DNA of 64,000 bases from a virus. Under the pieces are notes generated by a model, which made no database searches, was not told the origin of the DNA, and worked only from the letters and a program-made list of their open reading frames with translations. How positions within the stretch are numbered: position 1 is the stretch's first letter; each line of letters opens with the position of its first letter. The translations under genes were made by a program, and so were the position numbers. Location of the stretch: the IMG/VR virus record IMGVR_UViG_3300029984_000001, positions 62,001 to 126,000 of that record. One strand, given 5' to 3'. Of this stretch, positions 1 to 64,000 are shown in pieces.

Positions 1-2
1 GA

Positions 3-269
3 TCCTTAAGAGTAGTTCTTGGATTTAAAAATTCTATTAAAGTAGTTAAAAAGTTAATTAATCATGATAGTGAAGAAGAAATATTAAAATTCATTTCAAA
101 TTGTGATGTATTTATTGAAACTAAAATAACGGGAATATGTGACAGAGATGGAGGTTTAGAAGGATATCATACTCTTAATAAAAATAATAAATCTTGCCGT
201 ATTTCTTTTTGTTGCACTGGTATGTATATACCAAATTCTGATAATACTAAGGCTGACCCCTTGGTATGA
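3..269 (+). CDS. Partial hypothetical protein (5' end outside window)
   Basis: An open frame enters the window at base 3 and runs for 88 codons to TGA at 267-269; its start lies upstream. The visible part has no motif I recognise. It contains several Cys residues near the C-terminus (around C-R-I-S-F-C-C). The next gene follows after 25 nt with its own AGGAGG site, so the two probably share a transcript. This is one of few genes here ending in TGA. Confidence 0.6.
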   Translation, partial: SLRVVLGFKNSIKVVKKLINHDSEEEILKFISNCDVFIETKITGICDRDGGLEGYHTLNKNNKSCRISFCCTGMYIPNSDNTKADPLV

Positions 270-294
270 ATCAATAAATTAGGAGGAATTATAA

Positions 295-897
295 ATGGAT
301 AAAAAAGGACATATTTGGTATATAAATGAAGAGGGAAAATATTGTAGATTATTTGAGTTTATGGTTTATATAATTAAACCCGTGACAATATCTGATATAA
401 TTAAATTTGAATTAGATTTTGATAATGGTCAAAAATTAATAAGAGAAGTGAATGAATGTAAAATAGAAGGACCTTATATTTTAGATCAACATTGTTTTGG
501 TGACAATGAATCTATTGTAATGAAACATCATAAATTAGGTAATTTGCAAGAGATAAATAAAGAAGAAATAATATCTGGTATAAAAGAAAAAATAAATGAA
601 ATAGAAAGATTAAAAGAACTTATAACATTATCAGAAGAAATCAATATGGGTAATATTTGTACTAATAATATAATTGTTGATTTTGGAATAACTAAATGTG
701 TATTCACAGATAGCGAAATTTATTATTTACACTCAATTAATAAAATAGGAATTTCTACAGATATAGATTGTACTGGTACAAGTTTTGAATTTGATGATAT
801 TAAAGAAGGTTATAAAATCATAGTATCATATAAAGATTCAGGTAATGAATCAATATATGATGAACCTCATTTATTAGTAGAATTTATAGAAAAATAA
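295..897 (+). CDS. Hypothetical protein, 200 aa
   Basis: ATG start with the ribosome site TTAGGAGG about 8 nt upstream. The product is acidic and has a predicted helical stretch around residues 95-120 (E/K-rich, I-K-E-K-I-N-E-I-E-R-L), flanked by mixed alpha/beta sequence. No membrane segment or catalytic motif is visible and I do not recognise the family. It is the last gene of the transcript entering from the left and is followed by a terminator at 953-980. Confidence 0.7.
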   Translation: MDKKGHIWYINEEGKYCRLFEFMVYIIKPVTISDIIKFELDFDNGQKLIREVNECKIEGPYILDQHCFGDNESIVMKHHKLGNLQEINKEEIISGIKEKINEIERLKELITLSEEINMGNICTNNIIVDFGITKCVFTDSEIYYLHSINKIGISTDIDCTGTSFEFDDIKEGYKIIVSYKDSGNESIYDEPHLLVEFIEK

Positions 898-905
898 ATA
901 TACAC

Positions 906-918
906 AAACTATATAATG
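906..918 (+). promoter_or_regulatory. AAACTATATAATG element (possible variant promoter)
   Basis: The 13-mer AAACTATATAATG occurs here and again at 39030-39042 just upstream of the topoisomerase B gene. It is AT-rich like the early promoter family of this genome but does not fit the TATATTAT-N5-TG pattern. The role is inferred only from position and repetition. Confidence 0.3.
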
Positions 919-952
919 TTGAGAGGTTTTCTATATATAATTTATTATTTAT

Positions 953-980
953 AAAGAGGTGTAAAAACCTCTTTATTTTT
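953..980 (+). terminator. Intrinsic terminator
   Basis: Perfect 8-bp stem AAAGAGGT / ACCTCTTT with a 6-nt loop, followed by ATTTTTTAAT. It lies after the 295-897 gene and before the promoter at 993. Confidence 0.85.
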
Positions 981-992
981 TAATATCCGTTA

Positions 993-1014
993 TAATTATA
1001 TATTATAATATTGA
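993..1014 (+). promoter_or_regulatory. Early-type phage promoter, TATATTAT-N5-TG
   Basis: TAATTATATATTAT, then 5 nt, then TGA. This is one of ten near-identical copies in the window, here upstream of the RNA polymerase beta' gene. The TATATTAT core resembles the early (virion polymerase) promoters described for phiKZ/AR9 phages. Confidence 0.75.
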
Positions 1015-1084
1015 GAGGGGATGATTGTATTGTGATAGTTTTATTAAATAAAATATACTTTATACTGGAGGGAGAAAAATATAA

Positions 1085-2251
1085 ATGGGAAATTTTGAGG
1101 TAAAATGCTCGTATCCTAATAATCCGAATTTTACATATGAACCCACACTAGAAGTTATTAATATGGATGAGGACAAGAAATATAATATATTATATGAGGA
1201 TGGTTTTGTTCTTAGTGGAATTCAAAGTTCATTCAAGAAAGATCTGAAGAATCCATCAGGTATTTTCTCTACTAAATTTGGACAAGGTCTAGGAGATATA
1301 AATGCGTTTGATAATAGATACAAATGTACATGTGGTAATGTTAATCAAAGAATTCATAACGGAGCTATATGTCCAGATTGTGGGACTAAAGTAAAATATG
1401 TAGATGATAATTTAAATATATTTGGTTGGATGACTGTTCAAAATTATTGGATTATACATCCTAATCTATTTAAAGCAATAGCATCATATATTTCTCCTAA
1501 GAAATTTGAAAAGATTATAGGATATGAAGAGAAGAAAGATCAAAATGGGCATAAAATAATTGTAGAATATCAACCAGATAAGGAAAAGAAAGAAGAAAGA
1601 TATTTTGGTTTAGGGTTAATAGATTTTAAAGAGAAATTTGACGAGATCATGCAGTTCTATTATACTCCTAAGAAGAAAGAAAAATATGACCACATCATGA
1701 AGAATAGAGATAAAGTATTTACACAATCTATTGCCGTGTTCTCTAGTCTCCTCAGACCTACCGAAACGACGTCTGACAAATTTATATTCGAAAGTTCTAA
1801 TGCTCAGTATCATATGATGACTAAATTAGTTACTTTATTAAACGACAAGTACATAAGGAGTTCTTACGGTAAGAAAACAAAAAATCAATTACTATATGAT
1901 TTGTGTTTAAAATATCAAGAATTATATGGAGAGATTGAAAACATATTATCTTCTAAGAAAGGACAACTAAGACAATGCTTTGGTGGTAGATCTTCTTTTT
2001 CTAATAGAGATGTAATTATTAGTAACTGGAGACTTAGAGTAGATGAATGTATACTACCATACCAAGCAATGGTTGAATTGTTACAACAACGTATTGTAAA
2101 CATATTACAAAAGATGTATAGCATTTCATATTCAGATGCTTATAGTATTTGGATGCATGGACAAATGGTTGTGGATCAAAGACTAGTAAAAATCATTAGA
2201 GATATTATTAGAGTCGATAATGGAACGAAAGTTTTGCTAAACAGGAATCCT
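1085..2251 (+). CDS. RNA polymerase beta' subunit, N-terminal fragment, exon 1
   Basis: This encodes the N-terminal half of a phage multisubunit RNA polymerase beta' subunit. Exon 1 gives 389 residues. A zinc ribbon is formed by C81, C83, C96 and C99. G-G-R-S-S-F-S-N-R-D-V-I near residue 300 corresponds to the cellular G-K-R-V-D-Y-S-G-R-S-V-I block, and the exon ends in L-L-N-R-N-P, the start of the universal LLNRxPT motif. Without splicing, translation would stop at 2273-2275 after C-V-G-T-S-L. Joining base 2251 to 3580 restores frame and completes L-L-N-R-N-P-T. The spliced product is 501 aa; the C-terminal half of beta' is not in the window, as expected for split polymerases of AR9/phiKZ phages. 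An early-type promoter lies at 993-1014. The intron boundaries are inferred. Confidence 0.92.
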
Positions 2252-3579
2252 AAATGTGTTGGGACTTCACTATAGTAATATAGTGTCGAATAACTCTCTT
2301 AATTGCTGGGAAGTTCACAAAAGTCTATAAACCATAATCTAATAGAGAAATGGTTACGAAAGTAGAAACAATATATAGACCTGTTCTAAGCTGAAATAAA
2401 AGCTTTAGGGAATCTAAAGTGCTAAGGAATATTAACAAGGAATAATCAGCAGGAATAATTAAAATATTAATTTAGAAATGTGTGTAATAAAATAATAACT
2501 AAAAGAGGTGATAAAATTTGAATCAATTTATGTATAGAGTACCACCATTAATAGAAGAATGGAGAAGAGTATCAGATTATATTCCTTATGTAAAACCATA
2601 TTATTTAGTGAGTAATTACGGGAAGGTTTATAGTGAATTTAGTATGTGTAATATGAATTTGACTAATGTGGGTAGAGGATATGAAAAAATAAAATTAGCA
2701 TGTATAAACGGATTCCAAGATTTTCTTATTCATAGATTAGTAATGATGTGTTTCAATCCAATAGAAAACCCTGAATCATATCAAGTAAATCATATGCTTG
2801 GTATAAAAACAATTAATGAAACATGTGTTCTAGAATGGTGTAATAATAGTGAGAATGGTTTACATTCATATAGAATGGGGTTAAGAAAACAAGGAGAAGA
2901 ACATGATTGGGCTAAATTGGATAACAATACAGTACATAAAATATGTCAAGCTTTACAAGAGAGAATGAACTATAAAGATGTATGTAATTTTGCTGGAATA
3001 GGTTATGATGAAAAGATGAAAGATATTATATCTTCAATTAAAAATAAGAAAATATGGAAATCTATATCATGTCTATATAATATTCCAGAATCCAGTAGAA
3101 ATGATCAACTATTCTCTGATAATGAAGCACATACTATATGCAAGTATATGGAAACTAATATGAATAATAAGGAAATATTAAAAAACATGGGATTTGATAT
3201 AAACAATCAAGATAAAAATAAGAAGGGAAGTTTATATAGAACTTTAAATAGAATAAGAAGTAAAGATAGATACACACACATTTCTAAAGATTATAATTTT
3301 TAATTATTCTTCAACGACTATCGAAAGCTATATACTAAGACAATATTCTTAGTTGAAAATAAGGTATGTATTAATAGTATATACACGAAGCAAGTAGAGT
3401 AGAGCCTAAGTTATTGAGGTGGAGGTTTTCAGTAATAATGATATAATCCCTCCTTAAATCGAACAAGGGAGTTGCCTATATATTTTGATATAGGTAAATT
3501 ATATAGTCTAGTATCCTACTTAACAGTAGGGAAGTTTATAAAGGAACTGTACTATTTAACGAATAGTATGAATGTAACG
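2252..3579 (+). mobile_element. Group I intron in RNA polymerase beta' gene, with HNH endonuclease ORF
   Basis: The intron of 1328 nt interrupts LLNRNP|T. Core elements are recognisable: P-like AATTGCTGGGAA from 2301, Q-like AATCAGCAGGAA near 2444, R-like TTCAACGACTA near 3309, and S-like ATATAGTC near 3502. The 5' exon GGAATCCT (2244-2251) pairs with an internal guide GGGACTTC (2261-2268) with one mismatch, giving the required U-G pair at the 5' splice site; the intron ends in G3579. Removing it restores the reading frame and a conserved motif. A second intron with closely similar terminal parts lies at 40650-41802. Confidence 0.88.
2518..3303 (+). CDS. Intron-encoded HNH homing endonuclease
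   Basis: A 261-residue protein starting at TTG with AGAGGTG upstream, lying in a loop between the Q- and R-like core elements of the group I intron. Residues about 15-55 (E-W-R-R-V-S-D-Y ... V-S-N-Y-G-K-V-Y-S) match the NUMOD4 DNA-binding module. The HNH core follows: V-N-H-M-L-G-I-K-T-I-N-E and L-E-W-C-N-N-S-E-N, with the usual H, N and EW(V/C) spacing. The C-terminal region probably contains helix-turn-helix-like NUMOD repeats. The family cuts intronless alleles and so spreads the intron. The N-terminus begins M-N-Q-F-M-Y-R, carrying the F4-M5-x-R7 motif seen in other DNA-acting proteins here. Confidence 0.88.
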   Translation: MNQFMYRVPPLIEEWRRVSDYIPYVKPYYLVSNYGKVYSEFSMCNMNLTNVGRGYEKIKLACINGFQDFLIHRLVMMCFNPIENPESYQVNHMLGIKTINETCVLEWCNNSENGLHSYRMGLRKQGEEHDWAKLDNNTVHKICQALQERMNYKDVCNFAGIGYDEKMKDIISSIKNKKIWKSISCLYNIPESSRNDQLFSDNEAHTICKYMETNMNNKEILKNMGFDINNQDKNKKGSLYRTLNRIRSKDRYTHISKDYNF

Positions 3580-3918
3580 ACCATAGCATATGGAAGTATA
3601 CTTTATAGTAAAGTAATAGATATTTCGTTCGATTACTCATTACAAATCCCATTAGGTATATTAGGCTTATTAGCGGCAGACTTCGATGGTGATGTATTGA
3701 ATGTTTTATTGATTATCAATGAAGAATTCAGAGTACAAGCAGAAAGAATATTAAGTGCAAGAAACGCAATGTTCATTTCAAAGAATGATGGTAAACTTGC
3801 ATCGAATATGATAGCAAATAAAGATACTACTATAAATATAAATAGTTTAATATCTATGTCTAGAACTAACTACACCCAAGATCAAATAGACCAAATAAAC
3901 AGATTAAAAGCAATGTAG
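3580..3918 (+). CDS. RNA polymerase beta' subunit, N-terminal fragment, exon 2
   Basis: Exon 2 supplies residues 390-501 of the spliced beta' fragment. It starts T-I-A-Y-G-S-I-L, completing LLNRNPT, and contains A-A-D-F-D-G-D-V at about 422-428. This is the universal NADFDGD motif whose three Asp residues (423, 425, 427) bind the catalytic magnesium. The open frame can be read from about 3472, but the part before 3580 is intron sequence shared with the second intron of this genome and is not expected in the mature protein. The gene stops shortly after the active-site motif, so the remainder of beta' must be a separate gene elsewhere. Confidence 0.9.
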   Translation, partial: TIAYGSILYSKVIDISFDYSLQIPLGILGLLAADFDGDVLNVLLIINEEFRVQAERILSARNAMFISKNDGKLASNMIANKDTTININSLISMSRTNYTQDQIDQINRLKAM

Positions 3919-3921
3919 TAA

Positions 3922-3950
3922 ATAGAGAGGAATAATTCCTCTCTATAATT
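3922..3950 (+). terminator. Intrinsic terminator
   Basis: ATAGAGAGG / CCTCTCTAT stem with a short loop followed by AATTTT, directly after the beta' gene. Confidence 0.75.
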
Positions 3951-3974
3951 TTAAAGAAAGAAGGTAATAAATAA

Positions 3975-4805
3975 ATGAAACAATTTATGACTTGAGATCC
4001 AGAAATAGAAAAGACTCACCCAAGAATAGGAGAATCTAATACCAGTACCAATAATACTTATATGCAAATAAATAGATATAAAAATTGTGATAATATTGGA
4101 GTGAAAATGATATCCATATTACCCAACGATGATATCAAATATTTTCAAAAAGAAAAATGTAAATACGAACACTTTAGAGATGGTGCTGTAAAATATCCTT
4201 ATGATAAATCTGTTGTAAGTATTGGTTATTTAGGAGAAGGTATATATAATCCGCAAAATCAACCTAGAGCTTATAATATATGGAAACACATGTTAACTAG
4301 ATGCGATTTCTCCTACAATACAAAAAGACCTACATATGAAACATCAATTCCAGATCCATATTTTCAATCTTTTCAAAATTTTGCAGAATGGTATAACTGT
4401 AATTATTATGAATTCCCAAATGAAAGAATGGACTTAGATAAAGATATTCTTTGTAAGAGAAACAAAATATATCATCCTAATTTATGTATATTTGTACCTC
4501 AATATATAAATACACTTGTAATAGGATGTGATAGTAAAAGAGGAGAGCTTCCTATAGGAGTTCAATTTGATAAAGGTAATTCAATCAATTCTTACATTAC
4601 TAAAGTAAGTGTAAATGGTGTTCAGAAATACTTAGGTTCTTATCCAACTCCAGAAGAAGCTTTTAATGTTTATAAAATTGCTAAAGAAGAAGAGATTAAA
4701 AGAATTGCTAATCTTTATTGGTTTGAAAAAGGTGGTAAAGACATTCCACAATTCGAGAAAGTTTATTTAGCTTTATTAGGTTATCAAGTAGAAATTACAG
4801 ATTAA
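3975..4805 (+). pseudogene. Decayed AP2-type homing endonuclease (in-frame TGA at codon 7)
   Basis: The frame runs from ATG 3975 to TAA 4805 but has TGA at 3993-3995: M-K-Q-F-M-T-stop-D-P-E-I. The continuing frame is homologous along its length to the intact gene at 57594-58448: P-R-I-G-E near the N-terminus, the E-R-M-x-L-D-K-D-I-L block, R-G-E-L-P-I-G-V, and an identical C-terminus V-E-I-T-D. The C-terminal part (about residues 195-245 of the frame) resembles an AP2 DNA-binding domain, often found in free-standing phage HNH homing nucleases. ATG 4062 is in frame but has no ribosome site, so the gene is probably inactive. The stop falls exactly on the Arg of the F-M-x-R motif. Like its intact relative, it sits directly after an RNA polymerase subunit gene. 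Confidence 0.75.
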
Positions 4806-4825
4806 ATAATAGGAGGAAATTATAT

Positions 4826-5020
4826 ATGGATGCTATGTCAGTAAGAAAAGGGACAATTTTATTTAAACCTAAAACTGATTTTAAAATCAGATATGTTATT
4901 ATAGATTATGATACTAATTATATTTATTGTATAGATCTAAATGGAAAAAATAAAAATATAAGACCTGTAATCAAATTCTCATATACAGAATGTGATGAAA
5001 AAGGTTTAATCAAAGAATAA
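4826..5020 (+). CDS. Hypothetical protein, 64 aa
   Basis: A small gene with TAGGAGG 9 nt before ATG. The product is basic at the N-terminus and beta-rich (R-Y-V-I-I-D-Y-D, Y-I-Y-C-I-D-L-N). It begins a run of short plus-strand genes ending at 7825, with gaps of mostly under 20 nt, which are probably co-transcribed. No family recognised. Confidence 0.6.
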   Translation: MDAMSVRKGTILFKPKTDFKIRYVIIDYDTNYIYCIDLNGKNKNIRPVIKFSYTECDEKGLIKE

Positions 5021-5038
5021 AAATAGGGGGTATTAAAT

Positions 5039-5686
5039 ATGGATCACAAAACAAAAAGAGTTAATATAAATGGAGAGTTAGTTGATATAGATAATAATAT
5101 AGTAGAGTTAGTTTTACTATTAAATAATCATACAGACTTAAAAACACAATATTCTTGTGAGAATCTAAATGAGTCTGGTAGAATTCAAATAATGTTACGA
5201 CCTTCTGTAACAGATAGACAAGTATATGATTTCTTTAAAGAACATTCATGGTTACTTAAACATTGTGAAATAGTTAAGAGATTAAAGAGATATGATAGAA
5301 ATAATAATCTTGTAATGCAATGGATTATGTATATAGATTTATCTAACTATAATTTATTATTAGATAGAATGTATATTGCTCTTACTGATAAAATATTTTA
5401 TTACAATGCTTTTGTATATGATTATTCAGAAAATCCAATAGAGACTAAAATGGTTATTGGGTTGGGTTTAGATTATGAACAAAAAGAATATAATAGAGAA
5501 GAATTATTAAATGATATTATATCTAAACTCGATCTACAAGGTTATAAAGATAAAATTTGGATTGTTAAAATGAATAAATTATATTATGTCAGATTTAATG
5601 ATAAATGGTTTAATTCTAGTACTTTAAAAAATATGACAGAATTTATTAAAGATAATAGAAAGATATATTTAAAAGTAATTAAATAA
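5039..5686 (+). CDS. Hypothetical protein, 215 aa
   Basis: ATG start 8 nt after AGGGGG. The N-terminal part (residues about 12-45: I-V-E-L-V-L-L-L-N-N-H-T-D-L-K-T-Q-Y-S-C) resembles a phage-protein pattern in which a helix with L-N is followed by T-x-x-S-C. The function of that family is unknown to me. The rest is mixed alpha/beta without catalytic motifs. It sits in the 4826-7825 run of small genes. Confidence 0.6.
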   Translation: MDHKTKRVNINGELVDIDNNIVELVLLLNNHTDLKTQYSCENLNESGRIQIMLRPSVTDRQVYDFFKEHSWLLKHCEIVKRLKRYDRNNNLVMQWIMYIDLSNYNLLLDRMYIALTDKIFYYNAFVYDYSENPIETKMVIGLGLDYEQKEYNREELLNDIISKLDLQGYKDKIWIVKMNKLYYVRFNDKWFNSSTLKNMTEFIKDNRKIYLKVIK

Positions 5687-5704
5687 TATAATAGGGGTTT
5701 ATAA

Positions 5705-6048
5705 ATGAATAATATACAAAGTAAATTATGGGATATGAATATAACTTTAGACGAATTAATAAAATTAAATCTAAAATGTAAAGTAGATAGAAATTATAAA
5801 GCACATAAACATGATGATTGTTTTAATGGATATTGTGTATATGTAAAACATCCTGAAGATAGTGTTAATACTTGTAGAACAATGATTGGGATTACTAGAG
5901 ATGGTTTACTTATTTAGGAACTGGTGAACCTGATAAAGATTATCCAATGGAAGATATATCAGAAGTATTAGGAGAAATGACTTTATTTCGTGATTGGTTA
6001 TTGAGAAAAGAAATTAATGAAAATAAAGTTAAATATTATTTAATATAA
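5705..6048 (+). pseudogene. Hypothetical gene with a one-base frameshift near 5915
   Basis: The first frame (ATG 5705) gives 70 residues and stops at TAG 5915-5917. Immediately after, the neighbouring frame continues as a well-formed coding sequence (G-T-G-E-P-D-K-D-Y-P-M-E-D-I-S ... Y-Y-L-I) to TAA at 6046-6048, just before the next gene's ribosome site. One extra base in the ATTTAG run would join both halves into a protein of about 114 residues. It could be a sequencing or assembly error in a T run, a mutation, or minus-one recoding. The first half has several Cys and His residues (H-K-H-D-D-C-F-N-G-Y-C). Confidence 0.6.
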
Positions 6049-6064
6049 TAGGGAGTGTGTTATA

Positions 6065-6760
6065 ATGGAAGGAAATTTATATATTAAAAAGAATAGTTTT
6101 GATAAATCTATTTATGAGAAACATGAAGAAGGTGGAAAAATAACACTTGAAAAGTATTTGTATTATGATGATAAACAAAGACTAATAAAGACTGTACATT
6201 TACATCCTACTAATAATGTATATACTAATGAATTCTTTGAATCAGAAGAATTTAACATGTTACAAACATTACATATTTATAGAAAAAATGGTATGCCTAT
6301 AAGCAAATCAAAAACTAGAGTAGATAAGAATTGTATAAAGAGATATGATGATAGATTTGAATATAATATTAAGAGTAAAGAATGGGAATTTAAAAGAGTA
6401 GAAGAACGTAATGAATTAGACTTATTAACATACGAAAAGACTGATTATGGAACTGATATACAAAAAGAATATAATCCAGAAGGATTTATTATTATGGAAC
6501 ATAATGTATCTAAAGATACTATAAAGAAATATCTATATGATCATAAAAACAGATTAGTAAAAGAAATACATAATAATGGATATGAACAGGTTATTTATTT
6601 TGATGATAATGGTGGAGTTAGATATAGTAAAACTATTAGTGAAAATGGAAATACTTATGAATTTAAAATAGAAAATTGTATAATAGATGGAAAAAAATAT
6701 AAAAGGGAAATAAATACTTATTCTAGTGGTAATACGACGATTATAGAAACTGAATTATAA
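6065..6760 (+). CDS. Hypothetical protein with YD-like repeats, 231 aa
   Basis: ATG start after AGGGAG. The sequence has repeated strands of the type Y-L-Y-Y-D-D-K-Q-R-L-I-K, Y-L-Y-D-H-K-N-R-L-V-K-E and V-I-Y-F-D-D-N-G-G-V-R-Y, reminiscent of the YD/Rhs repeat (Y-D-x-x-G-R-L). Such repeats form beta-rich surfaces, but the protein is far too short to be an Rhs toxin shell and the similarity may be only structural. Function unknown. It is in the run of small genes after the beta' locus. Confidence 0.6.
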   Translation: MEGNLYIKKNSFDKSIYEKHEEGGKITLEKYLYYDDKQRLIKTVHLHPTNNVYTNEFFESEEFNMLQTLHIYRKNGMPISKSKTRVDKNCIKRYDDRFEYNIKSKEWEFKRVEERNELDLLTYEKTDYGTDIQKEYNPEGFIIMEHNVSKDTIKKYLYDHKNRLVKEIHNNGYEQVIYFDDNGGVRYSKTISENGNTYEFKIENCIIDGKKYKREINTYSSGNTTIIETEL

Positions 6761-6773
6761 GGAGATGATAAAT

Positions 6774-7247
6774 ATGGGTAAATTTTGGGATATTCTAAAA
6801 AAGAGACAAAATAATAGTATACATAATATTTATAATAGTATATATAATAAAATGAACATAAATCACGAGGAACTTCTAAAGGTAGAGTTCTGTATTAATA
6901 TGGCTAAGGGTAATGATTATTATAGAGACTCTGTTGTAATAAAGTCAGAGTATACAAATGATAATCATATGGAAGTAATTAAGTTTAAAGATAAATATAC
7001 AGTCATAAAAATGTATAATAACTATGATACTGGAAAATGGCAGTCTTGTTACATATTAGATAGAGAGATAAACAGAATGGTATTTACAAGTGAAGATCCT
7101 GATGTTGGGTCAATCAATTTATTCGACGAATATAACAATCAAAAGGTAGTTATAGTATCTTTATTAGTGGAAAAACTTTTACATAGTGTATTATCGGTAT
7201 ATGATATTACACACTCTAAACAACTTTACATAAAATCTATAATATAA
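6774..7247 (+). CDS. Hypothetical protein, 157 aa
   Basis: I place the start at ATG 6774 (M-G-K-F-W-D-I-L), 9 nt after AAGGAGATG; an in-frame codon at 6765 lies inside that ribosome site. The N-terminal 30 residues are basic and Asn-rich, followed by a mixed alpha/beta region. No recognisable motif. It is co-oriented with its neighbours with gaps of 13-14 nt. Confidence 0.6.
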   Translation: MGKFWDILKKRQNNSIHNIYNSIYNKMNINHEELLKVEFCINMAKGNDYYRDSVVIKSEYTNDNHMEVIKFKDKYTVIKMYNNYDTGKWQSCYILDREINRMVFTSEDPDVGSINLFDEYNNQKVVIVSLLVEKLLHSVLSVYDITHSKQLYIKSII

Positions 7248-7261
7248 AGGAGATATATGAT

Positions 7262-7825
7262 ATGATAGATATAGAAAATTTGATTATGAAAACATTTACA
7301 TATACAGTAGAAGATATTAAAAATGGATATGTATTAGAAGATGAAATAGAAAAATATATAAAAGAAAAATATTATAATGAAAGAAAAAGATATATACAAA
7401 AATATATGAATAGTATAGATTCTTTATCATTTTTTGATTCTGTTATTCAATGTACAATAATGTTTCAATGTATAGAATTAGATTGGTATGAAAATGAAAA
7501 AATAGAAACAGACATAGATTCTGATTATAAATTTGTGATTAGACATTTCAATACAGACTTATGTTACTTTTATGGTAATAGGAAAATCGAGTATAATCAT
7601 CTATCTATCAATATAAATGGTCAATTATTCGATTCAGCATTATTAACAACAGGTAAATATGATAAAGCATGGTGTGAATTAATTAAATTGTCTGGAGAAT
7701 TTTTATATCCTAATAAAGTAGTATCAGAACAAATAGTAGAAGAAAAATTAGTTTACTTATTATCAAGGTCTGTTTCAGATCAAAAATTTATTAGATTAAA
7801 TAGTATAGAAGAATTTAAAGAATAA
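7262..7825 (+). CDS. Hypothetical protein, 187 aa
   Basis: ATG start after AAAGGAGATATATGAT. The N-terminus is rich in charged residues (E-K-Y-I-K-E-K-Y-Y-N-E-R-K-R-Y) and probably helical. There are no membrane segments or recognised motifs. It is the last gene of the 4.8-7.8 kb run and is followed by a strong terminator at 7831-7860. Confidence 0.6.
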   Translation: MIDIENLIMKTFTYTVEDIKNGYVLEDEIEKYIKEKYYNERKRYIQKYMNSIDSLSFFDSVIQCTIMFQCIELDWYENEKIETDIDSDYKFVIRHFNTDLCYFYGNRKIEYNHLSININGQLFDSALLTTGKYDKAWCELIKLSGEFLYPNKVVSEQIVEEKLVYLLSRSVSDQKFIRLNSIEEFKE

Positions 7826-7830
7826 AACTA

Positions 7831-7860
7831 AAAGGGATATTAATCCCTTTTATTTTTTAT
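7831..7860 (+). terminator. Intrinsic terminator
   Basis: Stem AAAGGGAT / ATCCCTTT followed by TATTTTTTAT, ending the run of small genes. Confidence 0.85.
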
Positions 7861-7864
7861 GAAA

Positions 7865-7876
7865 AACATTAGAATA
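7865..7876 (+). promoter_or_regulatory. Late-type promoter, AACA-N6-TA
   Basis: AACA TTAGAA TA, 32 nt before the TTG start at 7897 and right after a terminator. It fits the AACA-N6-TW consensus known for AR9 late promoters. Confidence 0.6.
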
Positions 7877-7896
7877 ATAGAAAGGAAGTGTTATAT

Positions 7897-9213
7897 TTGA
7901 TAGATAAAAATAGATTTAAAGTAGTCACTATAAAGGATATAAAAGAAGAATCAAAAAAAGAAAAACTAAAAGAATTACATAGTTATAATTTAAATGCTTC
8001 TTTATCAATACCTTCTGTTGTTAATGGATATAGTCTTGGAGTCGGATTAATAAAGAAATGGTTCTTCAATAGAATAAAAGAATCTTATTTTAAATATTGG
8101 ACAGTGGATGAATCTAATTATAATTCAGCTTTTGATAGAGCAGAACAATATAAAAATTTTAAAATACAAAAACCGTCTTTACTAATAACTCCTAGAGTTG
8201 ATACACAATGGAATAGAGAAGGATTAGATAATAACTTATTCGGAGTGAATACATATCTAAGAAGAAAAGTTGTAGAAAATTCTTTTTTTAAAGATCCTAT
8301 AAATAATATTTATTTAGATATGGATACAGAACAATTAAGAATAAATTTTACCTTTAGAGTGAGAGTATCATCTAGATCACATCAACTAAACTTATTAAAA
8401 ACAATGAATATGAAATGTAGAATAGGAGCTACAGAAACAGATTATCAAGATATGGATTTTCATATACCATTTGATTTGATGTGTCAAATAGCAAAAGATG
8501 TAGGTTATAAAGTTATAGATAATAAGATAGAAAATATGCAAGGTTTTATATCTTATTTAAATCAACATTCACAGATGCCTATATTATATAGATATAGAAA
8601 GATAAATGCTAAATATGAATTCTTTTTAAGAATGAAGCAGGTATATACCCATATAGATTGTAGAGATCAATTGGATGCTGATGATGGAGAACAATTAGAA
8701 CAAACCAAAACCAATTATATAATAACAATGAATTGTGTTTTAGATATGGAGATTCCTAAATTTTATGCTTATTGTTCTAAGAATAGTCATATTTTTAATA
8801 TCGATTCAGTTCATGAATATACAATACCTGTTAACACAATTCAATTCCCAGATATAAAAGATGTAAATGAAAAAGGTTGGAATAAATATTATGAAATTGA
8901 TATAGAAGAAGATGATTTAAATAAACCTTTAGCTTTCAACTTTGAAGAATTATTCTTAGAAGAAACAGGAGATATATCTATTATCAAGAATATCATAGAT
9001 CATAATAATGAGTGCTATATATCACCTTCTGTATTTATTGAGATGAAATTGTATAATAATGGTCAAGAAGTAGATTATACAATAAATTGGAAAAACTTCA
9101 CTATAGAGTCCAATAATTTACTTTTAAGCCATATTACACATATAGTCATGTATTTAGATAGGAAATATATAAATGACTATAAAATCAATATGGACATGCT
9201 GTCAGATAGCTAA
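7897..9213 (+). CDS. Hypothetical protein, 438 aa (possible virion protein)
   Basis: I choose TTG 7897 (L-I-D-K-N-R-F-K) because AAAGGAAGTG lies 8 nt upstream; a GTG at 7888 overlaps that site. The product is soluble-looking, with a basic first half (residues 40-130), the segment F-R-V-R-V-S-S-R-S, and an acidic region near residue 250 (D-A-D-D-G-E-Q-L-E). No enzyme motif recognised. It is a single-gene transcription unit between a terminator with a late-type promoter and a short gene, which suggests late expression and a possible virion or assembly role. This is inference from context only. Confidence 0.6.
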   Translation: MIDKNRFKVVTIKDIKEESKKEKLKELHSYNLNASLSIPSVVNGYSLGVGLIKKWFFNRIKESYFKYWTVDESNYNSAFDRAEQYKNFKIQKPSLLITPRVDTQWNREGLDNNLFGVNTYLRRKVVENSFFKDPINNIYLDMDTEQLRINFTFRVRVSSRSHQLNLLKTMNMKCRIGATETDYQDMDFHIPFDLMCQIAKDVGYKVIDNKIENMQGFISYLNQHSQMPILYRYRKINAKYEFFLRMKQVYTHIDCRDQLDADDGEQLEQTKTNYIITMNCVLDMEIPKFYAYCSKNSHIFNIDSVHEYTIPVNTIQFPDIKDVNEKGWNKYYEIDIEEDDLNKPLAFNFEELFLEETGDISIIKNIIDHNNECYISPSVFIEMKLYNNGQEVDYTINWKNFTIESNNLLLSHITHIVMYLDRKYINDYKINMDMLSDS

Positions 9214-9253
9214 AACATTATATCTGAGAACAATAAATAATAAAATAGTATTA

Positions 9254-9284
9254 TATATTTAACTTCATAGTGAAAATAAATATA
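9254..9284. repeat. Nested inverted repeat in leader of 9302 gene
   Basis: TATATTTA ... TAAATATA (9254-9261 / 9277-9284) enclosing TTCA-TAG-TGAA. It lies 18 nt before the start codon with no T tract, so it is more likely a leader hairpin or operator than a terminator. Confidence 0.45.
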
Positions 9285-9301
9285 TAAGGAGATGTTGTAT
9301 T

Positions 9302-9553
9302 ATGGAATTAATAATAGTATCTGAAAATACAGTTAATAAAGAGGTTTATTTAGGTGGCAAAAAAATAAATATTTATGATTTTGGTGAATTATCAAGAACA
9401 AATAGAATAGCTACAAACTTTAAAATGTCAGAATTGAATTTCATACCAAAGGTTCATACTGATGAAGTGTTGTATAAATATGGTATTGATGAAGAGATGT
9501 ATAAAAAGATCTGTAAGAATTTAGTTGAAAATATCAAATCAATCCTTTATTAA
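9302..9553 (+). CDS. Hypothetical protein, 83 aa
   Basis: ATG start after AAGGAGATG. A small soluble protein with an N-terminal beta segment (E-L-I-I-V-S-E-N) and a helical C-terminus. No recognised family. A nested inverted repeat at 9254-9284 precedes it, and a bidirectional hairpin terminator at 9593-9620 separates it from the convergent minus-strand gene. Confidence 0.55.
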   Translation: MELIIVSENTVNKEVYLGGKKINIYDFGELSRTNRIATNFKMSELNFIPKVHTDEVLYKYGIDEEMYKKICKNLVENIKSILY

Positions 9554-9592
9554 TAAATCTTTCTTGTATATTTATAAAAATGGGGTGAAATT

Positions 9593-9620
9593 CAGAAGGG
9601 AAATTCCCTTCTGAGTTTTT
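9593..9620. terminator. Bidirectional intrinsic terminator between convergent genes
   Basis: Stem CAGAAGGGAA / TTCCCTTCTG, followed on the plus strand by AGTTTTTATAA. It sits between the plus gene ending at 9553 and the minus gene ending at 9619. Confidence 0.8.
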
Positions 9621-10077
9621 ATAATTCTTTACTTATATCAGTAGTTTTTATCTCTTCATCCGTATCATCAAAAGTGCATTCTTTTTCCATAAGTTGTTTT
9701 TTCTTTTCTTTGATTATATTGCTTATATTGAAATCATCCAAATCCATTTCAAATAATCTTAATATTGTACATTTTATTTCTTCTTTAGTAATTCTACCTA
9801 ATAATGAATCTTTAAAATAATCATCTTCTTGTATTTCATTGTAAAATCTATCACCTACCATATCAGCCAATTTCATCTTAAAAGCATCATCAGATATATC
9901 TTTTATAGATAATATCTCAACTGTTTCTGTAGCCAGTATTGTAATTAAACGTGAATATTCTATAATTAATTCTAGAGTAGTTTTAGAACCACCTTTTTTT
10001 ACTTTATAGATATAACCTCCTGCTGTAATACCACAAACTAGAATAATAGAAATAAATATCAATACATTAATGTCCAT
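9619..10077 (-). CDS. Membrane-anchored hypothetical protein, 152 aa (holin/LLH-like?)
   Basis: ATG start at 10077 with AAAGGAGATG upstream. Residues about 5-24 form one hydrophobic segment (I-F-I-S-I-I-L-V-C-G-I-T-A-G-G-Y), followed by K-V-K-K-G-G, giving an N-out/C-in type anchor. The remaining 125 residues are soluble, helical and acidic towards the C-terminus. A short protein with an N-terminal anchor and long helical tail is the general shape of LLH-type phage holins, but sequence evidence is weak. Two further membrane genes lie at 11366-12795, so this area may act on the cell envelope. Confidence 0.55.
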   Translation of the reverse strand: MDINVLIFISIILVCGITAGGYIYKVKKGGSKTTLELIIEYSRLITILATETVEILSIKDISDDAFKMKLADMVGDRFYNEIQEDDYFKDSLLGRITKEEIKCTILRLFEMDLDDFNISNIIKEKKKQLMEKECTFDDTDEEIKTTDISKEL

Positions 10078-10182
10078 AATTATAACATCTCCTTTTATTT
10101 TTAATTATTCTAAAGTTTCTATAATTATTTTTTAATCAAAAGTAAACTAATATTTAAATACAATAAATGGAGGTAATGATAA

Positions 10183-11328
10183 ATGGAAGAAGAAAAATAT
10201 CAATTATATATTAAAGGATTAATATCAAAAAGGATAGATGTAAAAACAGAATCATTATTAAAAACCGAATTTGTGGTTGAGAATGGAGAAGTAAAAAAAA
10301 CCTTTATATCGATAAGACCTAAGGAAAATATATCTATTGTAAATATTTCTGTAAATGGACAAGCATTACAAATAGTAAAAGCTAAAGATTTTAAAATAGT
10401 TTTACCTAAAGAATTTAATATTGAAACGGATGAAAAAAGAATGGACATATTTTTAGGTGAACACTCTATGAGAATATTATTGAATAATAGGTATGTAGAA
10501 TTAATAAGTAATGATGAAATATTATTTGTTTCTATTAAAGATGAAATTGATGATTTAAAAACTATAAAAAATGGAGAAGAAATTTGTATTCCGAGAGTAG
10601 AAACTTGTTTAAAATATAAAGGAAATGGGTGGGATTTGTCAGCAACACTTCATATTGATTTAGAAAATCAGCCTATAGAATTATTTAAACAATTTTATGA
10701 AGAATTAGAACCACCTACATATCAATTAAATCATGTTACATTATTAATGAATCAAAAGATTAATGACATAGTAGCATTAATATCTACTGAAAATTTAATG
10801 TGTATAATGCACGGATTAGTTTATAAAATTAATTCTTATGATATAATCAATGGTTATATACAATTATCTAGATTATCTGTATCTAATTTCGGAAACAATA
10901 TCAAAAGTGAATTAGATAGTCAAGCTATGCATTTTATAGAATTTCTAGATAATAAATACCTATTATTCACTAATATAAATTCTAATATTATATTCAATAA
11001 TATATTATTCGATGATAAATTAGAAATTATAGAAGGAGCACCAAATGTAGATAGAATAATTTCAATATATGAAACATTAGATGTAATGAATTCTGAAATG
11101 ATATCATTTTTAAATGAAGATAAAGAATCCATGGTAGAAATTTTAGATACTATAGTGGCTAAAAAAGTAAATGATATTAAAGAATTATTAGAAGCTGAAG
11201 AAGAATTATCTAAGACAGATTATGTAAAAAACCTTCACTTGATATATAATTATGGTATTCCAAGATTCCCTATAAAGATAAAATCTCAATCTAAATATGT
11301 ATTAGATGAAGTAGAAAAAATTTTATAA
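10183..11328 (+). CDS. Hypothetical protein, 381 aa
   Basis: ATG start with ATGGAGGT upstream, transcribed divergently from the membrane gene at 9619-10077. The sequence shows beta-rich segments in the N-terminal 150 residues (including V-N-G-Q-A-L-Q-I) and helical segments near the C-terminus (E-L-L-E-A-E-E-E-L-S-K). The I-x-V-N-G-x-x-L pattern is seen in the nearby fibre-type proteins, which hints at a virion role, but this is not enough for a call. It ends at a shared terminator with the convergent gene. Confidence 0.6.
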   Translation: MEEEKYQLYIKGLISKRIDVKTESLLKTEFVVENGEVKKTFISIRPKENISIVNISVNGQALQIVKAKDFKIVLPKEFNIETDEKRMDIFLGEHSMRILLNNRYVELISNDEILFVSIKDEIDDLKTIKNGEEICIPRVETCLKYKGNGWDLSATLHIDLENQPIELFKQFYEELEPPTYQLNHVTLLMNQKINDIVALISTENLMCIMHGLVYKINSYDIINGYIQLSRLSVSNFGNNIKSELDSQAMHFIEFLDNKYLLFTNINSNIIFNNILFDDKLEIIEGAPNVDRIISIYETLDVMNSEMISFLNEDKESMVEILDTIVAKKVNDIKELLEAEEELSKTDYVKNLHLIYNYGIPRFPIKIKSQSKYVLDEVEKIL

Positions 11329-11333
11329 AATAT

Positions 11334-11361
11334 AAAGGATGGTTTTACCCATCCTTTATTT
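11334..11361. terminator. Bidirectional intrinsic terminator between convergent genes
   Basis: Stem AAAGGATGG / CCATCCTTT followed by ATTTTACC. It lies between the genes ending at 11328 (+) and 11366 (-). Confidence 0.8.
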
Positions 11362-11365
11362 TACC

Positions 11366-11764
11366 TTATTTATCTTTAGTATTATCTTTTAATATCTCAT
11401 CTATTGATTCTTGCAAATTTCCTTTAGATTTACCGATAAATCTAAATAATATTTTTAATATCTGTCCATTAAATATCATCTCCAATATTTTTGTACTGAA
11501 AGCCCCAATTAAAAATAATATTGTAAATGAAAATGTTAATCCAAATTTCTCTATACCATAAGACACTCCTGCCACTAATACACAAGATAAAGTTAATGCA
11601 GTAGGAATCATACTACCTAATTTCATTTTCCTTTTTTTCTTATTATATAGATCATATGATTCCTTTGCATAAACGCCTATTAATATAGGAACGAATGCTA
11701 TAGAGAATTGCAAAATCATGTTTAATGATTGAGATACTATAAGATCGAAGTTCATATTGTTCAT
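11366..11764 (-). CDS. Membrane protein, holin candidate, 132 aa
   Basis: I take ATG 11764 (M-N-N-M-N-F-D-L) because GGAGGTGC lies about 10 nt upstream; an ATG at 11782 would overlap that site. Hydrophobic segments are at about residues 11-32 (S-L-N-M-I-L-Q-F-S-I-A-F-V-P-I-L-I-G-V-Y-A), 52-66 and 73-90, separated by the basic loop N-K-K-K-R-K-M-K, with a charged C-terminal tail. The size and three or four membrane segments fit a phage holin of the multi-pass type, but no diagnostic motif is seen. It lies 23 nt after the membrane gene at 11788-12795 and is probably in the same transcript. Confidence 0.6.
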   Translation of the reverse strand: MNNMNFDLIVSQSLNMILQFSIAFVPILIGVYAKESYDLYNKKKRKMKLGSMIPTALTLSCVLVAGVSYGIEKFGLTFSFTILFLIGAFSTKILEMIFNGQILKILFRFIGKSKGNLQESIDEILKDNTKDK

Positions 11765-11787
11765 ATGGTATAGCACCTCCATTTATA

Positions 11788-12795
11788 TTATCTTTTAATC
11801 AAGTTTTCATCATCTACTTCCACTTCTAAATCAGAAGTTAAATTTTGTATTTTTATACCACAAATAAATATAACTAATGTAAGTGTTATATTAAATATAC
11901 TGTGTAATGTCTCAGTATTTATTTGCATTTCAAAACTTTTTTCTATTGATAAATAATTTACCTCATTCATCATTATAGCATCATACAAAGAAAAACCTTG
12001 CACAATGACTATCTGTCTATTTTCTTGATTGTAAATTCCTAAATTAGTAACCTTTTGATTTCCTAATAAATCGGAATCATCATTTATACGTCTAGGATTT
12101 AAAATCTCATATGTTTTTAGACCATCTTTTCCTTCAGCTTTAAATACTGATTTAAGTCCATCTAATGAAGCAGTTTTTAATTTTATATGATTTATATTTT
12201 CACTAGGTAGATATTCAAAGAATATAGGTTCATCACCTTTATATTGTGTCGATAATTTTTCAAATGCATCATACCCTAATTCATAATTATAATGTTTTTC
12301 TAATTCAGTATCAAATGATCTTTTTTCATCACCACTATCAGACATACAATTTATAGACTTATCATAAAAAATCAAGCCTTTAAGTTTTATGAATAAATTC
12401 TTTTGCCATGTCGATATAGCAAAAAAATCATTATTATCATTATCTTTATTAATAAATTTACCTTTCATATTTTTATCAAAAATATTTAGTAAACTACTGT
12501 CTAAAGACATATTTTCCATATCATACTTTAATAAATCTTTATTAGATCCATAATATGAAGTAGTATCTTTTATTATATTATCTTTTATATAACTAGTTTG
12601 TATATCTGCTTTATTTTGGTTCTCTTTTAGTACAGTTACTACATAATTCCATTCAGTTTCAAATTTTGTCTCTTTAATATTCTGAATATTACTATATGAA
12701 ATGGCTGTAGAGTATAAAGACAGAAAAGATATTAATATTGTTGTAAATAATAAAATGGATATTTGTTTTACTTTTATTTTATCTTTTAATGACAT
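11788..12795 (-). CDS. Bitopic membrane protein with large ectodomain, 335 aa
   Basis: The start is ATG 12795 (M-S-L-K-D-K-I-K-V), preceded by AAAGGGGGATTTATT; an in-frame ATG at 12813 lies upstream of that site. One hydrophobic segment is at the N-terminus (S-I-L-L-F-T-T-I-L-I-S-F-L-S-L-Y) and another near the C-terminus (I-F-N-I-T-L-T-L-V-I-F-I-C-G), leaving about 260 residues between them, probably outside the membrane. No enzymatic motif seen. A late-type promoter element is at 12839-12850. It could be an envelope-modifying, lysis or host-surface protein; the exact role is unknown. Confidence 0.6.
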   Translation of the reverse strand: MSLKDKIKVKQISILLFTTILISFLSLYSTAISYSNIQNIKETKFETEWNYVVTVLKENQNKADIQTSYIKDNIIKDTTSYYGSNKDLLKYDMENMSLDSSLLNIFDKNMKGKFINKDNDNNDFFAISTWQKNLFIKLKGLIFYDKSINCMSDSGDEKRSFDTELEKHYNYELGYDAFEKLSTQYKGDEPIFFEYLPSENINHIKLKTASLDGLKSVFKAEGKDGLKTYEILNPRRINDDSDLLGNQKVTNLGIYNQENRQIVIVQGFSLYDAIMMNEVNYLSIEKSFEMQINTETLHSIFNITLTLVIFICGIKIQNLTSDLEVEVDDENLIKR

Positions 12796-12838
12796 AATAA
12801 ATCCCCCTTTCAATAATCTTAAAATATAGAATCCTCCT

Positions 12839-12850
12839 TAACTAAATGTT
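12839..12850 (-). promoter_or_regulatory. Late-type promoter, AACA-N6-TA
   Basis: On the minus strand AACA TTTAGT TA, about 55 nt before the ATG at 12795 and downstream of the terminator of the fibre operon. Confidence 0.5.
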
Positions 12851-12870
12851 TTGTATTAATCTAGCATAAA

Positions 12871-12904
12871 ATATAGATATGGTTATATTTACCATATCTA
12901 TATA
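12871..12904 (-). terminator. Intrinsic terminator of the minus-strand fibre genes
   Basis: A long stem ATATAGATATGGT / ACCATATCTATAT with a 7-nt loop and TTTTAT on the minus strand, just after the stop codon of the 12912-14150 gene. Confidence 0.8.
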
Positions 12905-12911
12905 ATATTTA

Positions 12912-14150
12912 TTATATATTAAATTTCGATATTATATCTTTTAAAGCCAATACTTCACTCCTTAAACCACCTAATTCTGATTTTAAATTGACGATTTCAT
13001 TCTCATTAAAATTATCATTATCATATTCATCATAGGTAGTCAATGGTAAATTCTTATAAACGACAAATTTAAAAGTAGTCTTATCAGTCACATCCCATGT
13101 ATTTCCTGTGGGTGGTTTAATAAAAGTATTATCTCCAGATATAAAGTAATCTACACTCTCATCTAGTTCTATACCATTCTTAGTTACTTTTAAAGAATCC
13201 TTCTCACTATCAAATCCTGGTATATTAATATTAACATAATTTGTTGGTTTTGTAAAAGTCTCTATATTTTCTATCCTTTTTACTAATCTCTTTCTATTAG
13301 AGAATAACACTTTCCATTCCTGAGTATTAAAACACCATTCTTTTATTTCTCCATATGTTGTATTTATCATCAAATCTTTATCTTGTCTTAAATCTAAAGC
13401 AAGATCATTAGCTCCTTTAAATATCCTAACTCCATTTATAGATTCACAATCTAAAGAGCTATCTGATAAAGTTTCTGCATATACAAATATAAAAGTAACC
13501 ACATCATCTTTTTTATTAGCATCAATAATAGAATCACTAAGTATTAATTGATCTTTTCCTAGAGCATATACATCTATGTCTAATTTCTCTTTTCTTAATA
13601 TGACTAATATCGGAAAAGTATATATATCGTAGTTTGGTATAGGATATGGAATATCTATTAGTTTTTGTTTATCATACTTCAATTGTACATGCTTAGTGTC
13701 ACATCTCAATATAACTTTAGAACCTTTTTTCATTAGAGACTCTATATTAGATTGTAAAGTAGAACCATCATTCATATATATATATTGAGCTAATGTTTTA
13801 GGTGCATATTTGATTCCATTGTTTTCTATTACCATAGGGATTAACTCTTCTGCTGATATAATTAAATCTTGTACAGTTTCAAAATCTATTATATTTAACC
13901 AACCTAAATCATTATAATATCTATACATCTGATTATCATTTACTACAATATATATTATATTCTCTTGTGGTGTAGAATTTAATCTATCAGAATCTGTTAT
14001 ATATTGTCTAGTACAAGATAAACTAAATCTAAGTTTATTATCAATATCATATACAACATTTTTAGTGTCAGTTGCATATATTAATTGATTTTGTTTTAAT
14101 TTAATTGAATTAAAATTAAGATATAATGATTTTATCAATGTAATTTCCAT
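12912..14150 (-). CDS. Virion fibre-type protein, 412 aa
   Basis: ATG start with GGAGGTTAATAT upstream. Residues about 24-33 (I-Y-A-T-D-T-K-N-V-V) and 60-85 (Y-R-Y-Y-N-D-L-G-W) match patterns common in phage fibre or baseplate proteins that begin with a small beta domain. Residues about 315-370 hold a module (L-K-V-T-K-N-G-I-E-L ... D-Y-F-I-S-G ... F-K-F-V-V-Y-K-N-L) also seen in the neighbouring gene at 14165-16675. The C-terminus is a short coiled coil (L-K-S-E-L-G-G-L-R-S-E-V-L-A-L), likely for trimerisation. It is 14 nt behind the larger fibre gene and probably co-expressed. Confidence 0.65.
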   Translation of the reverse strand: MEITLIKSLYLNFNSIKLKQNQLIYATDTKNVVYDIDNKLRFSLSCTRQYITDSDRLNSTPQENIIYIVVNDNQMYRYYNDLGWLNIIDFETVQDLIISAEELIPMVIENNGIKYAPKTLAQYIYMNDGSTLQSNIESLMKKGSKVILRCDTKHVQLKYDKQKLIDIPYPIPNYDIYTFPILVILRKEKLDIDVYALGKDQLILSDSIIDANKKDDVVTFIFVYAETLSDSSLDCESINGVRIFKGANDLALDLRQDKDLMINTTYGEIKEWCFNTQEWKVLFSNRKRLVKRIENIETFTKPTNYVNINIPGFDSEKDSLKVTKNGIELDESVDYFISGDNTFIKPPTGNTWDVTDKTTFKFVVYKNLPLTTYDEYDNDNFNENEIVNLKSELGGLRSEVLALKDIISKFNI

Positions 14151-14164
14151 ATATTAACCTCCTT

Positions 14165-16675
14165 TTATATTTTCCAAATATCATAGTATGGGTAAAGACC
14201 ATAATGTGTATAATCTTGATCAATTATATAAGATGTATTGGATATATAATTATAAGTATCGATATAACTGATCACACCATTATCAATTTCGCCTATAAAT
14301 CGATGTATCTCGCTTTTAAAACTACCTGTTACCGAATCGTATACTAATATAGTACGTTCACTATTGGTTGCTATCCATATATCAATTTGTATAGATATTG
14401 TTGTATGACCAGTATTATACATCAAAGAATAATATTCATCTTTTGATAATACTTTATTATTAAAAATATTAAAATATTTATCAGTATTACTGGAATTTAT
14501 ACCTATGGCATATGCACTTGTTATAACACTGTAGTTATATATAGTATTAATTTCATTATAATATACAGAAGTATCTTTTTTATAACCATGTATGCCCATA
14601 TAGCTTATAAATTCTAAAGGATTATTACATAAATTGGTTGAATTAGCAACAATATAATCATTAGATGGATATGGTAAATGTATATTAGAACCAGAATCAC
14701 TTGCTTTATATTGATATGAATAAATTTCTTTATCTAATAACATATCATATATTTTATATTCAAATTTTTCAATTTGTTTGTTATCACTAGAAGATTTAGC
14801 ATCGTGATTATATCTATAGTCATACATTATATTAATAAATCTATCTCCATAAGGGGAATTAATAACAGAAACATTAAAAGAATCAGTACTATCTGTACTA
14901 GTATATTCAGTATATCTACCAGCGATATGTGGAGCTGTTGGTGCACCATATAATGCTAATATTTCGTTTCCAGATGATAATGAATATTTAGTAAATCTAC
15001 TTATAGTAGGTAAAACTGTTGTTGTTAATGAAATATCTAGACCAGTATCATCATAATGAAGCGTTGGAGTTTCATCTGCTCTTGTGGTACATTTCATATA
15101 TATAATATCATCTTTTATAGAAATAATCTCTGGTCCAATTCCCACATTACTATTGCCCCACGTTGTATCACTTTCAGGTATTGTAGATTTATATGTTAAA
15201 GATAAATCACTATTTACTGAATATATCTCAAATCTATATGGTATAGCAATTTCGCAACCTTTTCCTGTAGATGAATATGAATATAAATTACTATAAAAAT
15301 TGTTTAGGTTAGCCAAAGCTTTTATTAGATATAATTTATTATTAACAGCATCTAATATTAGATAATTATCATTATAAAAATCAGATGTTCGCTGTTTTGA
15401 ATGTCCTTTTGAATCATACCCATATGTATATAGTTCAGTTGTAGCATGTCCCACTCCATCGTAAAAATCTCTTACAAATACATTATTTGTTTTATTGAAT
15501 AACTTAGTACCATAAATCCAATATCCATTCCATTCTTTTAGTGTATTGTCTATCGTTATTGGTCTAGCTTTATTTCTATAACCAGATCCTAAAAAAGTTT
15601 CCTTTTTCTTTTTACAATCTAATAAATATAAATTTTCATCATGTACTACATATACTTGAGCATAATTTTTAATTCGAACAATCTGAGGTACACCACTACA
15701 CGCTATGCTAGTAATCCAAGTGGGATTTTTTGGATTAGGGTCAGTGACTACATCACTATTACCTAAACGATTACTAGCCTTGTAAAAAAAATAGCTACCA
15801 TACTTTAATAAAGTTATCGGAATATAAGGTTTTAAATCTCCTGCAACTATATCATCTTCCCCTTGTTTGATTCTAACATTACCCCATCCATTTACATTAA
15901 CAGTAGGTAATTCTCCACATTCAACATTTAAAACTATTTTTATCTCCATACCATCATAATAAGTCTGTACTCCTGGTATATCAATTGTGACATTATAATT
16001 AATATTTGTACTGGTTGCATTACATACACCAAATAGATCTCCCAGTATAGCTTTTTCGTAGGCTGTCTTAACAGCTTTAGGAGTAGAAGCCATAGTTTCA
16101 TTTGTTGATGATACACTACTTGATAGTTGTACTATACCTTCTACAGATAAACTGGCTTTGTTTATAACTGTTTGTAGTGATTGAATAAATGTATTACTCA
16201 TAGATGAATAATTTATAGAACCAGCTTTAATTACTTTACCATCTATTGTATAATTTTTTTCCAGTTCATTAATAAATAGAGACATAAATCTGGAATCCAT
16301 TGCTGAGAATGGAATAGTGCCGTCATATATCAATTTACCATCTATCCTAACATTATCTAAAAGTATAGCTTTAAACACTACAAAATCAAATATAAGAGGA
16401 ATTGCACCTGTACCTTTCCATGTTTTTCCTGTTAATGATTCTATATATCCACTATCTGTACTTATTGTATAATCGTTTATATACTCAATATAAGACCCAT
16501 TTACATGAACCATTAGAAGGTCTATATTTTTATTATACAATGGAATATCGATTACAACCTTACTCACTTCTGTTGTTATAGTTTTACTCTTCTTAAGAAA
16601 ACCAATGCCACCTTGAGTGCTTTTTATGATTTTTTGAAGTGAATCACTACAATCTTCTATTTGTAATTTTCCCAT
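14165..16675 (-). CDS. Tail fibre / receptor-binding type protein, 836 aa
   Basis: ATG start with AAAGGAGAATATATTT upstream and a late-type promoter at 16705-16716. Residues about 48-95 carry the module M-V-H-V-N-G-S-Y-I ... D-Y-T-I-S-T ... T-W-K-G, seen in other fibre proteins here. Residues about 183-212 (G-I-V-Q-L-S-S-S-V-S-S-T-N-E-T-M-A-S-T-P-K-A-V-K) match the phage tail-fibre repeat family (Phage_fiber_2). The remaining 600 residues are Tyr/Ser/Asn-rich and beta-dominated, as in receptor-binding tips. It probably contacts the host surface. The minus-strand orientation sets it apart from the plus-strand fibre genes at 20.9-30 kb. Confidence 0.8.
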   Translation of the reverse strand: MGKLQIEDCSDSLQKIIKSTQGGIGFLKKSKTITTEVSKVVIDIPLYNKNIDLLMVHVNGSYIEYINDYTISTDSGYIESLTGKTWKGTGAIPLIFDFVVFKAILLDNVRIDGKLIYDGTIPFSAMDSRFMSLFINELEKNYTIDGKVIKAGSINYSSMSNTFIQSLQTVINKASLSVEGIVQLSSSVSSTNETMASTPKAVKTAYEKAILGDLFGVCNATSTNINYNVTIDIPGVQTYYDGMEIKIVLNVECGELPTVNVNGWGNVRIKQGEDDIVAGDLKPYIPITLLKYGSYFFYKASNRLGNSDVVTDPNPKNPTWITSIACSGVPQIVRIKNYAQVYVVHDENLYLLDCKKKKETFLGSGYRNKARPITIDNTLKEWNGYWIYGTKLFNKTNNVFVRDFYDGVGHATTELYTYGYDSKGHSKQRTSDFYNDNYLILDAVNNKLYLIKALANLNNFYSNLYSYSSTGKGCEIAIPYRFEIYSVNSDLSLTYKSTIPESDTTWGNSNVGIGPEIISIKDDIIYMKCTTRADETPTLHYDDTGLDISLTTTVLPTISRFTKYSLSSGNEILALYGAPTAPHIAGRYTEYTSTDSTDSFNVSVINSPYGDRFINIMYDYRYNHDAKSSSDNKQIEKFEYKIYDMLLDKEIYSYQYKASDSGSNIHLPYPSNDYIVANSTNLCNNPLEFISYMGIHGYKKDTSVYYNEINTIYNYSVITSAYAIGINSSNTDKYFNIFNNKVLSKDEYYSLMYNTGHTTISIQIDIWIATNSERTILVYDSVTGSFKSEIHRFIGEIDNGVISYIDTYNYISNTSYIIDQDYTHYGLYPYYDIWKI

Positions 16676-16704
16676 AAATATATTCTCCTTTCAAAGTTAA
16701 TTTT

Positions 16705-16716
16705 TACTAATATGTT
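16705..16716 (-). promoter_or_regulatory. Late-type promoter, AACA-N6-TA
   Basis: On the minus strand TTGAACATATTAGTA: AACA TATTAG TA, about 41 nt before the fibre gene start at 16675. Confidence 0.65.
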
Positions 16717-16732
16717 CAAAATCCATAAAATA

Positions 16733-16756
16733 ATGAGGGTTATAAACCCTCATTTA
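16733..16756 (-). terminator. Intrinsic terminator of the 16.8-20.8 kb minus-strand cluster
   Basis: Stem AATGAGGGTT / AACCCTCATT, with TATTTTATGG beyond it on the minus strand. It follows directly after the stop of the 16757-17206 gene. Confidence 0.8.
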
Positions 16757-17206
16757 TTATTCTTTAATAAAATCACTAAATACTTTTTTAAATATATGAT
16801 TAAGTAATGAATATATTTTTTGATCTTGGAATACCAGATTCTCTATATTTTCATTTAAAGAGTGTTCCAAATAATATATATTATTTGTTGATAAATCTTT
16901 AATCCTTAGGTTCATCATCCATGATATCTTATCTATATCTAGTCTTATAGAATATTCTTTATCGTCTATATATATTATGTTTTTTAATTTTAGATTACTT
17001 CTTATATGAATATCTCCTATATTAATATTATGATTATGATATTCTAATAATATAAATAGATTTTCGAAAGATAATTGTAAATTATTTATATACTTATATT
17101 TGTATTTAAATATATACATTATTCTTATATAAAGTTTTTTGATAAAATTAAATTTTAAATTCCTTGTATTAAATATTAGAGTAGTTTTAGCAAACCAAAT
17201 ATTCAT
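16757..17206 (-). CDS. Hypothetical protein, 149 aa
   Basis: The ATG at 17206 overlaps the stop of the preceding gene by one base (translational coupling). The product is rich in Ile, Tyr, Asn and Lys, basic at the N-terminus (residues 1-45, with a partly hydrophobic helix I-R-I-M-Y-I-F-K) and without known motifs. It is the last gene of the minus-strand cluster 16757-20820. Confidence 0.55.
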   Translation of the reverse strand: MNIWFAKTTLIFNTRNLKFNFIKKLYIRIMYIFKYKYKYINNLQLSFENLFILLEYHNHNINIGDIHIRSNLKLKNIIYIDDKEYSIRLDIDKISWMMNLRIKDLSTNNIYYLEHSLNENIENLVFQDQKIYSLLNHIFKKVFSDFIKE

Positions 17207-17514
17207 TATATTTTGTATACCTCCCTTAATTGAATTATTTGATTGAACCTCTTATCTATTAATTTATTAAGTTCTTTATTTTTACTTTTATAAGTAAAAT
17301 TACTATTAACTACATATTTGAGTATATGATTATTATGTACATCTGTAAAATTAATTTTGAAATAAGTGTCATTATGACAAATCTCTAGAATATTATATTG
17401 GTCAAATAATATCAAAGTAGAAGGTTCTGAATATACAATACCTTTTTCAGATTGTATATTCATATCCTTTACATATTTTATTATAGTATTAAATTCTTCT
17501 AAATTATATTGCAT
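17206..17514 (-). CDS. Hypothetical protein, 102 aa
   Basis: Starts at ATG 17514 and shares one base with both the upstream and downstream genes, so the three genes 16757-17951 are translationally coupled. Mixed alpha/beta, no Cys cluster, no recognised motif. The tight packing suggests these products act together, but no function can be assigned. Confidence 0.55.
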   Translation of the reverse strand: MQYNLEEFNTIIKYVKDMNIQSEKGIVYSEPSTLILFDQYNILEICHNDTYFKINFTDVHNNHILKYVVNSNFTYKSKNKELNKLIDKRFNQIIQLREVYKI

Positions 17515-17951
17515 TAAAGATTTATTAGATCCTTATATATTGTACTAGAAGAATATTCATCAGTTTTCTCATCATAATTTATACAGAAGTAAGGATCTTT
17601 TATATAATCAGTAAATACTGTTAGAGCAAGTGGATGTTTGTCTATAATTATACCATCGAATTTAACATTATATTTCATCTCTTTATAACCGTTTTCATCT
17701 TTAATAGAATGTCCAGAGAATGTACAACCATTAAATGTATCTATGTATCTACATAATAAGAATTGATCTGTAATTATAAATATGTAATCATTTGCCAAAA
17801 CATTTAACAATAATATTTCAGTTTGCAGATCTTTATCTTCTTCTATTTTTCTTGATAATATTTCTAATCTCTTCTTGATAGTATTTCTAGATTCCTCTCT
17901 ATTTAATTCGATAATTTCCCTTTTCTTATTTAATAACCCTTTAATATTCAT
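17514..17951 (-). CDS. Hypothetical protein, 145 aa
   Basis: ATG start after GAGAGAGATTAA. The N-terminal 45 residues form a strongly charged helix (K-K-R-E-I-I-E-L-N-R-E-E-S-R-N-T-I-K-K-R), probably a coiled coil. It is followed by a compact alpha/beta region with F-N-G-C-T-F-S-G-H-S. No known family. Part of the coupled minus-strand cluster. Confidence 0.55.
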   Translation of the reverse strand: MNIKGLLNKKREIIELNREESRNTIKKRLEILSRKIEEDKDLQTEILLLNVLANDYIFIITDQFLLCRYIDTFNGCTFSGHSIKDENGYKEMKYNVKFDGIIIDKHPLALTVFTDYIKDPYFCINYDEKTDEYSSSTIYKDLINL

Positions 17952-17993
17952 TTAATCTCTCTCCATTCATTTTTTTATTTAGGCTTGTCCAAT

Positions 17994-18734
17994 TTATTTG
18001 TTATGATAACTAGATAAATCTCTCCTCATTAATCCAACCTTTCCTATAGTCATATCGTATAATCTATTATAACAAACATCCTCATTTTGAATATATTCAG
18101 ATTGTCCTAAATAATTAAAGTATACCACAGGTTCAAAATATGATATTACTGAATACATTTCATTCTTTATCATAACAGTAACTTTTCTTTTTTCTAAATC
18201 TATAGACTTAATATATCCAATCTCTTTACTCATATCTATAGTCATTGTTTTTTCAATATTATATGAATTATCATAAGGAAATTCTATTTTAAACATGTTT
18301 GTTTGTAATAATTCTTTAATCCTTGGATTGTCTAAACTTTTTTCTAACTCTTCTTTAGATAATAATCTATAATTTCTATCTATAACAGGTTTCCATGCTA
18401 AATCCAATTCTAATTCTTGATATCTTTTATTGATACTATTTAAATGTGATAATATTTCTTTAGCTTTTAAATTTATAACCTCACCAGTCACTGGTAATCC
18501 ATTAAATTCTATTGAAATTTCCTTAGTATCTTTATTATCTATATTAATTTCAAAAGATTCAACTGTAACTTTATTGTTTGGAATTGGAAACTCATATTTC
18601 ATTTTAGGACACTCCTCTTTTATAATTTTTATAATATCTTCTACTGCCTTTTTATTATTATTATCCCCGCAATTTGAAAAATCATATATAATATCAGATG
18701 ATGTTTCTTTTGAAATCTCTTTATCGTTCTCCAT
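17994..18734 (-). CDS. Hypothetical protein, 246 aa
   Basis: ATG start at 18734 with GGAGGTAAAAAATA upstream, overlapping the end of the preceding gene by 14 nt. Acidic, mixed alpha/beta. The middle part (residues about 105-150) is charged and helical. No motif allows a functional call. Member of the minus-strand cluster 16757-20820. Confidence 0.55.
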   Translation of the reverse strand: MENDKEISKETSSDIIYDFSNCGDNNNKKAVEDIIKIIKEECPKMKYEFPIPNNKVTVESFEINIDNKDTKEISIEFNGLPVTGEVINLKAKEILSHLNSINKRYQELELDLAWKPVIDRNYRLLSKEELEKSLDNPRIKELLQTNMFKIEFPYDNSYNIEKTMTIDMSKEIGYIKSIDLEKRKVTVMIKNEMYSVISYFEPVVYFNYLGQSEYIQNEDVCYNRLYDMTIGKVGLMRRDLSSYHNK

Positions 18735-19005
18735 TATTTTTTACCTCCAATCCATTTATTTTTAATTTACCATTTATTGGTTTATAATCTCCTAGAAATT
18801 TAAATCTTTCAAATGTACAAATACTAGGCATATGAATTGGTGAATCTCGCATTCTCATTTCATTTGAAATATAGAATTGATAATCATACATTCTATATTG
18901 TATTTTATTTAAAATATTTTTTAAAACTTTTATATGTATTTTCTTACCTAATAATTTAATACAGAATATTTTATATATTCCTATAATTTTATATTTTGAA
19001 TTCAT
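18721..19005 (-). CDS. Hypothetical basic protein, 94 aa
   Basis: Starts at ATG 19005. The nearest AGGAGG lies about 24 nt upstream, unusually far, so the true start could be a non-canonical codon nearer to it. The product is strongly basic, with many Lys, Ile and Tyr and a hydrophobic N-terminal stretch (I-I-G-I-Y-K-I-F-C-I-K-L-L-G). No family recognised. It overlaps the next gene by 14 nt. Confidence 0.5.
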   Translation of the reverse strand: MNSKYKIIGIYKIFCIKLLGKKIHIKVLKNILNKIQYRMYDYQFYISNEMRMRDSPIHMPSICTFERFKFLGDYKPINGKLKINGLEVKNNGER

Positions 19006-19021
19006 ATTTACAATATTAATA

Positions 19022-19759
19022 TCAATTCCTCCTTAATAAATACTCTTTATACATATTTTCAGTTATGATTCTATTATAATAAGTATGTACTGTAGAAAAG
19101 AAAGTAGTTTCACATTGATTAATAAAATCTAAATGAAATTTATCATGTAATAAATCTAAAGTATATTCTGTATATTCCACTTTCTTTTTACTTACTTGGA
19201 GTATTATACATCCTCCTAATTCTATACCTTTTACAAATTTAAGCATATATCTATAAGCAGCCAGTTGCATGAAGTATTTATAACCTATTTGATTACTTGT
19301 TTTAAAGTCTACTAAATAAACCACATCATTTATTTTACAGAGCATATCTAATGTACCACCACAATAAGCACAGGTTAATCTTTCTTCCATAGATATTATT
19401 TCTATTTTATTATGAGAAGTCATATCATTATACCACATTTCAAAGGATTTAATACCATTATCTATTTTCTTTATATTAGTATCATCAAAATCTTTTATAT
19501 CACCTATATTATAATCACCAGTTTCTACATACTTCTCTATACCATTATGAGTTTGTGTTCCTAGATAAGCAGCTTTATCTCTTTCATCTGTATATTTTCT
19601 TCTTTGATATAATCCTATATTATTAGCCCACTTCATAAGATACTCTTCATGTATAAGAGATAATATGTGTGTAACCCTAGGTACATTAATTCCATTATAA
19701 GTGTAATGATCTGAATCTATTACATCTTTATTTAAATTATCTAATAATTTATTTATCAT
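19022..19759 (-). CDS. PD-(D/E)XK nuclease (RecB/Cas4-like), 245 aa
   Basis: I place the start at ATG 19759 (M-I-N-K-L-L-D-N) because GAGGAGAAATATATTA lies directly upstream; longer in-frame starts overlap the preceding gene. The motifs of PD-(D/E)XK exonucleases are present in order: G-T-x-T-H (H71), G-G-T-L-D-M-L (D138), V-D-F-K-T-S (D151, K153) and the helical Q-L-A-A-Y-R motif (Q165). The family acts as a DNA exonuclease in recombination, end processing or host DNA degradation. C130 and C133 (C-A-Y-C) lie near the active site, but a full Cas4-type iron-sulfur set is not seen. The start overlaps the upstream gene by 11 nt. Confidence 0.85.
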   Translation of the reverse strand: MINKLLDNLNKDVIDSDHYTYNGINVPRVTHILSLIHEEYLMKWANNIGLYQRRKYTDERDKAAYLGTQTHNGIEKYVETGDYNIGDIKDFDDTNIKKIDNGIKSFEMWYNDMTSHNKIEIISMEERLTCAYCGGTLDMLCKINDVVYLVDFKTSNQIGYKYFMQLAAYRYMLKFVKGIELGGCIILQVSKKKVEYTEYTLDLLHDKFHLDFINQCETTFFSTVHTYYNRIITENMYKEYLLRRN

Positions 19760-20180
19760 TAATATATTTCTCCTCATATAATTTAATAATAGTTTTACAT
19801 ATTTTTTCAAATATTTCTTTATTATTTTCGTTTAAATATTTCACTTTATAACTACATCTAGGACCAGAACAAAATTCTAAAATAAATGTAATATTTTGAT
19901 TTGTTATAATAGCTTGTTCTGTAATTCCTATAGGAATAGTACTATTGTAATGAGATGGTATGGGTGCAGGCACAACATTTGATTTTACAAGCCATTTCTC
20001 ATTATCTACAAATATCTCTTTAAATATTGTATTGTCATCCCCATAATTATATAATGAGAATATAATAAAATTTAATGTCATAACATCGAAATCTTCTGGA
20101 TTATCTTCAGTTTTATACTCTTTATAAAAATATTCTGTTAGTCCTAATATTGTATTATATGTATTTTTATCTATACTCAT
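19749..20180 (-). CDS. Hypothetical protein, 143 aa
   Basis: ATG start at 20180 with AAGGAGATATAATAT upstream. The central part contains P-A-P-I-P-S-H-Y-N-S-T-I-P-I-G and C-S-G-P-R-C. No known family recognised. It directly precedes and overlaps the PD-(D/E)XK nuclease gene, so a joint role in DNA processing is possible but not shown. Confidence 0.55.
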   Translation of the reverse strand: MSIDKNTYNTILGLTEYFYKEYKTEDNPEDFDVMTLNFIIFSLYNYGDDNTIFKEIFVDNEKWLVKSNVVPAPIPSHYNSTIPIGITEQAIITNQNITFILEFCSGPRCSYKVKYLNENNKEIFEKICKTIIKLYEEKYINDK

Positions 20181-20193
20181 ATATTATATCTCC

Positions 20194-20820
20194 TTATTTA
20201 CTCATAAAATTAAACTTTATAAAAGTTACTCTAGCTTCACCAGCATCTGAAATAGTTATTTCTATATTATATCCTATAGTAGAAATATAATTGAATATTT
20301 TATTATAATCGTAACTACCATTTGATCCGCAACTATATGATAATTCTTTAACTTCAATTTCTATCCCTTTTTTATATAATACAGATTTCTTAATCTGAAC
20401 TATTAATTCATTTGTCTGTATATCTATAATATCTTTTTCAGTTATCTTATCAGGATTAATACCTGTTGGTCTAATGTCGCATTTATCTTTTTCATCATAA
20501 TTATCAAAATGTCTTCTATAATCAGGACAATGATACTCACTATAATCTACATCTTTATTTTCTCTATCAAAAAAGTATTTAGTACAATTAATTTCAAGAT
20601 AATATTTAATAGTATCTTCAGTATAAGCTATTATTAAACCTTCTGATTCTAATGAGCTTAATAATGTAGCTATTTGTAATTCTTCATTCTTTTCCAAAGC
20701 TAATTTATAGACTGGTTGTTGAGTTAGAGCTGCTGGTAATTTATTACCAAAATATTTACTTTTTTCATCTTCAATTAACTCTAACGTTCTCTTTAATATA
20801 TTCTCTGTATATAGGTTCAT
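20194..20820 (-). CDS. Hypothetical protein, 208 aa
   Basis: First gene of the minus-strand cluster; ATG at 20820 after AAGGAGGAATTAAA. The N-terminal half is helical (L-E-L-I-E-D-E-K-S-K). A Cys/His-containing region lies near residues 70-110 (E-Y-H-C-P-D-Y-R-R-H-F and K-C-D-I-R-P), and the C-terminal domain is beta-rich. No function recognised. Its promoter must lie in the 99-nt divergent gap before 20920; neither phage promoter type was found for this direction. Confidence 0.55.
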   Translation of the reverse strand: MNLYTENILKRTLELIEDEKSKYFGNKLPAALTQQPVYKLALEKNEELQIATLLSSLESEGLIIAYTEDTIKYYLEINCTKYFFDRENKDVDYSEYHCPDYRRHFDNYDEKDKCDIRPTGINPDKITEKDIIDIQTNELIVQIKKSVLYKKGIEIEVKELSYSCGSNGSYDYNKIFNYISTIGYNIEITISDAGEARVTFIKFNFMSK

Positions 20821-20882
20821 TTTAATTCCTCCTTAAATAATTTACTATAAAGTTGTACTATTGCTAAGTATTTACAATATTG

Positions 20883-20894
20883 AACATTTAGATA
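20883..20894 (+). promoter_or_regulatory. Late-type promoter, AACA-N6-TA
   Basis: TTGAACATTTAGATAATT: AACA TTTAGA TA, 37 nt before the ATG at 20920. Confidence 0.65.
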
Positions 20895-20919
20895 ATTATA
20901 AATTAAAGGAGGTTATTTT

Positions 20920-21789
20920 ATGACAGGAGGATTGCAAAGAATACCATCTACCCCATTAGATTATAAATATAAACATAAAGCTGGTCCTAATGAATTACTG
21001 GTTAATTACGATGGAGATGGAAAAATAAACAGATTATATATAACGGATAAAGATATAAATTTTATAGATATAACTGAACAAATCATAGATTTAATAAACA
21101 ATGCTGACGCTAAAAATTCTACTGTAAATATAGAGAATTATGGTACAGTAAATCTACAAGATTTTGTAAACCTACTATACAATAAGACAAACAATTCAGT
21201 ACAAATGATTGATTTAGGTATGAATATCAAATATATAGAGAAAGAGAATACTATAGATAATAAATCTTTATCTATAAAAAATAAATCTGTACAGATTTAT
21301 GGATTTGATACAGCCGCTGACAATACTAGTCCTGTAAAAATAGGTAATACTATTATATGGGTTGGTAATAGTACTAATATTAATAATAGTGGAGATAACT
21401 CTTCTGAAAATCCCACAGATGGTAATATATATTCTTGTACTACACAAAATATTGTTGCAGGAAAAGTATATTTACAAGCATCATTGAGACAAAAAACTAT
21501 CTTTCCTCAAAGAGATTTTAGAGTTATATTACCCAAAACACAAGATGAGTTTAGTCAAATACAATGGAATATTAAAACAAATAATACTGTACCTATTATC
21601 ACATTTTCAGATAATTGTTTATGGAAATCAATTGCAAATTCAAAGTTAAAAGAAAATGTAAATCATATATATAAATTTGTTACATATGATCATGGTACTA
21701 CATGGCTAGCTTCATCTGAAGTATATCAATTTAATAATAGTGATATTAATAACGCAACAGAATACTATACAGTAGTAGTTGATAAATAA
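20920..21789 (+). CDS. Putative virion protein, 289 aa
   Basis: ATG start after AAAGGAGGTTATTTT and a late-type promoter. The protein is Asn/Thr/Ser-rich and beta-dominated, without an enzyme motif. It opens with G-L-Q-R-I-P-S-T-P-L-D-Y, and residues 130-180 are low in charge and Asn-rich (N-S-T-N-I-N-N-S-G-D-N-S), typical of fibre or decoration proteins. It heads the plus-strand structural block 20.9-30 kb and is separated from the following fibre gene by a terminator and a second late-type promoter, so it forms its own unit. The virion role is inferred from context. Confidence 0.6.
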   Translation: MTGGLQRIPSTPLDYKYKHKAGPNELLVNYDGDGKINRLYITDKDINFIDITEQIIDLINNADAKNSTVNIENYGTVNLQDFVNLLYNKTNNSVQMIDLGMNIKYIEKENTIDNKSLSIKNKSVQIYGFDTAADNTSPVKIGNTIIWVGNSTNINNSGDNSSENPTDGNIYSCTTQNIVAGKVYLQASLRQKTIFPQRDFRVILPKTQDEFSQIQWNIKTNNTVPIITFSDNCLWKSIANSKLKENVNHIYKFVTYDHGTTWLASSEVYQFNNSDINNATEYYTVVVDK

Positions 21790-21793
21790 ACCT

Positions 21794-21823
21794 ATATCAG
21801 CTCTCAAAAGGAGCTGATATTTT
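21794..21823 (+). terminator. Intrinsic terminator
   Basis: Stem ATATCAGCTC / GAGCTGATAT with a 7-nt loop followed by TTTT. Confidence 0.88.
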
Positions 21824-21831
21824 ACCAATTG

Positions 21832-21843
21832 AACATATTAATA
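21832..21843 (+). promoter_or_regulatory. Late-type promoter, AACA-N6-TA
   Basis: TTGAACATATTAATAATT: AACA TATTAA TA, 39 nt before the ATG at 21871 and directly after a terminator. Confidence 0.68.
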
Positions 21844-21870
21844 ATTTTAGAGTAGGAAAGGAGTATTATT

Positions 21871-24648
21871 ATGATTAATTTAGATATCAAAAAAATGAAA
21901 GAGAAAGAAATCTCAACTCAACCTATTATAGCAGGTCAAATAATTATATCAACTGATATATATAGAAAAGTATATTATGATGATTCAGATTTCTCTAGGA
22001 TAGAAATTACTAATTCATGTATTTTCTTTACAAATTATAATTCAATAATGGATGCATATGATAGTATACTCATTAATAAATTATATGTAGATTTATCTAC
22101 TACAAAAATATATGGTATAAATGTAGATCATTTCATAAATATATTAAATACAACTCAAGTTAATACTATCATTAGTTCTTTAGACTCATATAAAGTGTGT
22201 GTTATTAAATCTATAGATAATAGATTAGCAGCAATTGTATCTACACAAAATCAAATATTAACAGAAACAGGATTAACTTTAGATGAATCCTTAGATCCGA
22301 CTAAATTATTAACTGTTGTTAGAGTTAAATTTGTATATGTTACAGTAAAGATTGATAATACAAGAACAATCTATATACCATTTCCAAAAGAGAATTTTGA
22401 CTTTGCTAATGGAGATATGTTATGTGTGGTAAAAAATGATTTTGAATATCAATCAAAGCGATATATAATAAATGGTAGTTATTTAGTATTAAAAGATGAA
22501 GAAGTTTCATTTATGAAAGATGAAATGCTTACCCTAATATTTTATTACAAGACATCTTATGATCTAAATTCATTAGTTGCATTAGGAAGTCAAAATATTA
22601 TAGATGGATCTATTACAACAGAAAAACTATCTCCATATTTAGAATTTTCGGCTGATTATATAACTGAAACTGGAGAAAAAATATTCTTCACTCCGAACGA
22701 AAAAGAGAAATTAAAGAATATAGAAGAATATGCTACTCATTATACTCATCCAAACACTCATCCAGCAGAAATGATAACCGAATCAGATCAAAGAATGTTT
22801 ATTAGTAAGAATACTTTATTAAAGATATTAACTACCGATAATGGTTATAGTAAATCTCAAATAGATTCTATGTTTACTAATCTTATTGGAGGAGCACCCG
22901 AATTATTAAATCAACTAAATGAATTGGCAACAGCGATAAATGGTGATGCTAATTATGGTGCTAATACTGCAAAATTAATAAACGCAAGAGTATTACAAAT
23001 TGATTTTGATAAATTAGTTTTAGTTGTAGCCAAGAAAGTAAATAATAATGATTATGTAAGATGTGGTATATATGGTACTCCTAATAAAACTAATATAACA
23101 GGAGTCGGAGAATTATATACATTAGATGTAGATGATTCTACATTACTTGAATATGTTGATGGTATGAAAGTTATTTTAAAGATAAAATCGGGTGAAGGTA
23201 ATATTTCTGATCCTTATTTAAGAATTAATTCTTTATCTCAAAAATCTATGGTAACTCCAGATGGATTATCATTATTAGAAGGCGATTTATCACCTGAAGG
23301 TATATATGAATTTAGATATAATGGAACAAAAGATTCTTTTATGTTACAGGGTAAGGGAGGTGTTAATATCCTTGGTACTACCCTTAGTAAGTATCAAATA
23401 TCGGCAGGTGAAAATATAACTAAAGGTCAATTGATGGATAAATTGGAAGATGGTACAATCTGTTCTAAAAGACCACATCTAAAAATGATGTCTTTACATG
23501 AGACAGAACAACCTATCTTCTATTCTAATGGACAGGTTGAAATAGTTGAAATAGATAAAGATTCGACTCTTGTTCTTTGGAAATATGATAATTCATTAAG
23601 AGCTAAAGTCGTTAATCTTAAAAATATTTATATTGACATAGATAATACAAGTTATACAGAATTAGCATCTAATTGTTCTTTATTTACATTAACAAAGATA
23701 GGATCTAATTATATAGTATCTTATTCCACTACAGATAATATATTGAATGTGAAACATTTACAGATAAATGATTCTCAAATAAATATTATATCTGGTTCTC
23801 AATATATTAAATCGGAAACAAGTTCTATATTACAATTATATACTATTGATATTGGATCTAATAAAGTAATATTATTATGGAGAGTTGGTACTGATACCAA
23901 ATGTACTTATTTTAATTTTTCTACTAATATATTATCAGTTATGTCTAATAGAACTTATCCTAATTATACATTTAATAAGATTTGTAAAATAAGTAATAAT
24001 CAAATTATGTGTAGTATATTATCAGGTAGAACTATAATTTGTTTTATTATAATAGTAAACGATGCTGATATGTCTTTTTGTGATTTACAAGAGAATTTCT
24101 ATACAGACGCTACAGATTTATTAAGCAATCTATCTATGGTAGCTATAGATGATACTTCTGTTTATATGAGTTGGACCAATTCACAATCCTCTAAATATTT
24201 TTATATGAATGTAAAAGTAAATATACAAGGAGGATTAATAAGTGGATTATTATTACATAAAGATATCACCTCTTCTAATATTCAATCTTATTTAATATAT
24301 AAACAATTAAAATTGGAAGCTGGATATTTCTTATCTTTATCAGATTATAATAGTCAAATACCTACAACTGTCTCTGGGTCAGGAAAAGATTGTATCAAAC
24401 TATTGATATCTAAGAATGCAAATCCATTTGATCAAGTTGATATATTTTCTAATACTTATAATTTAGGATATAACTATAGTTTTACTATTCTGAATAATAA
24501 AAGAGTTGTTATAGTATTCAATTCAAAACAATCTATTGGAGATGTATCGCATTTATATTTCATGGTGTGTGATATAATAAAAAATCCATTTGCGATTGCT
24601 TTGCAATCAGGAGTAGGTGGAGATACTATAAGAGTTAGAGAATGGTAA
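21871..24648 (+). CDS. Tail fibre protein, 925 aa
   Basis: ATG start after AAAGGAGTATTATT. Residues about 285-308 (Y-A-T-H-Y-T-H-P-N-T-H-P-A-E-M-I) are the His-rich THPxTHPxxMI motif of many phage tail fibres. It is followed by G-G-A-P-E-L-L-N-Q-L-N-E-L-A-T-A-I, the typical fibre helix, and by a domain with S-A-G-E-N-I-T-K-G-Q-L-M. The C-terminal 400 residues are repetitive beta sequence, probably a propeller or receptor-binding tip. The first 250 residues include another copy of the N-D/N-G beta module found in sister proteins. Role: host recognition or baseplate appendage. A terminator overlaps the stop codon. Confidence 0.82.
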   Translation: MINLDIKKMKEKEISTQPIIAGQIIISTDIYRKVYYDDSDFSRIEITNSCIFFTNYNSIMDAYDSILINKLYVDLSTTKIYGINVDHFINILNTTQVNTIISSLDSYKVCVIKSIDNRLAAIVSTQNQILTETGLTLDESLDPTKLLTVVRVKFVYVTVKIDNTRTIYIPFPKENFDFANGDMLCVVKNDFEYQSKRYIINGSYLVLKDEEVSFMKDEMLTLIFYYKTSYDLNSLVALGSQNIIDGSITTEKLSPYLEFSADYITETGEKIFFTPNEKEKLKNIEEYATHYTHPNTHPAEMITESDQRMFISKNTLLKILTTDNGYSKSQIDSMFTNLIGGAPELLNQLNELATAINGDANYGANTAKLINARVLQIDFDKLVLVVAKKVNNNDYVRCGIYGTPNKTNITGVGELYTLDVDDSTLLEYVDGMKVILKIKSGEGNISDPYLRINSLSQKSMVTPDGLSLLEGDLSPEGIYEFRYNGTKDSFMLQGKGGVNILGTTLSKYQISAGENITKGQLMDKLEDGTICSKRPHLKMMSLHETEQPIFYSNGQVEIVEIDKDSTLVLWKYDNSLRAKVVNLKNIYIDIDNTSYTELASNCSLFTLTKIGSNYIVSYSTTDNILNVKHLQINDSQINIISGSQYIKSETSSILQLYTIDIGSNKVILLWRVGTDTKCTYFNFSTNILSVMSNRTYPNYTFNKICKISNNQIMCSILSGRTIICFIIIVNDADMSFCDLQENFYTDATDLLSNLSMVAIDDTSVYMSWTNSQSSKYFYMNVKVNIQGGLISGLLLHKDITSSNIQSYLIYKQLKLEAGYFLSLSDYNSQIPTTVSGSGKDCIKLLISKNANPFDQVDIFSNTYNLGYNYSFTILNNKRVVIVFNSKQSIGDVSHLYFMVCDIIKNPFAIALQSGVGGDTIRVREW

Positions 24649-24667
24649 ACCATTCTCTATTTCTTTT
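24632..24667 (+). terminator. Intrinsic terminator overlapping the fibre gene stop
   Basis: Stem AGAGAATGGT / ACCATTCTCT, with the stop codon TAA in the loop, followed by ATTTCTTTTTT. Confidence 0.82.
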
Positions 24668-24684
24668 TTAAGGAGGTATGATTA

Positions 24685-27600
24685 ATGGGTCAATTTTTAC
24701 AACAAATAATAAAAGAATCTAAAAATGTACATGGGAGAGATATAAATTTAGGTGTAATGCCAGATTATCTGAAGGATGATGTTATAACATCTATGAAAAA
24801 TCAAGGTATGTCTGAAAAAGATATAGATTTGACTGTTAATAGTACCGATGAAGATGAAAAATATTCACTACAATCAAAAGGGGTATTATCTGCAAATGAT
24901 AATGTATTTCCTGAAAGATTTGAAAAAGAAAAAATAGAATTAATTAAAAAATCTGAAAATATAGTAGAAGAATATAAAAATTATATTAATTTTGAATTTG
25001 ATAAAATAATTAAAGGTAATAGTAATGAAGATCGTATTGGTCCTGAGGGTGCTATTATAAATATATTCTCAGAATTAACTGATAACGAGAAAGGTAATCT
25101 CCCAGAAGAAAAAGTAAAAAGATTTTTATTAGAATCTTTCTTTGAAATTTCAGAAGATCCTAAACAGATAAAAAAATTATTACAATTAAGAATAAATTAT
25201 AATAATAAGATTATAACACTACTTCAGAAAATGCTTAGAACAAATTATCAAATTCTTGGAATATCTTCGGAGGAAGCGGAATCTTTAACTAAAGGATTAT
25301 CTCATTCTGATTCAAAAATATCAGGTTCCAATATAAAGATGATAAAAGAGCTAATTATAAAAAATGAAAAGAAATTTAAACCTAGACCAGATATGGTAGA
25401 TCTTAGATCATTAGGATTTGGTGTTGCTTTTATAACTAATGAAGATTTAAGAGATGTAGAAAGATATGGTAAAATCGATCGTTTAATACATTTATTAATG
25501 AGATATGATTGTGTCGTATTAGGACATGGGTCAGATCATAGTTCAGAATGGACAGATAAAGTTGTTCAACACCAAGATCATGTTAAAAATCTAAATAAAG
25601 AATATAGTAATGTCGATAAACAAATCAAAATGATGAAAAAACAATTAGAAAAACAATATGATAATGATACATTTAAAAGATTATTATCAAGTGGAGATTC
25701 TGTATTAGAAAGAATAATAAATTATGATCATGAAGATGATCATGGTAAAAAATTTATACTGAATTGGTATCATATAAAAGAATCAGATATTCCTAAATTT
25801 AAAGATGCAGCTAAAGATATATTAGATTATAATAAAAATATAAAAGAATTAGAAGATAAAAGAACTGAACGGGTTAAAGATATGGAATCAATACAGGATA
25901 AAGAAAAGGAAATTAATTCTGAGGAAGAAAAAAATAGAAAATGGGGCATACAAAATATCAAGACTGAGCATGGTGGACCTTATACTGATATAAATGAATT
26001 ATGTGAACAATTAATAAAAGAAGGATTTAAAAAGATATTTTTAATGTCATGTAATCCAGGTCATTATAAATTATCTAATGACGTTTTAAAACATAAAGGT
26101 GTAATTATTCATAATGCAGAAAATACATTATTTGCCGAAAGTTCTGTAGATAACAATGAAAATAATGAAATTGTAACAGAATCTTTAGATTGGGATATAA
26201 CTTCTACTGAATTAAAATTAATAGATTTTTGTGAAGCTAATGAAATAGATTATAATAATCAACAACTATTAGAAGAATCATATTTCTATTTAATGGAAAA
26301 TCAAGAGTATTTAGAAGAAGGTATAATAGGAGATTTATGGCAAGGATTAAAAACACTTGTTAAGAAAATATTACAAGCATTAATTTATTTATTTAAAAAT
26401 GCTATAGCTTTTGTTAGAGCTTTGTTTAATAAGATAAGACAATTCTTTACAGGAGTAAGTAATCCAGATGCAGAATTCCATAATAATAAAGTATCATTTA
26501 TTTCGTTAGAATCTGCTCAAGTAAAAGAAGTAAATGTAAATAACTTTAACCAATTAAAAGTTGCTGTTATAAAGAGTTGTGCTTCTATATCTAAAGAAAT
26601 AGATATATTATCTCAAAAACAAACAAGTATGACAAAACAGACTCAATCTTATATAGAAAAGAAAGGAAGAGATAATATGAATGAAATGGTTGATATGTCA
26701 TTAATTATTCCATACAATGAAGCAGACACCGAAATTATAAAAGAAGATACTCAAGAAATTATAGATCCAAATGATAGACCTGATATTGTAAAAGAAGCTT
26801 TAAAAATGATTACAAAAAGAAGGATAGCTTATTTACAAGAATCAGATACGACTACAGTCAATCAGTTAACTAAATCATATTCAGACACTTATTTATATTC
26901 ATTAGTAGATAAAACTTATAATGAACAATTAATGAAATTTATAAGAACGTCACATGAAATTGATAAAACAGAAGACTCTTTTAAAGATATAGAATACGAT
27001 GTTAAGAGAAGACAAACAAGTGCTGCTATATTAAATATATTAAAGTCTGATAATATAGTATTAATGATATCTGAAAATAATTTACCTTTACCTAGAACAT
27101 TTAAGGTTATTACTGCGACTGATATTAGACCAGGAGAAACTAAAAAGAAAAAAGTGTTTATAGACGTAACTACTCTTATTACAAACGATAATGGAGTATA
27201 TAAATGTAATCCTAGGTCTATAGATATATTATTAGCTTATTTAGTAAATGGAGCTACTCAGTATATCTATTATGCTGATCCTAAGAGAATAATAATGGAT
27301 AGAAATATGATATCAGAAGGAGCTTGGTGTTTTAGTAAGTTATTTACTTATGTAATTGATTATCTAGTTAAAGTATCAGTTAATGGTAATATGAGAGATC
27401 AAATAATGTATATATCTTCTGTATATTATTTGAAAACAGTATTGAATAAAGATTTATCAGACAGCCATTATAAAATATGTAAAGATATATCTGGATTAAG
27501 TGATAGAGAAATTGAAATTTTAAATATAAAGTTTGAGAATGAAAATTATACTAATATAAAAACATTTATACATGGAATATCTGACCTATGTGTAAATGAT

Positions 27601-27819
27601 AAAATTACCCTAGATGTAATAGTGAATAAATGGATATATTTATATGGACAAGGGACACAATTTGCATTAGAATTATTTCCTGCATTTGCCAATATGATTA
27701 CAAACGCATATAATGGGCAATTCTTAAATAATCAACCAGCAATTGAAAAGCAATGTGGAACTCATATGGTAAACTTCTCTAAAGGTGTATTAAATATTAT
27801 AGAAAGTGCTATTAAATAA
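24685..27819 (+). CDS. Large virion-associated protein with possible caspase-like domain, 1044 aa
   Basis: ATG start after AAGGAGGTATGATTA. Residues about 240-480 look like a clan CD cysteine peptidase fold. V-V-L-G-H-G-S puts a candidate catalytic His near 281, and I-F-L-M-S-C-N-P-G a candidate Cys near 456, with an Arg/Lys/Glu-rich coiled coil (about 300-420) inserted between them. Residues about 545-590 form an amphipathic, positively charged helix rich in Leu, Ile and Phe (L-W-Q-G-L-K-T-L-V-K-K-I-L-Q), which could bind membranes. The last 350 residues are alpha/beta without known motifs. It lies among fibre genes and its stop overlaps the next start (TAATG), so a virion or baseplate role is likely. 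The peptidase assignment is a hypothesis. Confidence 0.6.
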   Translation: MGQFLQQIIKESKNVHGRDINLGVMPDYLKDDVITSMKNQGMSEKDIDLTVNSTDEDEKYSLQSKGVLSANDNVFPERFEKEKIELIKKSENIVEEYKNYINFEFDKIIKGNSNEDRIGPEGAIINIFSELTDNEKGNLPEEKVKRFLLESFFEISEDPKQIKKLLQLRINYNNKIITLLQKMLRTNYQILGISSEEAESLTKGLSHSDSKISGSNIKMIKELIIKNEKKFKPRPDMVDLRSLGFGVAFITNEDLRDVERYGKIDRLIHLLMRYDCVVLGHGSDHSSEWTDKVVQHQDHVKNLNKEYSNVDKQIKMMKKQLEKQYDNDTFKRLLSSGDSVLERIINYDHEDDHGKKFILNWYHIKESDIPKFKDAAKDILDYNKNIKELEDKRTERVKDMESIQDKEKEINSEEEKNRKWGIQNIKTEHGGPYTDINELCEQLIKEGFKKIFLMSCNPGHYKLSNDVLKHKGVIIHNAENTLFAESSVDNNENNEIVTESLDWDITSTELKLIDFCEANEIDYNNQQLLEESYFYLMENQEYLEEGIIGDLWQGLKTLVKKILQALIYLFKNAIAFVRALFNKIRQFFTGVSNPDAEFHNNKVSFISLESAQVKEVNVNNFNQLKVAVIKSCASISKEIDILSQKQTSMTKQTQSYIEKKGRDNMNEMVDMSLIIPYNEADTEIIKEDTQEIIDPNDRPDIVKEALKMITKRRIAYLQESDTTTVNQLTKSYSDTYLYSLVDKTYNEQLMKFIRTSHEIDKTEDSFKDIEYDVKRRQTSAAILNILKSDNIVLMISENNLPLPRTFKVITATDIRPGETKKKKVFIDVTTLITNDNGVYKCNPRSIDILLAYLVNGATQYIYYADPKRIIMDRNMISEGAWCFSKLFTYVIDYLVKVSVNGNMRDQIMYISSVYYLKTVLNKDLSDSHYKICKDISGLSDREIEILNIKFENENYTNIKTFIHGISDLCVNDKITLDVIVNKWIYLYGQGTQFALELFPAFANMITNAYNGQFLNNQPAIEKQCGTHMVNFSKGVLNIIESAIK

Positions 27820-30041
27820 TGAAAGATATTATAATAGATAGAATTAATGAACTTAAATTCTATACAGAAAGTAATATAAAGAATTTAGCAAACTCTAAAA
27901 TACCTTATAGAGTAGATCTAAATCCTATAGAAAAATATTCTTATAGATTAGACGGGAAGATTTATAACCCTGCCGTTGAATTCTCTAAAATATTAGTCTC
28001 ACAAGATTTACCATATACTAATATACCAAATTCCACATCAAATACTTATATCTTATCTTTTCAAGATGCTGTGTTACAAAAAGATATATATCCAATATTA
28101 TTATTCATAAATGGTAAGTTTATAAAATGGTCAGATATTACATTAGTAAAAGATGATTTTTATTCATATTTGATAATTAAGAATATGAAAGATGTAGGAG
28201 AAATTTATACACTAGATATAATAGTAATACCTGAAATAAATACTATTTATACAGAAAATGTAACTTCACCTAAATCTAATTGTATATTCTTTTTTGATTC
28301 TAATACAGATTTATTCGTATCATCACCATCATCTGGTAAGATGTATACAACAATTTCTTTAAATAATATTCCAGATATAGATATATATAAGAATACTGTT
28401 TACTCTGATAATAAATTTAATCTACCATTAGATTATAAGTATGAAATAGATAACTTGTTTGTATTTAACGATGGTTTAATATATGATTCTTCAAGTGTAA
28501 CTGCACATATATTAAATACATTTAATGTGTCCACCCCAAAGTCAATATTTGTTAGTATATTAGCATTTGCTTATAAAATTGGTAATACCCCAAAAGATAA
28601 TGAAAATACTATTATAAATAAAAATATTGCGACTAATAGATTATTAGCTAATCAGAATATAGATTTTTTTAATTCTATATCCGAAAGATTAGATTTTGAG
28701 ATGACCAATTCTAAAGATATAGAAACTAATATGAGTAATAGTCTAAGATATATAATGGATTACAATCCTCAGTTAATGAATCAGATATATAAAACTAAAT
28801 CTAATATATCTACACAATCATATACTGGTAAAGAATTAATAGGATGTATGCAAACAGATGGTTTTGTACATTTATCTAGAAGACGAAATAATATCATAGA
28901 TTGCTATTTTATAATATTTAAAAATGGATTTTTATATGAGCATTATAAATCTTCTATCTATAAAAATAATGAATACTTATTTAGATTAGATAACGTGAAA
29001 TATACTGATATCTTTGAAATATTATGTGTATCTAATGTTGATAATGGTATAACAGGAATTAAATTATGGTCTGGTGAAGATGATATTATTACATTAAGTC
29101 CGTCTATAAATATAGATGATATGATATTAGCATCACCCACACCTCATACACATTTATATAATCATGAAAGGAATGATAATATTATTTATAATGTAGAGTT
29201 TGAAGCTATTAGAGTATCTGAAGATAAAGTAGACTTAAAATTAAAAGATTCATATTATTATGATAAAACATTATACATTGGATCTAAGCACCAATTTAGA
29301 TATCATTGTATATATAACAATAAATCTACATCTATAACAGAAATAATATTACCTGATGAATTTAAAATGTGTAGTGAAAAAAGATGTTATATGATATTCA
29401 TAAATGGTAAGTATATAGATATATCTTCATATGATGTGACCATATATAATTCAGAAGATCCTTTCTATAATATAGGAGTATATCTAGATCAAGAGATATT
29501 ACCTAATGATAAAATAGAAGTTATATATGTCGGAAATATATTATCAAAAGTATATGAGAATATAGACGCAATAAATAACTCTGGTAACATATTATTAGAT
29601 TCTAGTAAATTGAAATATCCATTTGATAATGAATTATACATGATATTTATAGACGGAAGAAAGACAATTCTAACAGAAATAAATAATATTGACTCTAATA
29701 GATTCAATATAAAAACTACATCAGGACAAATTGTTAACAAAGTATCTATAATACAATTTATCGAGGAAGATGAAATTTTGTATTCATACTTTAAAGATAA
29801 TTCTAATTTATTATCTTCTATAATTAATAAATTAACAGAAGATGATATTAAATCGTTATATTCAACATCTAATATATCTACGAATTATGTATCTAACGAC
29901 ATTGATTTAAAATATAGAATGATGAGAATTGTAAAAGATTATTGGATGAAATCTTATATTAATACAGGAGACGAAATTCCTATCCATTTTAATGACTATT
30001 ATGAAGATGGAGAAATTATAGATACTGGTAATTTATCTTGA
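27819..30041 (+). CDS. Baseplate/fibre-type protein with repeated beta modules, 740 aa
   Basis: The start ATG overlaps the previous stop (TAATG), so it is co-translated with the 1044-residue protein. At least five copies of a short beta module are visible, each with a hydrophobic strand ending in N-G or D-G: L-F-I-N-G-K-F-I, V-F-N-D-G-L-I-Y, I-F-K-N-G-F-L-Y, I-F-I-N-G-K-Y-I and I-F-I-D-G-R-K-T. Similar modules are common in phage baseplate wedge and fibre connectors. No enzyme motif. It ends in TGA and is followed by a terminator at 30083-30114. Confidence 0.65.
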   Translation: MKDIIIDRINELKFYTESNIKNLANSKIPYRVDLNPIEKYSYRLDGKIYNPAVEFSKILVSQDLPYTNIPNSTSNTYILSFQDAVLQKDIYPILLFINGKFIKWSDITLVKDDFYSYLIIKNMKDVGEIYTLDIIVIPEINTIYTENVTSPKSNCIFFFDSNTDLFVSSPSSGKMYTTISLNNIPDIDIYKNTVYSDNKFNLPLDYKYEIDNLFVFNDGLIYDSSSVTAHILNTFNVSTPKSIFVSILAFAYKIGNTPKDNENTIINKNIATNRLLANQNIDFFNSISERLDFEMTNSKDIETNMSNSLRYIMDYNPQLMNQIYKTKSNISTQSYTGKELIGCMQTDGFVHLSRRRNNIIDCYFIIFKNGFLYEHYKSSIYKNNEYLFRLDNVKYTDIFEILCVSNVDNGITGIKLWSGEDDIITLSPSINIDDMILASPTPHTHLYNHERNDNIIYNVEFEAIRVSEDKVDLKLKDSYYYDKTLYIGSKHQFRYHCIYNNKSTSITEIILPDEFKMCSEKRCYMIFINGKYIDISSYDVTIYNSEDPFYNIGVYLDQEILPNDKIEVIYVGNILSKVYENIDAINNSGNILLDSSKLKYPFDNELYMIFIDGRKTILTEINNIDSNRFNIKTTSGQIVNKVSIIQFIEEDEILYSYFKDNSNLLSSIINKLTEDDIKSLYSTSNISTNYVSNDIDLKYRMMRIVKDYWMKSYINTGDEIPIHFNDYYEDGEIIDTGNLS

Positions 30042-30082
30042 TGATTAAATAATTATGCTCCTAAATTTCATTATTATAATAT

Positions 30083-30114
30083 AGAAGGTACTTAATTGTA
30101 CCTTCTTATTTTAT
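30083..30114 (+). terminator. Intrinsic terminator
   Basis: Stem AGAAGGTAC / GTACCTTCT with a 6-nt loop followed by TATTTTAT; it ends the structural block. Confidence 0.85.
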
Positions 30115-30141
30115 CCTTAACTTACGAATGAGGTGATTATA

Positions 30142-31344
30142 TTGAAAGAGTTTATGAGAAGAGTTTCTTTAGAAGAAGAGATATATGATATGAATAGATA
30201 TAATATAAATACTAGACCTATTTTACGTGAAATACATACCGCTGATGTTCATTTTGGTGCATTAGATCCAAAAATACAATATGATATACTAGAAGAACAA
30301 TTTCTTAATAAATTAGAAGAAATAGAATTCGATGTATTATCTATAAATGGAGATTTATTCAATCGAAAAGGAATGACTAATTCGCCTATAACTTCATACG
30401 CTGCAATGTATGTGGCTAGATGTGTAAATATATGTAAAAAGAAAAGTAATAATCCTACAATGGTTATAATAGATGGTACAGATTCTCATGATGCAGGTCA
30501 ATTATCTTTATTTTATCATTATTTAAAAGATCCAGATATAGATATGAGAATAGTTACCAAAGTACAATTTGAATATATTAAAGGTGCTAAGATACTCTGT
30601 ATACCAGAGATGTATAATATGGGAGAAGATTATTATAATCATTTTTTAAAACATAGTGGATTATATGACGGAGTATTCATGCATGGTATGATTAAAGGAG
30701 CAGTTCATCAAGATGGAAGTGAAGGTATCAACTCATATAAAGCTCCGACATTCAGTATAAATGATTTTAATAACTGTTTAGGACCTATTATATGTGGACA
30801 TGTACATATTCCAGGATGTTTTAATAGGTATATTTATTATACAGGTTCCCCATTAAGATATGCTCATGGACAAGAAGAAGAAAAAGGTTTTATATTCTTA
30901 TTACATAATCTGAATGACCAATCTCATTATGTCCATTTTGAACCTATAAAGTCTTTTATATATGAGACTATTTTTTTAGATGATATTATTAATTCTGACC
31001 CTAAAGTTATATCTGACTTTATATGGCAATTAAAAAGTAAGGGTGTAGATAATTTAAGAATTAAATTCAATAAACCTTTGTCTGAAAATGGACTTAATAA
31101 TCTGGGAATTCTGAAAACATATTTTAGAAATATAAATTATATAAAATTTGATTATAATAATAAAGAAAAAATAGAAGAACAAAAAATGATTAATGAATTA
31201 AATGATAAATTCTCTGAATATGATTTTATATTTGATGATAATTTATCTGCTGAACAGCAATTTGTAATGTATGTAAATCATAAAGAAAAAAGTGAGTTTA
31301 TTACTGTAGATGAATTTAAACAGATCTTAAATGATGAATATTGA
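30142..31344 (+). CDS. SbcD/Mre11-type metallophosphoesterase nuclease, 400 aa
   Basis: I choose TTG 30142 (M-K-E-F-M-R-R) with GAGGTGA upstream. The calcineurin-like metal ligands are in order: D35 and H37 (A-D-V-H-F-G), D71 (N-G-D-L-F), a variant third motif G-T-D-S-H-D (112-117; the usual form is GNHD), H181 (M-H-G), and G-H-V-H (H220, H222). This is the arrangement of the phage gp47/SbcD subunit, which with an SMC-like gp46/SbcC partner resects DNA ends during recombination. No SbcC gene lies in the window. The N-terminus carries the F4-M5-x-R7 motif shared with nucleases and polymerase here. It ends in TGA. Confidence 0.88.
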   Translation: MKEFMRRVSLEEEIYDMNRYNINTRPILREIHTADVHFGALDPKIQYDILEEQFLNKLEEIEFDVLSINGDLFNRKGMTNSPITSYAAMYVARCVNICKKKSNNPTMVIIDGTDSHDAGQLSLFYHYLKDPDIDMRIVTKVQFEYIKGAKILCIPEMYNMGEDYYNHFLKHSGLYDGVFMHGMIKGAVHQDGSEGINSYKAPTFSINDFNNCLGPIICGHVHIPGCFNRYIYYTGSPLRYAHGQEEEKGFIFLLHNLNDQSHYVHFEPIKSFIYETIFLDDIINSDPKVISDFIWQLKSKGVDNLRIKFNKPLSENGLNNLGILKTYFRNINYIKFDYNNKEKIEEQKMINELNDKFSEYDFIFDDNLSAEQQFVMYVNHKEKSEFITVDEFKQILNDEY

Positions 31345-31413
31345 TATTTGAATTATTACTCTTAAGCTATCTATAATAGAATACTGGAAATAATTTAATA
31401 TTATAAGATCATA

Positions 31414-31425
31414 AACATATCAATA
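31414..31425 (+). promoter_or_regulatory. Late-type promoter, AACA-N6-TA
   Basis: AACA TATCAA TA, 40 nt before the helicase ATG at 31454. The flank differs (TAAACA rather than TGAACA). Confidence 0.5.
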
Positions 31426-31453
31426 CTTTAGATAGGGTTTTGGAGGGGTTTGA

Positions 31454-33235
31454 ATGAATGTTGCTAGACGACAAAAATTTATGAATAATGGAAGTAGAAC
31501 TGTATCTTTTTCTGATAAGAAAGTAGAAATAGTTTTTGATATAGGAATGCTTGATTTAATGTGTTCTTATGTTTTATCTGAAAATAGAACTATTAAAAAG
31601 AGTCAATTAATAAATATGAGAAATCTGTTTGAATGTATAGATTTAGAATTATATAGAACAGATATAGAAAAAAAGAAAAGAATAGATTTTATAAGAAAAG
31701 GATTAGAGGGAAGAATACTAAGAAATCTAAAAGAATATACATTAATATTGCAATATATTAATGGTGGTTTTCTAGATACAAATAATTTAGATGTAGATAT
31801 AACATCTGCTACTATTTTAAACTCTGACGAGATGCATTTTATAAATGAAACTGTATCCTCAGCATTAAAATATACCTTTATATATAACGATGTAGATAGA
31901 ATGTATAGTGTATTAACAAGATTTAAAGCTGCTGATTATGTATCAAAACAATATATGGTAAATGAACTTGAGGGAATTATTGCTGATATGCAAAATAAAT
32001 TCAGACGAGTTAGAGCTGACTCTACAAATGAATTGGAATTTAGATTAAAACCAGAAATATTAGAAGATTCTTTTAGAGATATTTATGATAAGTTAACAAA
32101 TCCATCTTCTAAATTAGTAACAGGATGGCAAGGTTTTAATGAAATGCTTGGTGGAGGTTTCTTTGGAACTAGACTTTACATGTTATTAGGGCTAACAGGA
32201 GGAGGAAAATCTTTAACACTATTGGATATATGTCTTCAATTAAAGAAATATAATAAGAATTTCAAATGTAAAGATCCATCTAAAAAACCTTGTATTGTGT
32301 ATCTTACAATGGAGAATACAGTTGAAGAGACTGTAGAAAGATTATTCGAAATGTCAACAGGAAGAGAAATTCAAGGATTATCATTTGAAGAGGCTTTACA
32401 TTTACTTGTAACAGATGGAGAGTTATATTTATCAGACGAATCTCCAATAGATATAATAATAAGATATAAAGCTAATAAATCTGTTGATACTGGATATTTA
32501 TATGAGATGACTGAAGATTTAGAAGATGAAGGAATGGAAGTAATTGCAGTAGTTCAAGATCATATTGGAAGAATGAGATCTACTCAAAATCTTACAGAAA
32601 CTAGATTAGAATTAGGAACTGTAGCAAATGAAATGAAAACATTCTCTCAATTAAAAGAAATTCCATTTATCACAAATTTCCATCTGAATAGAGAAGCAGC
32701 CGCAAAAATAGATGAGGCTACTAATTGTAATAAATCAGATTTAATTAGAGTATTAGGTAGAGCTAATGTTGCAGAATCTCAAGTTATGATTAATAATATA
32801 GATGGTTGTTATATGATAAATCAAGAATGGGATCAAAATGGTAATAAATGGTTAGGTGTAATGAGAACAAAGAAAAGGTTTAAAGCGAGTGATAGAGCTG
32901 TTATATTCATGCCATATACATCTCCTAATTCCCCTAAACTATTAGAAGATTATTATGCTACAATACCAGTATTTAGAGATTCACTTAGAGAAAATGTTAT
33001 TGGATACAACCAACCACAAAAGAAATCTAATAATAAAATACAACCAAATCCTTATAATGGAAATATAAGATCTATTGACGAGGTAATAGGTTCACAAAAT
33101 AAATTTGTAGATACAAGAACAGAAATAAACATATTCGATATAGAAAAATTAGCAGATTCATCTTGTGGACATAGAGCTGATTTGGTTAAAGATATAATAC
33201 CATTGAAAAAATTTATGACAAGAGTACCTGCATAG
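31454..33235 (+). CDS. DnaB-like replicative DNA helicase, 593 aa
   Basis: ATG start after TTGGAGGGG. The C-terminal RecA-like helicase domain is clear: T-G-W-Q-G-F-N-E-M-L-G-G-G-F (about 223-236), Walker A G-L-T-G-G-G-K-S (246-253), a Walker B-type strand V-I-A-V-V-Q-D-H, and N-F-H-L-N-R as a sensor-like motif. The N-terminal 200 residues are helical, as in DnaB/gp41 primase-binding domains. The family unwinds DNA at the fork as a hexamer. The extreme C-terminus ends L-K-K-F-M-T-R-V-P-A, carrying the F-M-x-R motif seen at N-termini of other DNA-acting proteins of this phage. The terminator stem overlaps the last codons. Confidence 0.9.
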   Translation: MNVARRQKFMNNGSRTVSFSDKKVEIVFDIGMLDLMCSYVLSENRTIKKSQLINMRNLFECIDLELYRTDIEKKKRIDFIRKGLEGRILRNLKEYTLILQYINGGFLDTNNLDVDITSATILNSDEMHFINETVSSALKYTFIYNDVDRMYSVLTRFKAADYVSKQYMVNELEGIIADMQNKFRRVRADSTNELEFRLKPEILEDSFRDIYDKLTNPSSKLVTGWQGFNEMLGGGFFGTRLYMLLGLTGGGKSLTLLDICLQLKKYNKNFKCKDPSKKPCIVYLTMENTVEETVERLFEMSTGREIQGLSFEEALHLLVTDGELYLSDESPIDIIIRYKANKSVDTGYLYEMTEDLEDEGMEVIAVVQDHIGRMRSTQNLTETRLELGTVANEMKTFSQLKEIPFITNFHLNREAAAKIDEATNCNKSDLIRVLGRANVAESQVMINNIDGCYMINQEWDQNGNKWLGVMRTKKRFKASDRAVIFMPYTSPNSPKLLEDYYATIPVFRDSLRENVIGYNQPQKKSNNKIQPNPYNGNIRSIDEVIGSQNKFVDTRTEINIFDIEKLADSSCGHRADLVKDIIPLKKFMTRVPA

Positions 33236-33250
33236 AGGTACTCTTTTTTA
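33221..33250. terminator. Intrinsic terminator between convergent genes
   Basis: Stem AGAGTACCT / AGGTACTCT with the TAG stop in the loop, followed by TTTTTTA. It serves the helicase gene and possibly the convergent minus gene ending at 33248. Confidence 0.82.
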
Positions 33251-33661
33251 TGATATTTTGTTTCTTAATTTAGTTAGAATAGTTTGATTATTTTTATATA
33301 TATCTGATAACATTTCTGCTAAAACATCAGCATGCATCATTCTTATTTTTTTCTTATTGAAATCTTTCATATCACATATATTATTTAAAAATAGAATAAT
33401 ATAATCTAGTTCAGTAGAACCATATATATCATGAGCTAATATAGCAGGTGATTGTTCATATTTTATATATTGTTCTTCATCTAGTATTACCATTTTAGAT
33501 AAAGAGAATATTTCTTTTTTATAGTCACATAATACATTATGTGTTATAAGATAAGTATCTCCTATTAATTGATATATTGATAATAAGTCGTAAGTAATTT
33601 CAGAAGTAGGTTTAGAATTTATAAATTCATTGAGAGTGTATGTTATATCTGGGTTACTCAT
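33248..33661 (-). CDS. Hypothetical protein, 137 aa
   Basis: ATG start at 33661 with AAGGAGGATATAATTAT upstream, 4 nt after the preceding minus-strand gene, so the two form an operon. The product looks mostly helical and acidic to neutral, with no known motif. Transcription from the late-type element at 34046-34057 suggests a late, possibly virion-related role. Confidence 0.55.
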   Translation of the reverse strand: MSNPDITYTLNEFINSKPTSEITYDLLSIYQLIGDTYLITHNVLCDYKKEIFSLSKMVILDEEQYIKYEQSPAILAHDIYGSTELDYIILFLNNICDMKDFNKKKIRMMHADVLAEMLSDIYKNNQTILTKLRNKIS

Positions 33662-33665
33662 ATAA

Positions 33666-34019
33666 TTATATCCTCCTTAATATTAATGGTTTATCTATAT
33701 TTCCACCTAAGAATGTAATGGCAAAAGTTTCACCTTTCAGACCTTTATAAGATGAATCTTTATGTCTATATAATTCTTGAGGAATTAAGACAGATATGTA
33801 ATTTGTACTCTTACAGTACTTATCTCGCACGTTAAAACCTTTTAATGTTTTATTCATAATATTGGACACATTTATTTTATTTTTTGTTTCTGTGATTTTT
33901 TGCTTGTCTGTAAAGGGTTGCATGGAAGGTATAGATATCTTAACTTCATTCCCATAGACAAAATCTTCAAGAGCAATACATATTTCAATACTAGTATTTT
34001 TCATGTCACTATTTTCCAT
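33666..34019 (-). CDS. Small baseplate/spike-like protein, 117 aa (tentative)
   Basis: ATG start after AAGGTGGTGTAAATT and a late-type promoter. The C-terminus reads K-G-L-K-G-E-T-F-A-I-T-F-L-G-G-N-I-D-K-P-L-I-L-R-R-I. This resembles the end of OB-fold domains of phage baseplate hub or spike proteins (G-D-x-F-x-V-x-F-x-G-G-D-x-x-x-P-x-I-x-G). The preceding 90 residues would hold the rest of the beta barrel. Similarity over such a short stretch is suggestive only. It pairs with 33248-33661 in a minus-strand late operon inserted among plus-strand DNA-metabolism genes. Confidence 0.5.
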   Translation of the reverse strand: MENSDMKNTSIEICIALEDFVYGNEVKISIPSMQPFTDKQKITETKNKINVSNIMNKTLKGFNVRDKYCKSTNYISVLIPQELYRHKDSSYKGLKGETFAITFLGGNIDKPLILRRI

Positions 34020-34045
34020 AATTTACACCACCTTAAACTTATTAT

Positions 34046-34057
34046 TATTAAAATGTT
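34046..34057 (-). promoter_or_regulatory. Late-type promoter, AACA-N6-TA
   Basis: On the minus strand TTGAACATTTTAATAAT: AACA TTTTAA TA, 38 nt before the ATG at 34019. Confidence 0.65.
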
Positions 34058-34095
34058 CAAATTCATAAAAAATATAAAGAAAGAAGGAATTAGAA

Positions 34096-34548
34096 ATGGT
34101 AAAAGAAAAAATTGATATAAATGAAGTAATATATGAATTATTAAATGAATTAGGATTAGCAATATCAAATGAAAATTATATAATATTACAATCTGGAGAA
34201 TCTATTAAATTTAATGGAAAGGATATTAGATTTTCATATGAAGATAGATTCATTATAGATGGTAAAAAAGAAATATGGTTTGATCCTATAAATAATTCAG
34301 AACTTATACAAAATCTATATAATCAATATGTTGTAGACCATTATGAAAATGAGGGTATAAAGATATTATCCACTAAAGTTATGAGAGATAATAACTCTTA
34401 TAAGAATAAATTATGTGTTAATTTTATAGATGAGAATGATAGTACCAAGGGACAAATGGTAACGGATTTTTATACTAATATAAACATAGGTTATATTCAA
34501 ATAATGTTAATAAATGTAATGGTTGTAACTCATTTAGATAATAACTAA
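34096..34548 (+). CDS. Hypothetical protein, 150 aa
   Basis: ATG start after AGAAGGAATTAGAA, transcribed divergently from the minus-strand late pair. Mixed alpha/beta (I-L-Q-S-G-E-S-I-K-F-N-G-K-D-I-R-F), with no known motif. It is 15 nt upstream of the Dda-like helicase gene and likely co-transcribed with it. Confidence 0.55.
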   Translation: MVKEKIDINEVIYELLNELGLAISNENYIILQSGESIKFNGKDIRFSYEDRFIIDGKKEIWFDPINNSELIQNLYNQYVVDHYENEGIKILSTKVMRDNNSYKNKLCVNFIDENDSTKGQMVTDFYTNINIGYIQIMLINVMVVTHLDNN

Positions 34549-34563
34549 AAAGGACTGATATAA

Positions 34564-35799
34564 TTGTATAATGAAATATTAAATAGAGGTCAAGGATTTA
34601 CGGTAGATGAATCAATGAAATTCTTTGCAGACCCATATCAACAATTATTTCAGATAGATGGTGAAGCAGGGACAGGTAAATCCACGGTATTAAAACATAT
34701 AATAGCTAGAAATAGAATACCTTTAGAACGCATATTAGCCATGTCATATACTGGAGCAGCCGCAGTTATTTTAAAACTAAGTGGTTTCCCTAATGCTAAA
34801 ACATTACATTCAGGATTATATCATCCAGTAGATACATATATGACAGATAAACAGACAAATCAAATAATTTACAATACATATTATAATAGACCCAAGACCA
34901 CTACAGGATTTACACCTAAAATAAAAAGTAATTTTGATAATATTGATTTAATGATAATAGATGAAGCTCCAACTGTACCTATGTCAATGAGAAAAGATAT
35001 TATGAAACATGGAATAAAAGTTATAGCTTCAGGAGATCTTTTCCAATTACCTCCATTATTTGAGAAACCTGCATTTTTAACAGATGGTGTAGTACATCAT
35101 TTAACTGAACCTATGAGACAAGGTACTAACTCAAATATATTATATCTCGCAAGAAGAGCCAGAAGAGGTTTACCTATAAACTATGGATATTATGGAGATT
35201 GTTATGTAACAGATGAAGATGACTTGACTGATACAATGATTATGAGATCTGATATAGTAATATGTGGAACTAATAAAAAAAGAGATGAAATTAATAAAAG
35301 AGTTAGAGAAATAAAAGGTACTTGTAATAGTGAATTACCATTAAGAGGAGAAAGAGTAGTATGTAGAAAGAATAATTATAAAACTGTAATAGATGGAATT
35401 AATTTAGCAAATGGGTTGATAGGAACCGTAATGAATAATCCTGGAGTAGATAATTATGATAATAATACTTTTAAAATAGATTTTCAACCATTATTATTTC
35501 CAGGAATATTTAGTGATCTAAGATGCGATTATAAATATTTTATGGCTCCTTATAGTGAAAAAGAAAAAATTAAACAAGATAAATATAGTCTTGGTGAAAA
35601 ATTTGAATTCTCTTATGCAAGTACATGTCATCTTGCACAAGGTGCTTCACTTGCTAACGGTATTTATATCGAAGAATATATGTCACCAGAATTAAATGAT
35701 AGACTTAATTATGTAGGAATTAGTAGATTTCGGCAAGGTATGATATATATAAAAAGAAAAATTAGATTATACAATTGTGGAAGTTGGGATAGAGGTTAA
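34564..35799 (+). CDS. Dda/RecD2-like SF1 DNA helicase, 411 aa
   Basis: TTG start with AAGGA upstream. Superfamily 1B helicase motifs are visible: motif I G-E-A-G-T-G-K-S (33-40), motif Ia M-S-Y-T-G-A-A-A, T-L-H-S-G-L, motif II I-I-D-E-A-P, motif III A-S-G-D-L-F-Q-L-P-P, and near the C-terminus F-S-Y-A-S-T-C-H-L-A-Q-G-A-S with Y-V-G-I-S-R-F-R (motifs V/VI). Length and order match T4 Dda and other phage RecD2/Pif1-like helicases, which clear proteins from DNA and help start replication or recombination. The gene sits between replication and nucleotidyltransferase genes. Confidence 0.9.
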   Translation: MYNEILNRGQGFTVDESMKFFADPYQQLFQIDGEAGTGKSTVLKHIIARNRIPLERILAMSYTGAAAVILKLSGFPNAKTLHSGLYHPVDTYMTDKQTNQIIYNTYYNRPKTTTGFTPKIKSNFDNIDLMIIDEAPTVPMSMRKDIMKHGIKVIASGDLFQLPPLFEKPAFLTDGVVHHLTEPMRQGTNSNILYLARRARRGLPINYGYYGDCYVTDEDDLTDTMIMRSDIVICGTNKKRDEINKRVREIKGTCNSELPLRGERVVCRKNNYKTVIDGINLANGLIGTVMNNPGVDNYDNNTFKIDFQPLLFPGIFSDLRCDYKYFMAPYSEKEKIKQDKYSLGEKFEFSYASTCHLAQGASLANGIYIEEYMSPELNDRLNYVGISRFRQGMIYIKRKIRLYNCGSWDRG

Positions 35800-35816
35800 A
35801 ATCTCTATCTCTATTA
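35788..35816 (+). terminator. Weak intrinsic terminator
   Basis: Stem GATAGAG / CTCTATC around the stop codon of the Dda-like gene, followed by TCTATTAATA; only a short T-rich tail. Confidence 0.45.
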
Positions 35817-35840
35817 ATAAATTAAAAATGGGGGATTAGA

Positions 35841-36611
35841 ATGCCAAAGAGATTTAATTGTAAAAATGAAGAGGAAATGAGGACAGATATTAATAATAGA
35901 TTAGCAATATTGTGTGCACTAACAGGTTCTCATAATTATAACCTTAATACTAAAAATTCAGATAGAGATTCAAAAATATTTATAATGCCCAACATAGATG
36001 ATATCTATAATCATAAAATATTCACAAAATCATATAATATTGAATTCAATAATAATGATTTTTCTGTATATGATATTAGAAGATTACCAGATTTATTATG
36101 TAAATCTAATTGTAATTTTATGGAAATGTTATTTACTGTTGATTTGAGTATACATGAAATGTTTACTAAAGAAATAGAAGAAATATATAATATGAAAGAT
36201 GAGATAGCCAGATTTAATTTGTCATTCTTATACACTTCATTATATAATAATGCTAGATTATTTCAAGATGAATATATCAAAAAGGGTAATATGAAATCAG
36301 CATCACATTGTTTGAGATTATTAAGAACACTTCAGAAATATGCTTTGAACGATTTTACTGATTTTAAAAAAGCGTTATGGTTTGAAAACAATCCTAAAGA
36401 TTTAATCATGTATATAAAAACAGGAGAATATGACGAAAATAGATATTCATTCTCTAGTATTAATATACCTAAACTACTATCAGATGAATTTAGGAAAGCT
36501 GAAAAGTTTGAATCTAAATATAAACAATATGATTATGTACAAGAAACAGAAGATAAATTAAATAAAATAGTTAAAGACATGGTTCTTAAATATATAAAGA
36601 GTATGTTATAA
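35841..36611 (+). CDS. RlaP-type nucleotidyltransferase, 256 aa
   Basis: ATG start after ATGGGGGATTAGA. The N-terminal region has the polymerase-beta superfamily signature G-S-H-N-Y-N-L-N-T-K-N-S-D-R-D-S-K (29-45), i.e. the GS helix start and the D-x-D metal pair (D41, D43), followed by a third acidic strand near F-S-V-Y-D-I-R-R. This matches the predicted nucleotidyltransferase family PF10127 (RlaP, RNA-ligase-associated), common in large phages and proposed to act in nucleic acid repair. The actual substrate is unknown. The C-terminal half is helical. Confidence 0.8.
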   Translation: MPKRFNCKNEEEMRTDINNRLAILCALTGSHNYNLNTKNSDRDSKIFIMPNIDDIYNHKIFTKSYNIEFNNNDFSVYDIRRLPDLLCKSNCNFMEMLFTVDLSIHEMFTKEIEEIYNMKDEIARFNLSFLYTSLYNNARLFQDEYIKKGNMKSASHCLRLLRTLQKYALNDFTDFKKALWFENNPKDLIMYIKTGEYDENRYSFSSINIPKLLSDEFRKAEKFESKYKQYDYVQETEDKLNKIVKDMVLKYIKSML

Positions 36612-36625
36612 ACTAAAAATATTTA

Positions 36626-36647
36626 TAATTATATATTATATAACTGA
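36626..36647 (+). promoter_or_regulatory. Early-type phage promoter, TATATTAT-N5-TG
   Basis: TAATTATATATTAT, 5 nt, TGA. It starts the unit of small genes 36683-38058. Confidence 0.75.
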
Positions 36648-36682
36648 ATAAATAATAATATATTTTGAAAGGTAGTGTTTTA

Positions 36683-37054
36683 ATGAACAATTTTATGAAG
36701 AGAGACGAAATAATTAATGAGGATTTATTAAAAGAGGGGTTAATCAACCCAGATGCTTTACTCAACAAAAAAGAGAAATCTTATATGATACTATACTTTG
36801 CGACAGAACCAGTATCAAAAGAAGAAGAAAAAAGCTGGCATGTTGCTGTAGGAAGAGAAGAAGCATATAATTTTATCAAAGGAATGATAAGTTGTATAGA
36901 TTTAGAATCAACGAAAGTAGTTGTAGGAGGAACGACATATGAAGATGCTAAAAATGCCTATCAATTCATGAAATACATATCACAGTTCATGAATGATCCA
37001 ACGTTTAATATCGACGAATACTATACTCCAGATGAAGATGAGAAAGGAGAATAA
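36683..37054 (+). CDS. Hypothetical protein with N-terminal FMxR motif, 123 aa
   Basis: I choose ATG 36683 because GAAAGGTAGTG lies upstream. The N-terminus M-N-N-F-M-K-R-D-E-I-I-N-E-D-L-L closely matches the start of the AP2 nuclease at 57594 (K-K-F-M-T-R-D-E-K-I-N-P-D-L-L). The rest of the protein is different: a compact alpha/beta domain (M-I-L-Y-F-A-T, V-V-V-G-G-T-T-Y-E-D-A) and an acidic C-terminus (T-P-D-E-D-E-K-G-E). Not recognised. It is the first gene after an early-type promoter and is 5 nt from the next gene. Confidence 0.65.
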   Translation: MNNFMKRDEIINEDLLKEGLINPDALLNKKEKSYMILYFATEPVSKEEEKSWHVAVGREEAYNFIKGMISCIDLESTKVVVGGTTYEDAKNAYQFMKYISQFMNDPTFNIDEYYTPDEDEKGE

Positions 37055-37059
37055 TATTA

Positions 37060-37506
37060 ATGGCTAATGATTATAATTATTTCACTCAGAATATACAAAG
37101 AATGGGTGAAGAATTTTTAATGTTAAAGAATTCAAAAGATTTTCAAAGAGAAGCTCCAGCTATATTTAGACAATTAGCAAGAAGACAAATAGATTTAGAA
37201 ATGTACGGACACTTCTTTCTAGAAAAACAATTCTTAGAAAGTTGTATTAATGTTGCGAATGAGGAAATTTTACTAAATAAAGCAAGTGCAATAGGATTAG
37301 GGTATTATGTAGATTCTATGACATATCTGAATGGAGGTGTAGATCCTTATTTTCTAACCATCTTAAAAATGTATAGAGAGAAATGTGATGTTTATTCAAT
37401 TGTACATCAACATTTATGTATGTTAAGGGATACTGGGAATATTAATTATATAAAGAGTCTAGCAAGTATTCTAACAACAAATAGGACATTAGGAAATGCA
37501 TTGTAA
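37060..37506 (+). CDS. Hypothetical protein, 148 aa
   Basis: ATG start after AGGAGAATATTA, inside the last codons of its predecessor's ribosome region, so coupled to it. All-helical in appearance, with several Cys and Met residues and no zinc-binding pattern. No family recognised. It belongs to the early unit 36683-38058. Confidence 0.6.
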   Translation: MANDYNYFTQNIQRMGEEFLMLKNSKDFQREAPAIFRQLARRQIDLEMYGHFFLEKQFLESCINVANEEILLNKASAIGLGYYVDSMTYLNGGVDPYFLTILKMYREKCDVYSIVHQHLCMLRDTGNINYIKSLASILTTNRTLGNAL

Positions 37507-37560
37507 AATTTAAACCCTAAACATAAGAATAAATTTATGTTTATAGGAGGTTTAATTTTT

Positions 37561-38058
37561 ATGGCAAGTATAGATGATCTAATTAAATTATACAGAGATA
37601 CATTTGGTGATGAGGAATTAATCGTCATATCAGATAATGTTAAGGTTTTTAAAAATGCAGAAGGTCGTAGATTAATATTCGATGAGGATAGTAGAATGAT
37701 TCATTCTATTGCAGTTAATACTGATGGGTCTAACTTTGGAGTTCAGAATCTATTTCAATTCGAATCATTAATGTACGATCAAGTTCAATTCATGAATAAT
37801 TATGGTGGTGGAAAAGAACTGTCTGTTTTATTAGATAAATTAAAAGAAATTAACGTTATCGATGAAGATAAAAGATTAGAATTAGTTAATTACTTTAAAA
37901 GTCGATTTGCATTCGTTGATGGATATGGTAATAAACCATATGAAGATGTTAATGACAAAGACCGATCATATATTGATAAAGAACGTATACCTACGAATGA
38001 TGATGGTGAGATATTAACAAGTAAAGATACTTTATCAATAAATAAAATAAGACACTAA
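37561..38058 (+). CDS. Hypothetical protein, 165 aa
   Basis: I choose ATG 37561 (M-A-S-I-D-D-L-I) because TAGGAGG lies 10 nt upstream; an earlier ATG at 37537 precedes that site. Acidic, mixed alpha/beta, with a charged C-terminal third (D-V-N-D-K-D-R-S-Y-I-D-K-E-R). No known motif. It is the last gene of the early unit; the next early-type promoter follows within 25 nt. Confidence 0.6.
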   Translation: MASIDDLIKLYRDTFGDEELIVISDNVKVFKNAEGRRLIFDEDSRMIHSIAVNTDGSNFGVQNLFQFESLMYDQVQFMNNYGGGKELSVLLDKLKEINVIDEDKRLELVNYFKSRFAFVDGYGNKPYEDVNDKDRSYIDKERIPTNDDGEILTSKDTLSINKIRH

Positions 38059-38081
38059 AAAATTAAAACTAAAACTATTTA

Positions 38082-38103
38082 TAACTATATATTATAATAA
38101 TGA
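38082..38103 (+). promoter_or_regulatory. Early-type phage promoter, TATATTAT-N5-TG
   Basis: TAACTATATATTAT, 5 nt, TGA, about 40 nt before the ATG at 38142. Confidence 0.75.
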
Positions 38104-38141
38104 AAATACATAACCAAAAAACAAATTTAGGAGGAATAAAT

Positions 38142-38963
38142 ATGTATAATGGACAACAAGGAAATCAATTCGGAATGGGTGGAACTTATTATGCACCACA
38201 AAAGAAAATAGAAATGCATCAAGCATTAACTGCTGAAGAAGAAGCAATGTTAAAGAATCAAAATAGATCTAATCTAAGTTTTAAACTAGATCAAATGGAA
38301 GTGCTTACAGGTATTTGTACACATAAAAGTAATACAACTAAAATGCCAGATATAACTTTATTAGGTGGAACTAGAGTTAAATGTAACATATGTCAAGAAG
38401 AATGGGATTTATTAGAGGATTTAGAATTATTTAAATCAGCCGTAGGTATTGTTATATCAGGATTACAAACAATGAAAACATGGTGGATTGATATCCCACC
38501 AGAAACTGCTAGAGAATACTTCCCAATTATACCATTATTAAAGAAAGCTCCTGCTGGTCTTCAAATGTCTATGCAATGTTGGAGACAATATGAAGAAGCT
38601 AGACAAGTAAATACAAGCAATGGAAATAACTCATTTAACATGTGGAATAACATAATGACAGGTGGATTTAATCCAATGCAACAACAACAAATGATGATGC
38701 AACAACAAATGATGCAACAACAAATGCAACAACAACAATATGGATACGACCCAAATCTAGCAATGAGTAATATGTATGCTGGAAATAATATGATGGGTGG
38801 CAATCCAATGGTACAAAACCAAGATCCAGGAAACTTCACTCCAGGTGCTGGTGGTTATGCTCCAGGAACAACAGGTATGATGAATAATATGGGTAATGGT
38901 CAAGGACAAACTGAAACTAGTGTAAGTAATACTGTACAAGTAACTAAAGTAATGAGTATGTAG
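38142..38963 (+). CDS. Zinc-ribbon-like phage protein with Gln/Met-rich tail, 273 aa
   Basis: I choose ATG 38142 (M-Y-N-G-Q-Q-G-N) after TTAGGAGGAATAAAT. Residues 28-90 contain A-L-T-A-E-E-E-A-M-L-K and a putative zinc site: C59, H61, C81, C84 (I-C-T-H-K ... K-C-N-I-C-Q-E-E-W). Similar short proteins with I-C-T-H-K ... C-x-I-C-G occur in many phages, with unknown role. Residues about 180-205 are an almost pure Gln/Met run (Q-Q-Q-Q-M-M-M-Q-Q-Q), followed by an Asn/Gly/Met/Pro-rich disordered tail. The gene has its own early-type promoter and terminator, so it forms a single-gene unit. Confidence 0.7.
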   Translation: MYNGQQGNQFGMGGTYYAPQKKIEMHQALTAEEEAMLKNQNRSNLSFKLDQMEVLTGICTHKSNTTKMPDITLLGGTRVKCNICQEEWDLLEDLELFKSAVGIVISGLQTMKTWWIDIPPETAREYFPIIPLLKKAPAGLQMSMQCWRQYEEARQVNTSNGNNSFNMWNNIMTGGFNPMQQQQMMMQQQMMQQQMQQQQYGYDPNLAMSNMYAGNNMMGGNPMVQNQDPGNFTPGAGGYAPGTTGMMNNMGNGQGQTETSVSNTVQVTKVMSM

Positions 38964-38985
38964 TATAATATTTTTAAATAAATAT

Positions 38986-39017
38986 AATGATGGGGTTCGT
39001 TCTCCATCATTATTTTT
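38986..39017 (+). terminator. Intrinsic terminator
   Basis: Stem AATGATGG / CCATCATT followed by ATTTTTT. Confidence 0.85.
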
Positions 39018-39029
39018 TACCTTCATTAT

Positions 39030-39042
39030 AAACTATATAATG
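39030..39042 (+). promoter_or_regulatory. AAACTATATAATG element before topoisomerase B
   Basis: Second copy of the 13-mer at 906-918. It lies between a terminator and the TTG start at 39072, so a promoter role is plausible. Confidence 0.35.
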
Positions 39043-39071
39043 ACAAAAAATAATTGAAGGAAGTGATGTAA

Positions 39072-40649
39072 TTGGCTATGCTGAAAAAAATGGATAAGAC
39101 AATGGAAGAAAATATTAGAGGATACGGTAATGAGATTATAACAAAGTTATTCCCTGATAATATAAGAGTCAATATAGGAATGTATATTGGTTCAAAAGGA
39201 AATTCTGGTTATTTAAATATGATACGGGAAGTTTTTCAAAATGCTTTTGATGAAGTTATGAGAGCAACAAGAGGTAAATCTCCTTGTAGTATAATAAGGA
39301 TTTTCTTTGATGAAAGAACTTTAGATTGTATGGTACAAGATGATGGTAGAGGTTTACCGTTTGAAAAGATGCATGACATATATGCTGAATTATCTACATC
39401 ATCTAATTATGAGAAGGAATTAGGAGACTACAGCTCAGGCAAACATGGGTTAGGTGGAAAAATTACGAATGCCCTTTGTGATAAATTTTCAGCAGAGTCT
39501 TATCAATTAGGAGATGCAAGAAAAATAGAATTTGAAGATGCAGTTGTTAATAAAAAAGGAATTTATAAGATACCTTATAAAAATAATCAACAAGGTACAT
39601 TAGTTTTATTTCATCCTTCAATAGAAATAATGGGTGGAATTAATCTAACTTGTGAAGAAGTATTAGCAATGATGAGAGGTATAGTATTCTTAGGTAAATT
39701 AGGTAGAATAGTAGAATTTCATGGTATTACTAATATGGGTAAACAAGTTGAAACTACTATAGTTAATGAATATGGAATACTAACAGATTTACTTGGTAGA
39801 GTTAAATCTCAATTGATTACACCAATTTTAATTGGTGGTGATGATGGTAACTGTAAAGCTGATATAGCATTTACATATGATGGTGAAGATACTTTGGAAG
39901 AGATACATAGTTATGCTAACTATTCTCCAACTACAGATGGTACACATGTTAAAGGATTTAAAGCTGGTATATCAAAATTCTTTATGGATTATATGAATAA
40001 GATTTATTTAGCCAAAGCGGGTTCTTTAAAAGGAAAGAAATCTAAATCTAATGCTAAACCATTACAAGTCGTAGCTTCAGATGTAAGTTGTGGATTAAAA
40101 GCTATTGTATCAGCATGTGCATTGATTCCTATCTTTGGAGGACAAGCTAAAGAAACAATAACTAATGAAGAACTTGAGACATTCATAAAAGATTTAGTAA
40201 TTAAAGCATTACAATCTTGGAGTAAAGAGAAGCCTATGGAATTAAATAAGATTTGTAATTATCTTAAAGATATAGCTATACTTCGGACTAAAGATGAAGT
40301 AGAAAAGATAAAGATTGGTTCTAAATATAAGACAGATGCTTTAAGTGGTGGACTTCCAAAGAAGTACCTAAGACCACAAGGAACTAAAGATCTAGAATTT
40401 ATAATAGTTGAAGGGGATTCAGCTTTAGGACCAGGAAGAGCAACAAGATGTAAATCTAGACAAGGTATGTTACCAATTAGAGGAAAGATGCCTAATATCT
40501 TTAATATGACAGATAGAAATAGAAAAGAGTTCTTAGAGAATGATGAAATTGCAGCATTTATTAATATCATATCTGGTGGTACAGGAAAATTCGGTGAAAA
40601 ATTTATGCCTAGTGATACTAAATACACTAAGATTATTATCATGTCGGAT
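39072..40649 (+). CDS. Type II DNA topoisomerase subunit B (GyrB/ParE-like), exon 1
   Basis: TTG start after GAAGGAAGTG. Exon 1 encodes 526 residues. The GHKL ATPase motifs are N-A-F-D-E-V near residue 58, D-D-G-R-G-L-P near 91, and G-K-H-G-L-G-G-K near 124. The TOPRIM domain starts with V-E-G-D-S-A-L-G-P-G-R near 448. The exon ends K-I-I-I-M-S-D, the first Asp of the TOPRIM DxDxD motif. Unspliced translation would stop at 40671-40673. Joining 40649 to 41803 gives I-I-I-M-S-D-A-D-K-D-G-D-H-I, restoring the motif in frame. The spliced protein is 809 aa. With the A subunit directly downstream it forms a phage gyrase/topoisomerase that manages supercoiling and decatenation. Confidence 0.93.
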
Positions 40650-41802
40650 AAAATGTGTGTCCCTTCTCTATAGTAATATAGAGTCGAATAACCTATTAAA
40701 TGCTGGAAAGTCCACAAAAGTTCATAAACCATTATTATAATAAGAAATGGTTACGAAAGTAGAAACAATATATGAACCTGACATATGCTGAAATAAAAGC
40801 TTTAGTTGAGATTCTAAAGTGCTAAGTGTTATTGACAAGGGATTCTCAGCAGTAAAATAATTTGCTTAAATAAAATAATTAATAAAAAGGAGGTGAAAAA
40901 TATGAATGTTTTTATGCAACGATGTTTTGATTATTTTCCTATAAATATATCAAATCCTACTATAGAAATAGTTAGATATCCAGAGATGTGGAAACCTTTG
41001 AATATAATTGGAATAAAATATAATACATATAATATTAGCACAAAAGGTAGAATCTATTCAATACCAAAACAGAGATTATTAAATCCTCAATGTAATTCTG
41101 ATGGATATATGAAAATAAAATTATTAACAAATATTGAATCAAGAGAAGAGTTCAGTTTACATAGATTAGTTTTAATGACATTCTTTCCAATTTTCTATAT
41201 GAATGAATTAGAAGTGAATCATATAAATGGTAAAAAAGATGATAATGATATTGCAAACTTAGAATGGTGTAGTAGATCTCAAAATATACATCATAGTTAT
41301 TTACTTGGGTCTAGAAGTCAAATTGGTGTAAATAATGGTAATGCTAAATTTAATGAAAATGATGTAAGAAGAATATGTGAATATAGACAACAAGGATTAG
41401 TTGCAAGTCAAATATGTAAAGCTATGGATTTGGATTGTGAACCTAATAAGAGACATAGACGAGTAGAAAATATATTATTCGGAGTTACATGGAAACATAT
41501 ATCATCGCAATATGGAATATAAGTTTAAGCAACTTATTTTATTCAACGACTATCGAAAGCTATATACTAAGACAATATTCTTAGTTGAAAATAAGGTATA
41601 TATTAACAATATATACACGAAGCAAGTAGAGTAGAGCCAAGTGGTAGAACCGTTCCGTAATAAGGATATAAGAGTTCTTTAAATCGAAGTGATAGGTTGC
41701 CTATATATGATATAGGTAAATGATATAGTCTTAACACCTACTTAACAGTAGGGAAGTTCATAAGAGAACTGTATTATCTAACGAATAGTATGAAAACAAT
41801 TG
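40650..41802 (+). mobile_element. Group I intron in topoisomerase B gene, with HNH endonuclease ORF
   Basis: The intron of 1153 nt splits the TOPRIM DxDxD motif between two Asp codons. The 5' exon GGAT (40646-40649) pairs with GTCC (40659-40662), giving the U-G pair at the splice site, and the intron ends in G41802. Its flanks match the intron at 2252-3579 closely: AAATGTGT near the 5' end, CTATAGTAATATAG, GTTACGAAAGTAGAAACAAT, TCAACGACTATCGAAAGC and GAACTGTA...ACGAATAGTATGAA at the 3' end. Splicing restores frame and a catalytic motif. Confidence 0.88.
40902..41522 (+). CDS. Intron-encoded HNH homing endonuclease
   Basis: ATG 40902 with AAGGAGGTG upstream; 206 residues, located in the same intron loop as the nuclease at 2518-3303. 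NUMOD4-like N-terminal region (W-K-P-L-N-I-I-G ... I-S-T-K-G-R-I-Y-S) and the HNH core (V-N-H-I-N-G-K-K-D-D-N, L-E-W-C-S-R-S-Q-N-I-H-H-S-Y). A C-terminal region with N-A-K-F-N-E-N-D-V-R-R-I-C likely forms a helix-turn-helix DNA-binding element. The N-terminus M-N-V-F-M-Q-R bears the F4-M5-x-R7 motif. It shares domain order with the other intron nuclease but is shorter. Confidence 0.88.
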   Translation: MNVFMQRCFDYFPINISNPTIEIVRYPEMWKPLNIIGIKYNTYNISTKGRIYSIPKQRLLNPQCNSDGYMKIKLLTNIESREEFSLHRLVLMTFFPIFYMNELEVNHINGKKDDNDIANLEWCSRSQNIHHSYLLGSRSQIGVNNGNAKFNENDVRRICEYRQQGLVASQICKAMDLDCEPNKRHRRVENILFGVTWKHISSQYGI

Positions 41803-42654
41803 GCAGATAAAGATGGAGATCATATAGCTGTACTTGTATTAAAAGTCTTTATGGTATTATATCCAAGATTAGTTGAAGCTGGAATGGTATACAGAGCAAT
41901 AGCTCCATTATATGGTATACCAAATGCTAGGAATAAAAACAAAGTAGATAAATTCTTTACTACAAGATTAGAATATACTGAATGGTTATATAAAAATTTT
42001 AGTAAGAATAATACTATATTAAAACCAGATGGTAAAAAGTTAAGTAACGTTGAAGCAGAAGAAATATTATATAAAAACTCAGATTATACATATGATTTAA
42101 ACGTATTCTCAAATAGTTATGCAATAAATCCTATATTATTAGAACAAGTAATATATAATATTGTAAAAGCAAACCAATCAAAAAAGGATTTATATACCTT
42201 TATGAAAAAATCTATAGAATCTGATAAGAACTTTAGATTCATCAAAGTTGACAAAGTGAATAACATTGTTACTATAAAAGGTGAATATGAAGAACTTGAT
42301 CAAACTATAATTTTAAATAAAGTATTTATGACTGACTTAGAACAATTACTACAACATGTAGCTAATAATGTTTTATTATCTTTTATAATAAATGATAATC
42401 CTTGTAGCTTATATGAATTAGTTACTAAATTTGAAAATAGTGCACCAAAGCATATAAGACGGTATAAAGGATTGGGACAAATGAAAGATCTAGAATTACA
42501 ATCAACAACACTACATCCTGATATGGATAGAACTCTAATAAGATATACAATATTATCTGCTGCTGATTTTATTACAAAAATGAGATATTTAGAAACTGAT
42601 AAATGTAGATTGCTTGTTGGAAGAGTTAATACTAGAGAAGACGTAATGGATTAG
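41803..42654 (+). CDS. Type II DNA topoisomerase subunit B, exon 2
   Basis: Supplies residues 527-809 of the spliced protein. It starts A-D-K-D-G-D-H-I, completing the TOPRIM metal-binding motif, and continues with the B-subunit C-terminal region, including R-R-Y-K-G-L-G-Q-M (the conserved RxKGLGxM/E block) and T-L-H-P-D-M-D-R-T-L. A TTG at 41800 is in frame but is the last intron codon, not a start. The stop lies 13 nt before the A-subunit ATG, whose AGGAGG overlaps the end of this gene. Confidence 0.92.
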   Translation, partial: ADKDGDHIAVLVLKVFMVLYPRLVEAGMVYRAIAPLYGIPNARNKNKVDKFFTTRLEYTEWLYKNFSKNNTILKPDGKKLSNVEAEEILYKNSDYTYDLNVFSNSYAINPILLEQVIYNIVKANQSKKDLYTFMKKSIESDKNFRFIKVDKVNNIVTIKGEYEELDQTIILNKVFMTDLEQLLQHVANNVLLSFIINDNPCSLYELVTKFENSAPKHIRRYKGLGQMKDLELQSTTLHPDMDRTLIRYTILSAADFITKMRYLETDKCRLLVGRVNTREDVMD

Positions 42655-42667
42655 GAGGAATATAATA

Positions 42668-45052
42668 ATGCCAGAAAAGATTATTGAAGTAGATGCATTA
42701 CAAAAATCTATAGATGATTATGGAAGTTATGCAATATACGCATTAGCTACAAGAGTAACAGCAGATTATAGGGATGGACTTAAACAAGTCCATCGTAGAA
42801 TATTAATGGCTGCAACTAGATTAGGTGCATTACCAGGAACATTAAAGAAATCATCCAGAGTAGTAGGAGAAACATTAAAAGAACATCCTCATGGAGATAC
42901 ATCTGTATATGATGCTATAAAAATATTAGCAAATGATTTTGATACTTATATACCTTTAATTTATGGGGAAGGGAATTGGGGTTCTATTGATGGAGATTCT
43001 CAAGCTGCATCGAGATATACTGATTTATATTTATCTCAATTTTCACTTGATAATTATATCTCTGACATTAAATCTACACCACAAATAGTAGACTGGGTTC
43101 CAACATTTGATAATGATGATATGGAGGTACAATATTTATCTTCTAGATCTCCAGTAATATTAATAAATGGTAACTATGCGATTGGTATAGGTATGATGTC
43201 TGTAATATCAAAACACAATAATATTGAAGTATATGATGCAGCTATAAGATTATTAAGAGATCCTAATTACGAGGTTGTGTTACCTCCAGATCAGTGTGCT
43301 GAATGTGACATTATAAATACAGATTGGAAAGCAATAGCTAATACTGGACATGGAAGTTATATCGTAAGAGGAAGAATGATTGTAATTCCAGAAGTAAATA
43401 ATAAAATGATTAGAGACAATAAAAAGTATTTAGGATTACCTGCTGTAGAAATAATATCAACACCAGATTATGTAACATTAAATGCTATTAGAGAAAAAAT
43501 AACTAAATTATTAGAAGATAAAGTATTACCTCAAGTAATAGATATATGTTCTGATGAATCTAAAGGACCTAAAGAGATGGGTTGTTTGATTATTTTAAAG
43601 AAAGGTTCTGATCCTAAATTTGTTATGGATATGATATACAGACATACAGAAATGCAACACACTGTAACTGAAAATTATCAGATCTTATATAAATACAATT
43701 CGGTTGTTTGGGGACAAAAACGAATTCTTCAAGAATGGCTTGAGTGGGATAGACTTAGACTAACTAGAAAATATTATAATATACTTCAAAATATAAGAAC
43801 CCAATTATCAAAGAAAGATGCATATGTAAAATGTCTATCATCAAATAAAATAGAGAAAATAATTAGCATGATAAGAAAGAAAAAAGACACTGATATGAAT
43901 TCATCAATAGAATGGTTAGTATCTAATATAGGTCTAACTACAGGACAATCTAAATTTATATTAGAACAAAAAATATATAAATTATCTGAAGGATATTTAG
44001 CACAATATAAATATGAAGTACAAGAATGTTTAAAGGATATAAACAATTATGAACAGAAAATTCTTAATACTGATATATTAGATAATGATATAGAGGCAGA
44101 ATTATTAGAAATGAAAATGAAATATGGTAAGAAAAGAAATTGTACCTTCATAGATAAATCTGTTATAAATAATATTCCTAAAGGAGAATTTAAACTTATC
44201 ATAACAGCTAAGAATTTCATAAAGAAAATTCCAGCCAATGATCCAGTAGGTTCTTTAAAAGATGATAGGGCTGTTCAAATATTAAAGATAGACAATACAC
44301 AAAATATTTTAATATTTGATACTATAGGAAAAGTGTATAAGTTACCAGTGCATAAACTTCCTATATCAGATAAAGCTTCTAATGGTTGTGATATAAGATT
44401 GATTATAAAGAATCTTTCTGCAAATATTTGTACAGTTATGTCTGAACCCGTATTACAAGATTTGATGAAAAGAAAAATAAAACACTTTATAGTAGTTCAA
44501 TCTAGATTAGGTAATATAAAGAAACTCGATATAGAAGATGTTTTAGGAGCTACCCCATCAGGATTGATATATGCTAAGATTGTTGGAGATAATGACTTTA
44601 TAAATGATGTTGTGATATGTCCTGACGGATTGGATATAATTGCTTATAGTGATAATAAAGCGTTAAGATATAATATATCACAAGTACCTCATTTAAAGAG
44701 AAGTACATCAGGATCTAAATCAATGAAAGCTGATTTTATAGATGGGTTAGTAGTATTAAATCCTAACATGACAGATTTAGTTGTGTTAACAGAAAAAGGA
44801 TATATAAATAAATTTGATGCTTTAGGACTACTTACATTACAAAGAGGAAAATCTGGAGGTAATGTAATTAAATTAGCTAAAGGAGATAAAATTAAGTATA
44901 TATTCGGTGCTGATGAAACTTATCATATACAAGCTGTTACTTCTAATGAAACGATAGAAATAAATATAAGTGATATAAAACCACAAAGCTCAATATCATC
45001 AGGACAAAAACTTCTTAAAGATAATGTCATAGCAGCTAGATTACATAAATAA
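42668..45052 (+). CDS. Type II DNA topoisomerase subunit A (GyrA/ParC-like), 794 aa
   Basis: ATG start after TTAGGAGGAATATAATA. The breakage-reunion domain is clear: Y-R-D-G-L-K-Q-V-H-R-R near residues 34-44, H-P-H-G-D near 73-77, and the catalytic Tyr at 117 in A-A-S-R-Y-T-D. A coiled-coil region follows at about 350-470, and the C-terminal 300 residues have the repeating beta blades of a DNA-wrapping domain. Q-R-G-K-S-G-G-N near the C-terminus resembles, but does not equal, the gyrase box QRRGGKG, so gyrase versus topoisomerase IV activity is open. It pairs with the B subunit just upstream. Confidence 0.93.
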   Translation: MPEKIIEVDALQKSIDDYGSYAIYALATRVTADYRDGLKQVHRRILMAATRLGALPGTLKKSSRVVGETLKEHPHGDTSVYDAIKILANDFDTYIPLIYGEGNWGSIDGDSQAASRYTDLYLSQFSLDNYISDIKSTPQIVDWVPTFDNDDMEVQYLSSRSPVILINGNYAIGIGMMSVISKHNNIEVYDAAIRLLRDPNYEVVLPPDQCAECDIINTDWKAIANTGHGSYIVRGRMIVIPEVNNKMIRDNKKYLGLPAVEIISTPDYVTLNAIREKITKLLEDKVLPQVIDICSDESKGPKEMGCLIILKKGSDPKFVMDMIYRHTEMQHTVTENYQILYKYNSVVWGQKRILQEWLEWDRLRLTRKYYNILQNIRTQLSKKDAYVKCLSSNKIEKIISMIRKKKDTDMNSSIEWLVSNIGLTTGQSKFILEQKIYKLSEGYLAQYKYEVQECLKDINNYEQKILNTDILDNDIEAELLEMKMKYGKKRNCTFIDKSVINNIPKGEFKLIITAKNFIKKIPANDPVGSLKDDRAVQILKIDNTQNILIFDTIGKVYKLPVHKLPISDKASNGCDIRLIIKNLSANICTVMSEPVLQDLMKRKIKHFIVVQSRLGNIKKLDIEDVLGATPSGLIYAKIVGDNDFINDVVICPDGLDIIAYSDNKALRYNISQVPHLKRSTSGSKSMKADFIDGLVVLNPNMTDLVVLTEKGYINKFDALGLLTLQRGKSGGNVIKLAKGDKIKYIFGADETYHIQAVTSNETIEINISDIKPQSSISSGQKLLKDNVIAARLHK

Positions 45053-45056
45053 AACA

Positions 45057-45087
45057 AAAGAGGAGTAAAACCCTCTTTCTTTTTTAT
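45057..45087 (+). terminator. Intrinsic terminator
   Basis: Stem AAAGAGG / CCTCTTT followed by CTTTTTTATA, after the topoisomerase genes. Confidence 0.85.
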
Positions 45088-45105
45088 ATGATACACTTAT
45101 TCTTG

Positions 45106-45117
45106 AACAATATAATA
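45106..45117 (+). promoter_or_regulatory. Late-type promoter, AACA-N6-TA
   Basis: TTGAACAATATAATAAG: AACA ATATAA TA, 29 nt before the ATG at 45135. Confidence 0.62.
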
Positions 45118-45134
45118 AGAATAGAGGTGTTTAT

Positions 45135-46310
45135 ATGAAAATTGAAAGTGTAGTCAAAGATAAATTATATACTTTAGTAAGTAAACAATATGAATTGAAT
45201 AAAGATAAATTAAAAAAATGTTTTGGTAGATTCGTTGAAAAAAGACAAGAAGATCTGTATGATATAGCCCCTGCTTCAAGAATATATTTTGGACAAGAAG
45301 ATATAGACGATTTCTTTAATTCCTTAGGTATGGCAGAAAAAGATGTCGTGGAGATTGTAAAAAATACATATTATTATCCTATAGCCAACTTCAATCCTAG
45401 AGCAGCTAAAGATTCGTTCACTTGTACTATATTATGCTTAGTAAGATATAGTTTATTACATAAACTAGAAAAAGAATTAGAAATGTATACTGCTTATATG
45501 TCATTCTCTGGTAAATTCTACCCATCAATACATTATTCATCTTTTCCTAAAGTACAACCTTCTGAATATAGACATGTAATAGAATATGTTGTTAATCATG
45601 AATTAAGTGGAAGGTTTGATATAAAGAAAGAGGGTAATGTATTTAAAGCTGTGCGTTCTATAGGAAGTACTTGGTATAATACTTATGGTAGTAAATTCAA
45701 ATCATTTGATGATGAAGATGTAGTTTATGTGATTCAACAATTACATAATAGAATCAAATCATTTATACAAAATATTGCTGAAGTATACTATGATGTATAT
45801 GCAAAGAAAGATACATATTTAACATATGATAGTGATAATTTATCAGATACCAGTTATCATCTGGCTGATAATGATTCATTAAGAATGGAAAGAATATTAG
45901 AAAAGTCTATGACTTATATGAATAATAATAGAGTTAATTATACATGGTGTATATCATCATCAGATCAATATGTAAGTGCTGACGAATTAAGAGAAATAAT
46001 GACATCTATAATAAATGAATCTAGTAATATACCAGATATGAGAGAATTTATAAGATGTATGTTGACAGTATTCTTTTCTCAATCAGACACTAAAGATATT
46101 AATGATCCACATTTTTTAGCTTTATCTATTGTTCCTAAACCAAATACAAAGGATCAATATGAAATAAGAAAGAAAGAAATTGTAGAGAAATGGTTAGATG
46201 AAAATTCACCACAATATAGAAAGAGAAGAAATAGACCTGCTACAGCATCTTCTTATCAAAAAGCTGTAGTGAAATATGTAGCTCTATGTGTATATAATGT
46301 AAACAAGTAA
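45135..46310 (+). CDS. Hypothetical protein, 391 aa
   Basis: ATG start after ATAGAGGTG. The protein is mainly helical, with many Tyr and Ser and a basic C-terminus (Q-Y-R-K-R-R-N-R-P-A). No enzyme motif recognised. It is an isolated unit with a late-type promoter and strong terminators on both sides, lying between topoisomerase and small early genes. It may be a structural or transcription-related factor; the sequence alone does not decide. Confidence 0.6.
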   Translation: MKIESVVKDKLYTLVSKQYELNKDKLKKCFGRFVEKRQEDLYDIAPASRIYFGQEDIDDFFNSLGMAEKDVVEIVKNTYYYPIANFNPRAAKDSFTCTILCLVRYSLLHKLEKELEMYTAYMSFSGKFYPSIHYSSFPKVQPSEYRHVIEYVVNHELSGRFDIKKEGNVFKAVRSIGSTWYNTYGSKFKSFDDEDVVYVIQQLHNRIKSFIQNIAEVYYDVYAKKDTYLTYDSDNLSDTSYHLADNDSLRMERILEKSMTYMNNNRVNYTWCISSSDQYVSADELREIMTSIINESSNIPDMREFIRCMLTVFFSQSDTKDINDPHFLALSIVPKPNTKDQYEIRKKEIVEKWLDENSPQYRKRRNRPATASSYQKAVVKYVALCVYNVNK

Positions 46311-46337
46311 GGGAACTAATTAGTTCCCTTATATTTT
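46309..46337 (+). terminator. Intrinsic terminator
   Basis: Stem AAGGGAACTAA / TTAGTTCCCTT followed by ATATTTTAG, directly at the stop of the 391-residue gene. Confidence 0.82.
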
Positions 46338-46359
46338 AGATTGTAAAAGTAAATTAATA

Positions 46360-46381
46360 TAGTTATATATTATAGATATGA
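46360..46381 (+). promoter_or_regulatory. Early-type phage promoter, TATATTAT-N5-TG
   Basis: TAGTTATATATTAT, 5 nt, TGA, upstream of the gene at 46415. Confidence 0.75.
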
Positions 46382-46414
46382 ATAAAATATATTATTTAAA
46401 GGAGATGTATTAAA

Positions 46415-46702
46415 ATGAAAAACAAATTTAATCTTATTTTAAACTTAGAAGGTGCTACTGAAAAAGATGTATCTAGTATTATTGGATGTTTGTTAAATGA
46501 GGATGTAAAAGAAATAGAATCTTTAGGTATGAAAATTACATTTGTTAGTTTAGAAAAATACCTTTTAGGTTTTACTGATTTTTCATACAGAAAATTATTA
46601 TGTACAGATTTAGAAACAGGTAAATTAATAATAGATATTACAATGAATCATGATATGGTCACCGATTTCAAAACTGCTATAAGAACTGAATTAAAATTAT
46701 AA
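46415..46702 (+). CDS. Hypothetical protein, 95 aa
   Basis: ATG start after AAAGGAGATGTATTAAA. A small alpha/beta protein (F-N-L-I-L-N-L-E-G-A-T-E-K-D-V ... L-I-I-D-I-T-M-N-H) with no known motif. It heads an early-type transcription unit that continues to 48281. Confidence 0.6.
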   Translation: MKNKFNLILNLEGATEKDVSSIIGCLLNEDVKEIESLGMKITFVSLEKYLLGFTDFSYRKLLCTDLETGKLIIDITMNHDMVTDFKTAIRTELKL

Positions 46703-46716
46703 CATAATTAATAGAA

Positions 46717-46740
46717 TAGAGATTGAGAAATCAATATCTA
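46717..46740 (+). other. Intergenic hairpin with GAAA loop
   Basis: TAGAGATTGA - GAAA - TCAATATCTA forms a 10-bp stem with one mismatch. There is no T tract after it, so an RNA stability or processing element is more likely than a terminator. Confidence 0.4.
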
Positions 46741-46806
46741 TAATATACATAAGAAATGATTGATATAAGAGAGGTAAAATGTTTATTATGAAGGAGAATG
46801 ATAAAA

Positions 46807-46935
46807 ATGGGAATCTTGTTAAAAATGAAAGGTGGAAAATATACTAATGAAGATTTAAGAAATAATATAAATAAGGATACTAAGATAATAGATTTAATAA
46901 TAAACAATAGGAGTGATATAGATGGAAAAAATTAA
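46807..46935 (+). CDS. Small hypothetical protein, 42 aa
   Basis: ATG 46807 follows a good ribosome site (GAAGGAGAATGATAAAA). It encodes M-G-I-L-L-K-M-K-G-G-K-Y-T-N-E-D-L and ends at TAA 46933-46935, overlapping the next gene's start at 46922 by 14 nt. The basic N-terminus and short length give no functional clue. The strong ribosome site and overlap support it being a real coupled gene. Confidence 0.6.
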   Translation: MGILLKMKGGKYTNEDLRNNINKDTKIIDLIINNRSDIDGKN

Positions 46936-47476
46936 AATACCTACTTATTCAAATTTAGTAGGAATAAAAAGTACACAAAAAGAAATGAAGGATGCTGTTT
47001 CAAAATATATACATACAAAAGATAAAGAGAAAATAAAAACAATATTATTAGAAATGAAAGATAGATTTCCTAATGCTAAAAAGATGATAGATGCTATAGA
47101 CAAAATAATAAATGATGAATATATTCTTAATAAATGTGTAGTAAATGAGACTTGTAACACTGGTCTATATACAAATATCAGTGTAACATTATGTCCATTA
47201 AGAGATGAAGAACAATCTGGTTTTAAGTTTTCATTATCATCTCCATTATATTATTCAATATATGAAGAATGGAAACTAGAAAATAAAAATAAGAATGTAT
47301 ATGATTTTATTAAAGAGAATGATATAGAAACTATTTTTATCACAGTAAATACAAATACTAACTTTAGACTTAAAATTTATAATGGGAATAAAAATGATTT
47401 GCTGTATGTTAATTATAAACCAAAATACGATCCACAATATAAAGATATACAATTTATGGAAAGCTTATTCAAATAA
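46922..47476 (+). CDS. Hypothetical protein, 184 aa
   Basis: ATG start after ATAGGAGTGATATAG, overlapping the previous small gene. The N-terminal 60 residues are helical and Lys-rich; the C-terminal part is beta-rich (I-F-I-T-V-N-T-N-T-N-F-R-L-K-I). No family recognised. Followed by a modest terminator. Confidence 0.6.
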   Translation: MEKIKIPTYSNLVGIKSTQKEMKDAVSKYIHTKDKEKIKTILLEMKDRFPNAKKMIDAIDKIINDEYILNKCVVNETCNTGLYTNISVTLCPLRDEEQSGFKFSLSSPLYYSIYEEWKLENKNKNVYDFIKENDIETIFITVNTNTNFRLKIYNGNKNDLLYVNYKPKYDPQYKDIQFMESLFK

Positions 47477-47479
47477 AAA

Positions 47480-47508
47480 TGGGAGCTTAGTCTCCTCTTT
47501 ATTTTTTC
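47480..47508 (+). terminator. Intrinsic terminator (short stem)
   Basis: GGGAG / CTCC stem with a 6-nt loop followed by TCTTTATTTTTT. Confidence 0.6.
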
Positions 47509-47543
47509 TCTTTAAAAACATATTATTAAAGAGGAGGGATTAT

Positions 47544-48281
47544 ATGGCTGATAAAATTGATAATAAATTAAGAAAAGAAATAGAAGCTATTATATATAAA
47601 TTCTTTGATAAGATGGATAAGTCTGAAACTAATAGTGAGTATTATAAAAATCTATTTGCAAAAATGAGTAATGATGATTTTTATAAATTTGCTTCTCTAG
47701 ATTTCCCGTATAGATTTCATCATAAACCTTGGGTAGTTGAACCTACTATGGGTGATATAAAAGAAGCTTTAAATTTTATAGGAGTTCCTTTAATGGAGAA
47801 AGTTTCACTACCTTATATATATAAAGATGAAAACGGGGTAGCAGTAAACTCTAAAGAAGCTTTAGTCATTTATCCTCCTATGAAGAAGATGCAACAATTC
47901 ATTACACATAAAAACTCTGTTGCTATAGATATAGATAATAGAGATATGAAAAATGGTCAATTGTCTGGTGCAGATAAAGGGGGAAAAACTACAGATAGAG
48001 AGTTAGAATCTTTGGGAATACTTGGATTAGATCATTGTCTTGAAGAGTTTTCTGGTCCTAAAGCAGATAGTATGGAAAGTAAATCTTTAATGTATAATAC
48101 TATTTCTACAACTGGTCAAGTATCTAGCAAAGATATACAAACAGATAATACAGATTCATTATCTAGAAATCTCATGAGTGTATATCTAATGGGTGCTAAT
48201 ATAAATAGTAATATAGTCAACCAAGATTATATGTTGCCTTATACAATGAAAGAGAAATCTAGGTCAATAGAAAGGATTTAA
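47544..48281 (+). CDS. RNA polymerase beta-subunit-like phage protein, 245 aa
   Basis: I choose ATG 47544 (M-A-D-K-I-D-N-K) with GAGGAGGG upstream; the frame extends further 5' but has no ribosome site there. Residues about 60-90 (E-P-T-M-G-D-I-K-E-A-L-N-F-I-G-V-P-L-M-E) and 135-200 (N-G-Q-L-S-G-A-D-K-G-G-K-T-T-D-R-E-L-E-S-L ... L-E-E-F-S-G-P-K-A-D-S-M) match a jumbo-phage family annotated as RNA polymerase beta. In bacterial RpoB the corresponding region is T-x-Q-P-L-G-G-K ... G-E-M-E-V-W-A-L near the C-terminus. The beta fragment at 55376 already has its own such region (F-T-S-E-M-E-V-H-D), so this is either a subunit of a second (virion) polymerase or a stand-alone paralogue. Confidence 0.6.
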   Translation: MADKIDNKLRKEIEAIIYKFFDKMDKSETNSEYYKNLFAKMSNDDFYKFASLDFPYRFHHKPWVVEPTMGDIKEALNFIGVPLMEKVSLPYIYKDENGVAVNSKEALVIYPPMKKMQQFITHKNSVAIDIDNRDMKNGQLSGADKGGKTTDRELESLGILGLDHCLEEFSGPKADSMESKSLMYNTISTTGQVSSKDIQTDNTDSLSRNLMSVYLMGANINSNIVNQDYMLPYTMKEKSRSIERI

Positions 48282-48290
48282 AAAATATTA

Positions 48291-48312
48291 CAATTATATA
48301 TTATAACTGTGT
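48291..48312 (+). promoter_or_regulatory. Early-type phage promoter, TATATTAT-N5-TG
   Basis: ACAATTATATATTAT, 5 nt, TGT, upstream of the small gene at 48376. Confidence 0.72.
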
Positions 48313-48375
48313 AATGATAATTAATTTATATAATGTGTTTAACTTTTATATAAGAAGTCTATGGAGGTGAATTAG

Positions 48376-48501
48376 ATGAGTAATAATGGAAAAGAAACTG
48401 GCATTATTCAAGAACAAGGATTTATTGTTCCTGGAGGGTTTGACAAAATCTCTGATGAAGAAAAAGAAAGATTAGAAAAAGAAAGCAGAGATAAAAAATA
48501 A
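48376..48501 (+). CDS. Small hypothetical protein, 41 aa
   Basis: ATG 48376 after ATGGAGGTGAATTAG. Encodes a short acidic/basic peptide: an N-terminal half with G-F-I-V-P-G-G-F, then a charged helix E-E-K-E-R-L-E-K-E-S-R. It is a single-gene unit between an early-type promoter and a strong terminator, typical of small early phage proteins that target host functions, but nothing more specific is visible. Confidence 0.65.
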   Translation: MSNNGKETGIIQEQGFIVPGGFDKISDEEKERLEKESRDKK

Positions 48502-48510
48502 TGTGTTAAA

Positions 48511-48541
48511 AAGATACTAGGAAAACTAGTATCTTATTTTA
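48511..48541 (+). terminator. Intrinsic terminator
   Basis: Stem AAGATACTAG / CTAGTATCTT with a 5-nt loop followed by ATTTTATTA. Confidence 0.88.
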
Positions 48542-48566
48542 TTATAAAGGAGGTATCAAACAGAAC

Positions 48567-48592
48567 GTTATATCTTATTCTTAAGATATAAC
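48567..48592. repeat. Perfect 11-bp inverted repeat upstream of the glucosaminidase gene
   Basis: GTTATATCTTA - TTCT - TAAGATATAAC. There is no T tract, and it lies about 38 nt before the ATG at 48631 and just after an AAAGGAGGT sequence without a reading frame. Candidate operator or leader hairpin. Confidence 0.5.
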
Positions 48593-48630
48593 AATCATAC
48601 AGAGTGTATAAAGGAAAGGATTTGATTTAA

Positions 48631-49398
48631 ATGAATAAGAAACTTTTTATAGTTTACAATATAATTTTAATATCATTAATAATATTTACAGGAGTAGTTT
48701 TACATAAAAATGAAGAATTAAAAACTACTAATACACAATTAGTAGTAAAATCATGGGAAACAGATAAACAGCTAAGTCAAGTTAAAAATGAAATGAATGC
48801 TTATAAAACATTATACACTTCTCAAGAAGGTGATATAAAAGATTATATAGTTTTATATAAGAAAACTAAAACAGAATTAGATAACCTAAAATCACAAATT
48901 TACATATCTAAAGAAAAAGAGAAAAATGCTTCTAGAGGTGATTACATAAATAAAAATCTTAGTGATTATGCAATAATGACTGTAGATGAGATGAACGAAT
49001 GGATAGCAAAGAGAGCACCTAAAGGTAGTCCTTTTATTGGAAAAGGAGAAGTATTTTTAAAGACAGGAGCTGCTAATAAGATAGACCCTAAGCTAATAGT
49101 AGCATTAGCTGGAAATGAATCTGGATGGGGGATGTCTAAATTAGCTAGAGATAAAGGTAATTATTTTAGTATTACCGCATATAATGATAATCCTTATACC
49201 TCAGCAAAAGCATTCAATGGGGATTTTCAAACAAACATATCAGATGGTGTTGCATGGATAAAGAGTAATTTTTATGATAAAGGGAAAACTTCTTTAGCCC
49301 AAATGCAATCTGAAAATAATAAAGCTTATGCCCAAAATAATGATGGTAGTCCTAATAAAGAATGGACTTCTGTTATTTGTAATATAGTTTACCATTAA
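48631..49398 (+). CDS. Membrane-anchored glucosaminidase (GH73-like) lysin, 255 aa
   Basis: ATG start after AAAGGAAAGG. Residues 5-24 are a signal anchor (F-I-V-Y-N-I-I-L-I-S-L-I-I-F-T-G). Residues about 27-95 form a coiled coil. Residues about 115-255 are a glucosaminidase domain: the catalytic Glu at 163 in A-G-N-E-S-G-W-G, and N-Y-F-S-I-T-A-Y-N-D-N-P, the conserved NYFxI block. The family cleaves the glycan strands of peptidoglycan. The membrane anchor and absence of cell-wall-binding repeats suggest it acts from the cell membrane, in lysis or local wall opening, rather than as a free endolysin. Confidence 0.85.
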   Translation: MNKKLFIVYNIILISLIIFTGVVLHKNEELKTTNTQLVVKSWETDKQLSQVKNEMNAYKTLYTSQEGDIKDYIVLYKKTKTELDNLKSQIYISKEKEKNASRGDYINKNLSDYAIMTVDEMNEWIAKRAPKGSPFIGKGEVFLKTGAANKIDPKLIVALAGNESGWGMSKLARDKGNYFSITAYNDNPYTSAKAFNGDFQTNISDGVAWIKSNFYDKGKTSLAQMQSENNKAYAQNNDGSPNKEWTSVICNIVYH

Positions 49399-49404
49399 AA
49401 ATTT

Positions 49405-49428
49405 ATAATATATATTATTTAAAAATGA
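49405..49428 (+). promoter_or_regulatory. Early-type phage promoter (variant spacing)
   Basis: TAATATATATTAT followed by 7 nt and TGA, 15 nt before the tubulin-like gene start. The core is conserved but the spacing is 7 rather than 5. Confidence 0.6.
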
Positions 49429-49442
49429 AGGAGAGATAAATT

Positions 49443-50633
49443 ATGGAAAATTTAAGAAGATTAAACGTTCAATTAATAGGTATAGGTGGAGCAGGAAATA
49501 AAGGTACAATTAATGTTGTAGAAAAAGGTGTACTAGAAAAAGATGATATATTCTTAATCAATTCAACAATGAGAGATGTAGCTCCAGATTATAAAGATAT
49601 AGCATATATCTATGATACTGTAGGTGGTTCTGGTAAAGATATGAAATTTGCTGAATCTTTAGCAAAAAAAGAATTAGAAAGAGGAACTTTGGGTCAACAA
49701 TTAAATGAATGGGTAAAACCAGATACAGATATTGTAGTCATTACAGGAAGTACAGAAGGTGGTACTAATGCTGGTTCTATTTCAGTAATTACTGATTTCA
49801 TATATGATGAATTAGATATTCCAGTGGTTAATATATTATTAACAGGATTTATGAAAGATGCAAGAGGAGTTAAAAATACAATAGATGTATTCAAGAAACT
49901 TAGAATAAAAGAAATAGGTGTCCAAACTATATCCAGTTCAAAGTGTCTAGAAGGTAAAGATATAGTTAAAGCACAACAACACGCTAATGATGAATTAGCT
50001 CAAAGAATATCTATATTAATAACTAAAGGTATTGTTGATAGTGATGATAATATAGATAATACTGACTTATATAATACAGCAGCATTCCCTGGATATATGA
50101 CTATAGAACATATTCCATTACCAAAATTAAAAGATATGAATGCTTTTAATGAAACTTTAAATACAATGATAAATGGTTCTAAGTCGTTAGATATAGATCC
50201 AGAAGAAGATAAAAAGAAAGTTGGTAAAAGAGCAGTATTTATAAACTTAAAAGATGAAAAAGAAAAAATGTTTGTAGATTTTGAATTTGAATCTTTAAAA
50301 GAATATTATGGTGAACCTTATGATAAATTTGATCATATTCAATTTGAAAAAGATCAAGAAAGTTATATATCAGTAATACTTACAGGTATGAATATGCCAT
50401 TGGCTGAATTAATAGATATGGAAAATAAATATAAAATGTTAAATTCTTCTGTAAATAAAGAGGTAGATACATTCGATGAAGTTGTTGCTGATATGAAAAG
50501 TGATGTAGATGATGGTATGTTTGACATAGGTAGAAAAAGAAGAAGACCTAAAGAGAATGTTTCGGGTCCAGAACATATGAAAAAATATGGAGTTAAACAA
50601 GAAGAAAAAGCTAAAGATGATATTTATAAATAA
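49443..50633 (+). CDS. Tubulin/FtsZ-family GTPase (PhuZ/TubZ-like), 396 aa
   Basis: ATG start after GAAGGAGAGATAAATT. The N-terminal nucleotide-binding loop G-I-G-G-A-G-N-K-G (13-21) and the tubulin signature-like loop T-G-S-T-E-G-G-T-N-A-G-S (101-112) identify the tubulin/FtsZ superfamily; the signature is a divergent form of GGGTG(S/T)G. The C-terminal region has a basic stretch (G-R-K-R-R-R-P-K) and a charged tail, as in PhuZ and TubZ. Known phage tubulins form filaments that centre a phage nucleus, transport capsids (PhuZ) or segregate phage DNA (TubZ). Which applies here cannot be told. An early-type promoter precedes it. Confidence 0.85.
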   Translation: MENLRRLNVQLIGIGGAGNKGTINVVEKGVLEKDDIFLINSTMRDVAPDYKDIAYIYDTVGGSGKDMKFAESLAKKELERGTLGQQLNEWVKPDTDIVVITGSTEGGTNAGSISVITDFIYDELDIPVVNILLTGFMKDARGVKNTIDVFKKLRIKEIGVQTISSSKCLEGKDIVKAQQHANDELAQRISILITKGIVDSDDNIDNTDLYNTAAFPGYMTIEHIPLPKLKDMNAFNETLNTMINGSKSLDIDPEEDKKKVGKRAVFINLKDEKEKMFVDFEFESLKEYYGEPYDKFDHIQFEKDQESYISVILTGMNMPLAELIDMENKYKMLNSSVNKEVDTFDEVVADMKSDVDDGMFDIGRKRRRPKENVSGPEHMKKYGVKQEEKAKDDIYK

Positions 50634-50651
50634 AAGGAGATTGATAAATAT

Positions 50652-51536
50652 ATGTTTGAAAACTTGATAGAACATGTTAAGAAACAACCAATCCCAGAAA
50701 AACATTATATAGATATGACTGAATCTAGATTAATGAATCCTAATTTATTGTCTGACAAAATAAAAGATATATCACTATTAGAAGATAATGAATTGCTTCA
50801 ATTACTAATAATTGATTATCCTACTATACTAGAAGAGATAGTTGAGAAGAAGAACGTTGTATATATTAATCTATTCAAGAAACCTAGATTCTTAACCATA
50901 TTTACTAATGCTGTGAGTTATAATATATCAAGAGGAAAACCTTTAGAACCACAAAATAGGATATATATAAATATAATCATATATGATTATATTTGCCATA
51001 CAGAAAAAGATATGATGTTAAAATCATTAATGGCTAATTTATCTAAGATAGTAAATAGAGATATGATTCCTATGATTATGGCTATAGGAATCCCAGAAGA
51101 GTTAGCATGTACAATTTCTATAGCAAGATATTCATCTAGACAAGAATATATTAATATAAAAAGAGTTAATCTAATTATACTTGGTTCTCCATTAGAATTA
51201 ATGACAGAACAAATGATAGTGGATTTAATAAGTGTTATATATGATAAGATGCCAATATTATTTGAAACAATAATGTTTGATCACACTATAGATAATGATA
51301 ACACTGAAGATGAGGGTGAAATCTACAGTAGAATTTCAAATGCAATATTAACTCATTTAGAGAATATGACTTTGGAAAATATCACTACAGTGTTAAAGAT
51401 GTATTCAAATGATTATGTGTTATTACATTCAAATGAAGATGTAAGATTTAGTTTAAGAAGCATAAACAATACTGATTTTCCAAGGATTAACCAAACGGTT
51501 GATTCAATGATTATGAAGGGTGAATACATTCCATAA
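50652..51536 (+). CDS. Hypothetical protein, 294 aa
   Basis: ATG start after AAAAGGAGATTGATAAATAT, 18 nt after the tubulin-like gene and therefore probably co-transcribed. Mostly helical, rich in Ile, Met and acidic residues. No motif recognised. Its position makes it a candidate partner or regulator of the filament protein, but virion or other roles are equally possible. A strong terminator follows. Confidence 0.6.
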   Translation: MFENLIEHVKKQPIPEKHYIDMTESRLMNPNLLSDKIKDISLLEDNELLQLLIIDYPTILEEIVEKKNVVYINLFKKPRFLTIFTNAVSYNISRGKPLEPQNRIYINIIIYDYICHTEKDMMLKSLMANLSKIVNRDMIPMIMAIGIPEELACTISIARYSSRQEYINIKRVNLIILGSPLELMTEQMIVDLISVIYDKMPILFETIMFDHTIDNDNTEDEGEIYSRISNAILTHLENMTLENITTVLKMYSNDYVLLHSNEDVRFSLRSINNTDFPRINQTVDSMIMKGEYIP

Positions 51537-51548
51537 TATAAAAGAAGC

Positions 51549-51578
51549 AAAAGGGTATAAAAACCCTTTTGTTTTTTG
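51549..51578 (+). terminator. Intrinsic terminator
   Basis: Stem AAAAGGGT / ACCCTTTT followed by GTTTTTTG. Confidence 0.88.
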
Positions 51579-51596
51579 TGTAAATATTTAAAATTA

Positions 51597-51618
51597 TAAT
51601 TGTATATTATAATAGTGA
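51597..51618 (+). promoter_or_regulatory. Early-type phage promoter, TATATTAT-N5-TG
   Basis: ATAATTGTATATTAT, 5 nt, TGA, upstream of the gene at 51658. Confidence 0.72.
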
Positions 51619-51657
51619 ATAAATATATAATAATTTTAAAGAAGGAAGTGTATTAAT

Positions 51658-52488
51658 ATGGAAAAAGATAATGTAAAATCGTCTAAAGAAATTGAAAGTA
51701 ATATAAAAGAAATAGGGTTAGAAAAAATTAATATAATAATAGATGATGTACGAATACAAAATAATAACCCAAATGTAGAAGGTGATAGAGATTTATCTAT
51801 TTTATCATTAGAATCTAGTATAGATAAAGAATATATTAAAGAATTTAATAGAGTAAAACCTTTAACAAACAATGAACTGAACGAAATAAAAAAGTATGCA
51901 GATGAACAATTAGAAGAGATTGGTTTAGAAAAAGGATTATTAGATAAATTTATAGATGGATATAAAATAAGATTTAATACCACTAAAGTAGGTTTTAATG
52001 AAATAGATGCACCTATTCACAGAACAACATTATTACATTATGCAGGTATAAATAATATTCAATCGCAAATGAATGGTGGGTATAATAACAATATTAATTA
52101 TACTAATGTATATTATACAAATCCATATGTAGATTATAATGAAAGTACCCTTAATACATTATTATTACTACTCAGCGATAATATGTTTGATACATCACCA
52201 TCTGAAAGAAAGTTTAAAAAAATAAGAATATATTTTTGTAGAGATAACAATAAAAATGTAAATCTTGTTATATCCTTTAGATCATTTTATAAATCTTTAT
52301 GGGATCAAGCTCCAGAAGGATTTGTAAGACAAATATCTATCCCTTTAGTTATGAATGGTGAAATAGAAAATAAAATATCAATGTTTAAACAAGATATATC
52401 AGCAGGATATTCAATAGATAATGATTGGTTAAATATATTAGTAGAAAAAATAAAAGAATGGTTTGGAATAGAAATAAATTTAGTATAA
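51658..52488 (+). CDS. Hypothetical protein, 276 aa
   Basis: ATG start after AAGGAAGTGTATTAAT. An acidic N-terminal third (S-K-E-I-E-S-N-I-K-E) precedes an Asn/Tyr-rich middle (G-G-Y-N-N-N-I-N-Y-T-N-V-Y-Y-T) and a C-terminal alpha/beta part. No family recognised. First gene of an early unit of five to six small genes ending at 53667. Confidence 0.6.
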   Translation: MEKDNVKSSKEIESNIKEIGLEKINIIIDDVRIQNNNPNVEGDRDLSILSLESSIDKEYIKEFNRVKPLTNNELNEIKKYADEQLEEIGLEKGLLDKFIDGYKIRFNTTKVGFNEIDAPIHRTTLLHYAGINNIQSQMNGGYNNNINYTNVYYTNPYVDYNESTLNTLLLLLSDNMFDTSPSERKFKKIRIYFCRDNNKNVNLVISFRSFYKSLWDQAPEGFVRQISIPLVMNGEIENKISMFKQDISAGYSIDNDWLNILVEKIKEWFGIEINLV

Positions 52489-52503
52489 AGGAAGTGTATT
52501 AAC

Positions 52504-53040
52504 ATGAAAAATGAAATACAAAAATGTATAGTGCGGTTAACTAATAAATTATCAGAAAGTAATTTATCTGAATGCTCATCTGATTTTAAAGTAAATAAAA
52601 ATAAAAAGGCTTTTGATGAATTTTATAAAGTCTTATCACAACATATAGATTTTAACAATTTAACTAAAAAAGAAGTCGAAGAATTAGGATTTAAATTATA
52701 TGATAAAGAGTATAGTTTATGGCGTATACCTTTATATCTATACCCAATTTTACCAGAAGGTTTAGAAATAAAATCTATTGATAATATTAAAAGAATAGTA
52801 GGTAAAGATAATATAGATCCAGATCATAGGTCTGGATATATTGCTTATAATATAAATATAAACAATGATATAAATAAAGTAAACATATTAGATAAATACA
52901 ATAATTTATTAAAAGATGGTTGGGGACACATAAGATTAGAAATTATAGAAGATGAAGAATTTGGTAAAGCTATGGTTGAAGATGGAGATGGTAGACCAGT
53001 TTCATTTTCTTATAATAAAGATACTGGAAATTGGGAATAA
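52504..53040 (+). CDS. Hypothetical protein, 178 aa
   Basis: ATG start after AAAGGAAGTGTATTAAC. Charged N-terminal helices and a C-terminal beta region (D-G-D-G-R-P-V-S-F-S-Y). No motif recognised. Part of the early unit 51658-53667. Confidence 0.6.
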   Translation: MKNEIQKCIVRLTNKLSESNLSECSSDFKVNKNKKAFDEFYKVLSQHIDFNNLTKKEVEELGFKLYDKEYSLWRIPLYLYPILPEGLEIKSIDNIKRIVGKDNIDPDHRSGYIAYNININNDINKVNILDKYNNLLKDGWGHIRLEIIEDEEFGKAMVEDGDGRPVSFSYNKDTGNWE

Positions 53041-53058
53041 TTAAAAGGGGGTGTATAT

Positions 53059-53322
53059 ATGAAAAATAAAAATTTTCCATTGAAAGGAAAAATAATAAAT
53101 ACAAATAATTCTGAATTTAATATTGAAGATATACCAATATTAAATAGTAGTATTACTATATTTTCTGATTTACCAGAAATAGATTCAAATATTAAAAAGA
53201 TGAATGAAAATATATTTATATCAAAACCAATAAAAATATCAGAGTCTCATATAGATTTTCTAACTAGAATGACATTGGAGAGTTTATTTAAAAACTTAAA
53301 AGAAAGTGATAGAGAAATATAA
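53059..53322 (+). CDS. Hypothetical protein, 87 aa
   Basis: ATG start after AAAGGGGGTGTATAT. A short protein with Asn/Ile-rich first half and a helical C-terminus (T-R-M-T-L-E-S-L-F-K-N-L-K-E). No family recognised. Part of the early unit. Confidence 0.55.
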   Translation: MKNKNFPLKGKIINTNNSEFNIEDIPILNSSITIFSDLPEIDSNIKKMNENIFISKPIKISESHIDFLTRMTLESLFKNLKESDREI

Positions 53323-53354
53323 TTTAGATAAAATATTAGGAGGATTTGATTGAT

Positions 53355-53513
53355 ATGAAAAAAGAAATACAAGACCATATTAAATATCTAAAAAGTCTAA
53401 CTATCGAAGAGAAGAATCAAAAGTTTGATAAATTTTTAAATGGATTAAAAGATTTAAATTTAGATTTAAATAATGAATTGAAAATATTAAAAACGATAAG
53501 AGGTGAATATTAA
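53355..53513 (+). CDS. Small helical hypothetical protein, 52 aa
   Basis: ATG 53355 after TTAGGAGGATTTGATTGAT. Encodes M-K-K-E-I-Q-D-H-I-K-Y-L-K and further Lys/Glu/Leu-rich sequence, predicted fully helical and perhaps a coiled coil. The stop at 53511-53513 lies one base before the next gene's ATG. No function recognised. Confidence 0.6.
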   Translation: MKKEIQDHIKYLKSLTIEEKNQKFDKFLNGLKDLNLDLNNELKILKTIRGEY

Positions 53514-53514
53514 G

Positions 53515-53667
53515 ATGAATAATGTTAAAATAACCAATGAAAACATTATACAAGGAAATTCAACATCAAATACTATAGTAATAGGATTCAATGAAATTTC
53601 AAATAATATTCCAATAGAAATAAATTCTATTGGAATGAGATTGTTTTTATTGAATAGAAAAATATAA
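53515..53667 (+). CDS. Small hypothetical protein, 50 aa
   Basis: ATG 53515, with AGAGGTG inside the end of the previous gene as its ribosome site. Encodes a beta-rich peptide (I-I-Q-G-N-S-T-S-N-T-I-V-I-G-F). It ends at TAA 53665-53667 and is followed by a terminator. No family recognised. Confidence 0.55.
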   Translation: MNNVKITNENIIQGNSTSNTIVIGFNEISNNIPIEINSIGMRLFLLNRKI

Positions 53668-53680
53668 TTTCTTAAAAATA

Positions 53681-53712
53681 TTAGGGTGCCCACTCACCCT
53701 TTTATTTTTTTG
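53681..53712 (+). terminator. Intrinsic terminator
   Basis: Stem AGGGTG / CACCCT followed by TTTATTTTTTTG. Confidence 0.82.
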
Positions 53713-53733
53713 TAAAATAAGGAGTGATAATAT

Positions 53734-53946
53734 ATGGATGCTTTTGAAAAACATATAGCTAAATGTATTCAGAATAGGGATAATTATAAACCATATAAAC
53801 CTGTATATAAAAAAGATATTATTCAAATTGATCCTAAAGATATACCATTACCAAAATTTAGAAAATTTGAACAGAGATATTTAGTTGATGAAAATGGAAA
53901 TGAAATAAAACTACCAGACTTATTTGAAAGAGAACAAGAAAAATAA
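53734..53946 (+). CDS. Hypothetical protein, 70 aa
   Basis: ATG start after AAGGAGTGATAATAT. A small charged protein with Tyr/Lys/Pro-rich middle (Y-K-P-Y-K-P-V-Y-K-K-D) and acidic C-terminus. No family recognised. It lies between a terminator and the recombinase gene; no clear promoter of either phage type precedes it. Confidence 0.55.
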   Translation: MDAFEKHIAKCIQNRDNYKPYKPVYKKDIIQIDPKDIPLPKFRKFEQRYLVDENGNEIKLPDLFEREQEK

Positions 53947-54013
53947 GTATACATTTTATTTTTTATTACATACTAGGAAACTATAAACTAATATAAATTA
54001 GGAGGTTTAAACT

Positions 54014-55258
54014 ATGAGTTTATTAGCACAAAGATTTAGAGATATTACATCTAAAAGTAAAGACAAAACTATGTCTATGGAAGCTAAAGGTAATATATGT
54101 TATTCAACAGGATTTGTTACTTTTGATTTCTTAAATGGTTATTTAGTTCACGTACAAAATGAAAAGAAGAATTTAAATTATAAGTATTATAATTGTGGGA
54201 TTCAAGATGGAACAATGAATTTATTCATTGGTAGATCACAATCTGGTAAAACTACATTTGCAATGCAAAGTGGATTTAATATTATTAAAGATTATCCTAC
54301 AGCATGTTTTTTTCATGATGATGTAGAGGGTGGAATTAATGACGCTAGAAAGAGAGTACTTACAGGACTTCCAATGGAAGCATTAAAAGAGAAATATATA
54401 TGTAGAGATGCAGGAGTACATACAGAAAACTTCTATGAAAGAATTAGAATGATATATGAAGAAAAATTGAATAACTATAAGGATTATTCTTATGATACTG
54501 GGGTTTTGGGTGAGTCTGGAGACCCATTAATAAAATTAGAACCTACAGTATATTTATTAGACTCAATGGCGATGTTGTGTTCTAAAGATTTAGCAGATGA
54601 AGCAGGACTTCCATCACCAATGCAAATTCCTGGTATTGCTAAGAAAAACACTACAATGCTTAGACAAATTACACCAATGCTTAAAGCTGCAAATATCATA
54701 TTATTTGTCATCAATCATCTTTTACCAGAAATTTCTATTATGCCAAAGAAGGGTCAATTGAGATATCTTAAACCTGGAGAAAGAATTACAGCAGGTGAAA
54801 CACAAATATTACTTGCAAGTAATACTATAAGATTTGATGATAGTAAATTGAAAGAAAAAGATGGGATGGGATTTGAAGGTGCATTTGTAGACGTATCATT
54901 AGTTAAATCAAGACAAAACATTTCAGGTAGAGCTGTAACTATGGTATTTGATCCTAAGATTGGTTATGATCCAGATTTATCATTATTAGCTTTATTAAAA
55001 GCTAATGGAAAAATTAACGGTCAAGGACAAGGTATGTATTTATTTGATAGAGACGATGTTAAGTTCTCCCAAAAGAAATTCAAAGAAAAATTAAATGATG
55101 AAAATGAAACAGAATTCTATGATCTTGTTATGTCTTCAGTTATGGAAGTTCTTAAATCTATGGTTATTGAGAATGATGATAGTAAGATATTGAATAGAAA
55201 TGAAAGATTCTCTAGTGGTATATTGGCTAAAATGAATAGTATGGTCAAAGCCGCATAA
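54014..55258 (+). CDS. RecA/UvsX-like recombinase, 414 aa
   Basis: ATG start after TTAGGAGGTTTAAACT. The RecA fold is visible: Walker A G-R-S-Q-S-G-K-T (73-80), Walker B-type strand T-V-Y-L-L-D-S-M-A-M, the F-V-I-N-H-L segment where RecA has its sensor and loop L1, and S-R-Q-N-I-S-G-R-A-V-T-M-V-F-D. The arrangement resembles phage UvsX-type strand-exchange proteins more than bacterial RecA. It would pair DNA strands in recombination-dependent replication and repair, together with the SbcD-type nuclease and DnaB-type helicase in this window. Confidence 0.85.
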   Translation: MSLLAQRFRDITSKSKDKTMSMEAKGNICYSTGFVTFDFLNGYLVHVQNEKKNLNYKYYNCGIQDGTMNLFIGRSQSGKTTFAMQSGFNIIKDYPTACFFHDDVEGGINDARKRVLTGLPMEALKEKYICRDAGVHTENFYERIRMIYEEKLNNYKDYSYDTGVLGESGDPLIKLEPTVYLLDSMAMLCSKDLADEAGLPSPMQIPGIAKKNTTMLRQITPMLKAANIILFVINHLLPEISIMPKKGQLRYLKPGERITAGETQILLASNTIRFDDSKLKEKDGMGFEGAFVDVSLVKSRQNISGRAVTMVFDPKIGYDPDLSLLALLKANGKINGQGQGMYLFDRDDVKFSQKKFKEKLNDENETEFYDLVMSSVMEVLKSMVIENDDSKILNRNERFSSGILAKMNSMVKAA

Positions 55259-55267
55259 AAATCATTT

Positions 55268-55289
55268 GAATTATATATTATATATGTGT
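55268..55289 (+). promoter_or_regulatory. Early-type phage promoter, TATATTAT-N5-TG
   Basis: TGAATTATATATTAT, 5 nt, TGT, in the leader of the RNA polymerase beta C-terminal gene. A 7-bp hairpin GTATAGT / ACTATAC and an unused AGGAGG follow before the start. Confidence 0.7.
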
Positions 55290-55375
55290 ATAGTGGTTGA
55301 AATATACTACTATACATTTTATCATTGATGTTAGGAGGTATATTTAGTATATAGATTTTGAGGGGAGTGTATTAA

Positions 55376-57544
55376 TTGAACAATGTATTAGAGATTAATA
55401 GAAATATTGTAGAAATTATAGAGAAAGAAAAAACTAGAATACCTAATATGGAAAGATTATTAGGATATTCTGCAAATATGCCATCGAACTCTGCTAACAG
55501 TGGATCTCGTCGCTTATTAATGGTTTCACAAGCATCACAAAGACTTGAGGTTTATAATTCTCAAAGACCTCTTTTATCTACTGGATCAGAAAATCAGATA
55601 GGACATTATTCTTCAGAATTTGTTAAGACTGAAGATGAATTGAAAGTAATCGCTAGAGTAGAAAAATATAGATTTGTACCTGGACATAATTATTTTCTAT
55701 TAGTACAGAATACTAGAACAGGGGAATTTGATTTTATACAAAGGATAGGACATAGTCATAATACAGAATCTTACGGATTCTTGTATAACAATACATATAT
55801 AGATAAAGTAAAACCAGGATACACAATACCAAAAGGAGTTCCAATTAAAAAATCTACTTCATATGATGATAATAATAATAGGGAGGATGGAGTTAATCTC
55901 GACGTTACTTATATAACTAATGAAGAAACAAAAGAGGATTCTATTGAAATATCAGATTATGGTGCTGAATTATTATCTGCCCCTTTAATAGAAAATTTCT
56001 CTACTTTCTTAAGTGAAAATGAAATACCTGTAAATACATATGGGAATGATACAGTATATAAAGCTATTCCAGATATAGGAGAAAAAATAGCTAATGGTAT
56101 AGTTATGGTTACTAGAGTTGAAAAGAAGAATGAAATAATGTTTGCACAGTCAACCGAAAATTTGAAAAAGATATTTATAGGAGATACTAGATTTTCTTTA
56201 AAAGGTGAAGTAGTAGATATAAATATATATTGTAATAATCCTGAATTTTTAAATACTAATCCTAATTATGCTCAGTTTAAATATTACTATGATCAACAAA
56301 TGGATTTTGCAAAAGAAATGGTAGACGCGATTGAAACATATACAGATGTAAAGAGACATTCTTATCAATTAGAAAAATTACATTATAGATTAAAACAACA
56401 ACTAGAAGAAGTTCCGTTCTCTAAAGATAAAAGTTTTAGTAATATTCTAATTGAAATTACTGCTGTAGAAATGAATCCTTTAAGAGTTGGTGATAAGATC
56501 ACAAATAGATATGGTGGTAAAGGAGTTATATCTGAAATAAGACCAAGACATATGATGCCATATACTATTGTCAATGGAGAGAAAATTTATGCAGATATAA
56601 TTTATAATTCTAATACATGTGTTAATAGAGTTAACCCTGGACAACTATTTGAGATGTCTATAAACTTCATTGGTCAAAATATAACTTCTAGAATAAATGC
56701 AGGCGATAATATAAATTCTCTAATGGAAATGTACTATAATTTTATAAGAATAGTCGCACCAGACATGTATAAATTTGTTAGAGAGAAATTTAAAGTAGAT
56801 GAATTAGGTTCAATGGTACAAATATTAGAATCTATTAAAAGAGATGGTGGAATTAATGTATCACAAAAACCTATAACAGAAGTAATGACAGTAGATAAAT
56901 TGAAAGAATTGTATGATGTATTACCTTGGATAGAACAGTATAAAGTAATTGTCCCTCAAGTAAACAGTAATGGGGATATTAGATACATTTACGCTAGAAG
57001 AAGAATGGTAATATCAAAACAATACATGTATAGATTAAAACAGTATGCAGAAGAGAAATTCTCTGTTACTTCTTTATCTACCACTAATATCAGAAATGAA
57101 AATAGTAAGAACTCTTTGAAGAAGAACCATAAATCTCCTTACTCAAAAACCCCTACTCGCTTCACCTCGGAGATGGAGGTTCATGACATGATTCATTTAG
57201 GTGCAGAGAATGTTATTACAATATTAATGATACATTCAGCATCTCCAGCTGCACGGCGTCTTTGTGAACAGTTGTTAACAGGAGATCCGTTTAAAGTTGA
57301 TATAAGATTAGATGAAAATTGTAGAAACCGTTCAGTGGAGATAGTTAATACATATTTAAGAACCATAGGATTGAAATTGAACTTTAAGAAAATTCCTAGG
57401 GTTAAAACACAATTTATGACTAGAAGTATAGATTTTATGGAAAGATGTAAAGAGGATGAAAAGTTAACATTTATGCATCGTGATTCATTTGATACCAAAA
57501 GAAAATTTTGTCATAGAGGTAGAAGTAAATTAAAAAGAGATTAA
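55376..57544 (+). CDS. RNA polymerase beta subunit, C-terminal fragment, 722 aa
   Basis: TTG start after GAGGGGAGTG. It carries the C-terminal half of beta: G-D-K-I-T-N-R-Y-G-G-K-G-V-I-S-E-I (cellular GDKMAGRHGNKGV), M-M-P-Y, R-V-N-P-G-Q-L-F-E-M (cellular MNxGQxLE), and F-T-S-E-M-E-V-H-D (cellular RFGEMEVWAL). This forms part of the active-site lining and switch/clamp region. After the conserved core, the C-terminal tail holds three F-M-x-R motifs (680-683, 687-690, 699-702) and a basic end (R-G-R-S-K-L-K-R-D). The N-terminal half is encoded separately from 62712. Such a split matches AR9/phiKZ-type polymerases. Confidence 0.92.
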   Translation: MNNVLEINRNIVEIIEKEKTRIPNMERLLGYSANMPSNSANSGSRRLLMVSQASQRLEVYNSQRPLLSTGSENQIGHYSSEFVKTEDELKVIARVEKYRFVPGHNYFLLVQNTRTGEFDFIQRIGHSHNTESYGFLYNNTYIDKVKPGYTIPKGVPIKKSTSYDDNNNREDGVNLDVTYITNEETKEDSIEISDYGAELLSAPLIENFSTFLSENEIPVNTYGNDTVYKAIPDIGEKIANGIVMVTRVEKKNEIMFAQSTENLKKIFIGDTRFSLKGEVVDINIYCNNPEFLNTNPNYAQFKYYYDQQMDFAKEMVDAIETYTDVKRHSYQLEKLHYRLKQQLEEVPFSKDKSFSNILIEITAVEMNPLRVGDKITNRYGGKGVISEIRPRHMMPYTIVNGEKIYADIIYNSNTCVNRVNPGQLFEMSINFIGQNITSRINAGDNINSLMEMYYNFIRIVAPDMYKFVREKFKVDELGSMVQILESIKRDGGINVSQKPITEVMTVDKLKELYDVLPWIEQYKVIVPQVNSNGDIRYIYARRRMVISKQYMYRLKQYAEEKFSVTSLSTTNIRNENSKNSLKKNHKSPYSKTPTRFTSEMEVHDMIHLGAENVITILMIHSASPAARRLCEQLLTGDPFKVDIRLDENCRNRSVEIVNTYLRTIGLKLNFKKIPRVKTQFMTRSIDFMERCKEDEKLTFMHRDSFDTKRKFCHRGRSKLKRD

Positions 57545-57547
57545 ATA

Positions 57548-57576
57548 TTAGATAGGATTAATCTCCTATCTAATAC
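57548..57576 (+). terminator. Hairpin after RNA polymerase beta gene
   Basis: Stem TTAGATAGGA / TCCTATCTAA with a 6-nt loop. The following sequence TACAAAAAAG lacks a good T tract, so termination may be partial. Confidence 0.5.
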
Positions 57577-57593
57577 AAAAAAGAGGTGATAAA

Positions 57594-58448
57594 ATGGAAA
57601 TGAAAAAATTCATGACTAGAGATGAAAAGATTAATCCAGATTTATTATTGAGATATCCACGTATAGGTGAGACTAGTATAAATAAAAGAGGAAGTACATT
57701 AGAAATAGTAGATTATAGAAAATGGGATCAAGTAGATGTAATGGTAATAACTAGATTAGAATCTGGTGAATTCAAATATTATAGATCAAATAATTGTGAA
57801 TATAGTTGTTTCATCAAAGGTTCAATAGGATCACCTTTTGACAAATCTACTTGTGGTGTTGGATATATGGGAATTGGGTCTTATTCATCTATCACACACC
57901 CAAAACTTCATATGTTTTGGAGTGGTATGTTATTTAGAGGATATAATGATAAGTATTATGGAAATAATACTTATATGGATGTAACAGTAGATTTTAGATT
58001 TCATAATTTTCAATATTTTGCAGAGTGGGCTGAACAGAACTATTATGAAATCAATGGAGAAAGAATGACCTTGGATAAAGATGTATTATTTAAAGGTAAT
58101 AAAATATACAGTCCAGAAACTTGTTGTTTTCTCCCTAATAACCTAAATGTAATGTTTACAAAAAGACAAATCGATAGAGGAGAATTACCAATAGGTGTAA
58201 CACGTAAGGATGATTGTACACAAAATCCTTATAGAGTTTCTATGTCTGTGGATGGGAAGGGTGCTGTTCATATTGGGACATTTCCAACTCCAGAAAAAGC
58301 ATTCATTGCTTATAAAGAAGCAAAGGAAGAAGAGATAGAAAAACAAGCAAATATATACTTGAATGAGAAAGGCGGACAATTTATTCCACAGTTTAGAGAC
58401 ATTGTTTATCCAGCTTTATTACGTTATAAAGTCGAGATTACAGATTAA
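57594..58448 (+). CDS. Free-standing AP2-domain homing endonuclease, 284 aa
   Basis: ATG start after AAGAGGTGATAAA; an in-frame ATG two codons later would give M-K-K-F-M-T-R. Residues about 90-190 contain conserved Trp, His and Cys positions (M-F-W-S-G-M-L-F-R-G-Y, F-A-E-W-A, E-R-M-T-L-D-K-D-V-L) of the phage HNH/AP2 homing nuclease type. Residues about 200-260 (R-G-E-L-P-I-G-V ... Y-R-V-S-M-S-V-D-G-K ... I-G-T-F-P-T-P-E-K-A-F-I-A-Y) are an AP2-like DNA-binding domain. It is the intact relative of the broken gene at 3975-4805, with the same C-terminus V-E-I-T-D. Both sit directly behind RNA polymerase genes. Confidence 0.75.
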   Translation: MEMKKFMTRDEKINPDLLLRYPRIGETSINKRGSTLEIVDYRKWDQVDVMVITRLESGEFKYYRSNNCEYSCFIKGSIGSPFDKSTCGVGYMGIGSYSSITHPKLHMFWSGMLFRGYNDKYYGNNTYMDVTVDFRFHNFQYFAEWAEQNYYEINGERMTLDKDVLFKGNKIYSPETCCFLPNNLNVMFTKRQIDRGELPIGVTRKDDCTQNPYRVSMSVDGKGAVHIGTFPTPEKAFIAYKEAKEEEIEKQANIYLNEKGGQFIPQFRDIVYPALLRYKVEITD

Positions 58449-58466
58449 AAGGAAAGAAGGTTTAAT

Positions 58467-58856
58467 ATGGATAATATAAATACTAAATTTACTACTTGTG
58501 TTTTTATGAAAGTGTTTACTCCTACTGAAGAATTAGTAAAAGTAGAAAGAGCTATTTCTAAATCAATTATAAGAGAAGAAGGTACTGATTATTTTCATGT
58601 AACAACTAAAAATACTATAATAATAAAACATTTAACTTCTATGTATAATGGGATTAAAAGTGGTGATCCTTTTCGGGTAAAGACTTATTTAGGTTTAATA
58701 GAATCTAACCAACTACTAGCTAATTTTGCAAATGAAAATTGTTACGTTGAAATAAATGAAATTAAACATATATTACAAATTAAATCAATAGAAAAATTAG
58801 AGGAGGGTCATGTAAAAGTAACATTCATTCTTGCTGGTTTTAAAATTAAATTTTAA
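58467..58856 (+). CDS. Hypothetical protein, 129 aa
   Basis: ATG start after AAAGGAAAGAAGGTTTAAT. A compact alpha/beta protein with a beta-rich C-terminus (H-V-K-V-T-F-I-L-A-G-F-K-I-K-F). It contains C-V-F-M-K-V-F near the N-terminus, which is not a full F-M-x-R. No family recognised. It shares its transcript with the AP2 nuclease. Confidence 0.6.
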   Translation: MDNINTKFTTCVFMKVFTPTEELVKVERAISKSIIREEGTDYFHVTTKNTIIIKHLTSMYNGIKSGDPFRVKTYLGLIESNQLLANFANENCYVEINEIKHILQIKSIEKLEEGHVKVTFILAGFKIKF

Positions 58857-58858
58857 AT

Positions 58859-58880
58859 AGATTATATATTATAAATATGA
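58859..58880 (+). promoter_or_regulatory. Early-type phage promoter, TATATTAT-N5-TG
   Basis: AGATTATATATTAT, 5 nt, TGA, about 17 nt before the DNA ligase ATG. Confidence 0.72.
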
Positions 58881-58896
58881 AGAAAGGAGGTTTAAT

Positions 58897-61197
58897 ATGG
58901 ACGAGAATTTAAAATTAATCTTTGATAATTTAATGAAAGGGATTCTTCCTACTGATGATGATAAATTGTTTGTTAATACCTATATAAAAAATATATTAGA
59001 TACAGTGAATTTATCGGAGAGACAAATAGAAGATTCTAAAATAGTATTACAAATTTGTAATACTATTTTTAGTTGTACAGATTTAAAGTTTGTTAATAGT
59101 CAGGTATGGGATTTATTGATGGAGAGGTATAAAATATACCATCCAGATAATTTTCAAGTAGGAAGTTTTGATATTGATTTTAAATCAACAATTAAACAAC
59201 AAAATCAGGAGTCAAAAGAAAATATGAAAGTCTTTATGGTGCGTCTTGACAAGACTCAGGAAGATAAAATGTTGTTCAAAGAAGAATTAGCAAGTTCTTC
59301 GTATAAAGCACCTGAAGAGACCTATTACAAAACATTTATGAAACGTGAAGGTGCTTATATTAATAAAAGGAATACGAATACTCCTCATAATTATCAAAAA
59401 CTTGTTGGTACTTTAGATAAAGTAAAGTTTGTATTAAATCAACAAGCAATAGAAAAAGGTGTATTTACTGATTCTAATGTAAAAGTATTAGAAAGGGATT
59501 TCTTTGGTGTTCATATACAACAAGGAATATTAAATCCTAAAAGAATAATAAGAATATTGTTAGAGTTGAAAATTGATGGTGTATCTGCTGAATGTGATGT
59601 AGGAACATGTGTTGATAGTGGACGTTCAAGAGGAGATATGGAATCGGATAAAGCTACAGATCTAACACCAATATTAAAAGGATATAGATTTCCAAATGCT
59701 CCTATATCTTTATATAAAGAACCAAGATTTGGAATGAAGTTTGAAGCTATAATTACTAAACCTGACTTAAATACTTTCAATTATATTAAGAATTATTCTT
59801 ATAAGAATTGTAGAACAGGCATAATAGGATTATTCTCTGGTTCAGATGCATATCAACATCAAAACCTGATTACTCTAGTACCTTTAGCAACATCATTAGA
59901 AGGTGTATTTAAAGATAGAGTAGAAGAGATTGAATTTTTAAATATGTGTTATGCTACTAAAGTTCCTTTAAAGTATGCTGTTATAGAAGGAGACTTAACA
60001 ACTATTCTATTCCAAGTAAAAAGATTCGTTGAAGAAGCAGAAGCTATGAGACCTTATATGGGATACATGTATGATGGAGTGGTATTATCTTATTTGGATC
60101 AAGATATAATAGATAAACTACCTAGATCTAATTACATAAATAAACATACTATAGCTATTAAATTTAATCCAGAGAAAGCTCAAACTACAATTAGAGCTTT
60201 AACTATAACTGTTGGACAAGATGGAGTTATAACTCCTATGATTCATTATGATATAATTAGCTTTATGGGAACTACTCATACCAAATCATCTATACACTCT
60301 TATGAAAGATATAAACAATTAGGTTTCAGATACGGTAATATTGGAGATGCAGAGTATGTAAATGATGTAATGCCATATGTTACTAAACCTGATAATCATT
60401 TTAATGCTGAGATAGATAAAGCTAATGAACCTATACCTTTTCCTACACATTGTCCAGAATGTCAAACTAAACTTATAGAATCTAAATCTGGAAAGAATAT
60501 GATATGTGATAATATCGGATGTAAAGGTAGAGCTTTAAGTAGAGTAGTAAATATGATGAAAAAATTAAATTTAAAAGATTTTGCTGAAGCTGCTTTTGAA
60601 AAAATCAAGATATATTCTTTAACTGAATTATTGAATCTCAGATATGAAGATGTATTAAAGTTTGGTCTAGGAGAAGTGAACTCTCAAAAGTTTATGGATC
60701 GAATGAATTCTATTAAAACAGAACCTATATATGATTATGAAATTCTAGGGTCTTTAGGTATTGATAATATGGGAAGAGGTAAATGGAAATTGATCTTGAA
60801 TAAATATACATTACAAGAAGTAATGTCTATGCCAGAAACTTTTAGATATTCTGCTATCGCTGAGATAAAAGGATTAGGTCCCGAAACAGCTCGTACTCTT
60901 AATGATAGAATGGAATTCTTTATGGAGGATTTGATTACTGTAGGATGTTTAAAGAATATAGTAATATCAAAAGGGGTTACTTTACCTAAAGTAAGAATGA
61001 CTGGATTTAGGGATGCTGAACTTATTGAGAAAGCTAAGAAACTTGGTTTTGATATAGGTGAAGGTTCAGTCACTAAAGATACAAATGTATTATTAGTACC
61101 AACACTAAGTCATGAAAGTCCTAAAGTTACAAAAGCAAAAAATGATGGTATACTTATTATGAGTAAACAAGATTTTATAAACCAATATAATTTATAA
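58897..61197 (+). CDS. NAD-dependent DNA ligase (LigA-like), 766 aa
   Basis: ATG start after AAGAAAGGAGGTTTAAT. The adenylation site is K225 in E-L-K-I-D-G-V-S. Further nucleotidyltransferase motifs include Y-M-Y-D-G-V-V-L-S. A four-Cys zinc finger (C-P-E-C ... C-D-N-I-G-C) lies at about 520-545, helix-hairpin-helix repeats at about 545-670, and a C-terminal BRCT domain (V-T-L-P-K-V-R-M-T-G-F ... G-S-V-T-K-D-T-N-V-L-L-V). It seals nicks using NAD+. The catalytic Lys sits about 110 residues later than in bacterial LigA, because of an N-terminal extension that carries two F-M-x-R motifs (113-116 and 147-150). Confidence 0.92.
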   Translation: MDENLKLIFDNLMKGILPTDDDKLFVNTYIKNILDTVNLSERQIEDSKIVLQICNTIFSCTDLKFVNSQVWDLLMERYKIYHPDNFQVGSFDIDFKSTIKQQNQESKENMKVFMVRLDKTQEDKMLFKEELASSSYKAPEETYYKTFMKREGAYINKRNTNTPHNYQKLVGTLDKVKFVLNQQAIEKGVFTDSNVKVLERDFFGVHIQQGILNPKRIIRILLELKIDGVSAECDVGTCVDSGRSRGDMESDKATDLTPILKGYRFPNAPISLYKEPRFGMKFEAIITKPDLNTFNYIKNYSYKNCRTGIIGLFSGSDAYQHQNLITLVPLATSLEGVFKDRVEEIEFLNMCYATKVPLKYAVIEGDLTTILFQVKRFVEEAEAMRPYMGYMYDGVVLSYLDQDIIDKLPRSNYINKHTIAIKFNPEKAQTTIRALTITVGQDGVITPMIHYDIISFMGTTHTKSSIHSYERYKQLGFRYGNIGDAEYVNDVMPYVTKPDNHFNAEIDKANEPIPFPTHCPECQTKLIESKSGKNMICDNIGCKGRALSRVVNMMKKLNLKDFAEAAFEKIKIYSLTELLNLRYEDVLKFGLGEVNSQKFMDRMNSIKTEPIYDYEILGSLGIDNMGRGKWKLILNKYTLQEVMSMPETFRYSAIAEIKGLGPETARTLNDRMEFFMEDLITVGCLKNIVISKGVTLPKVRMTGFRDAELIEKAKKLGFDIGEGSVTKDTNVLLVPTLSHESPKVTKAKNDGILIMSKQDFINQYNL

Positions 61198-61216
61198 TTA
61201 TATATTATAAAAGTGT
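61195..61216 (+). promoter_or_regulatory. Early-type phage promoter, TATATTAT-N5-TG
   Basis: ATAATTATATATTAT, 5 nt, TGT, overlapping the ligase stop region and leading into the 61337 gene. Confidence 0.75.
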
Positions 61217-61257
61217 AATAATAGATTAATATATTAATTTCATAAGGAGGGATGTAT

Positions 61258-61269
61258 ATGATTGTATAA
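61258..61269 (+). other. Minimal open frame M-I-V-stop with strong ribosome site
   Basis: AAGGAGGGATGTAT precedes ATG ATT GTA TAA. A three-codon frame with a near-perfect ribosome site in the leader of the 61337 gene may be a regulatory minicistron or a remnant; its stop lies inside the palindrome at 61262-61279. Confidence 0.4.
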
Positions 61270-61279
61270 AATTATACAA
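61262..61279. repeat. 18-bp palindrome in the 61337 leader
   Basis: TTGTATAA-AA-TTATACAA, perfect 8-bp arms, 48-65 nt downstream of the promoter TG. Candidate operator or leader hairpin. Confidence 0.5.
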
Positions 61280-61336
61280 CATATAACTTATTATTGATAT
61301 ATAAAATATTTATGGAAAATTTAGGAGGAATAAAAA

Positions 61337-61951
61337 ATGTTTAAATTTGAAGAAACTGATATCCCAATGAACTTTACAAATAAACTTAATGCAAAGGAAT
61401 TAGTATGGGAACCAACTGATAGTGCTGACTTCTTTAAAGTATTATTAATTTCAATAAGTGATTTCTTAAAAAGAAAAAAACAAAAAGGACAAGAAGTAGG
61501 ATTCTCTATACAAGACTTAGATGGTAAATTTAAACTTGGTGCTAAAGTAGGATATGAAGAACCATCACCAGATGAAACAACAGGAAACTGGGAATATTCA
61601 TTTACATTTGTTGAAGAAGATATGAAATCATGTAACATCATTTATGATATTGGCGATGCTGGATTCCAACACTTATTTATACAAGATGCTTATCAAGAAC
61701 AAAGAATGAGATTTGATAACTATCAACAAGTCTATGGTGGTATTCTAGATGCAGCTGAATGTCTATTCGAATTCTTAGATCAAAATGCAAGTGAAACTGC
61801 TGAAGTAGAATTAGAGTTAGAAGGATATTTCGTAGCTGGAGTTACTATTAAAGACGGAGAAAAAGATATGTCGTTGACACCATCAGGTGCAATGAAAACA
61901 TTAGTCAAAGGTGACGGGTCTACAGAACAACAAGAAATAACAGCAGCTTAA
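61337..61951 (+). CDS. Hypothetical acidic protein, 204 aa (probably abundant)
   Basis: ATG start after TTAGGAGGAATAAAA, an optimal ribosome site. The product is strongly acidic and soluble, with a helical centre (I-Q-D-A-Y-Q-E-Q-R-M-R-F-D-N-Y) and a beta C-terminal part (V-E-L-E-L-E-G-Y-F-V-A-G). The preferred codons (many GCT, GGA, CCA) differ slightly from the small genes nearby, as in highly expressed genes. No family recognised. It has its own early-type promoter, an odd leader with a palindrome, and a strong terminator. Confidence 0.65.
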   Translation: MFKFEETDIPMNFTNKLNAKELVWEPTDSADFFKVLLISISDFLKRKKQKGQEVGFSIQDLDGKFKLGAKVGYEEPSPDETTGNWEYSFTFVEEDMKSCNIIYDIGDAGFQHLFIQDAYQEQRMRFDNYQQVYGGILDAAECLFEFLDQNASETAEVELELEGYFVAGVTIKDGEKDMSLTPSGAMKTLVKGDGSTEQQEITAA

Positions 61952-61968
61952 TTTAATATATACATATG

Positions 61969-61996
61969 AGACTCCAGTTTTCTGGAGTCTTGATTT
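61969..61996 (+). terminator. Intrinsic terminator
   Basis: Stem AGACTCCAG / CTGGAGTCT with a TTTT loop followed by TGATTTTAT. Confidence 0.88.
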
Positions 61997-62011
61997 TATA
62001 CATAAGTACCT

Positions 62012-62056
62012 AAGATACAACTATTTAAGTTGTATCTTCTTATTTATATTTTTTAT
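62012..62056 (+). terminator. Second intrinsic terminator in tandem
   Basis: Stem AAGATACAACT / AGTTGTATCTT with a 5-nt loop followed by CTTATTTATATTTTTT. Confidence 0.85.
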
Positions 62057-62071
62057 AAAGGAGTGATTTGT

Positions 62072-62692
62072 TTGAAAAAAATGACTATTAACGGGCAAGT
62101 ATATGATGCTATAACCGAACAAGAATTTATTAAAAACCCATCTTTATATGATGCAAATAATGCGGTGATAAATGGTAATTTAGTTTATCCAGTAAAGACA
62201 GGAAGTACTTTAAATATTCCTGGAGTGTATGCAAGAGGAATGTCTATGATACGATATGTTGAGCCTAAGAAAACCGAAGCATTTGCTTCTTCTAAAGTTA
62301 TCGATTTTGATAATGCAAAGACTATGTCTGATTTAATAGAAAAAACTAATGTATATAAAGAAATGGAGAAAGATATCTTAACAAGTCCTGATAATCTATA
62401 TAAACCAAAAGTTAAACCAGATGATTCTCCTGAGATAGCTTTAGTTAAAAATGCTATATGTGCTAAGGACTGTGATATTAATAAATATAAAAATCGTTGG
62501 GGTGTACATTTTAACAACGATAAAAGAGCGTTGGATGATAATAGTTTGACGTTATTAAAAGCTGTTAGAATAGCAAACAACATGGATATGAAGATAGAAT
62601 TAATTATATCGGATAAACATCCAGATGTTGCTAATCCTATGGGACGAGAATTTAGAACAGAATTAACAAGTAGTTATGTAAGTAACGATTAG
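62072..62692 (+). CDS. Hypothetical protein, 206 aa
   Basis: I choose TTG 62072 (L-K-K-M-T-I-N-G) because AAAGGAGTG lies about 6 nt upstream. The N-terminal part (M-T-I-N-G-Q-V-Y-D-A-I) is beta-like. The middle is Lys/Asp-rich, and the C-terminal third has C-A-K-D-C-D-I and R-W-G-V-H-F-N-N-D-K-R-A. No known family. It directly precedes the RNA polymerase beta N-terminal gene (19-nt gap) and is probably co-transcribed with it. Confidence 0.6.
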   Translation: MKKMTINGQVYDAITEQEFIKNPSLYDANNAVINGNLVYPVKTGSTLNIPGVYARGMSMIRYVEPKKTEAFASSKVIDFDNAKTMSDLIEKTNVYKEMEKDILTSPDNLYKPKVKPDDSPEIALVKNAICAKDCDINKYKNRWGVHFNNDKRALDDNSLTLLKAVRIANNMDMKIELIISDKHPDVANPMGREFRTELTSSYVSND

Positions 62693-62711
62693 ACTTTAAG
62701 GGGGGATAGTA

Positions 62712-64000
62712 TTGGATCAATCACTATTAATGAGTGAATATAGTAAGACAAGAGAACAATTCAATCCAAAATTATTTGAGAGAAAAAATGAAACTGTATT
62801 TAATCATATATTAAAAGTTTTGAAGTCTGTAGAGAGGGAAGGACAATTTACCTTTAAATTACATTCATATAGGTTAGTTACAAATTATGCAGAGATACAA
62901 TCTATATTATGTGACTATGAGAATCTGCATAAGAAAGGAAAGAATAAGAGAAAACTAAACATTTATGAATATATAAATTTAAAAGAAACCGATATGCATA
63001 TATTAATATCAAATTTCTATATGAAAATAAGAGATGAAGAAAAAATCTTAACAATTTATATAGGCATTCCTATCTATATAAACAAATATTATTTTAGAAT
63101 AAGTGGTAATTTATATTTACCTAATTTACAAATAGTAGACGGATCTACATTCAACTCATCAACATCTAAAAATGCAATTTCAGATAGTGTAATATTAAAA
63201 ACTATCTTAATGTCTCTTAAGACTTATAGAAATTCTTATCCTATAAAAACAACAGACGATATTGATATATACATTACTAATTTCTCTATGACTTCTTTCA
63301 GTAAAACTTTTCCTGTATTCAAATATATCTTAGCAAAATTTGGGTTATATAGAACTATGAGTTTTATGAACTTTGATTTTGTCAAAATATCTAAATCAGA
63401 TCCAAAGTATAATGATTATTACACATTCAAAAGTAATAAGATTTATATATCTGTACCTAAAGTATTATTTGATAATGATACAGTACTACAAGCATTTATA
63501 TATACATTATATGTAGTGTTTAAGAACAAACTTACTAAATATGATAATATATTTACTAGAACATTCTGGTTAGAATCATTAGGTGGTGAGTTTGGTAGTT
63601 ATACTAAAAATAAAGGTTTGAATTTATTAGAATCAATAGAAGGTGTATATGATTTAGATACTAAAGAGGCTTTACATTTACCAGAAGAATATAAACAGTC
63701 CGTATATCATATATTAAGATGGATTATAACTGAATTTAGTAATCTAATGGAAAGGGATAATCTTGATTTAGGGTGTAAGAGAATTAGATTAGAAGAATAT
63801 ATGGCATCTCTATATGCAATGAAATTTGCAAGTATAATTCATAGATTTGCAGATCTTGGACATAATCTTGATTTTGAAATAGCAGAAAAATATTTGAGAG
63901 GATTAAAACCTACATACTTACTAGACACAATGATTCAATGTAAATTTATTAATTGTAAGAATACAGTTAACGATATAGATACTTTCCAAGCTATTAAATA
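62712..64000 (+). CDS. RNA polymerase beta subunit, N-terminal fragment (3' end outside window)
   Basis: TTG 62712 with AAGGGGGGATAG upstream begins a frame open to the window end (429 complete codons). L-D-L-G-C-K-R-I-R-L-E-E-Y-M-A-S-L near residue 355 corresponds to the cellular RpoB block DIDHxGNRRVRxVGEL, where the N-terminal half of beta approaches the active centre. The preceding 340 residues would be the protrusion and lobe. A continuation with the fork-loop region is expected just outside the window. It complements the C-terminal fragment at 55376-57544, which lies 5 kb upstream rather than downstream, so gene order is reversed relative to protein order. Confidence 0.8.
   Translation, partial: MDQSLLMSEYSKTREQFNPKLFERKNETVFNHILKVLKSVEREGQFTFKLHSYRLVTNYAEIQSILCDYENLHKKGKNKRKLNIYEYINLKETDMHILISNFYMKIRDEEKILTIYIGIPIYINKYYFRISGNLYLPNLQIVDGSTFNSSTSKNAISDSVILKTILMSLKTYRNSYPIKTTDDIDIYITNFSMTSFSKTFPVFKYILAKFGLYRTMSFMNFDFVKISKSDPKYNDYYTFKSNKIYISVPKVLFDNDTVLQAFIYTLYVVFKNKLTKYDNIFTRTFWLESLGGEFGSYTKNKGLNLLESIEGVYDLDTKEALHLPEEYKQSVYHILRWIITEFSNLMERDNLDLGCKRIRLEEYMASLYAMKFASIIHRFADLGHNLDFEIAEKYLRGLKPTYLLDTMIQCKFINCKNTVNDIDTFQAIK

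Follow-up and report, generated by a model that had tools for sequence, protein, structure and literature searches.

The window analysed here is a stretch of 64,000 nucleotides from a viral record (IMGVR_UViG_3300029984_000001, positions 62,001 to 126,000 of that record). On its plus strand it carries an ORF of 396 aa (49443..50633) encoding a tubulin/FtsZ-superfamily GTPase, as judged from sequence, predicted model, fold and tree, followed by a gene for an all-helical 294-aa protein of an uncharacterised family (50652..51536), assigned from its model, from profiles and from its synteny downstream of tubulins. Both ORFs lie where a preliminary description of the sequence had placed them, with 18 nt between the tubulin stop and the partner start. 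The gene upstream on the same strand (48631..49398) encodes a lysin-like protein of 255 aa with a glucosaminidase domain, found by Pfam/PHROG-type domain search and preceded, by eye, by a hydrophobic N-terminal segment. A plus-strand UvsX-like recombinase gene (54014..55258) served as synteny anchor for finding relatives.

The pair is framed by candidate transcription signals. An AR9-type early-promoter motif, TAATATATATTAT, is located at 49406..49418 on the plus strand, 24 nt from motif end to tubulin start codon, and contains TATATATTAT at 49409, so that the early-type promoter proposed in the preliminary description holds at the motif level. The annotated early promoters of AR9 (L002) contain ATATATTAT in eight of eight cases and TATATATTAT in six of eight. 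On the plus strand of the window, which is 90.8 % coding, TATATATTAT occurs 12 times, nine copies being intergenic. The exact 12-mer AATATATATTAT is mildly over-represented, with five matches on both strands compared to 1.24 expected and three of 100 shuffles reaching five; the intergenic position is better promoter evidence than this count. Sigma-70 candidates were rarer than in shuffled sequence (71 versus a shuffle mean of 84.6), and the AR9 motif was therefore preferred to them. Immediately behind the partner gene lies a terminator-like hairpin with a 9-bp stem (51548..51571), which the scan assigns to the minus strand, while the plus strand, inspected by eye, also reads as a stem followed by TTTTTT. 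The motif before the pair and the hairpin behind it were counted in favour of a two-gene cassette. A search against Rfam at gathering scores gave no match in the window.

By sequence and predicted model, the ORF at 49443–50633 is a genuine member of the tubulin/FtsZ superfamily, even if a divergent one. Taken alone, it scores 11.9 bits against Pfam Tubulin (cut-off 33) and finds FtsZ in the PDB at 9.5e-6; it is 18–36 % identical to its 13 aligned relatives and is the exception among the 14 aligned members, 13 of which match Pfam Tubulin at E≤0.01 (best 2.7e-20). The family profile finds FtsZ (7.4e-19) and TubZ (1.5e-11) in the PDB. The predicted model (pLDDT 83.6, pTM 0.80) comprises a folded core up to about residue 340 and a low-confidence, presumably disordered tail (346–396), and its fold matches tubulin-family structures with Z 26.2–33.9 over 289–341 residues among the 50 matches listed (VIA). 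The top structural matches are TubZ with Z 33.9 (c-st TubZ) and 31.7. PhuZ is not among these 50 listed matches; Goslar PhuZ ranks 34th by Foldseek (4.7e-15).

In the tubulin/FtsZ family the T7 loop is the synergy or catalytic loop. It reads N-I-D-N-T-D in the window (50049..50066, plus strand), and all 32 aligned family members have its two aspartates, D205 and D208, which suggests that the tubulin has its own GTPase cycle; the loop starts with N in 26 members, with D in five and with A in one. The T4 GTP-binding loop, GSTEGGTNAGS (residues 102–112, 49746..49778, plus strand), is less uniform: GGTGSG is found in 25 of the 32 tubulins and near variants in six, GGTNAG being confined to the window. 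The preliminary description had invoked this loop and a basic tail as what sets the protein apart from classical FtsZ. Neither reason survives the family alignment, as the loop is peculiar to a single sequence and the basic tail, with the patch RKRRRPK (residues 364–370, 50532..50552, plus strand) in the low-confidence C-terminal region, is not common to the family.

The separation itself is nevertheless borne out by the tree, which had been suggested with PhuZ, TubZ and FtsZ as references. The window tubulin falls inside a 12-row phage clade with 100/100 support, outside the sampled groups of all three. The seven sampled FtsZ proteins, several of which are megaplasmid-encoded, cluster with 100/100 support and without the window tubulin. 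A topology that places the window together with FtsZ is rejected (AU p 0.0006), whereas joining the whole 12-row clade with FtsZ is not (AU p 0.22). The nine PhuZ sequences likewise form a 100/100 clade and the TubZ sequences a 5-row clade (91/93), the window lying outside both; one clade with PhuZ (AU p 0.43) or with TubZ (AU p 0.11) is not rejected for the 12 rows as a whole. In profile searches at E 0.01, the window matches neither the FtsZ model TIGR00065 nor the PhuZ profile phrog_4733, which are matched by eight (best 2.4e-12) and seven (best 1.4e-11) of the 14 family members, respectively; four of the 14 match phrog_17961, a family of unassigned function.

Turning to the 294-aa protein, the preliminary view that it belongs to no known family stands in all databases searched: it has no Pfam or PHROG match and no match among 50,697 phage records, and its family profile matches no PDB sequence. 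Within these databases the family is without assigned function or solved structure. Its predicted fold has no clear relative among known structures, the best Z being 6.5, and a reading as a TOG/HEAT protein was dropped as not significant at that value. In BFVD, three models match the fold at E≤0.001, namely A0A8S5TGM0, A0A8S5UFH2 and A0A8S5UTP4 (Myoviridae sp., E 5.4e-11 to 2.0e-9), all of them uncharacterised. First pattern searches for close relatives of the tubulin or the partner found none, and some partner homologs are recognised by profiles only. The homology of the divergent partners is supported by direct cross-matches between the partner profiles (best 2.9e-9, from small sets) and by hhalign (92.2 %, score 54.3), where none of 60 column shuffles exceeds 20.1 and the reversed comparison scores 18.3.

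Among 38 testable tubulin-bearing records, tubulin-led scans included, 31 carry a partner homolog downstream of the tubulin, and in 30 of these 31 no same-strand ORF of at least 100 aa lies between the two. The pairs span two tubulin clades. In a set of 50 records both genes occur in 16, the partner being directly downstream on the same strand in each. In the tubulin-led scans, all 16 testable clade-B tubulin loci possess a partner. In three records (G035, G036 and G038) the pair is intact about 96, 61 and 113 kb away from UvsX, its usual locus. As the partner is kept next to the tubulin in so many related viruses, the two probably work together, as a system for transport or positioning inside the cell, and these sequence comparisons point to a functional pair that is probably a filament and its adaptor. 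The clade-B case rests on the combined profile and not on any single gene, the gene downstream of the tubulin in L034 reaching only 3.0 % in hhalign when taken alone. Two further downstream genes were not accepted as partners: that of L028 was rejected at 13.1 % over 60 residues, and L033, whose 312-aa gene lies 12 nt behind the tubulin, gives 18.7 % in hhalign (0.1 % against A4), is unmatched by the expanded profile and was counted as having no partner.

The pairing does not appear to be obligate: the partnership suggested in the preliminary description is credible, but several records speak against its strict form. In 12 of the 50 records the partner is present and no tubulin is found by the A2 profile; five of these 12 are fragments below 110 kb. 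Pfam Tubulin finds nothing in the 12 either, a weak check because the same model misses the tubulin of the window. Conversely, seven of the 23 tubulin records in this set have no detected partner. Such records favour the strongest alternative, according to which the tubulin is a working filament and the 294-aa protein a core phage protein of unrelated role, such as a virion or regulatory one, that sits in an old operon slot and has inherited its adjacency. In the records without tubulin the partner indeed keeps its place behind other genes. An inherited neighbourhood agrees less well with a pair that recurs in two tubulin clades, travels far from UvsX and is complete throughout the testable clade-B loci. 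Four related records (G034, G040, G041 and G045) contain neither gene, which also speaks against a merely inherited adjacency, but they are near-identical in UvsX and thus one lineage, and two are fragments. The UvsX tree offers only five supported independent contrasts for the pairing, and a sign test on them falls short of significance (median p 0.25). We consider the unrelated neighbour possible, if doubtful.

A potential contact site is seen in the tubulin tails. All 16 clade-B tubulins end in an FtsZ-like terminal peptide (shuffled mean 0.03), and of the clade-A tails eight of 16 carry a looser form of the motif (shuffles: mean 1.3, maximum 5), the patterns having been written after the tails had been inspected; the window tubulin has no clear copy. 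The family shares with FtsZ the GTPase core and the flexible linker, joined in clade B by the hydrophobic end peptide. FtsZ itself has, besides its C-terminal peptide, the adaptors FtsA, ZipA and SepF.

The record of the window (263.6 kb, possibly incomplete) is that of an AR9/PBS1-like giant phage with multisubunit RNA polymerase genes. AR9/PBS1, SA1, LPJP1 and BpSp belong to the same group by UvsX and have RNA polymerase genes beside it, and AR9 has the early-promoter motif in common with the window. By these profiles neither tubulin nor partner is found in AR9, SA1, LPJP1 or BpSp, and a synteny with AR9 for the pair was therefore dismissed. The nuclear shell raised in the preliminary description found no backing: chimallin (phrog_4795) has no match at E≤1 in the record of the window or in 26 others, i. 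e. all 27 non-phiKZ records, in a search that recovers it from phiKZ (1.8e-232) and that a very divergent shell protein would escape.

Taking these observations together, we put at roughly even odds that the two genes form a cytoskeletal cassette, belonging to AR9/PBS1-like giant phages with no chimallin found and consisting of a GTP-driven tubulin filament and a helical scaffold for cargo docking. Judging from the conserved loops and the fold, the tubulin would bind GTP and polymerise into dynamic filaments by head-to-tail addition, each active site being completed by the T7 loop of the neighbouring subunit. Expression would fall early in infection, as the AR9-type motif indicates. The all-helical partner may act as the scaffold that docks the filaments, probably via the flexible C-terminal tubulin tails, and the cargo could be replicating DNA, a replication compartment or procapsids. 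An adaptor of this kind has been postulated between capsid and PhuZ from a 3–4 nm gap in tomograms, according to an excerpt of PMC8314001. More tentatively still, the cassette might represent a third kind of phage tubulin, flexible-tailed and co-encoded with a dedicated helical adaptor that reads the tail, which moves or places DNA or procapsids without a chimallin nucleus; where relatives have lost the tubulin, its former adaptor may now serve a different cytoskeletal ligand, e. g. host FtsZ.

Besides the unrelated neighbour, the tubulin could be an equivalent of PhuZ whose filaments position a DNA compartment built without recognisable chimallin, which we regard as rather unlikely. The PhuZ of Chimalliviridae (phiKZ gp39; PHROG 4733) is likewise a phage-encoded tubulin of giant phages with multisubunit RNA polymerases, a tubulin–polymerase correlation is reported in the part of PMC7824862 available to us, and both the joint clade and the phrog_4733 matches described above are compatible with such a kinship. 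The window tubulin nevertheless differs from PhuZ systems in lying outside the PhuZ clade, in that no chimallin was found and in its conserved helical partner, the gene behind phiKZ PhuZ being annotated as a phosphatase family protein. Excerpts of two further papers describe PBS1 as lacking chimallin (PMC10299810) and uracil-DNA jumbo phages as lacking a pseudo-nucleus (PMC7598289).

That the tubulin partitions a plasmid-like carrier state in the manner of TubZ is quite improbable. The closest predicted fold, that of c-st TubZ, does lie in the TubZ group, which comprises the TubZ of Bacillus-type plasmids and of phage c-st together with gp138 of phage G; tblastn links one clade-B relative to plasmid TubZ-like genes and to phage G gp138, and the joint clade is tolerated by the AU test. 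In contrast to TubZ systems, however, no small tubR-like gene lies between the glucosaminidase gene and the tubulin, whereas five of six sampled TubZ genes have a 94–103-aa gene directly upstream (Pontibacillus being the exception, with plasmid annotation incomplete), and no centromere-like iteron array is seen within 48200–54100, the largest 20 of 36 direct-repeat families having only two to three copies each. That the tubulin mimics FtsZ, co-assembling with or capping the host protein to stop division during infection, is most improbable, since the FtsZ matches in the PDB and with TIGR00065 and the clade-B tail peptide are opposed by only 15–19 % identity to FtsZ over the fold and by the invariant T7 aspartates.

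Phage tubulin function has so far been described around a chimallin nucleus or plasmid-like partition, as far as the excerpts of PMC12908238 and PMC7950403 extend, and the available part of a review distinguishes two types of FtsZ/tubulin among jumbo phages (PMC7824862). Among the titles and abstract openings listed from the open-licence literature there is no report of a tubulin in AR9/PBS1-type phages, although one may exist elsewhere. A distinct tubulin lineage in phages without detectable chimallin uncouples ‘phage tubulin’ from ‘phage nucleus’ and raises the question of the filament cargo. A natural comparison is offered by close relatives that differ in having or lacking a tubulin at one and the same site (L028/L027), and the conserved adjoining partner is a concrete candidate for a filament–cargo adaptor such as the one that PhuZ work postulates and, in the excerpt of PMC8314001, leaves unnamed.

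The gene at 49443-50633 (+) encodes a protein of 396 aa that is almost certainly a tubulin. As a single sequence it borders on undetectable: Pfam Tubulin scores 11.9 bits against a cut-off of 33, FtsZ from the PDB matches at 9.5e-6, the FtsZ model TIGR00065, the PhuZ PHROG and the uncharacterised phrog_17961 give no match at E 0.01, and a search of 50,697 phage records brought no hit at E≤0.01. Using the UvsX-like recombinase (54014-55258, 2.5 kb past the pair) as synteny anchor, we obtained 56 loci from IMG/VR including AR9 itself (L038), and phmmer with the tubulin matched 21 ORFs in the window and the fetched loci (14 distinct sequences; two of the 21 are the window's own gene). Pfam Tubulin recognises the whole 14-row alignment except the window at E≤0.01 (best 2.7e-20), TIGR00065 eight of the 14, the PhuZ PHROG seven and phrog_17961 four, while the family profile finds FtsZ (7.4e-19), TubZ (1.5e-11) and phiKZ PhuZ (0.0096) in the PDB. 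The predicted structure (pLDDT 83.6, pTM 0.80, final ~50 residues of low confidence) is best matched by c-st TubZ (Z 33.9; 2.3 Å over 294 residues), and among the matches listed TubZ-Bt reaches Z 31.7, CetZ Z 31.2 and FtsZ Z≤28.5.

The T7 aspartates (D205 and D208 in the window) are kept in all 32 distinct aligned tubulins, and the position of N203 holds N in 26, D in five and A in one. The preliminary description had regarded the divergent signature loop as the mark of a separate tubulin kind. This argument fails, since across the 32 sequences the T4 loop is GGTGSG in 25, GASGSG in three, GGSGSG in two, GGTGAG in one and GGTNAG in the window only, so that the odd loop is peculiar to this sequence. 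At L036:6424-7494 and identical loci, the tubulin's first ATG excludes the first nucleotide-binding loop; the frame stays open 19 residues further upstream, with no ATG, GTG or TTG there.

Separation from FtsZ is supported by a 39-sequence maximum-likelihood tree (14 + 3 phage relatives, nine PhuZ, six TubZ, seven FtsZ), which includes a Lysinibacillus TubZ row on a very long branch and several FtsZ rows of megaplasmid origin. The window's tubulin falls into a 12-row clade (clade A, support 100/100), FtsZ and PhuZ each form a 100/100 clade excluding it, and grouping the window alone with FtsZ is rejected (p 0.0006). Five other giant-phage sequences (L034, L036, G035, G036, G038) constitute clade B (100/98). 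The tree does not settle the deep branching order, as topology tests reject none of the groupings in which the window's clade joins PhuZ (p 0.43), FtsZ (p 0.22) or TubZ (p 0.11). Plasmid TubZ-like loci have a small gene directly before the tubulin gene, and likewise in Bacillus phage G (gp137-gp138, L121:3692-5119) a 297-nt gene ends directly before gp138, which is noted as FtsZ-like.

The partner gene (50652-51536, +, 294 aa) starts 18 nt past the tubulin stop codon. As a single sequence its product has no relatives in Pfam, PHROG or the 50,697 phage records; in the window and the UvsX loci it is matched by 18 ORFs (13 distinct sequences), whose family profile has no match in the PDB. Its model is all-helical and of good confidence (pLDDT 84.4, pTM 0.77). 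Among 964 aligned chains of solved structures Z stays at or below 6.5, values of a size common for helical proteins, and BFVD matches are three uncharacterised phage proteins. TOG, HEAT and adaptin-like chains turned up among such weak rows (Z≤6.5) and were not relied on.

Behind the clade-B tubulins lies a further gene of ~290-350 aa, whose product is a homolog of the partner by profile comparison. A five-row alignment of these proteins matches the partner with 92.2 % hhalign probability (score 54.3, 241 columns; controls ≤20.1 over 60 shufflings of the columns, 18.3 after reversal), single members scoring lower (L036 65.7 %, L034 3.0 %). With E-values that are relative to small searched sets, the partner profile matches L241, L248 and L253 at 9.8e-7 to 1.5e-8, an expanded version picks up five partners from clade B (6e-5 to 2.9e-9), and the clade-B profile reaches 3.3e-5 and 7.3e-6 with the G010 partner (same gene as in L238). 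A third gene follows in clade B (L034:8956-9864, L083:3760-4161, L240 and others) with a similar-looking start in several records, e.g. MIGIYNGSKTPW and MNVSIITVGGKHTPW, which suggests a three-gene cassette.

Whole-record searches covered 50 records, the window's own and 49 of the 60 loci L002-L061 (11 left out). By profile, 23 contain the tubulin, 20 a partner of the window's type and eight both; adding eight clade-B records gives 28/50 for the partner, 23/50 for the tubulin and 16/50 for both, the partner lying directly downstream on the same strand in all 16. Two tubulin-led scans yielded 11 and 17 loci (four and 12 in previously unseen records), and in 38 of 39 tubulin-bearing records overall the sequence continues past the gene (L243 is truncated). 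A partner homolog follows in 31 of these 38, which are not 31 independent events because some records are near-duplicates; no same-strand ORF of at least 100 aa intervenes in 30 of the 31, and L233 has an HNH-like gene there. The pair holds together outside the UvsX neighbourhood as well, since both genes lie ~96, 61 and 113 kb from UvsX in G035, G036 and G038. Seven records have a tubulin and no detected partner: G015-G018 and G021, one lineage with UvsX directly behind the tubulin, G023, and G027, where an unassigned 312-aa gene occupies the slot.

The association is not strict. By tubulin profile, 12 of the 50 records (seven of at least 185 kb, five fragments below 110 kb) have the partner only, and Pfam Tubulin, which misses the window's own tubulin, finds none in them either. 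Read by eye, 10 of the 12 have a membrane-anchored- or secreted-looking gene upstream of the partner; LysM-like or lysin-like stretches are seen in several of these genes, and in four of the 10 records a 162- or 178-aa gene stands in between; in G013 and G014 the partner lies behind a gene that looks DHFR-like. On the UvsX tree, whose resolution is poor at the base of the 28-row clade containing the window, the distribution of the tubulin takes 10 changes and that of the partner seven. Across five supported independent contrasts the partner went the same way in 3.2, the opposite way in 0.1 and did not differ in 1.7 (averages), a co-variation that with five contrasts is not significant. The close kin L027 and L028 share flanks of 88 % and 93 % identity around 23 bp in the former and 1,326 bp with a tubulin in the latter; the tubulin is therefore an accessory gene, like PhuZ.

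AR9's annotated early promoters (locus L002) share ATATATTAT in 8/8 and TATATATTAT in 6/8 cases, and an early-promoter-like TAATATATATTAT stands at 49406-49418, 24 nt from the tubulin start. The window, 90.8 % coding, has 12 plus-strand copies of TATATATTAT, nine intergenic, at 14-336 nt from the start that follows, and three inside genes, and two minus-strand copies, one being the 49409 site read as a palindrome. Co-transcription of tubulin and partner is likely, as the motif precedes the pair, no copy of TATATATTAT lies between the genes and a terminator-like 9-bp hairpin follows the partner; the scan lists this hairpin for the minus strand; read by eye, the plus strand too has the stem followed by a T-run. 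An early-promoter-like motif found phage-wide stands before several genes between 994 and 61208; it is a variant of AR9's AAATATATATTAT and often reads AATTATATATTAT.

All 16 distinct clade-B tubulins carry a short hydrophobic peptide (e.g. IDLGAIFDKFK) in their last 30 residues (shuffled tails: mean 0.03, maximum 1), and a looser motif (e.g. DFFANL) occurs in eight of the 16 tails from clade A (shuffled tails average 1.3 and give at most 5; eight reached in 0/500 shuffles), numbers that are flattering because both patterns were composed after the tails had been inspected. The window's tail does not match, nor do tubulins of the partner-less L020/L021/L022 lineage. The motif tracks the partner imperfectly, being present in L028 and L033, where no partner was detected. 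FtsZ has a peptide that binds adaptors, and a conserved terminal peptide after a flexible linker would resemble it.

The window covers bases 62001-126000 of an IMG/VR virus record of 263,571 bases. The phage itself is an AR9/PBS1-like giant phage: the closest UvsX relatives are from Bacillus phages of the AR9/PBS1 type (33 % identity to AR9) and from Staphylococcus giant phages, and the window also encodes phage multisubunit-type RNA polymerase beta-subunit genes, a type II topoisomerase, a DnaB-like helicase and an NAD-dependent ligase. The pair's other neighbour, at 48631-49398, is lysin-like and has a glucosaminidase domain. The gene at 47382-48281 matches phrog_3233 (labelled RNA polymerase beta subunit), and in many relatives similar-looking genes of ~240 aa precede the tubulin/partner site. 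HNH-endonuclease genes (2518-3303, 4062-4805 and 57594-58448 by PHROG, 40893-41522 by eye) sit inside or next to the RNA polymerase and topoisomerase genes (1085-4805, 39072-42654, 55376-58448); Rfam recognised no introns in the window at gathering scores. Staphylococcus phage SA1, which lacks a tubulin, has annotated prohibitin family and toxic anion resistance protein genes near UvsX (L003 7838-12976).

The search for a nuclear shell gene elsewhere, proposed in the preliminary description, returned none: the chimallin family phrog_4795, identified via phiKZ gp54 (positive control 1.8e-232), has no match in the window's record or 26 others, AR9 and SA1 included, with the proviso that not every record need be complete and that a highly diverged shell protein would escape. 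This agrees with a passage in PMC10299810 that describes PBS1 and PALS_2 as having such RNA polymerases without chimallin, and with one in PMC13282480 that places AR9-like phages outside Chimalliviridae.

The strongest rival explanation is operon inertia, by which tubulin and partner would simply have stayed adjacent. Best supported is a distinct phage tubulin lineage, inherited together with a helical partner, in giant phages for which no nucleus has been recognised. The likeliest mechanism would involve dynamic tubulin filaments that the partner, as an adaptor, may tie to phage cargo, a role to which we give an even chance.
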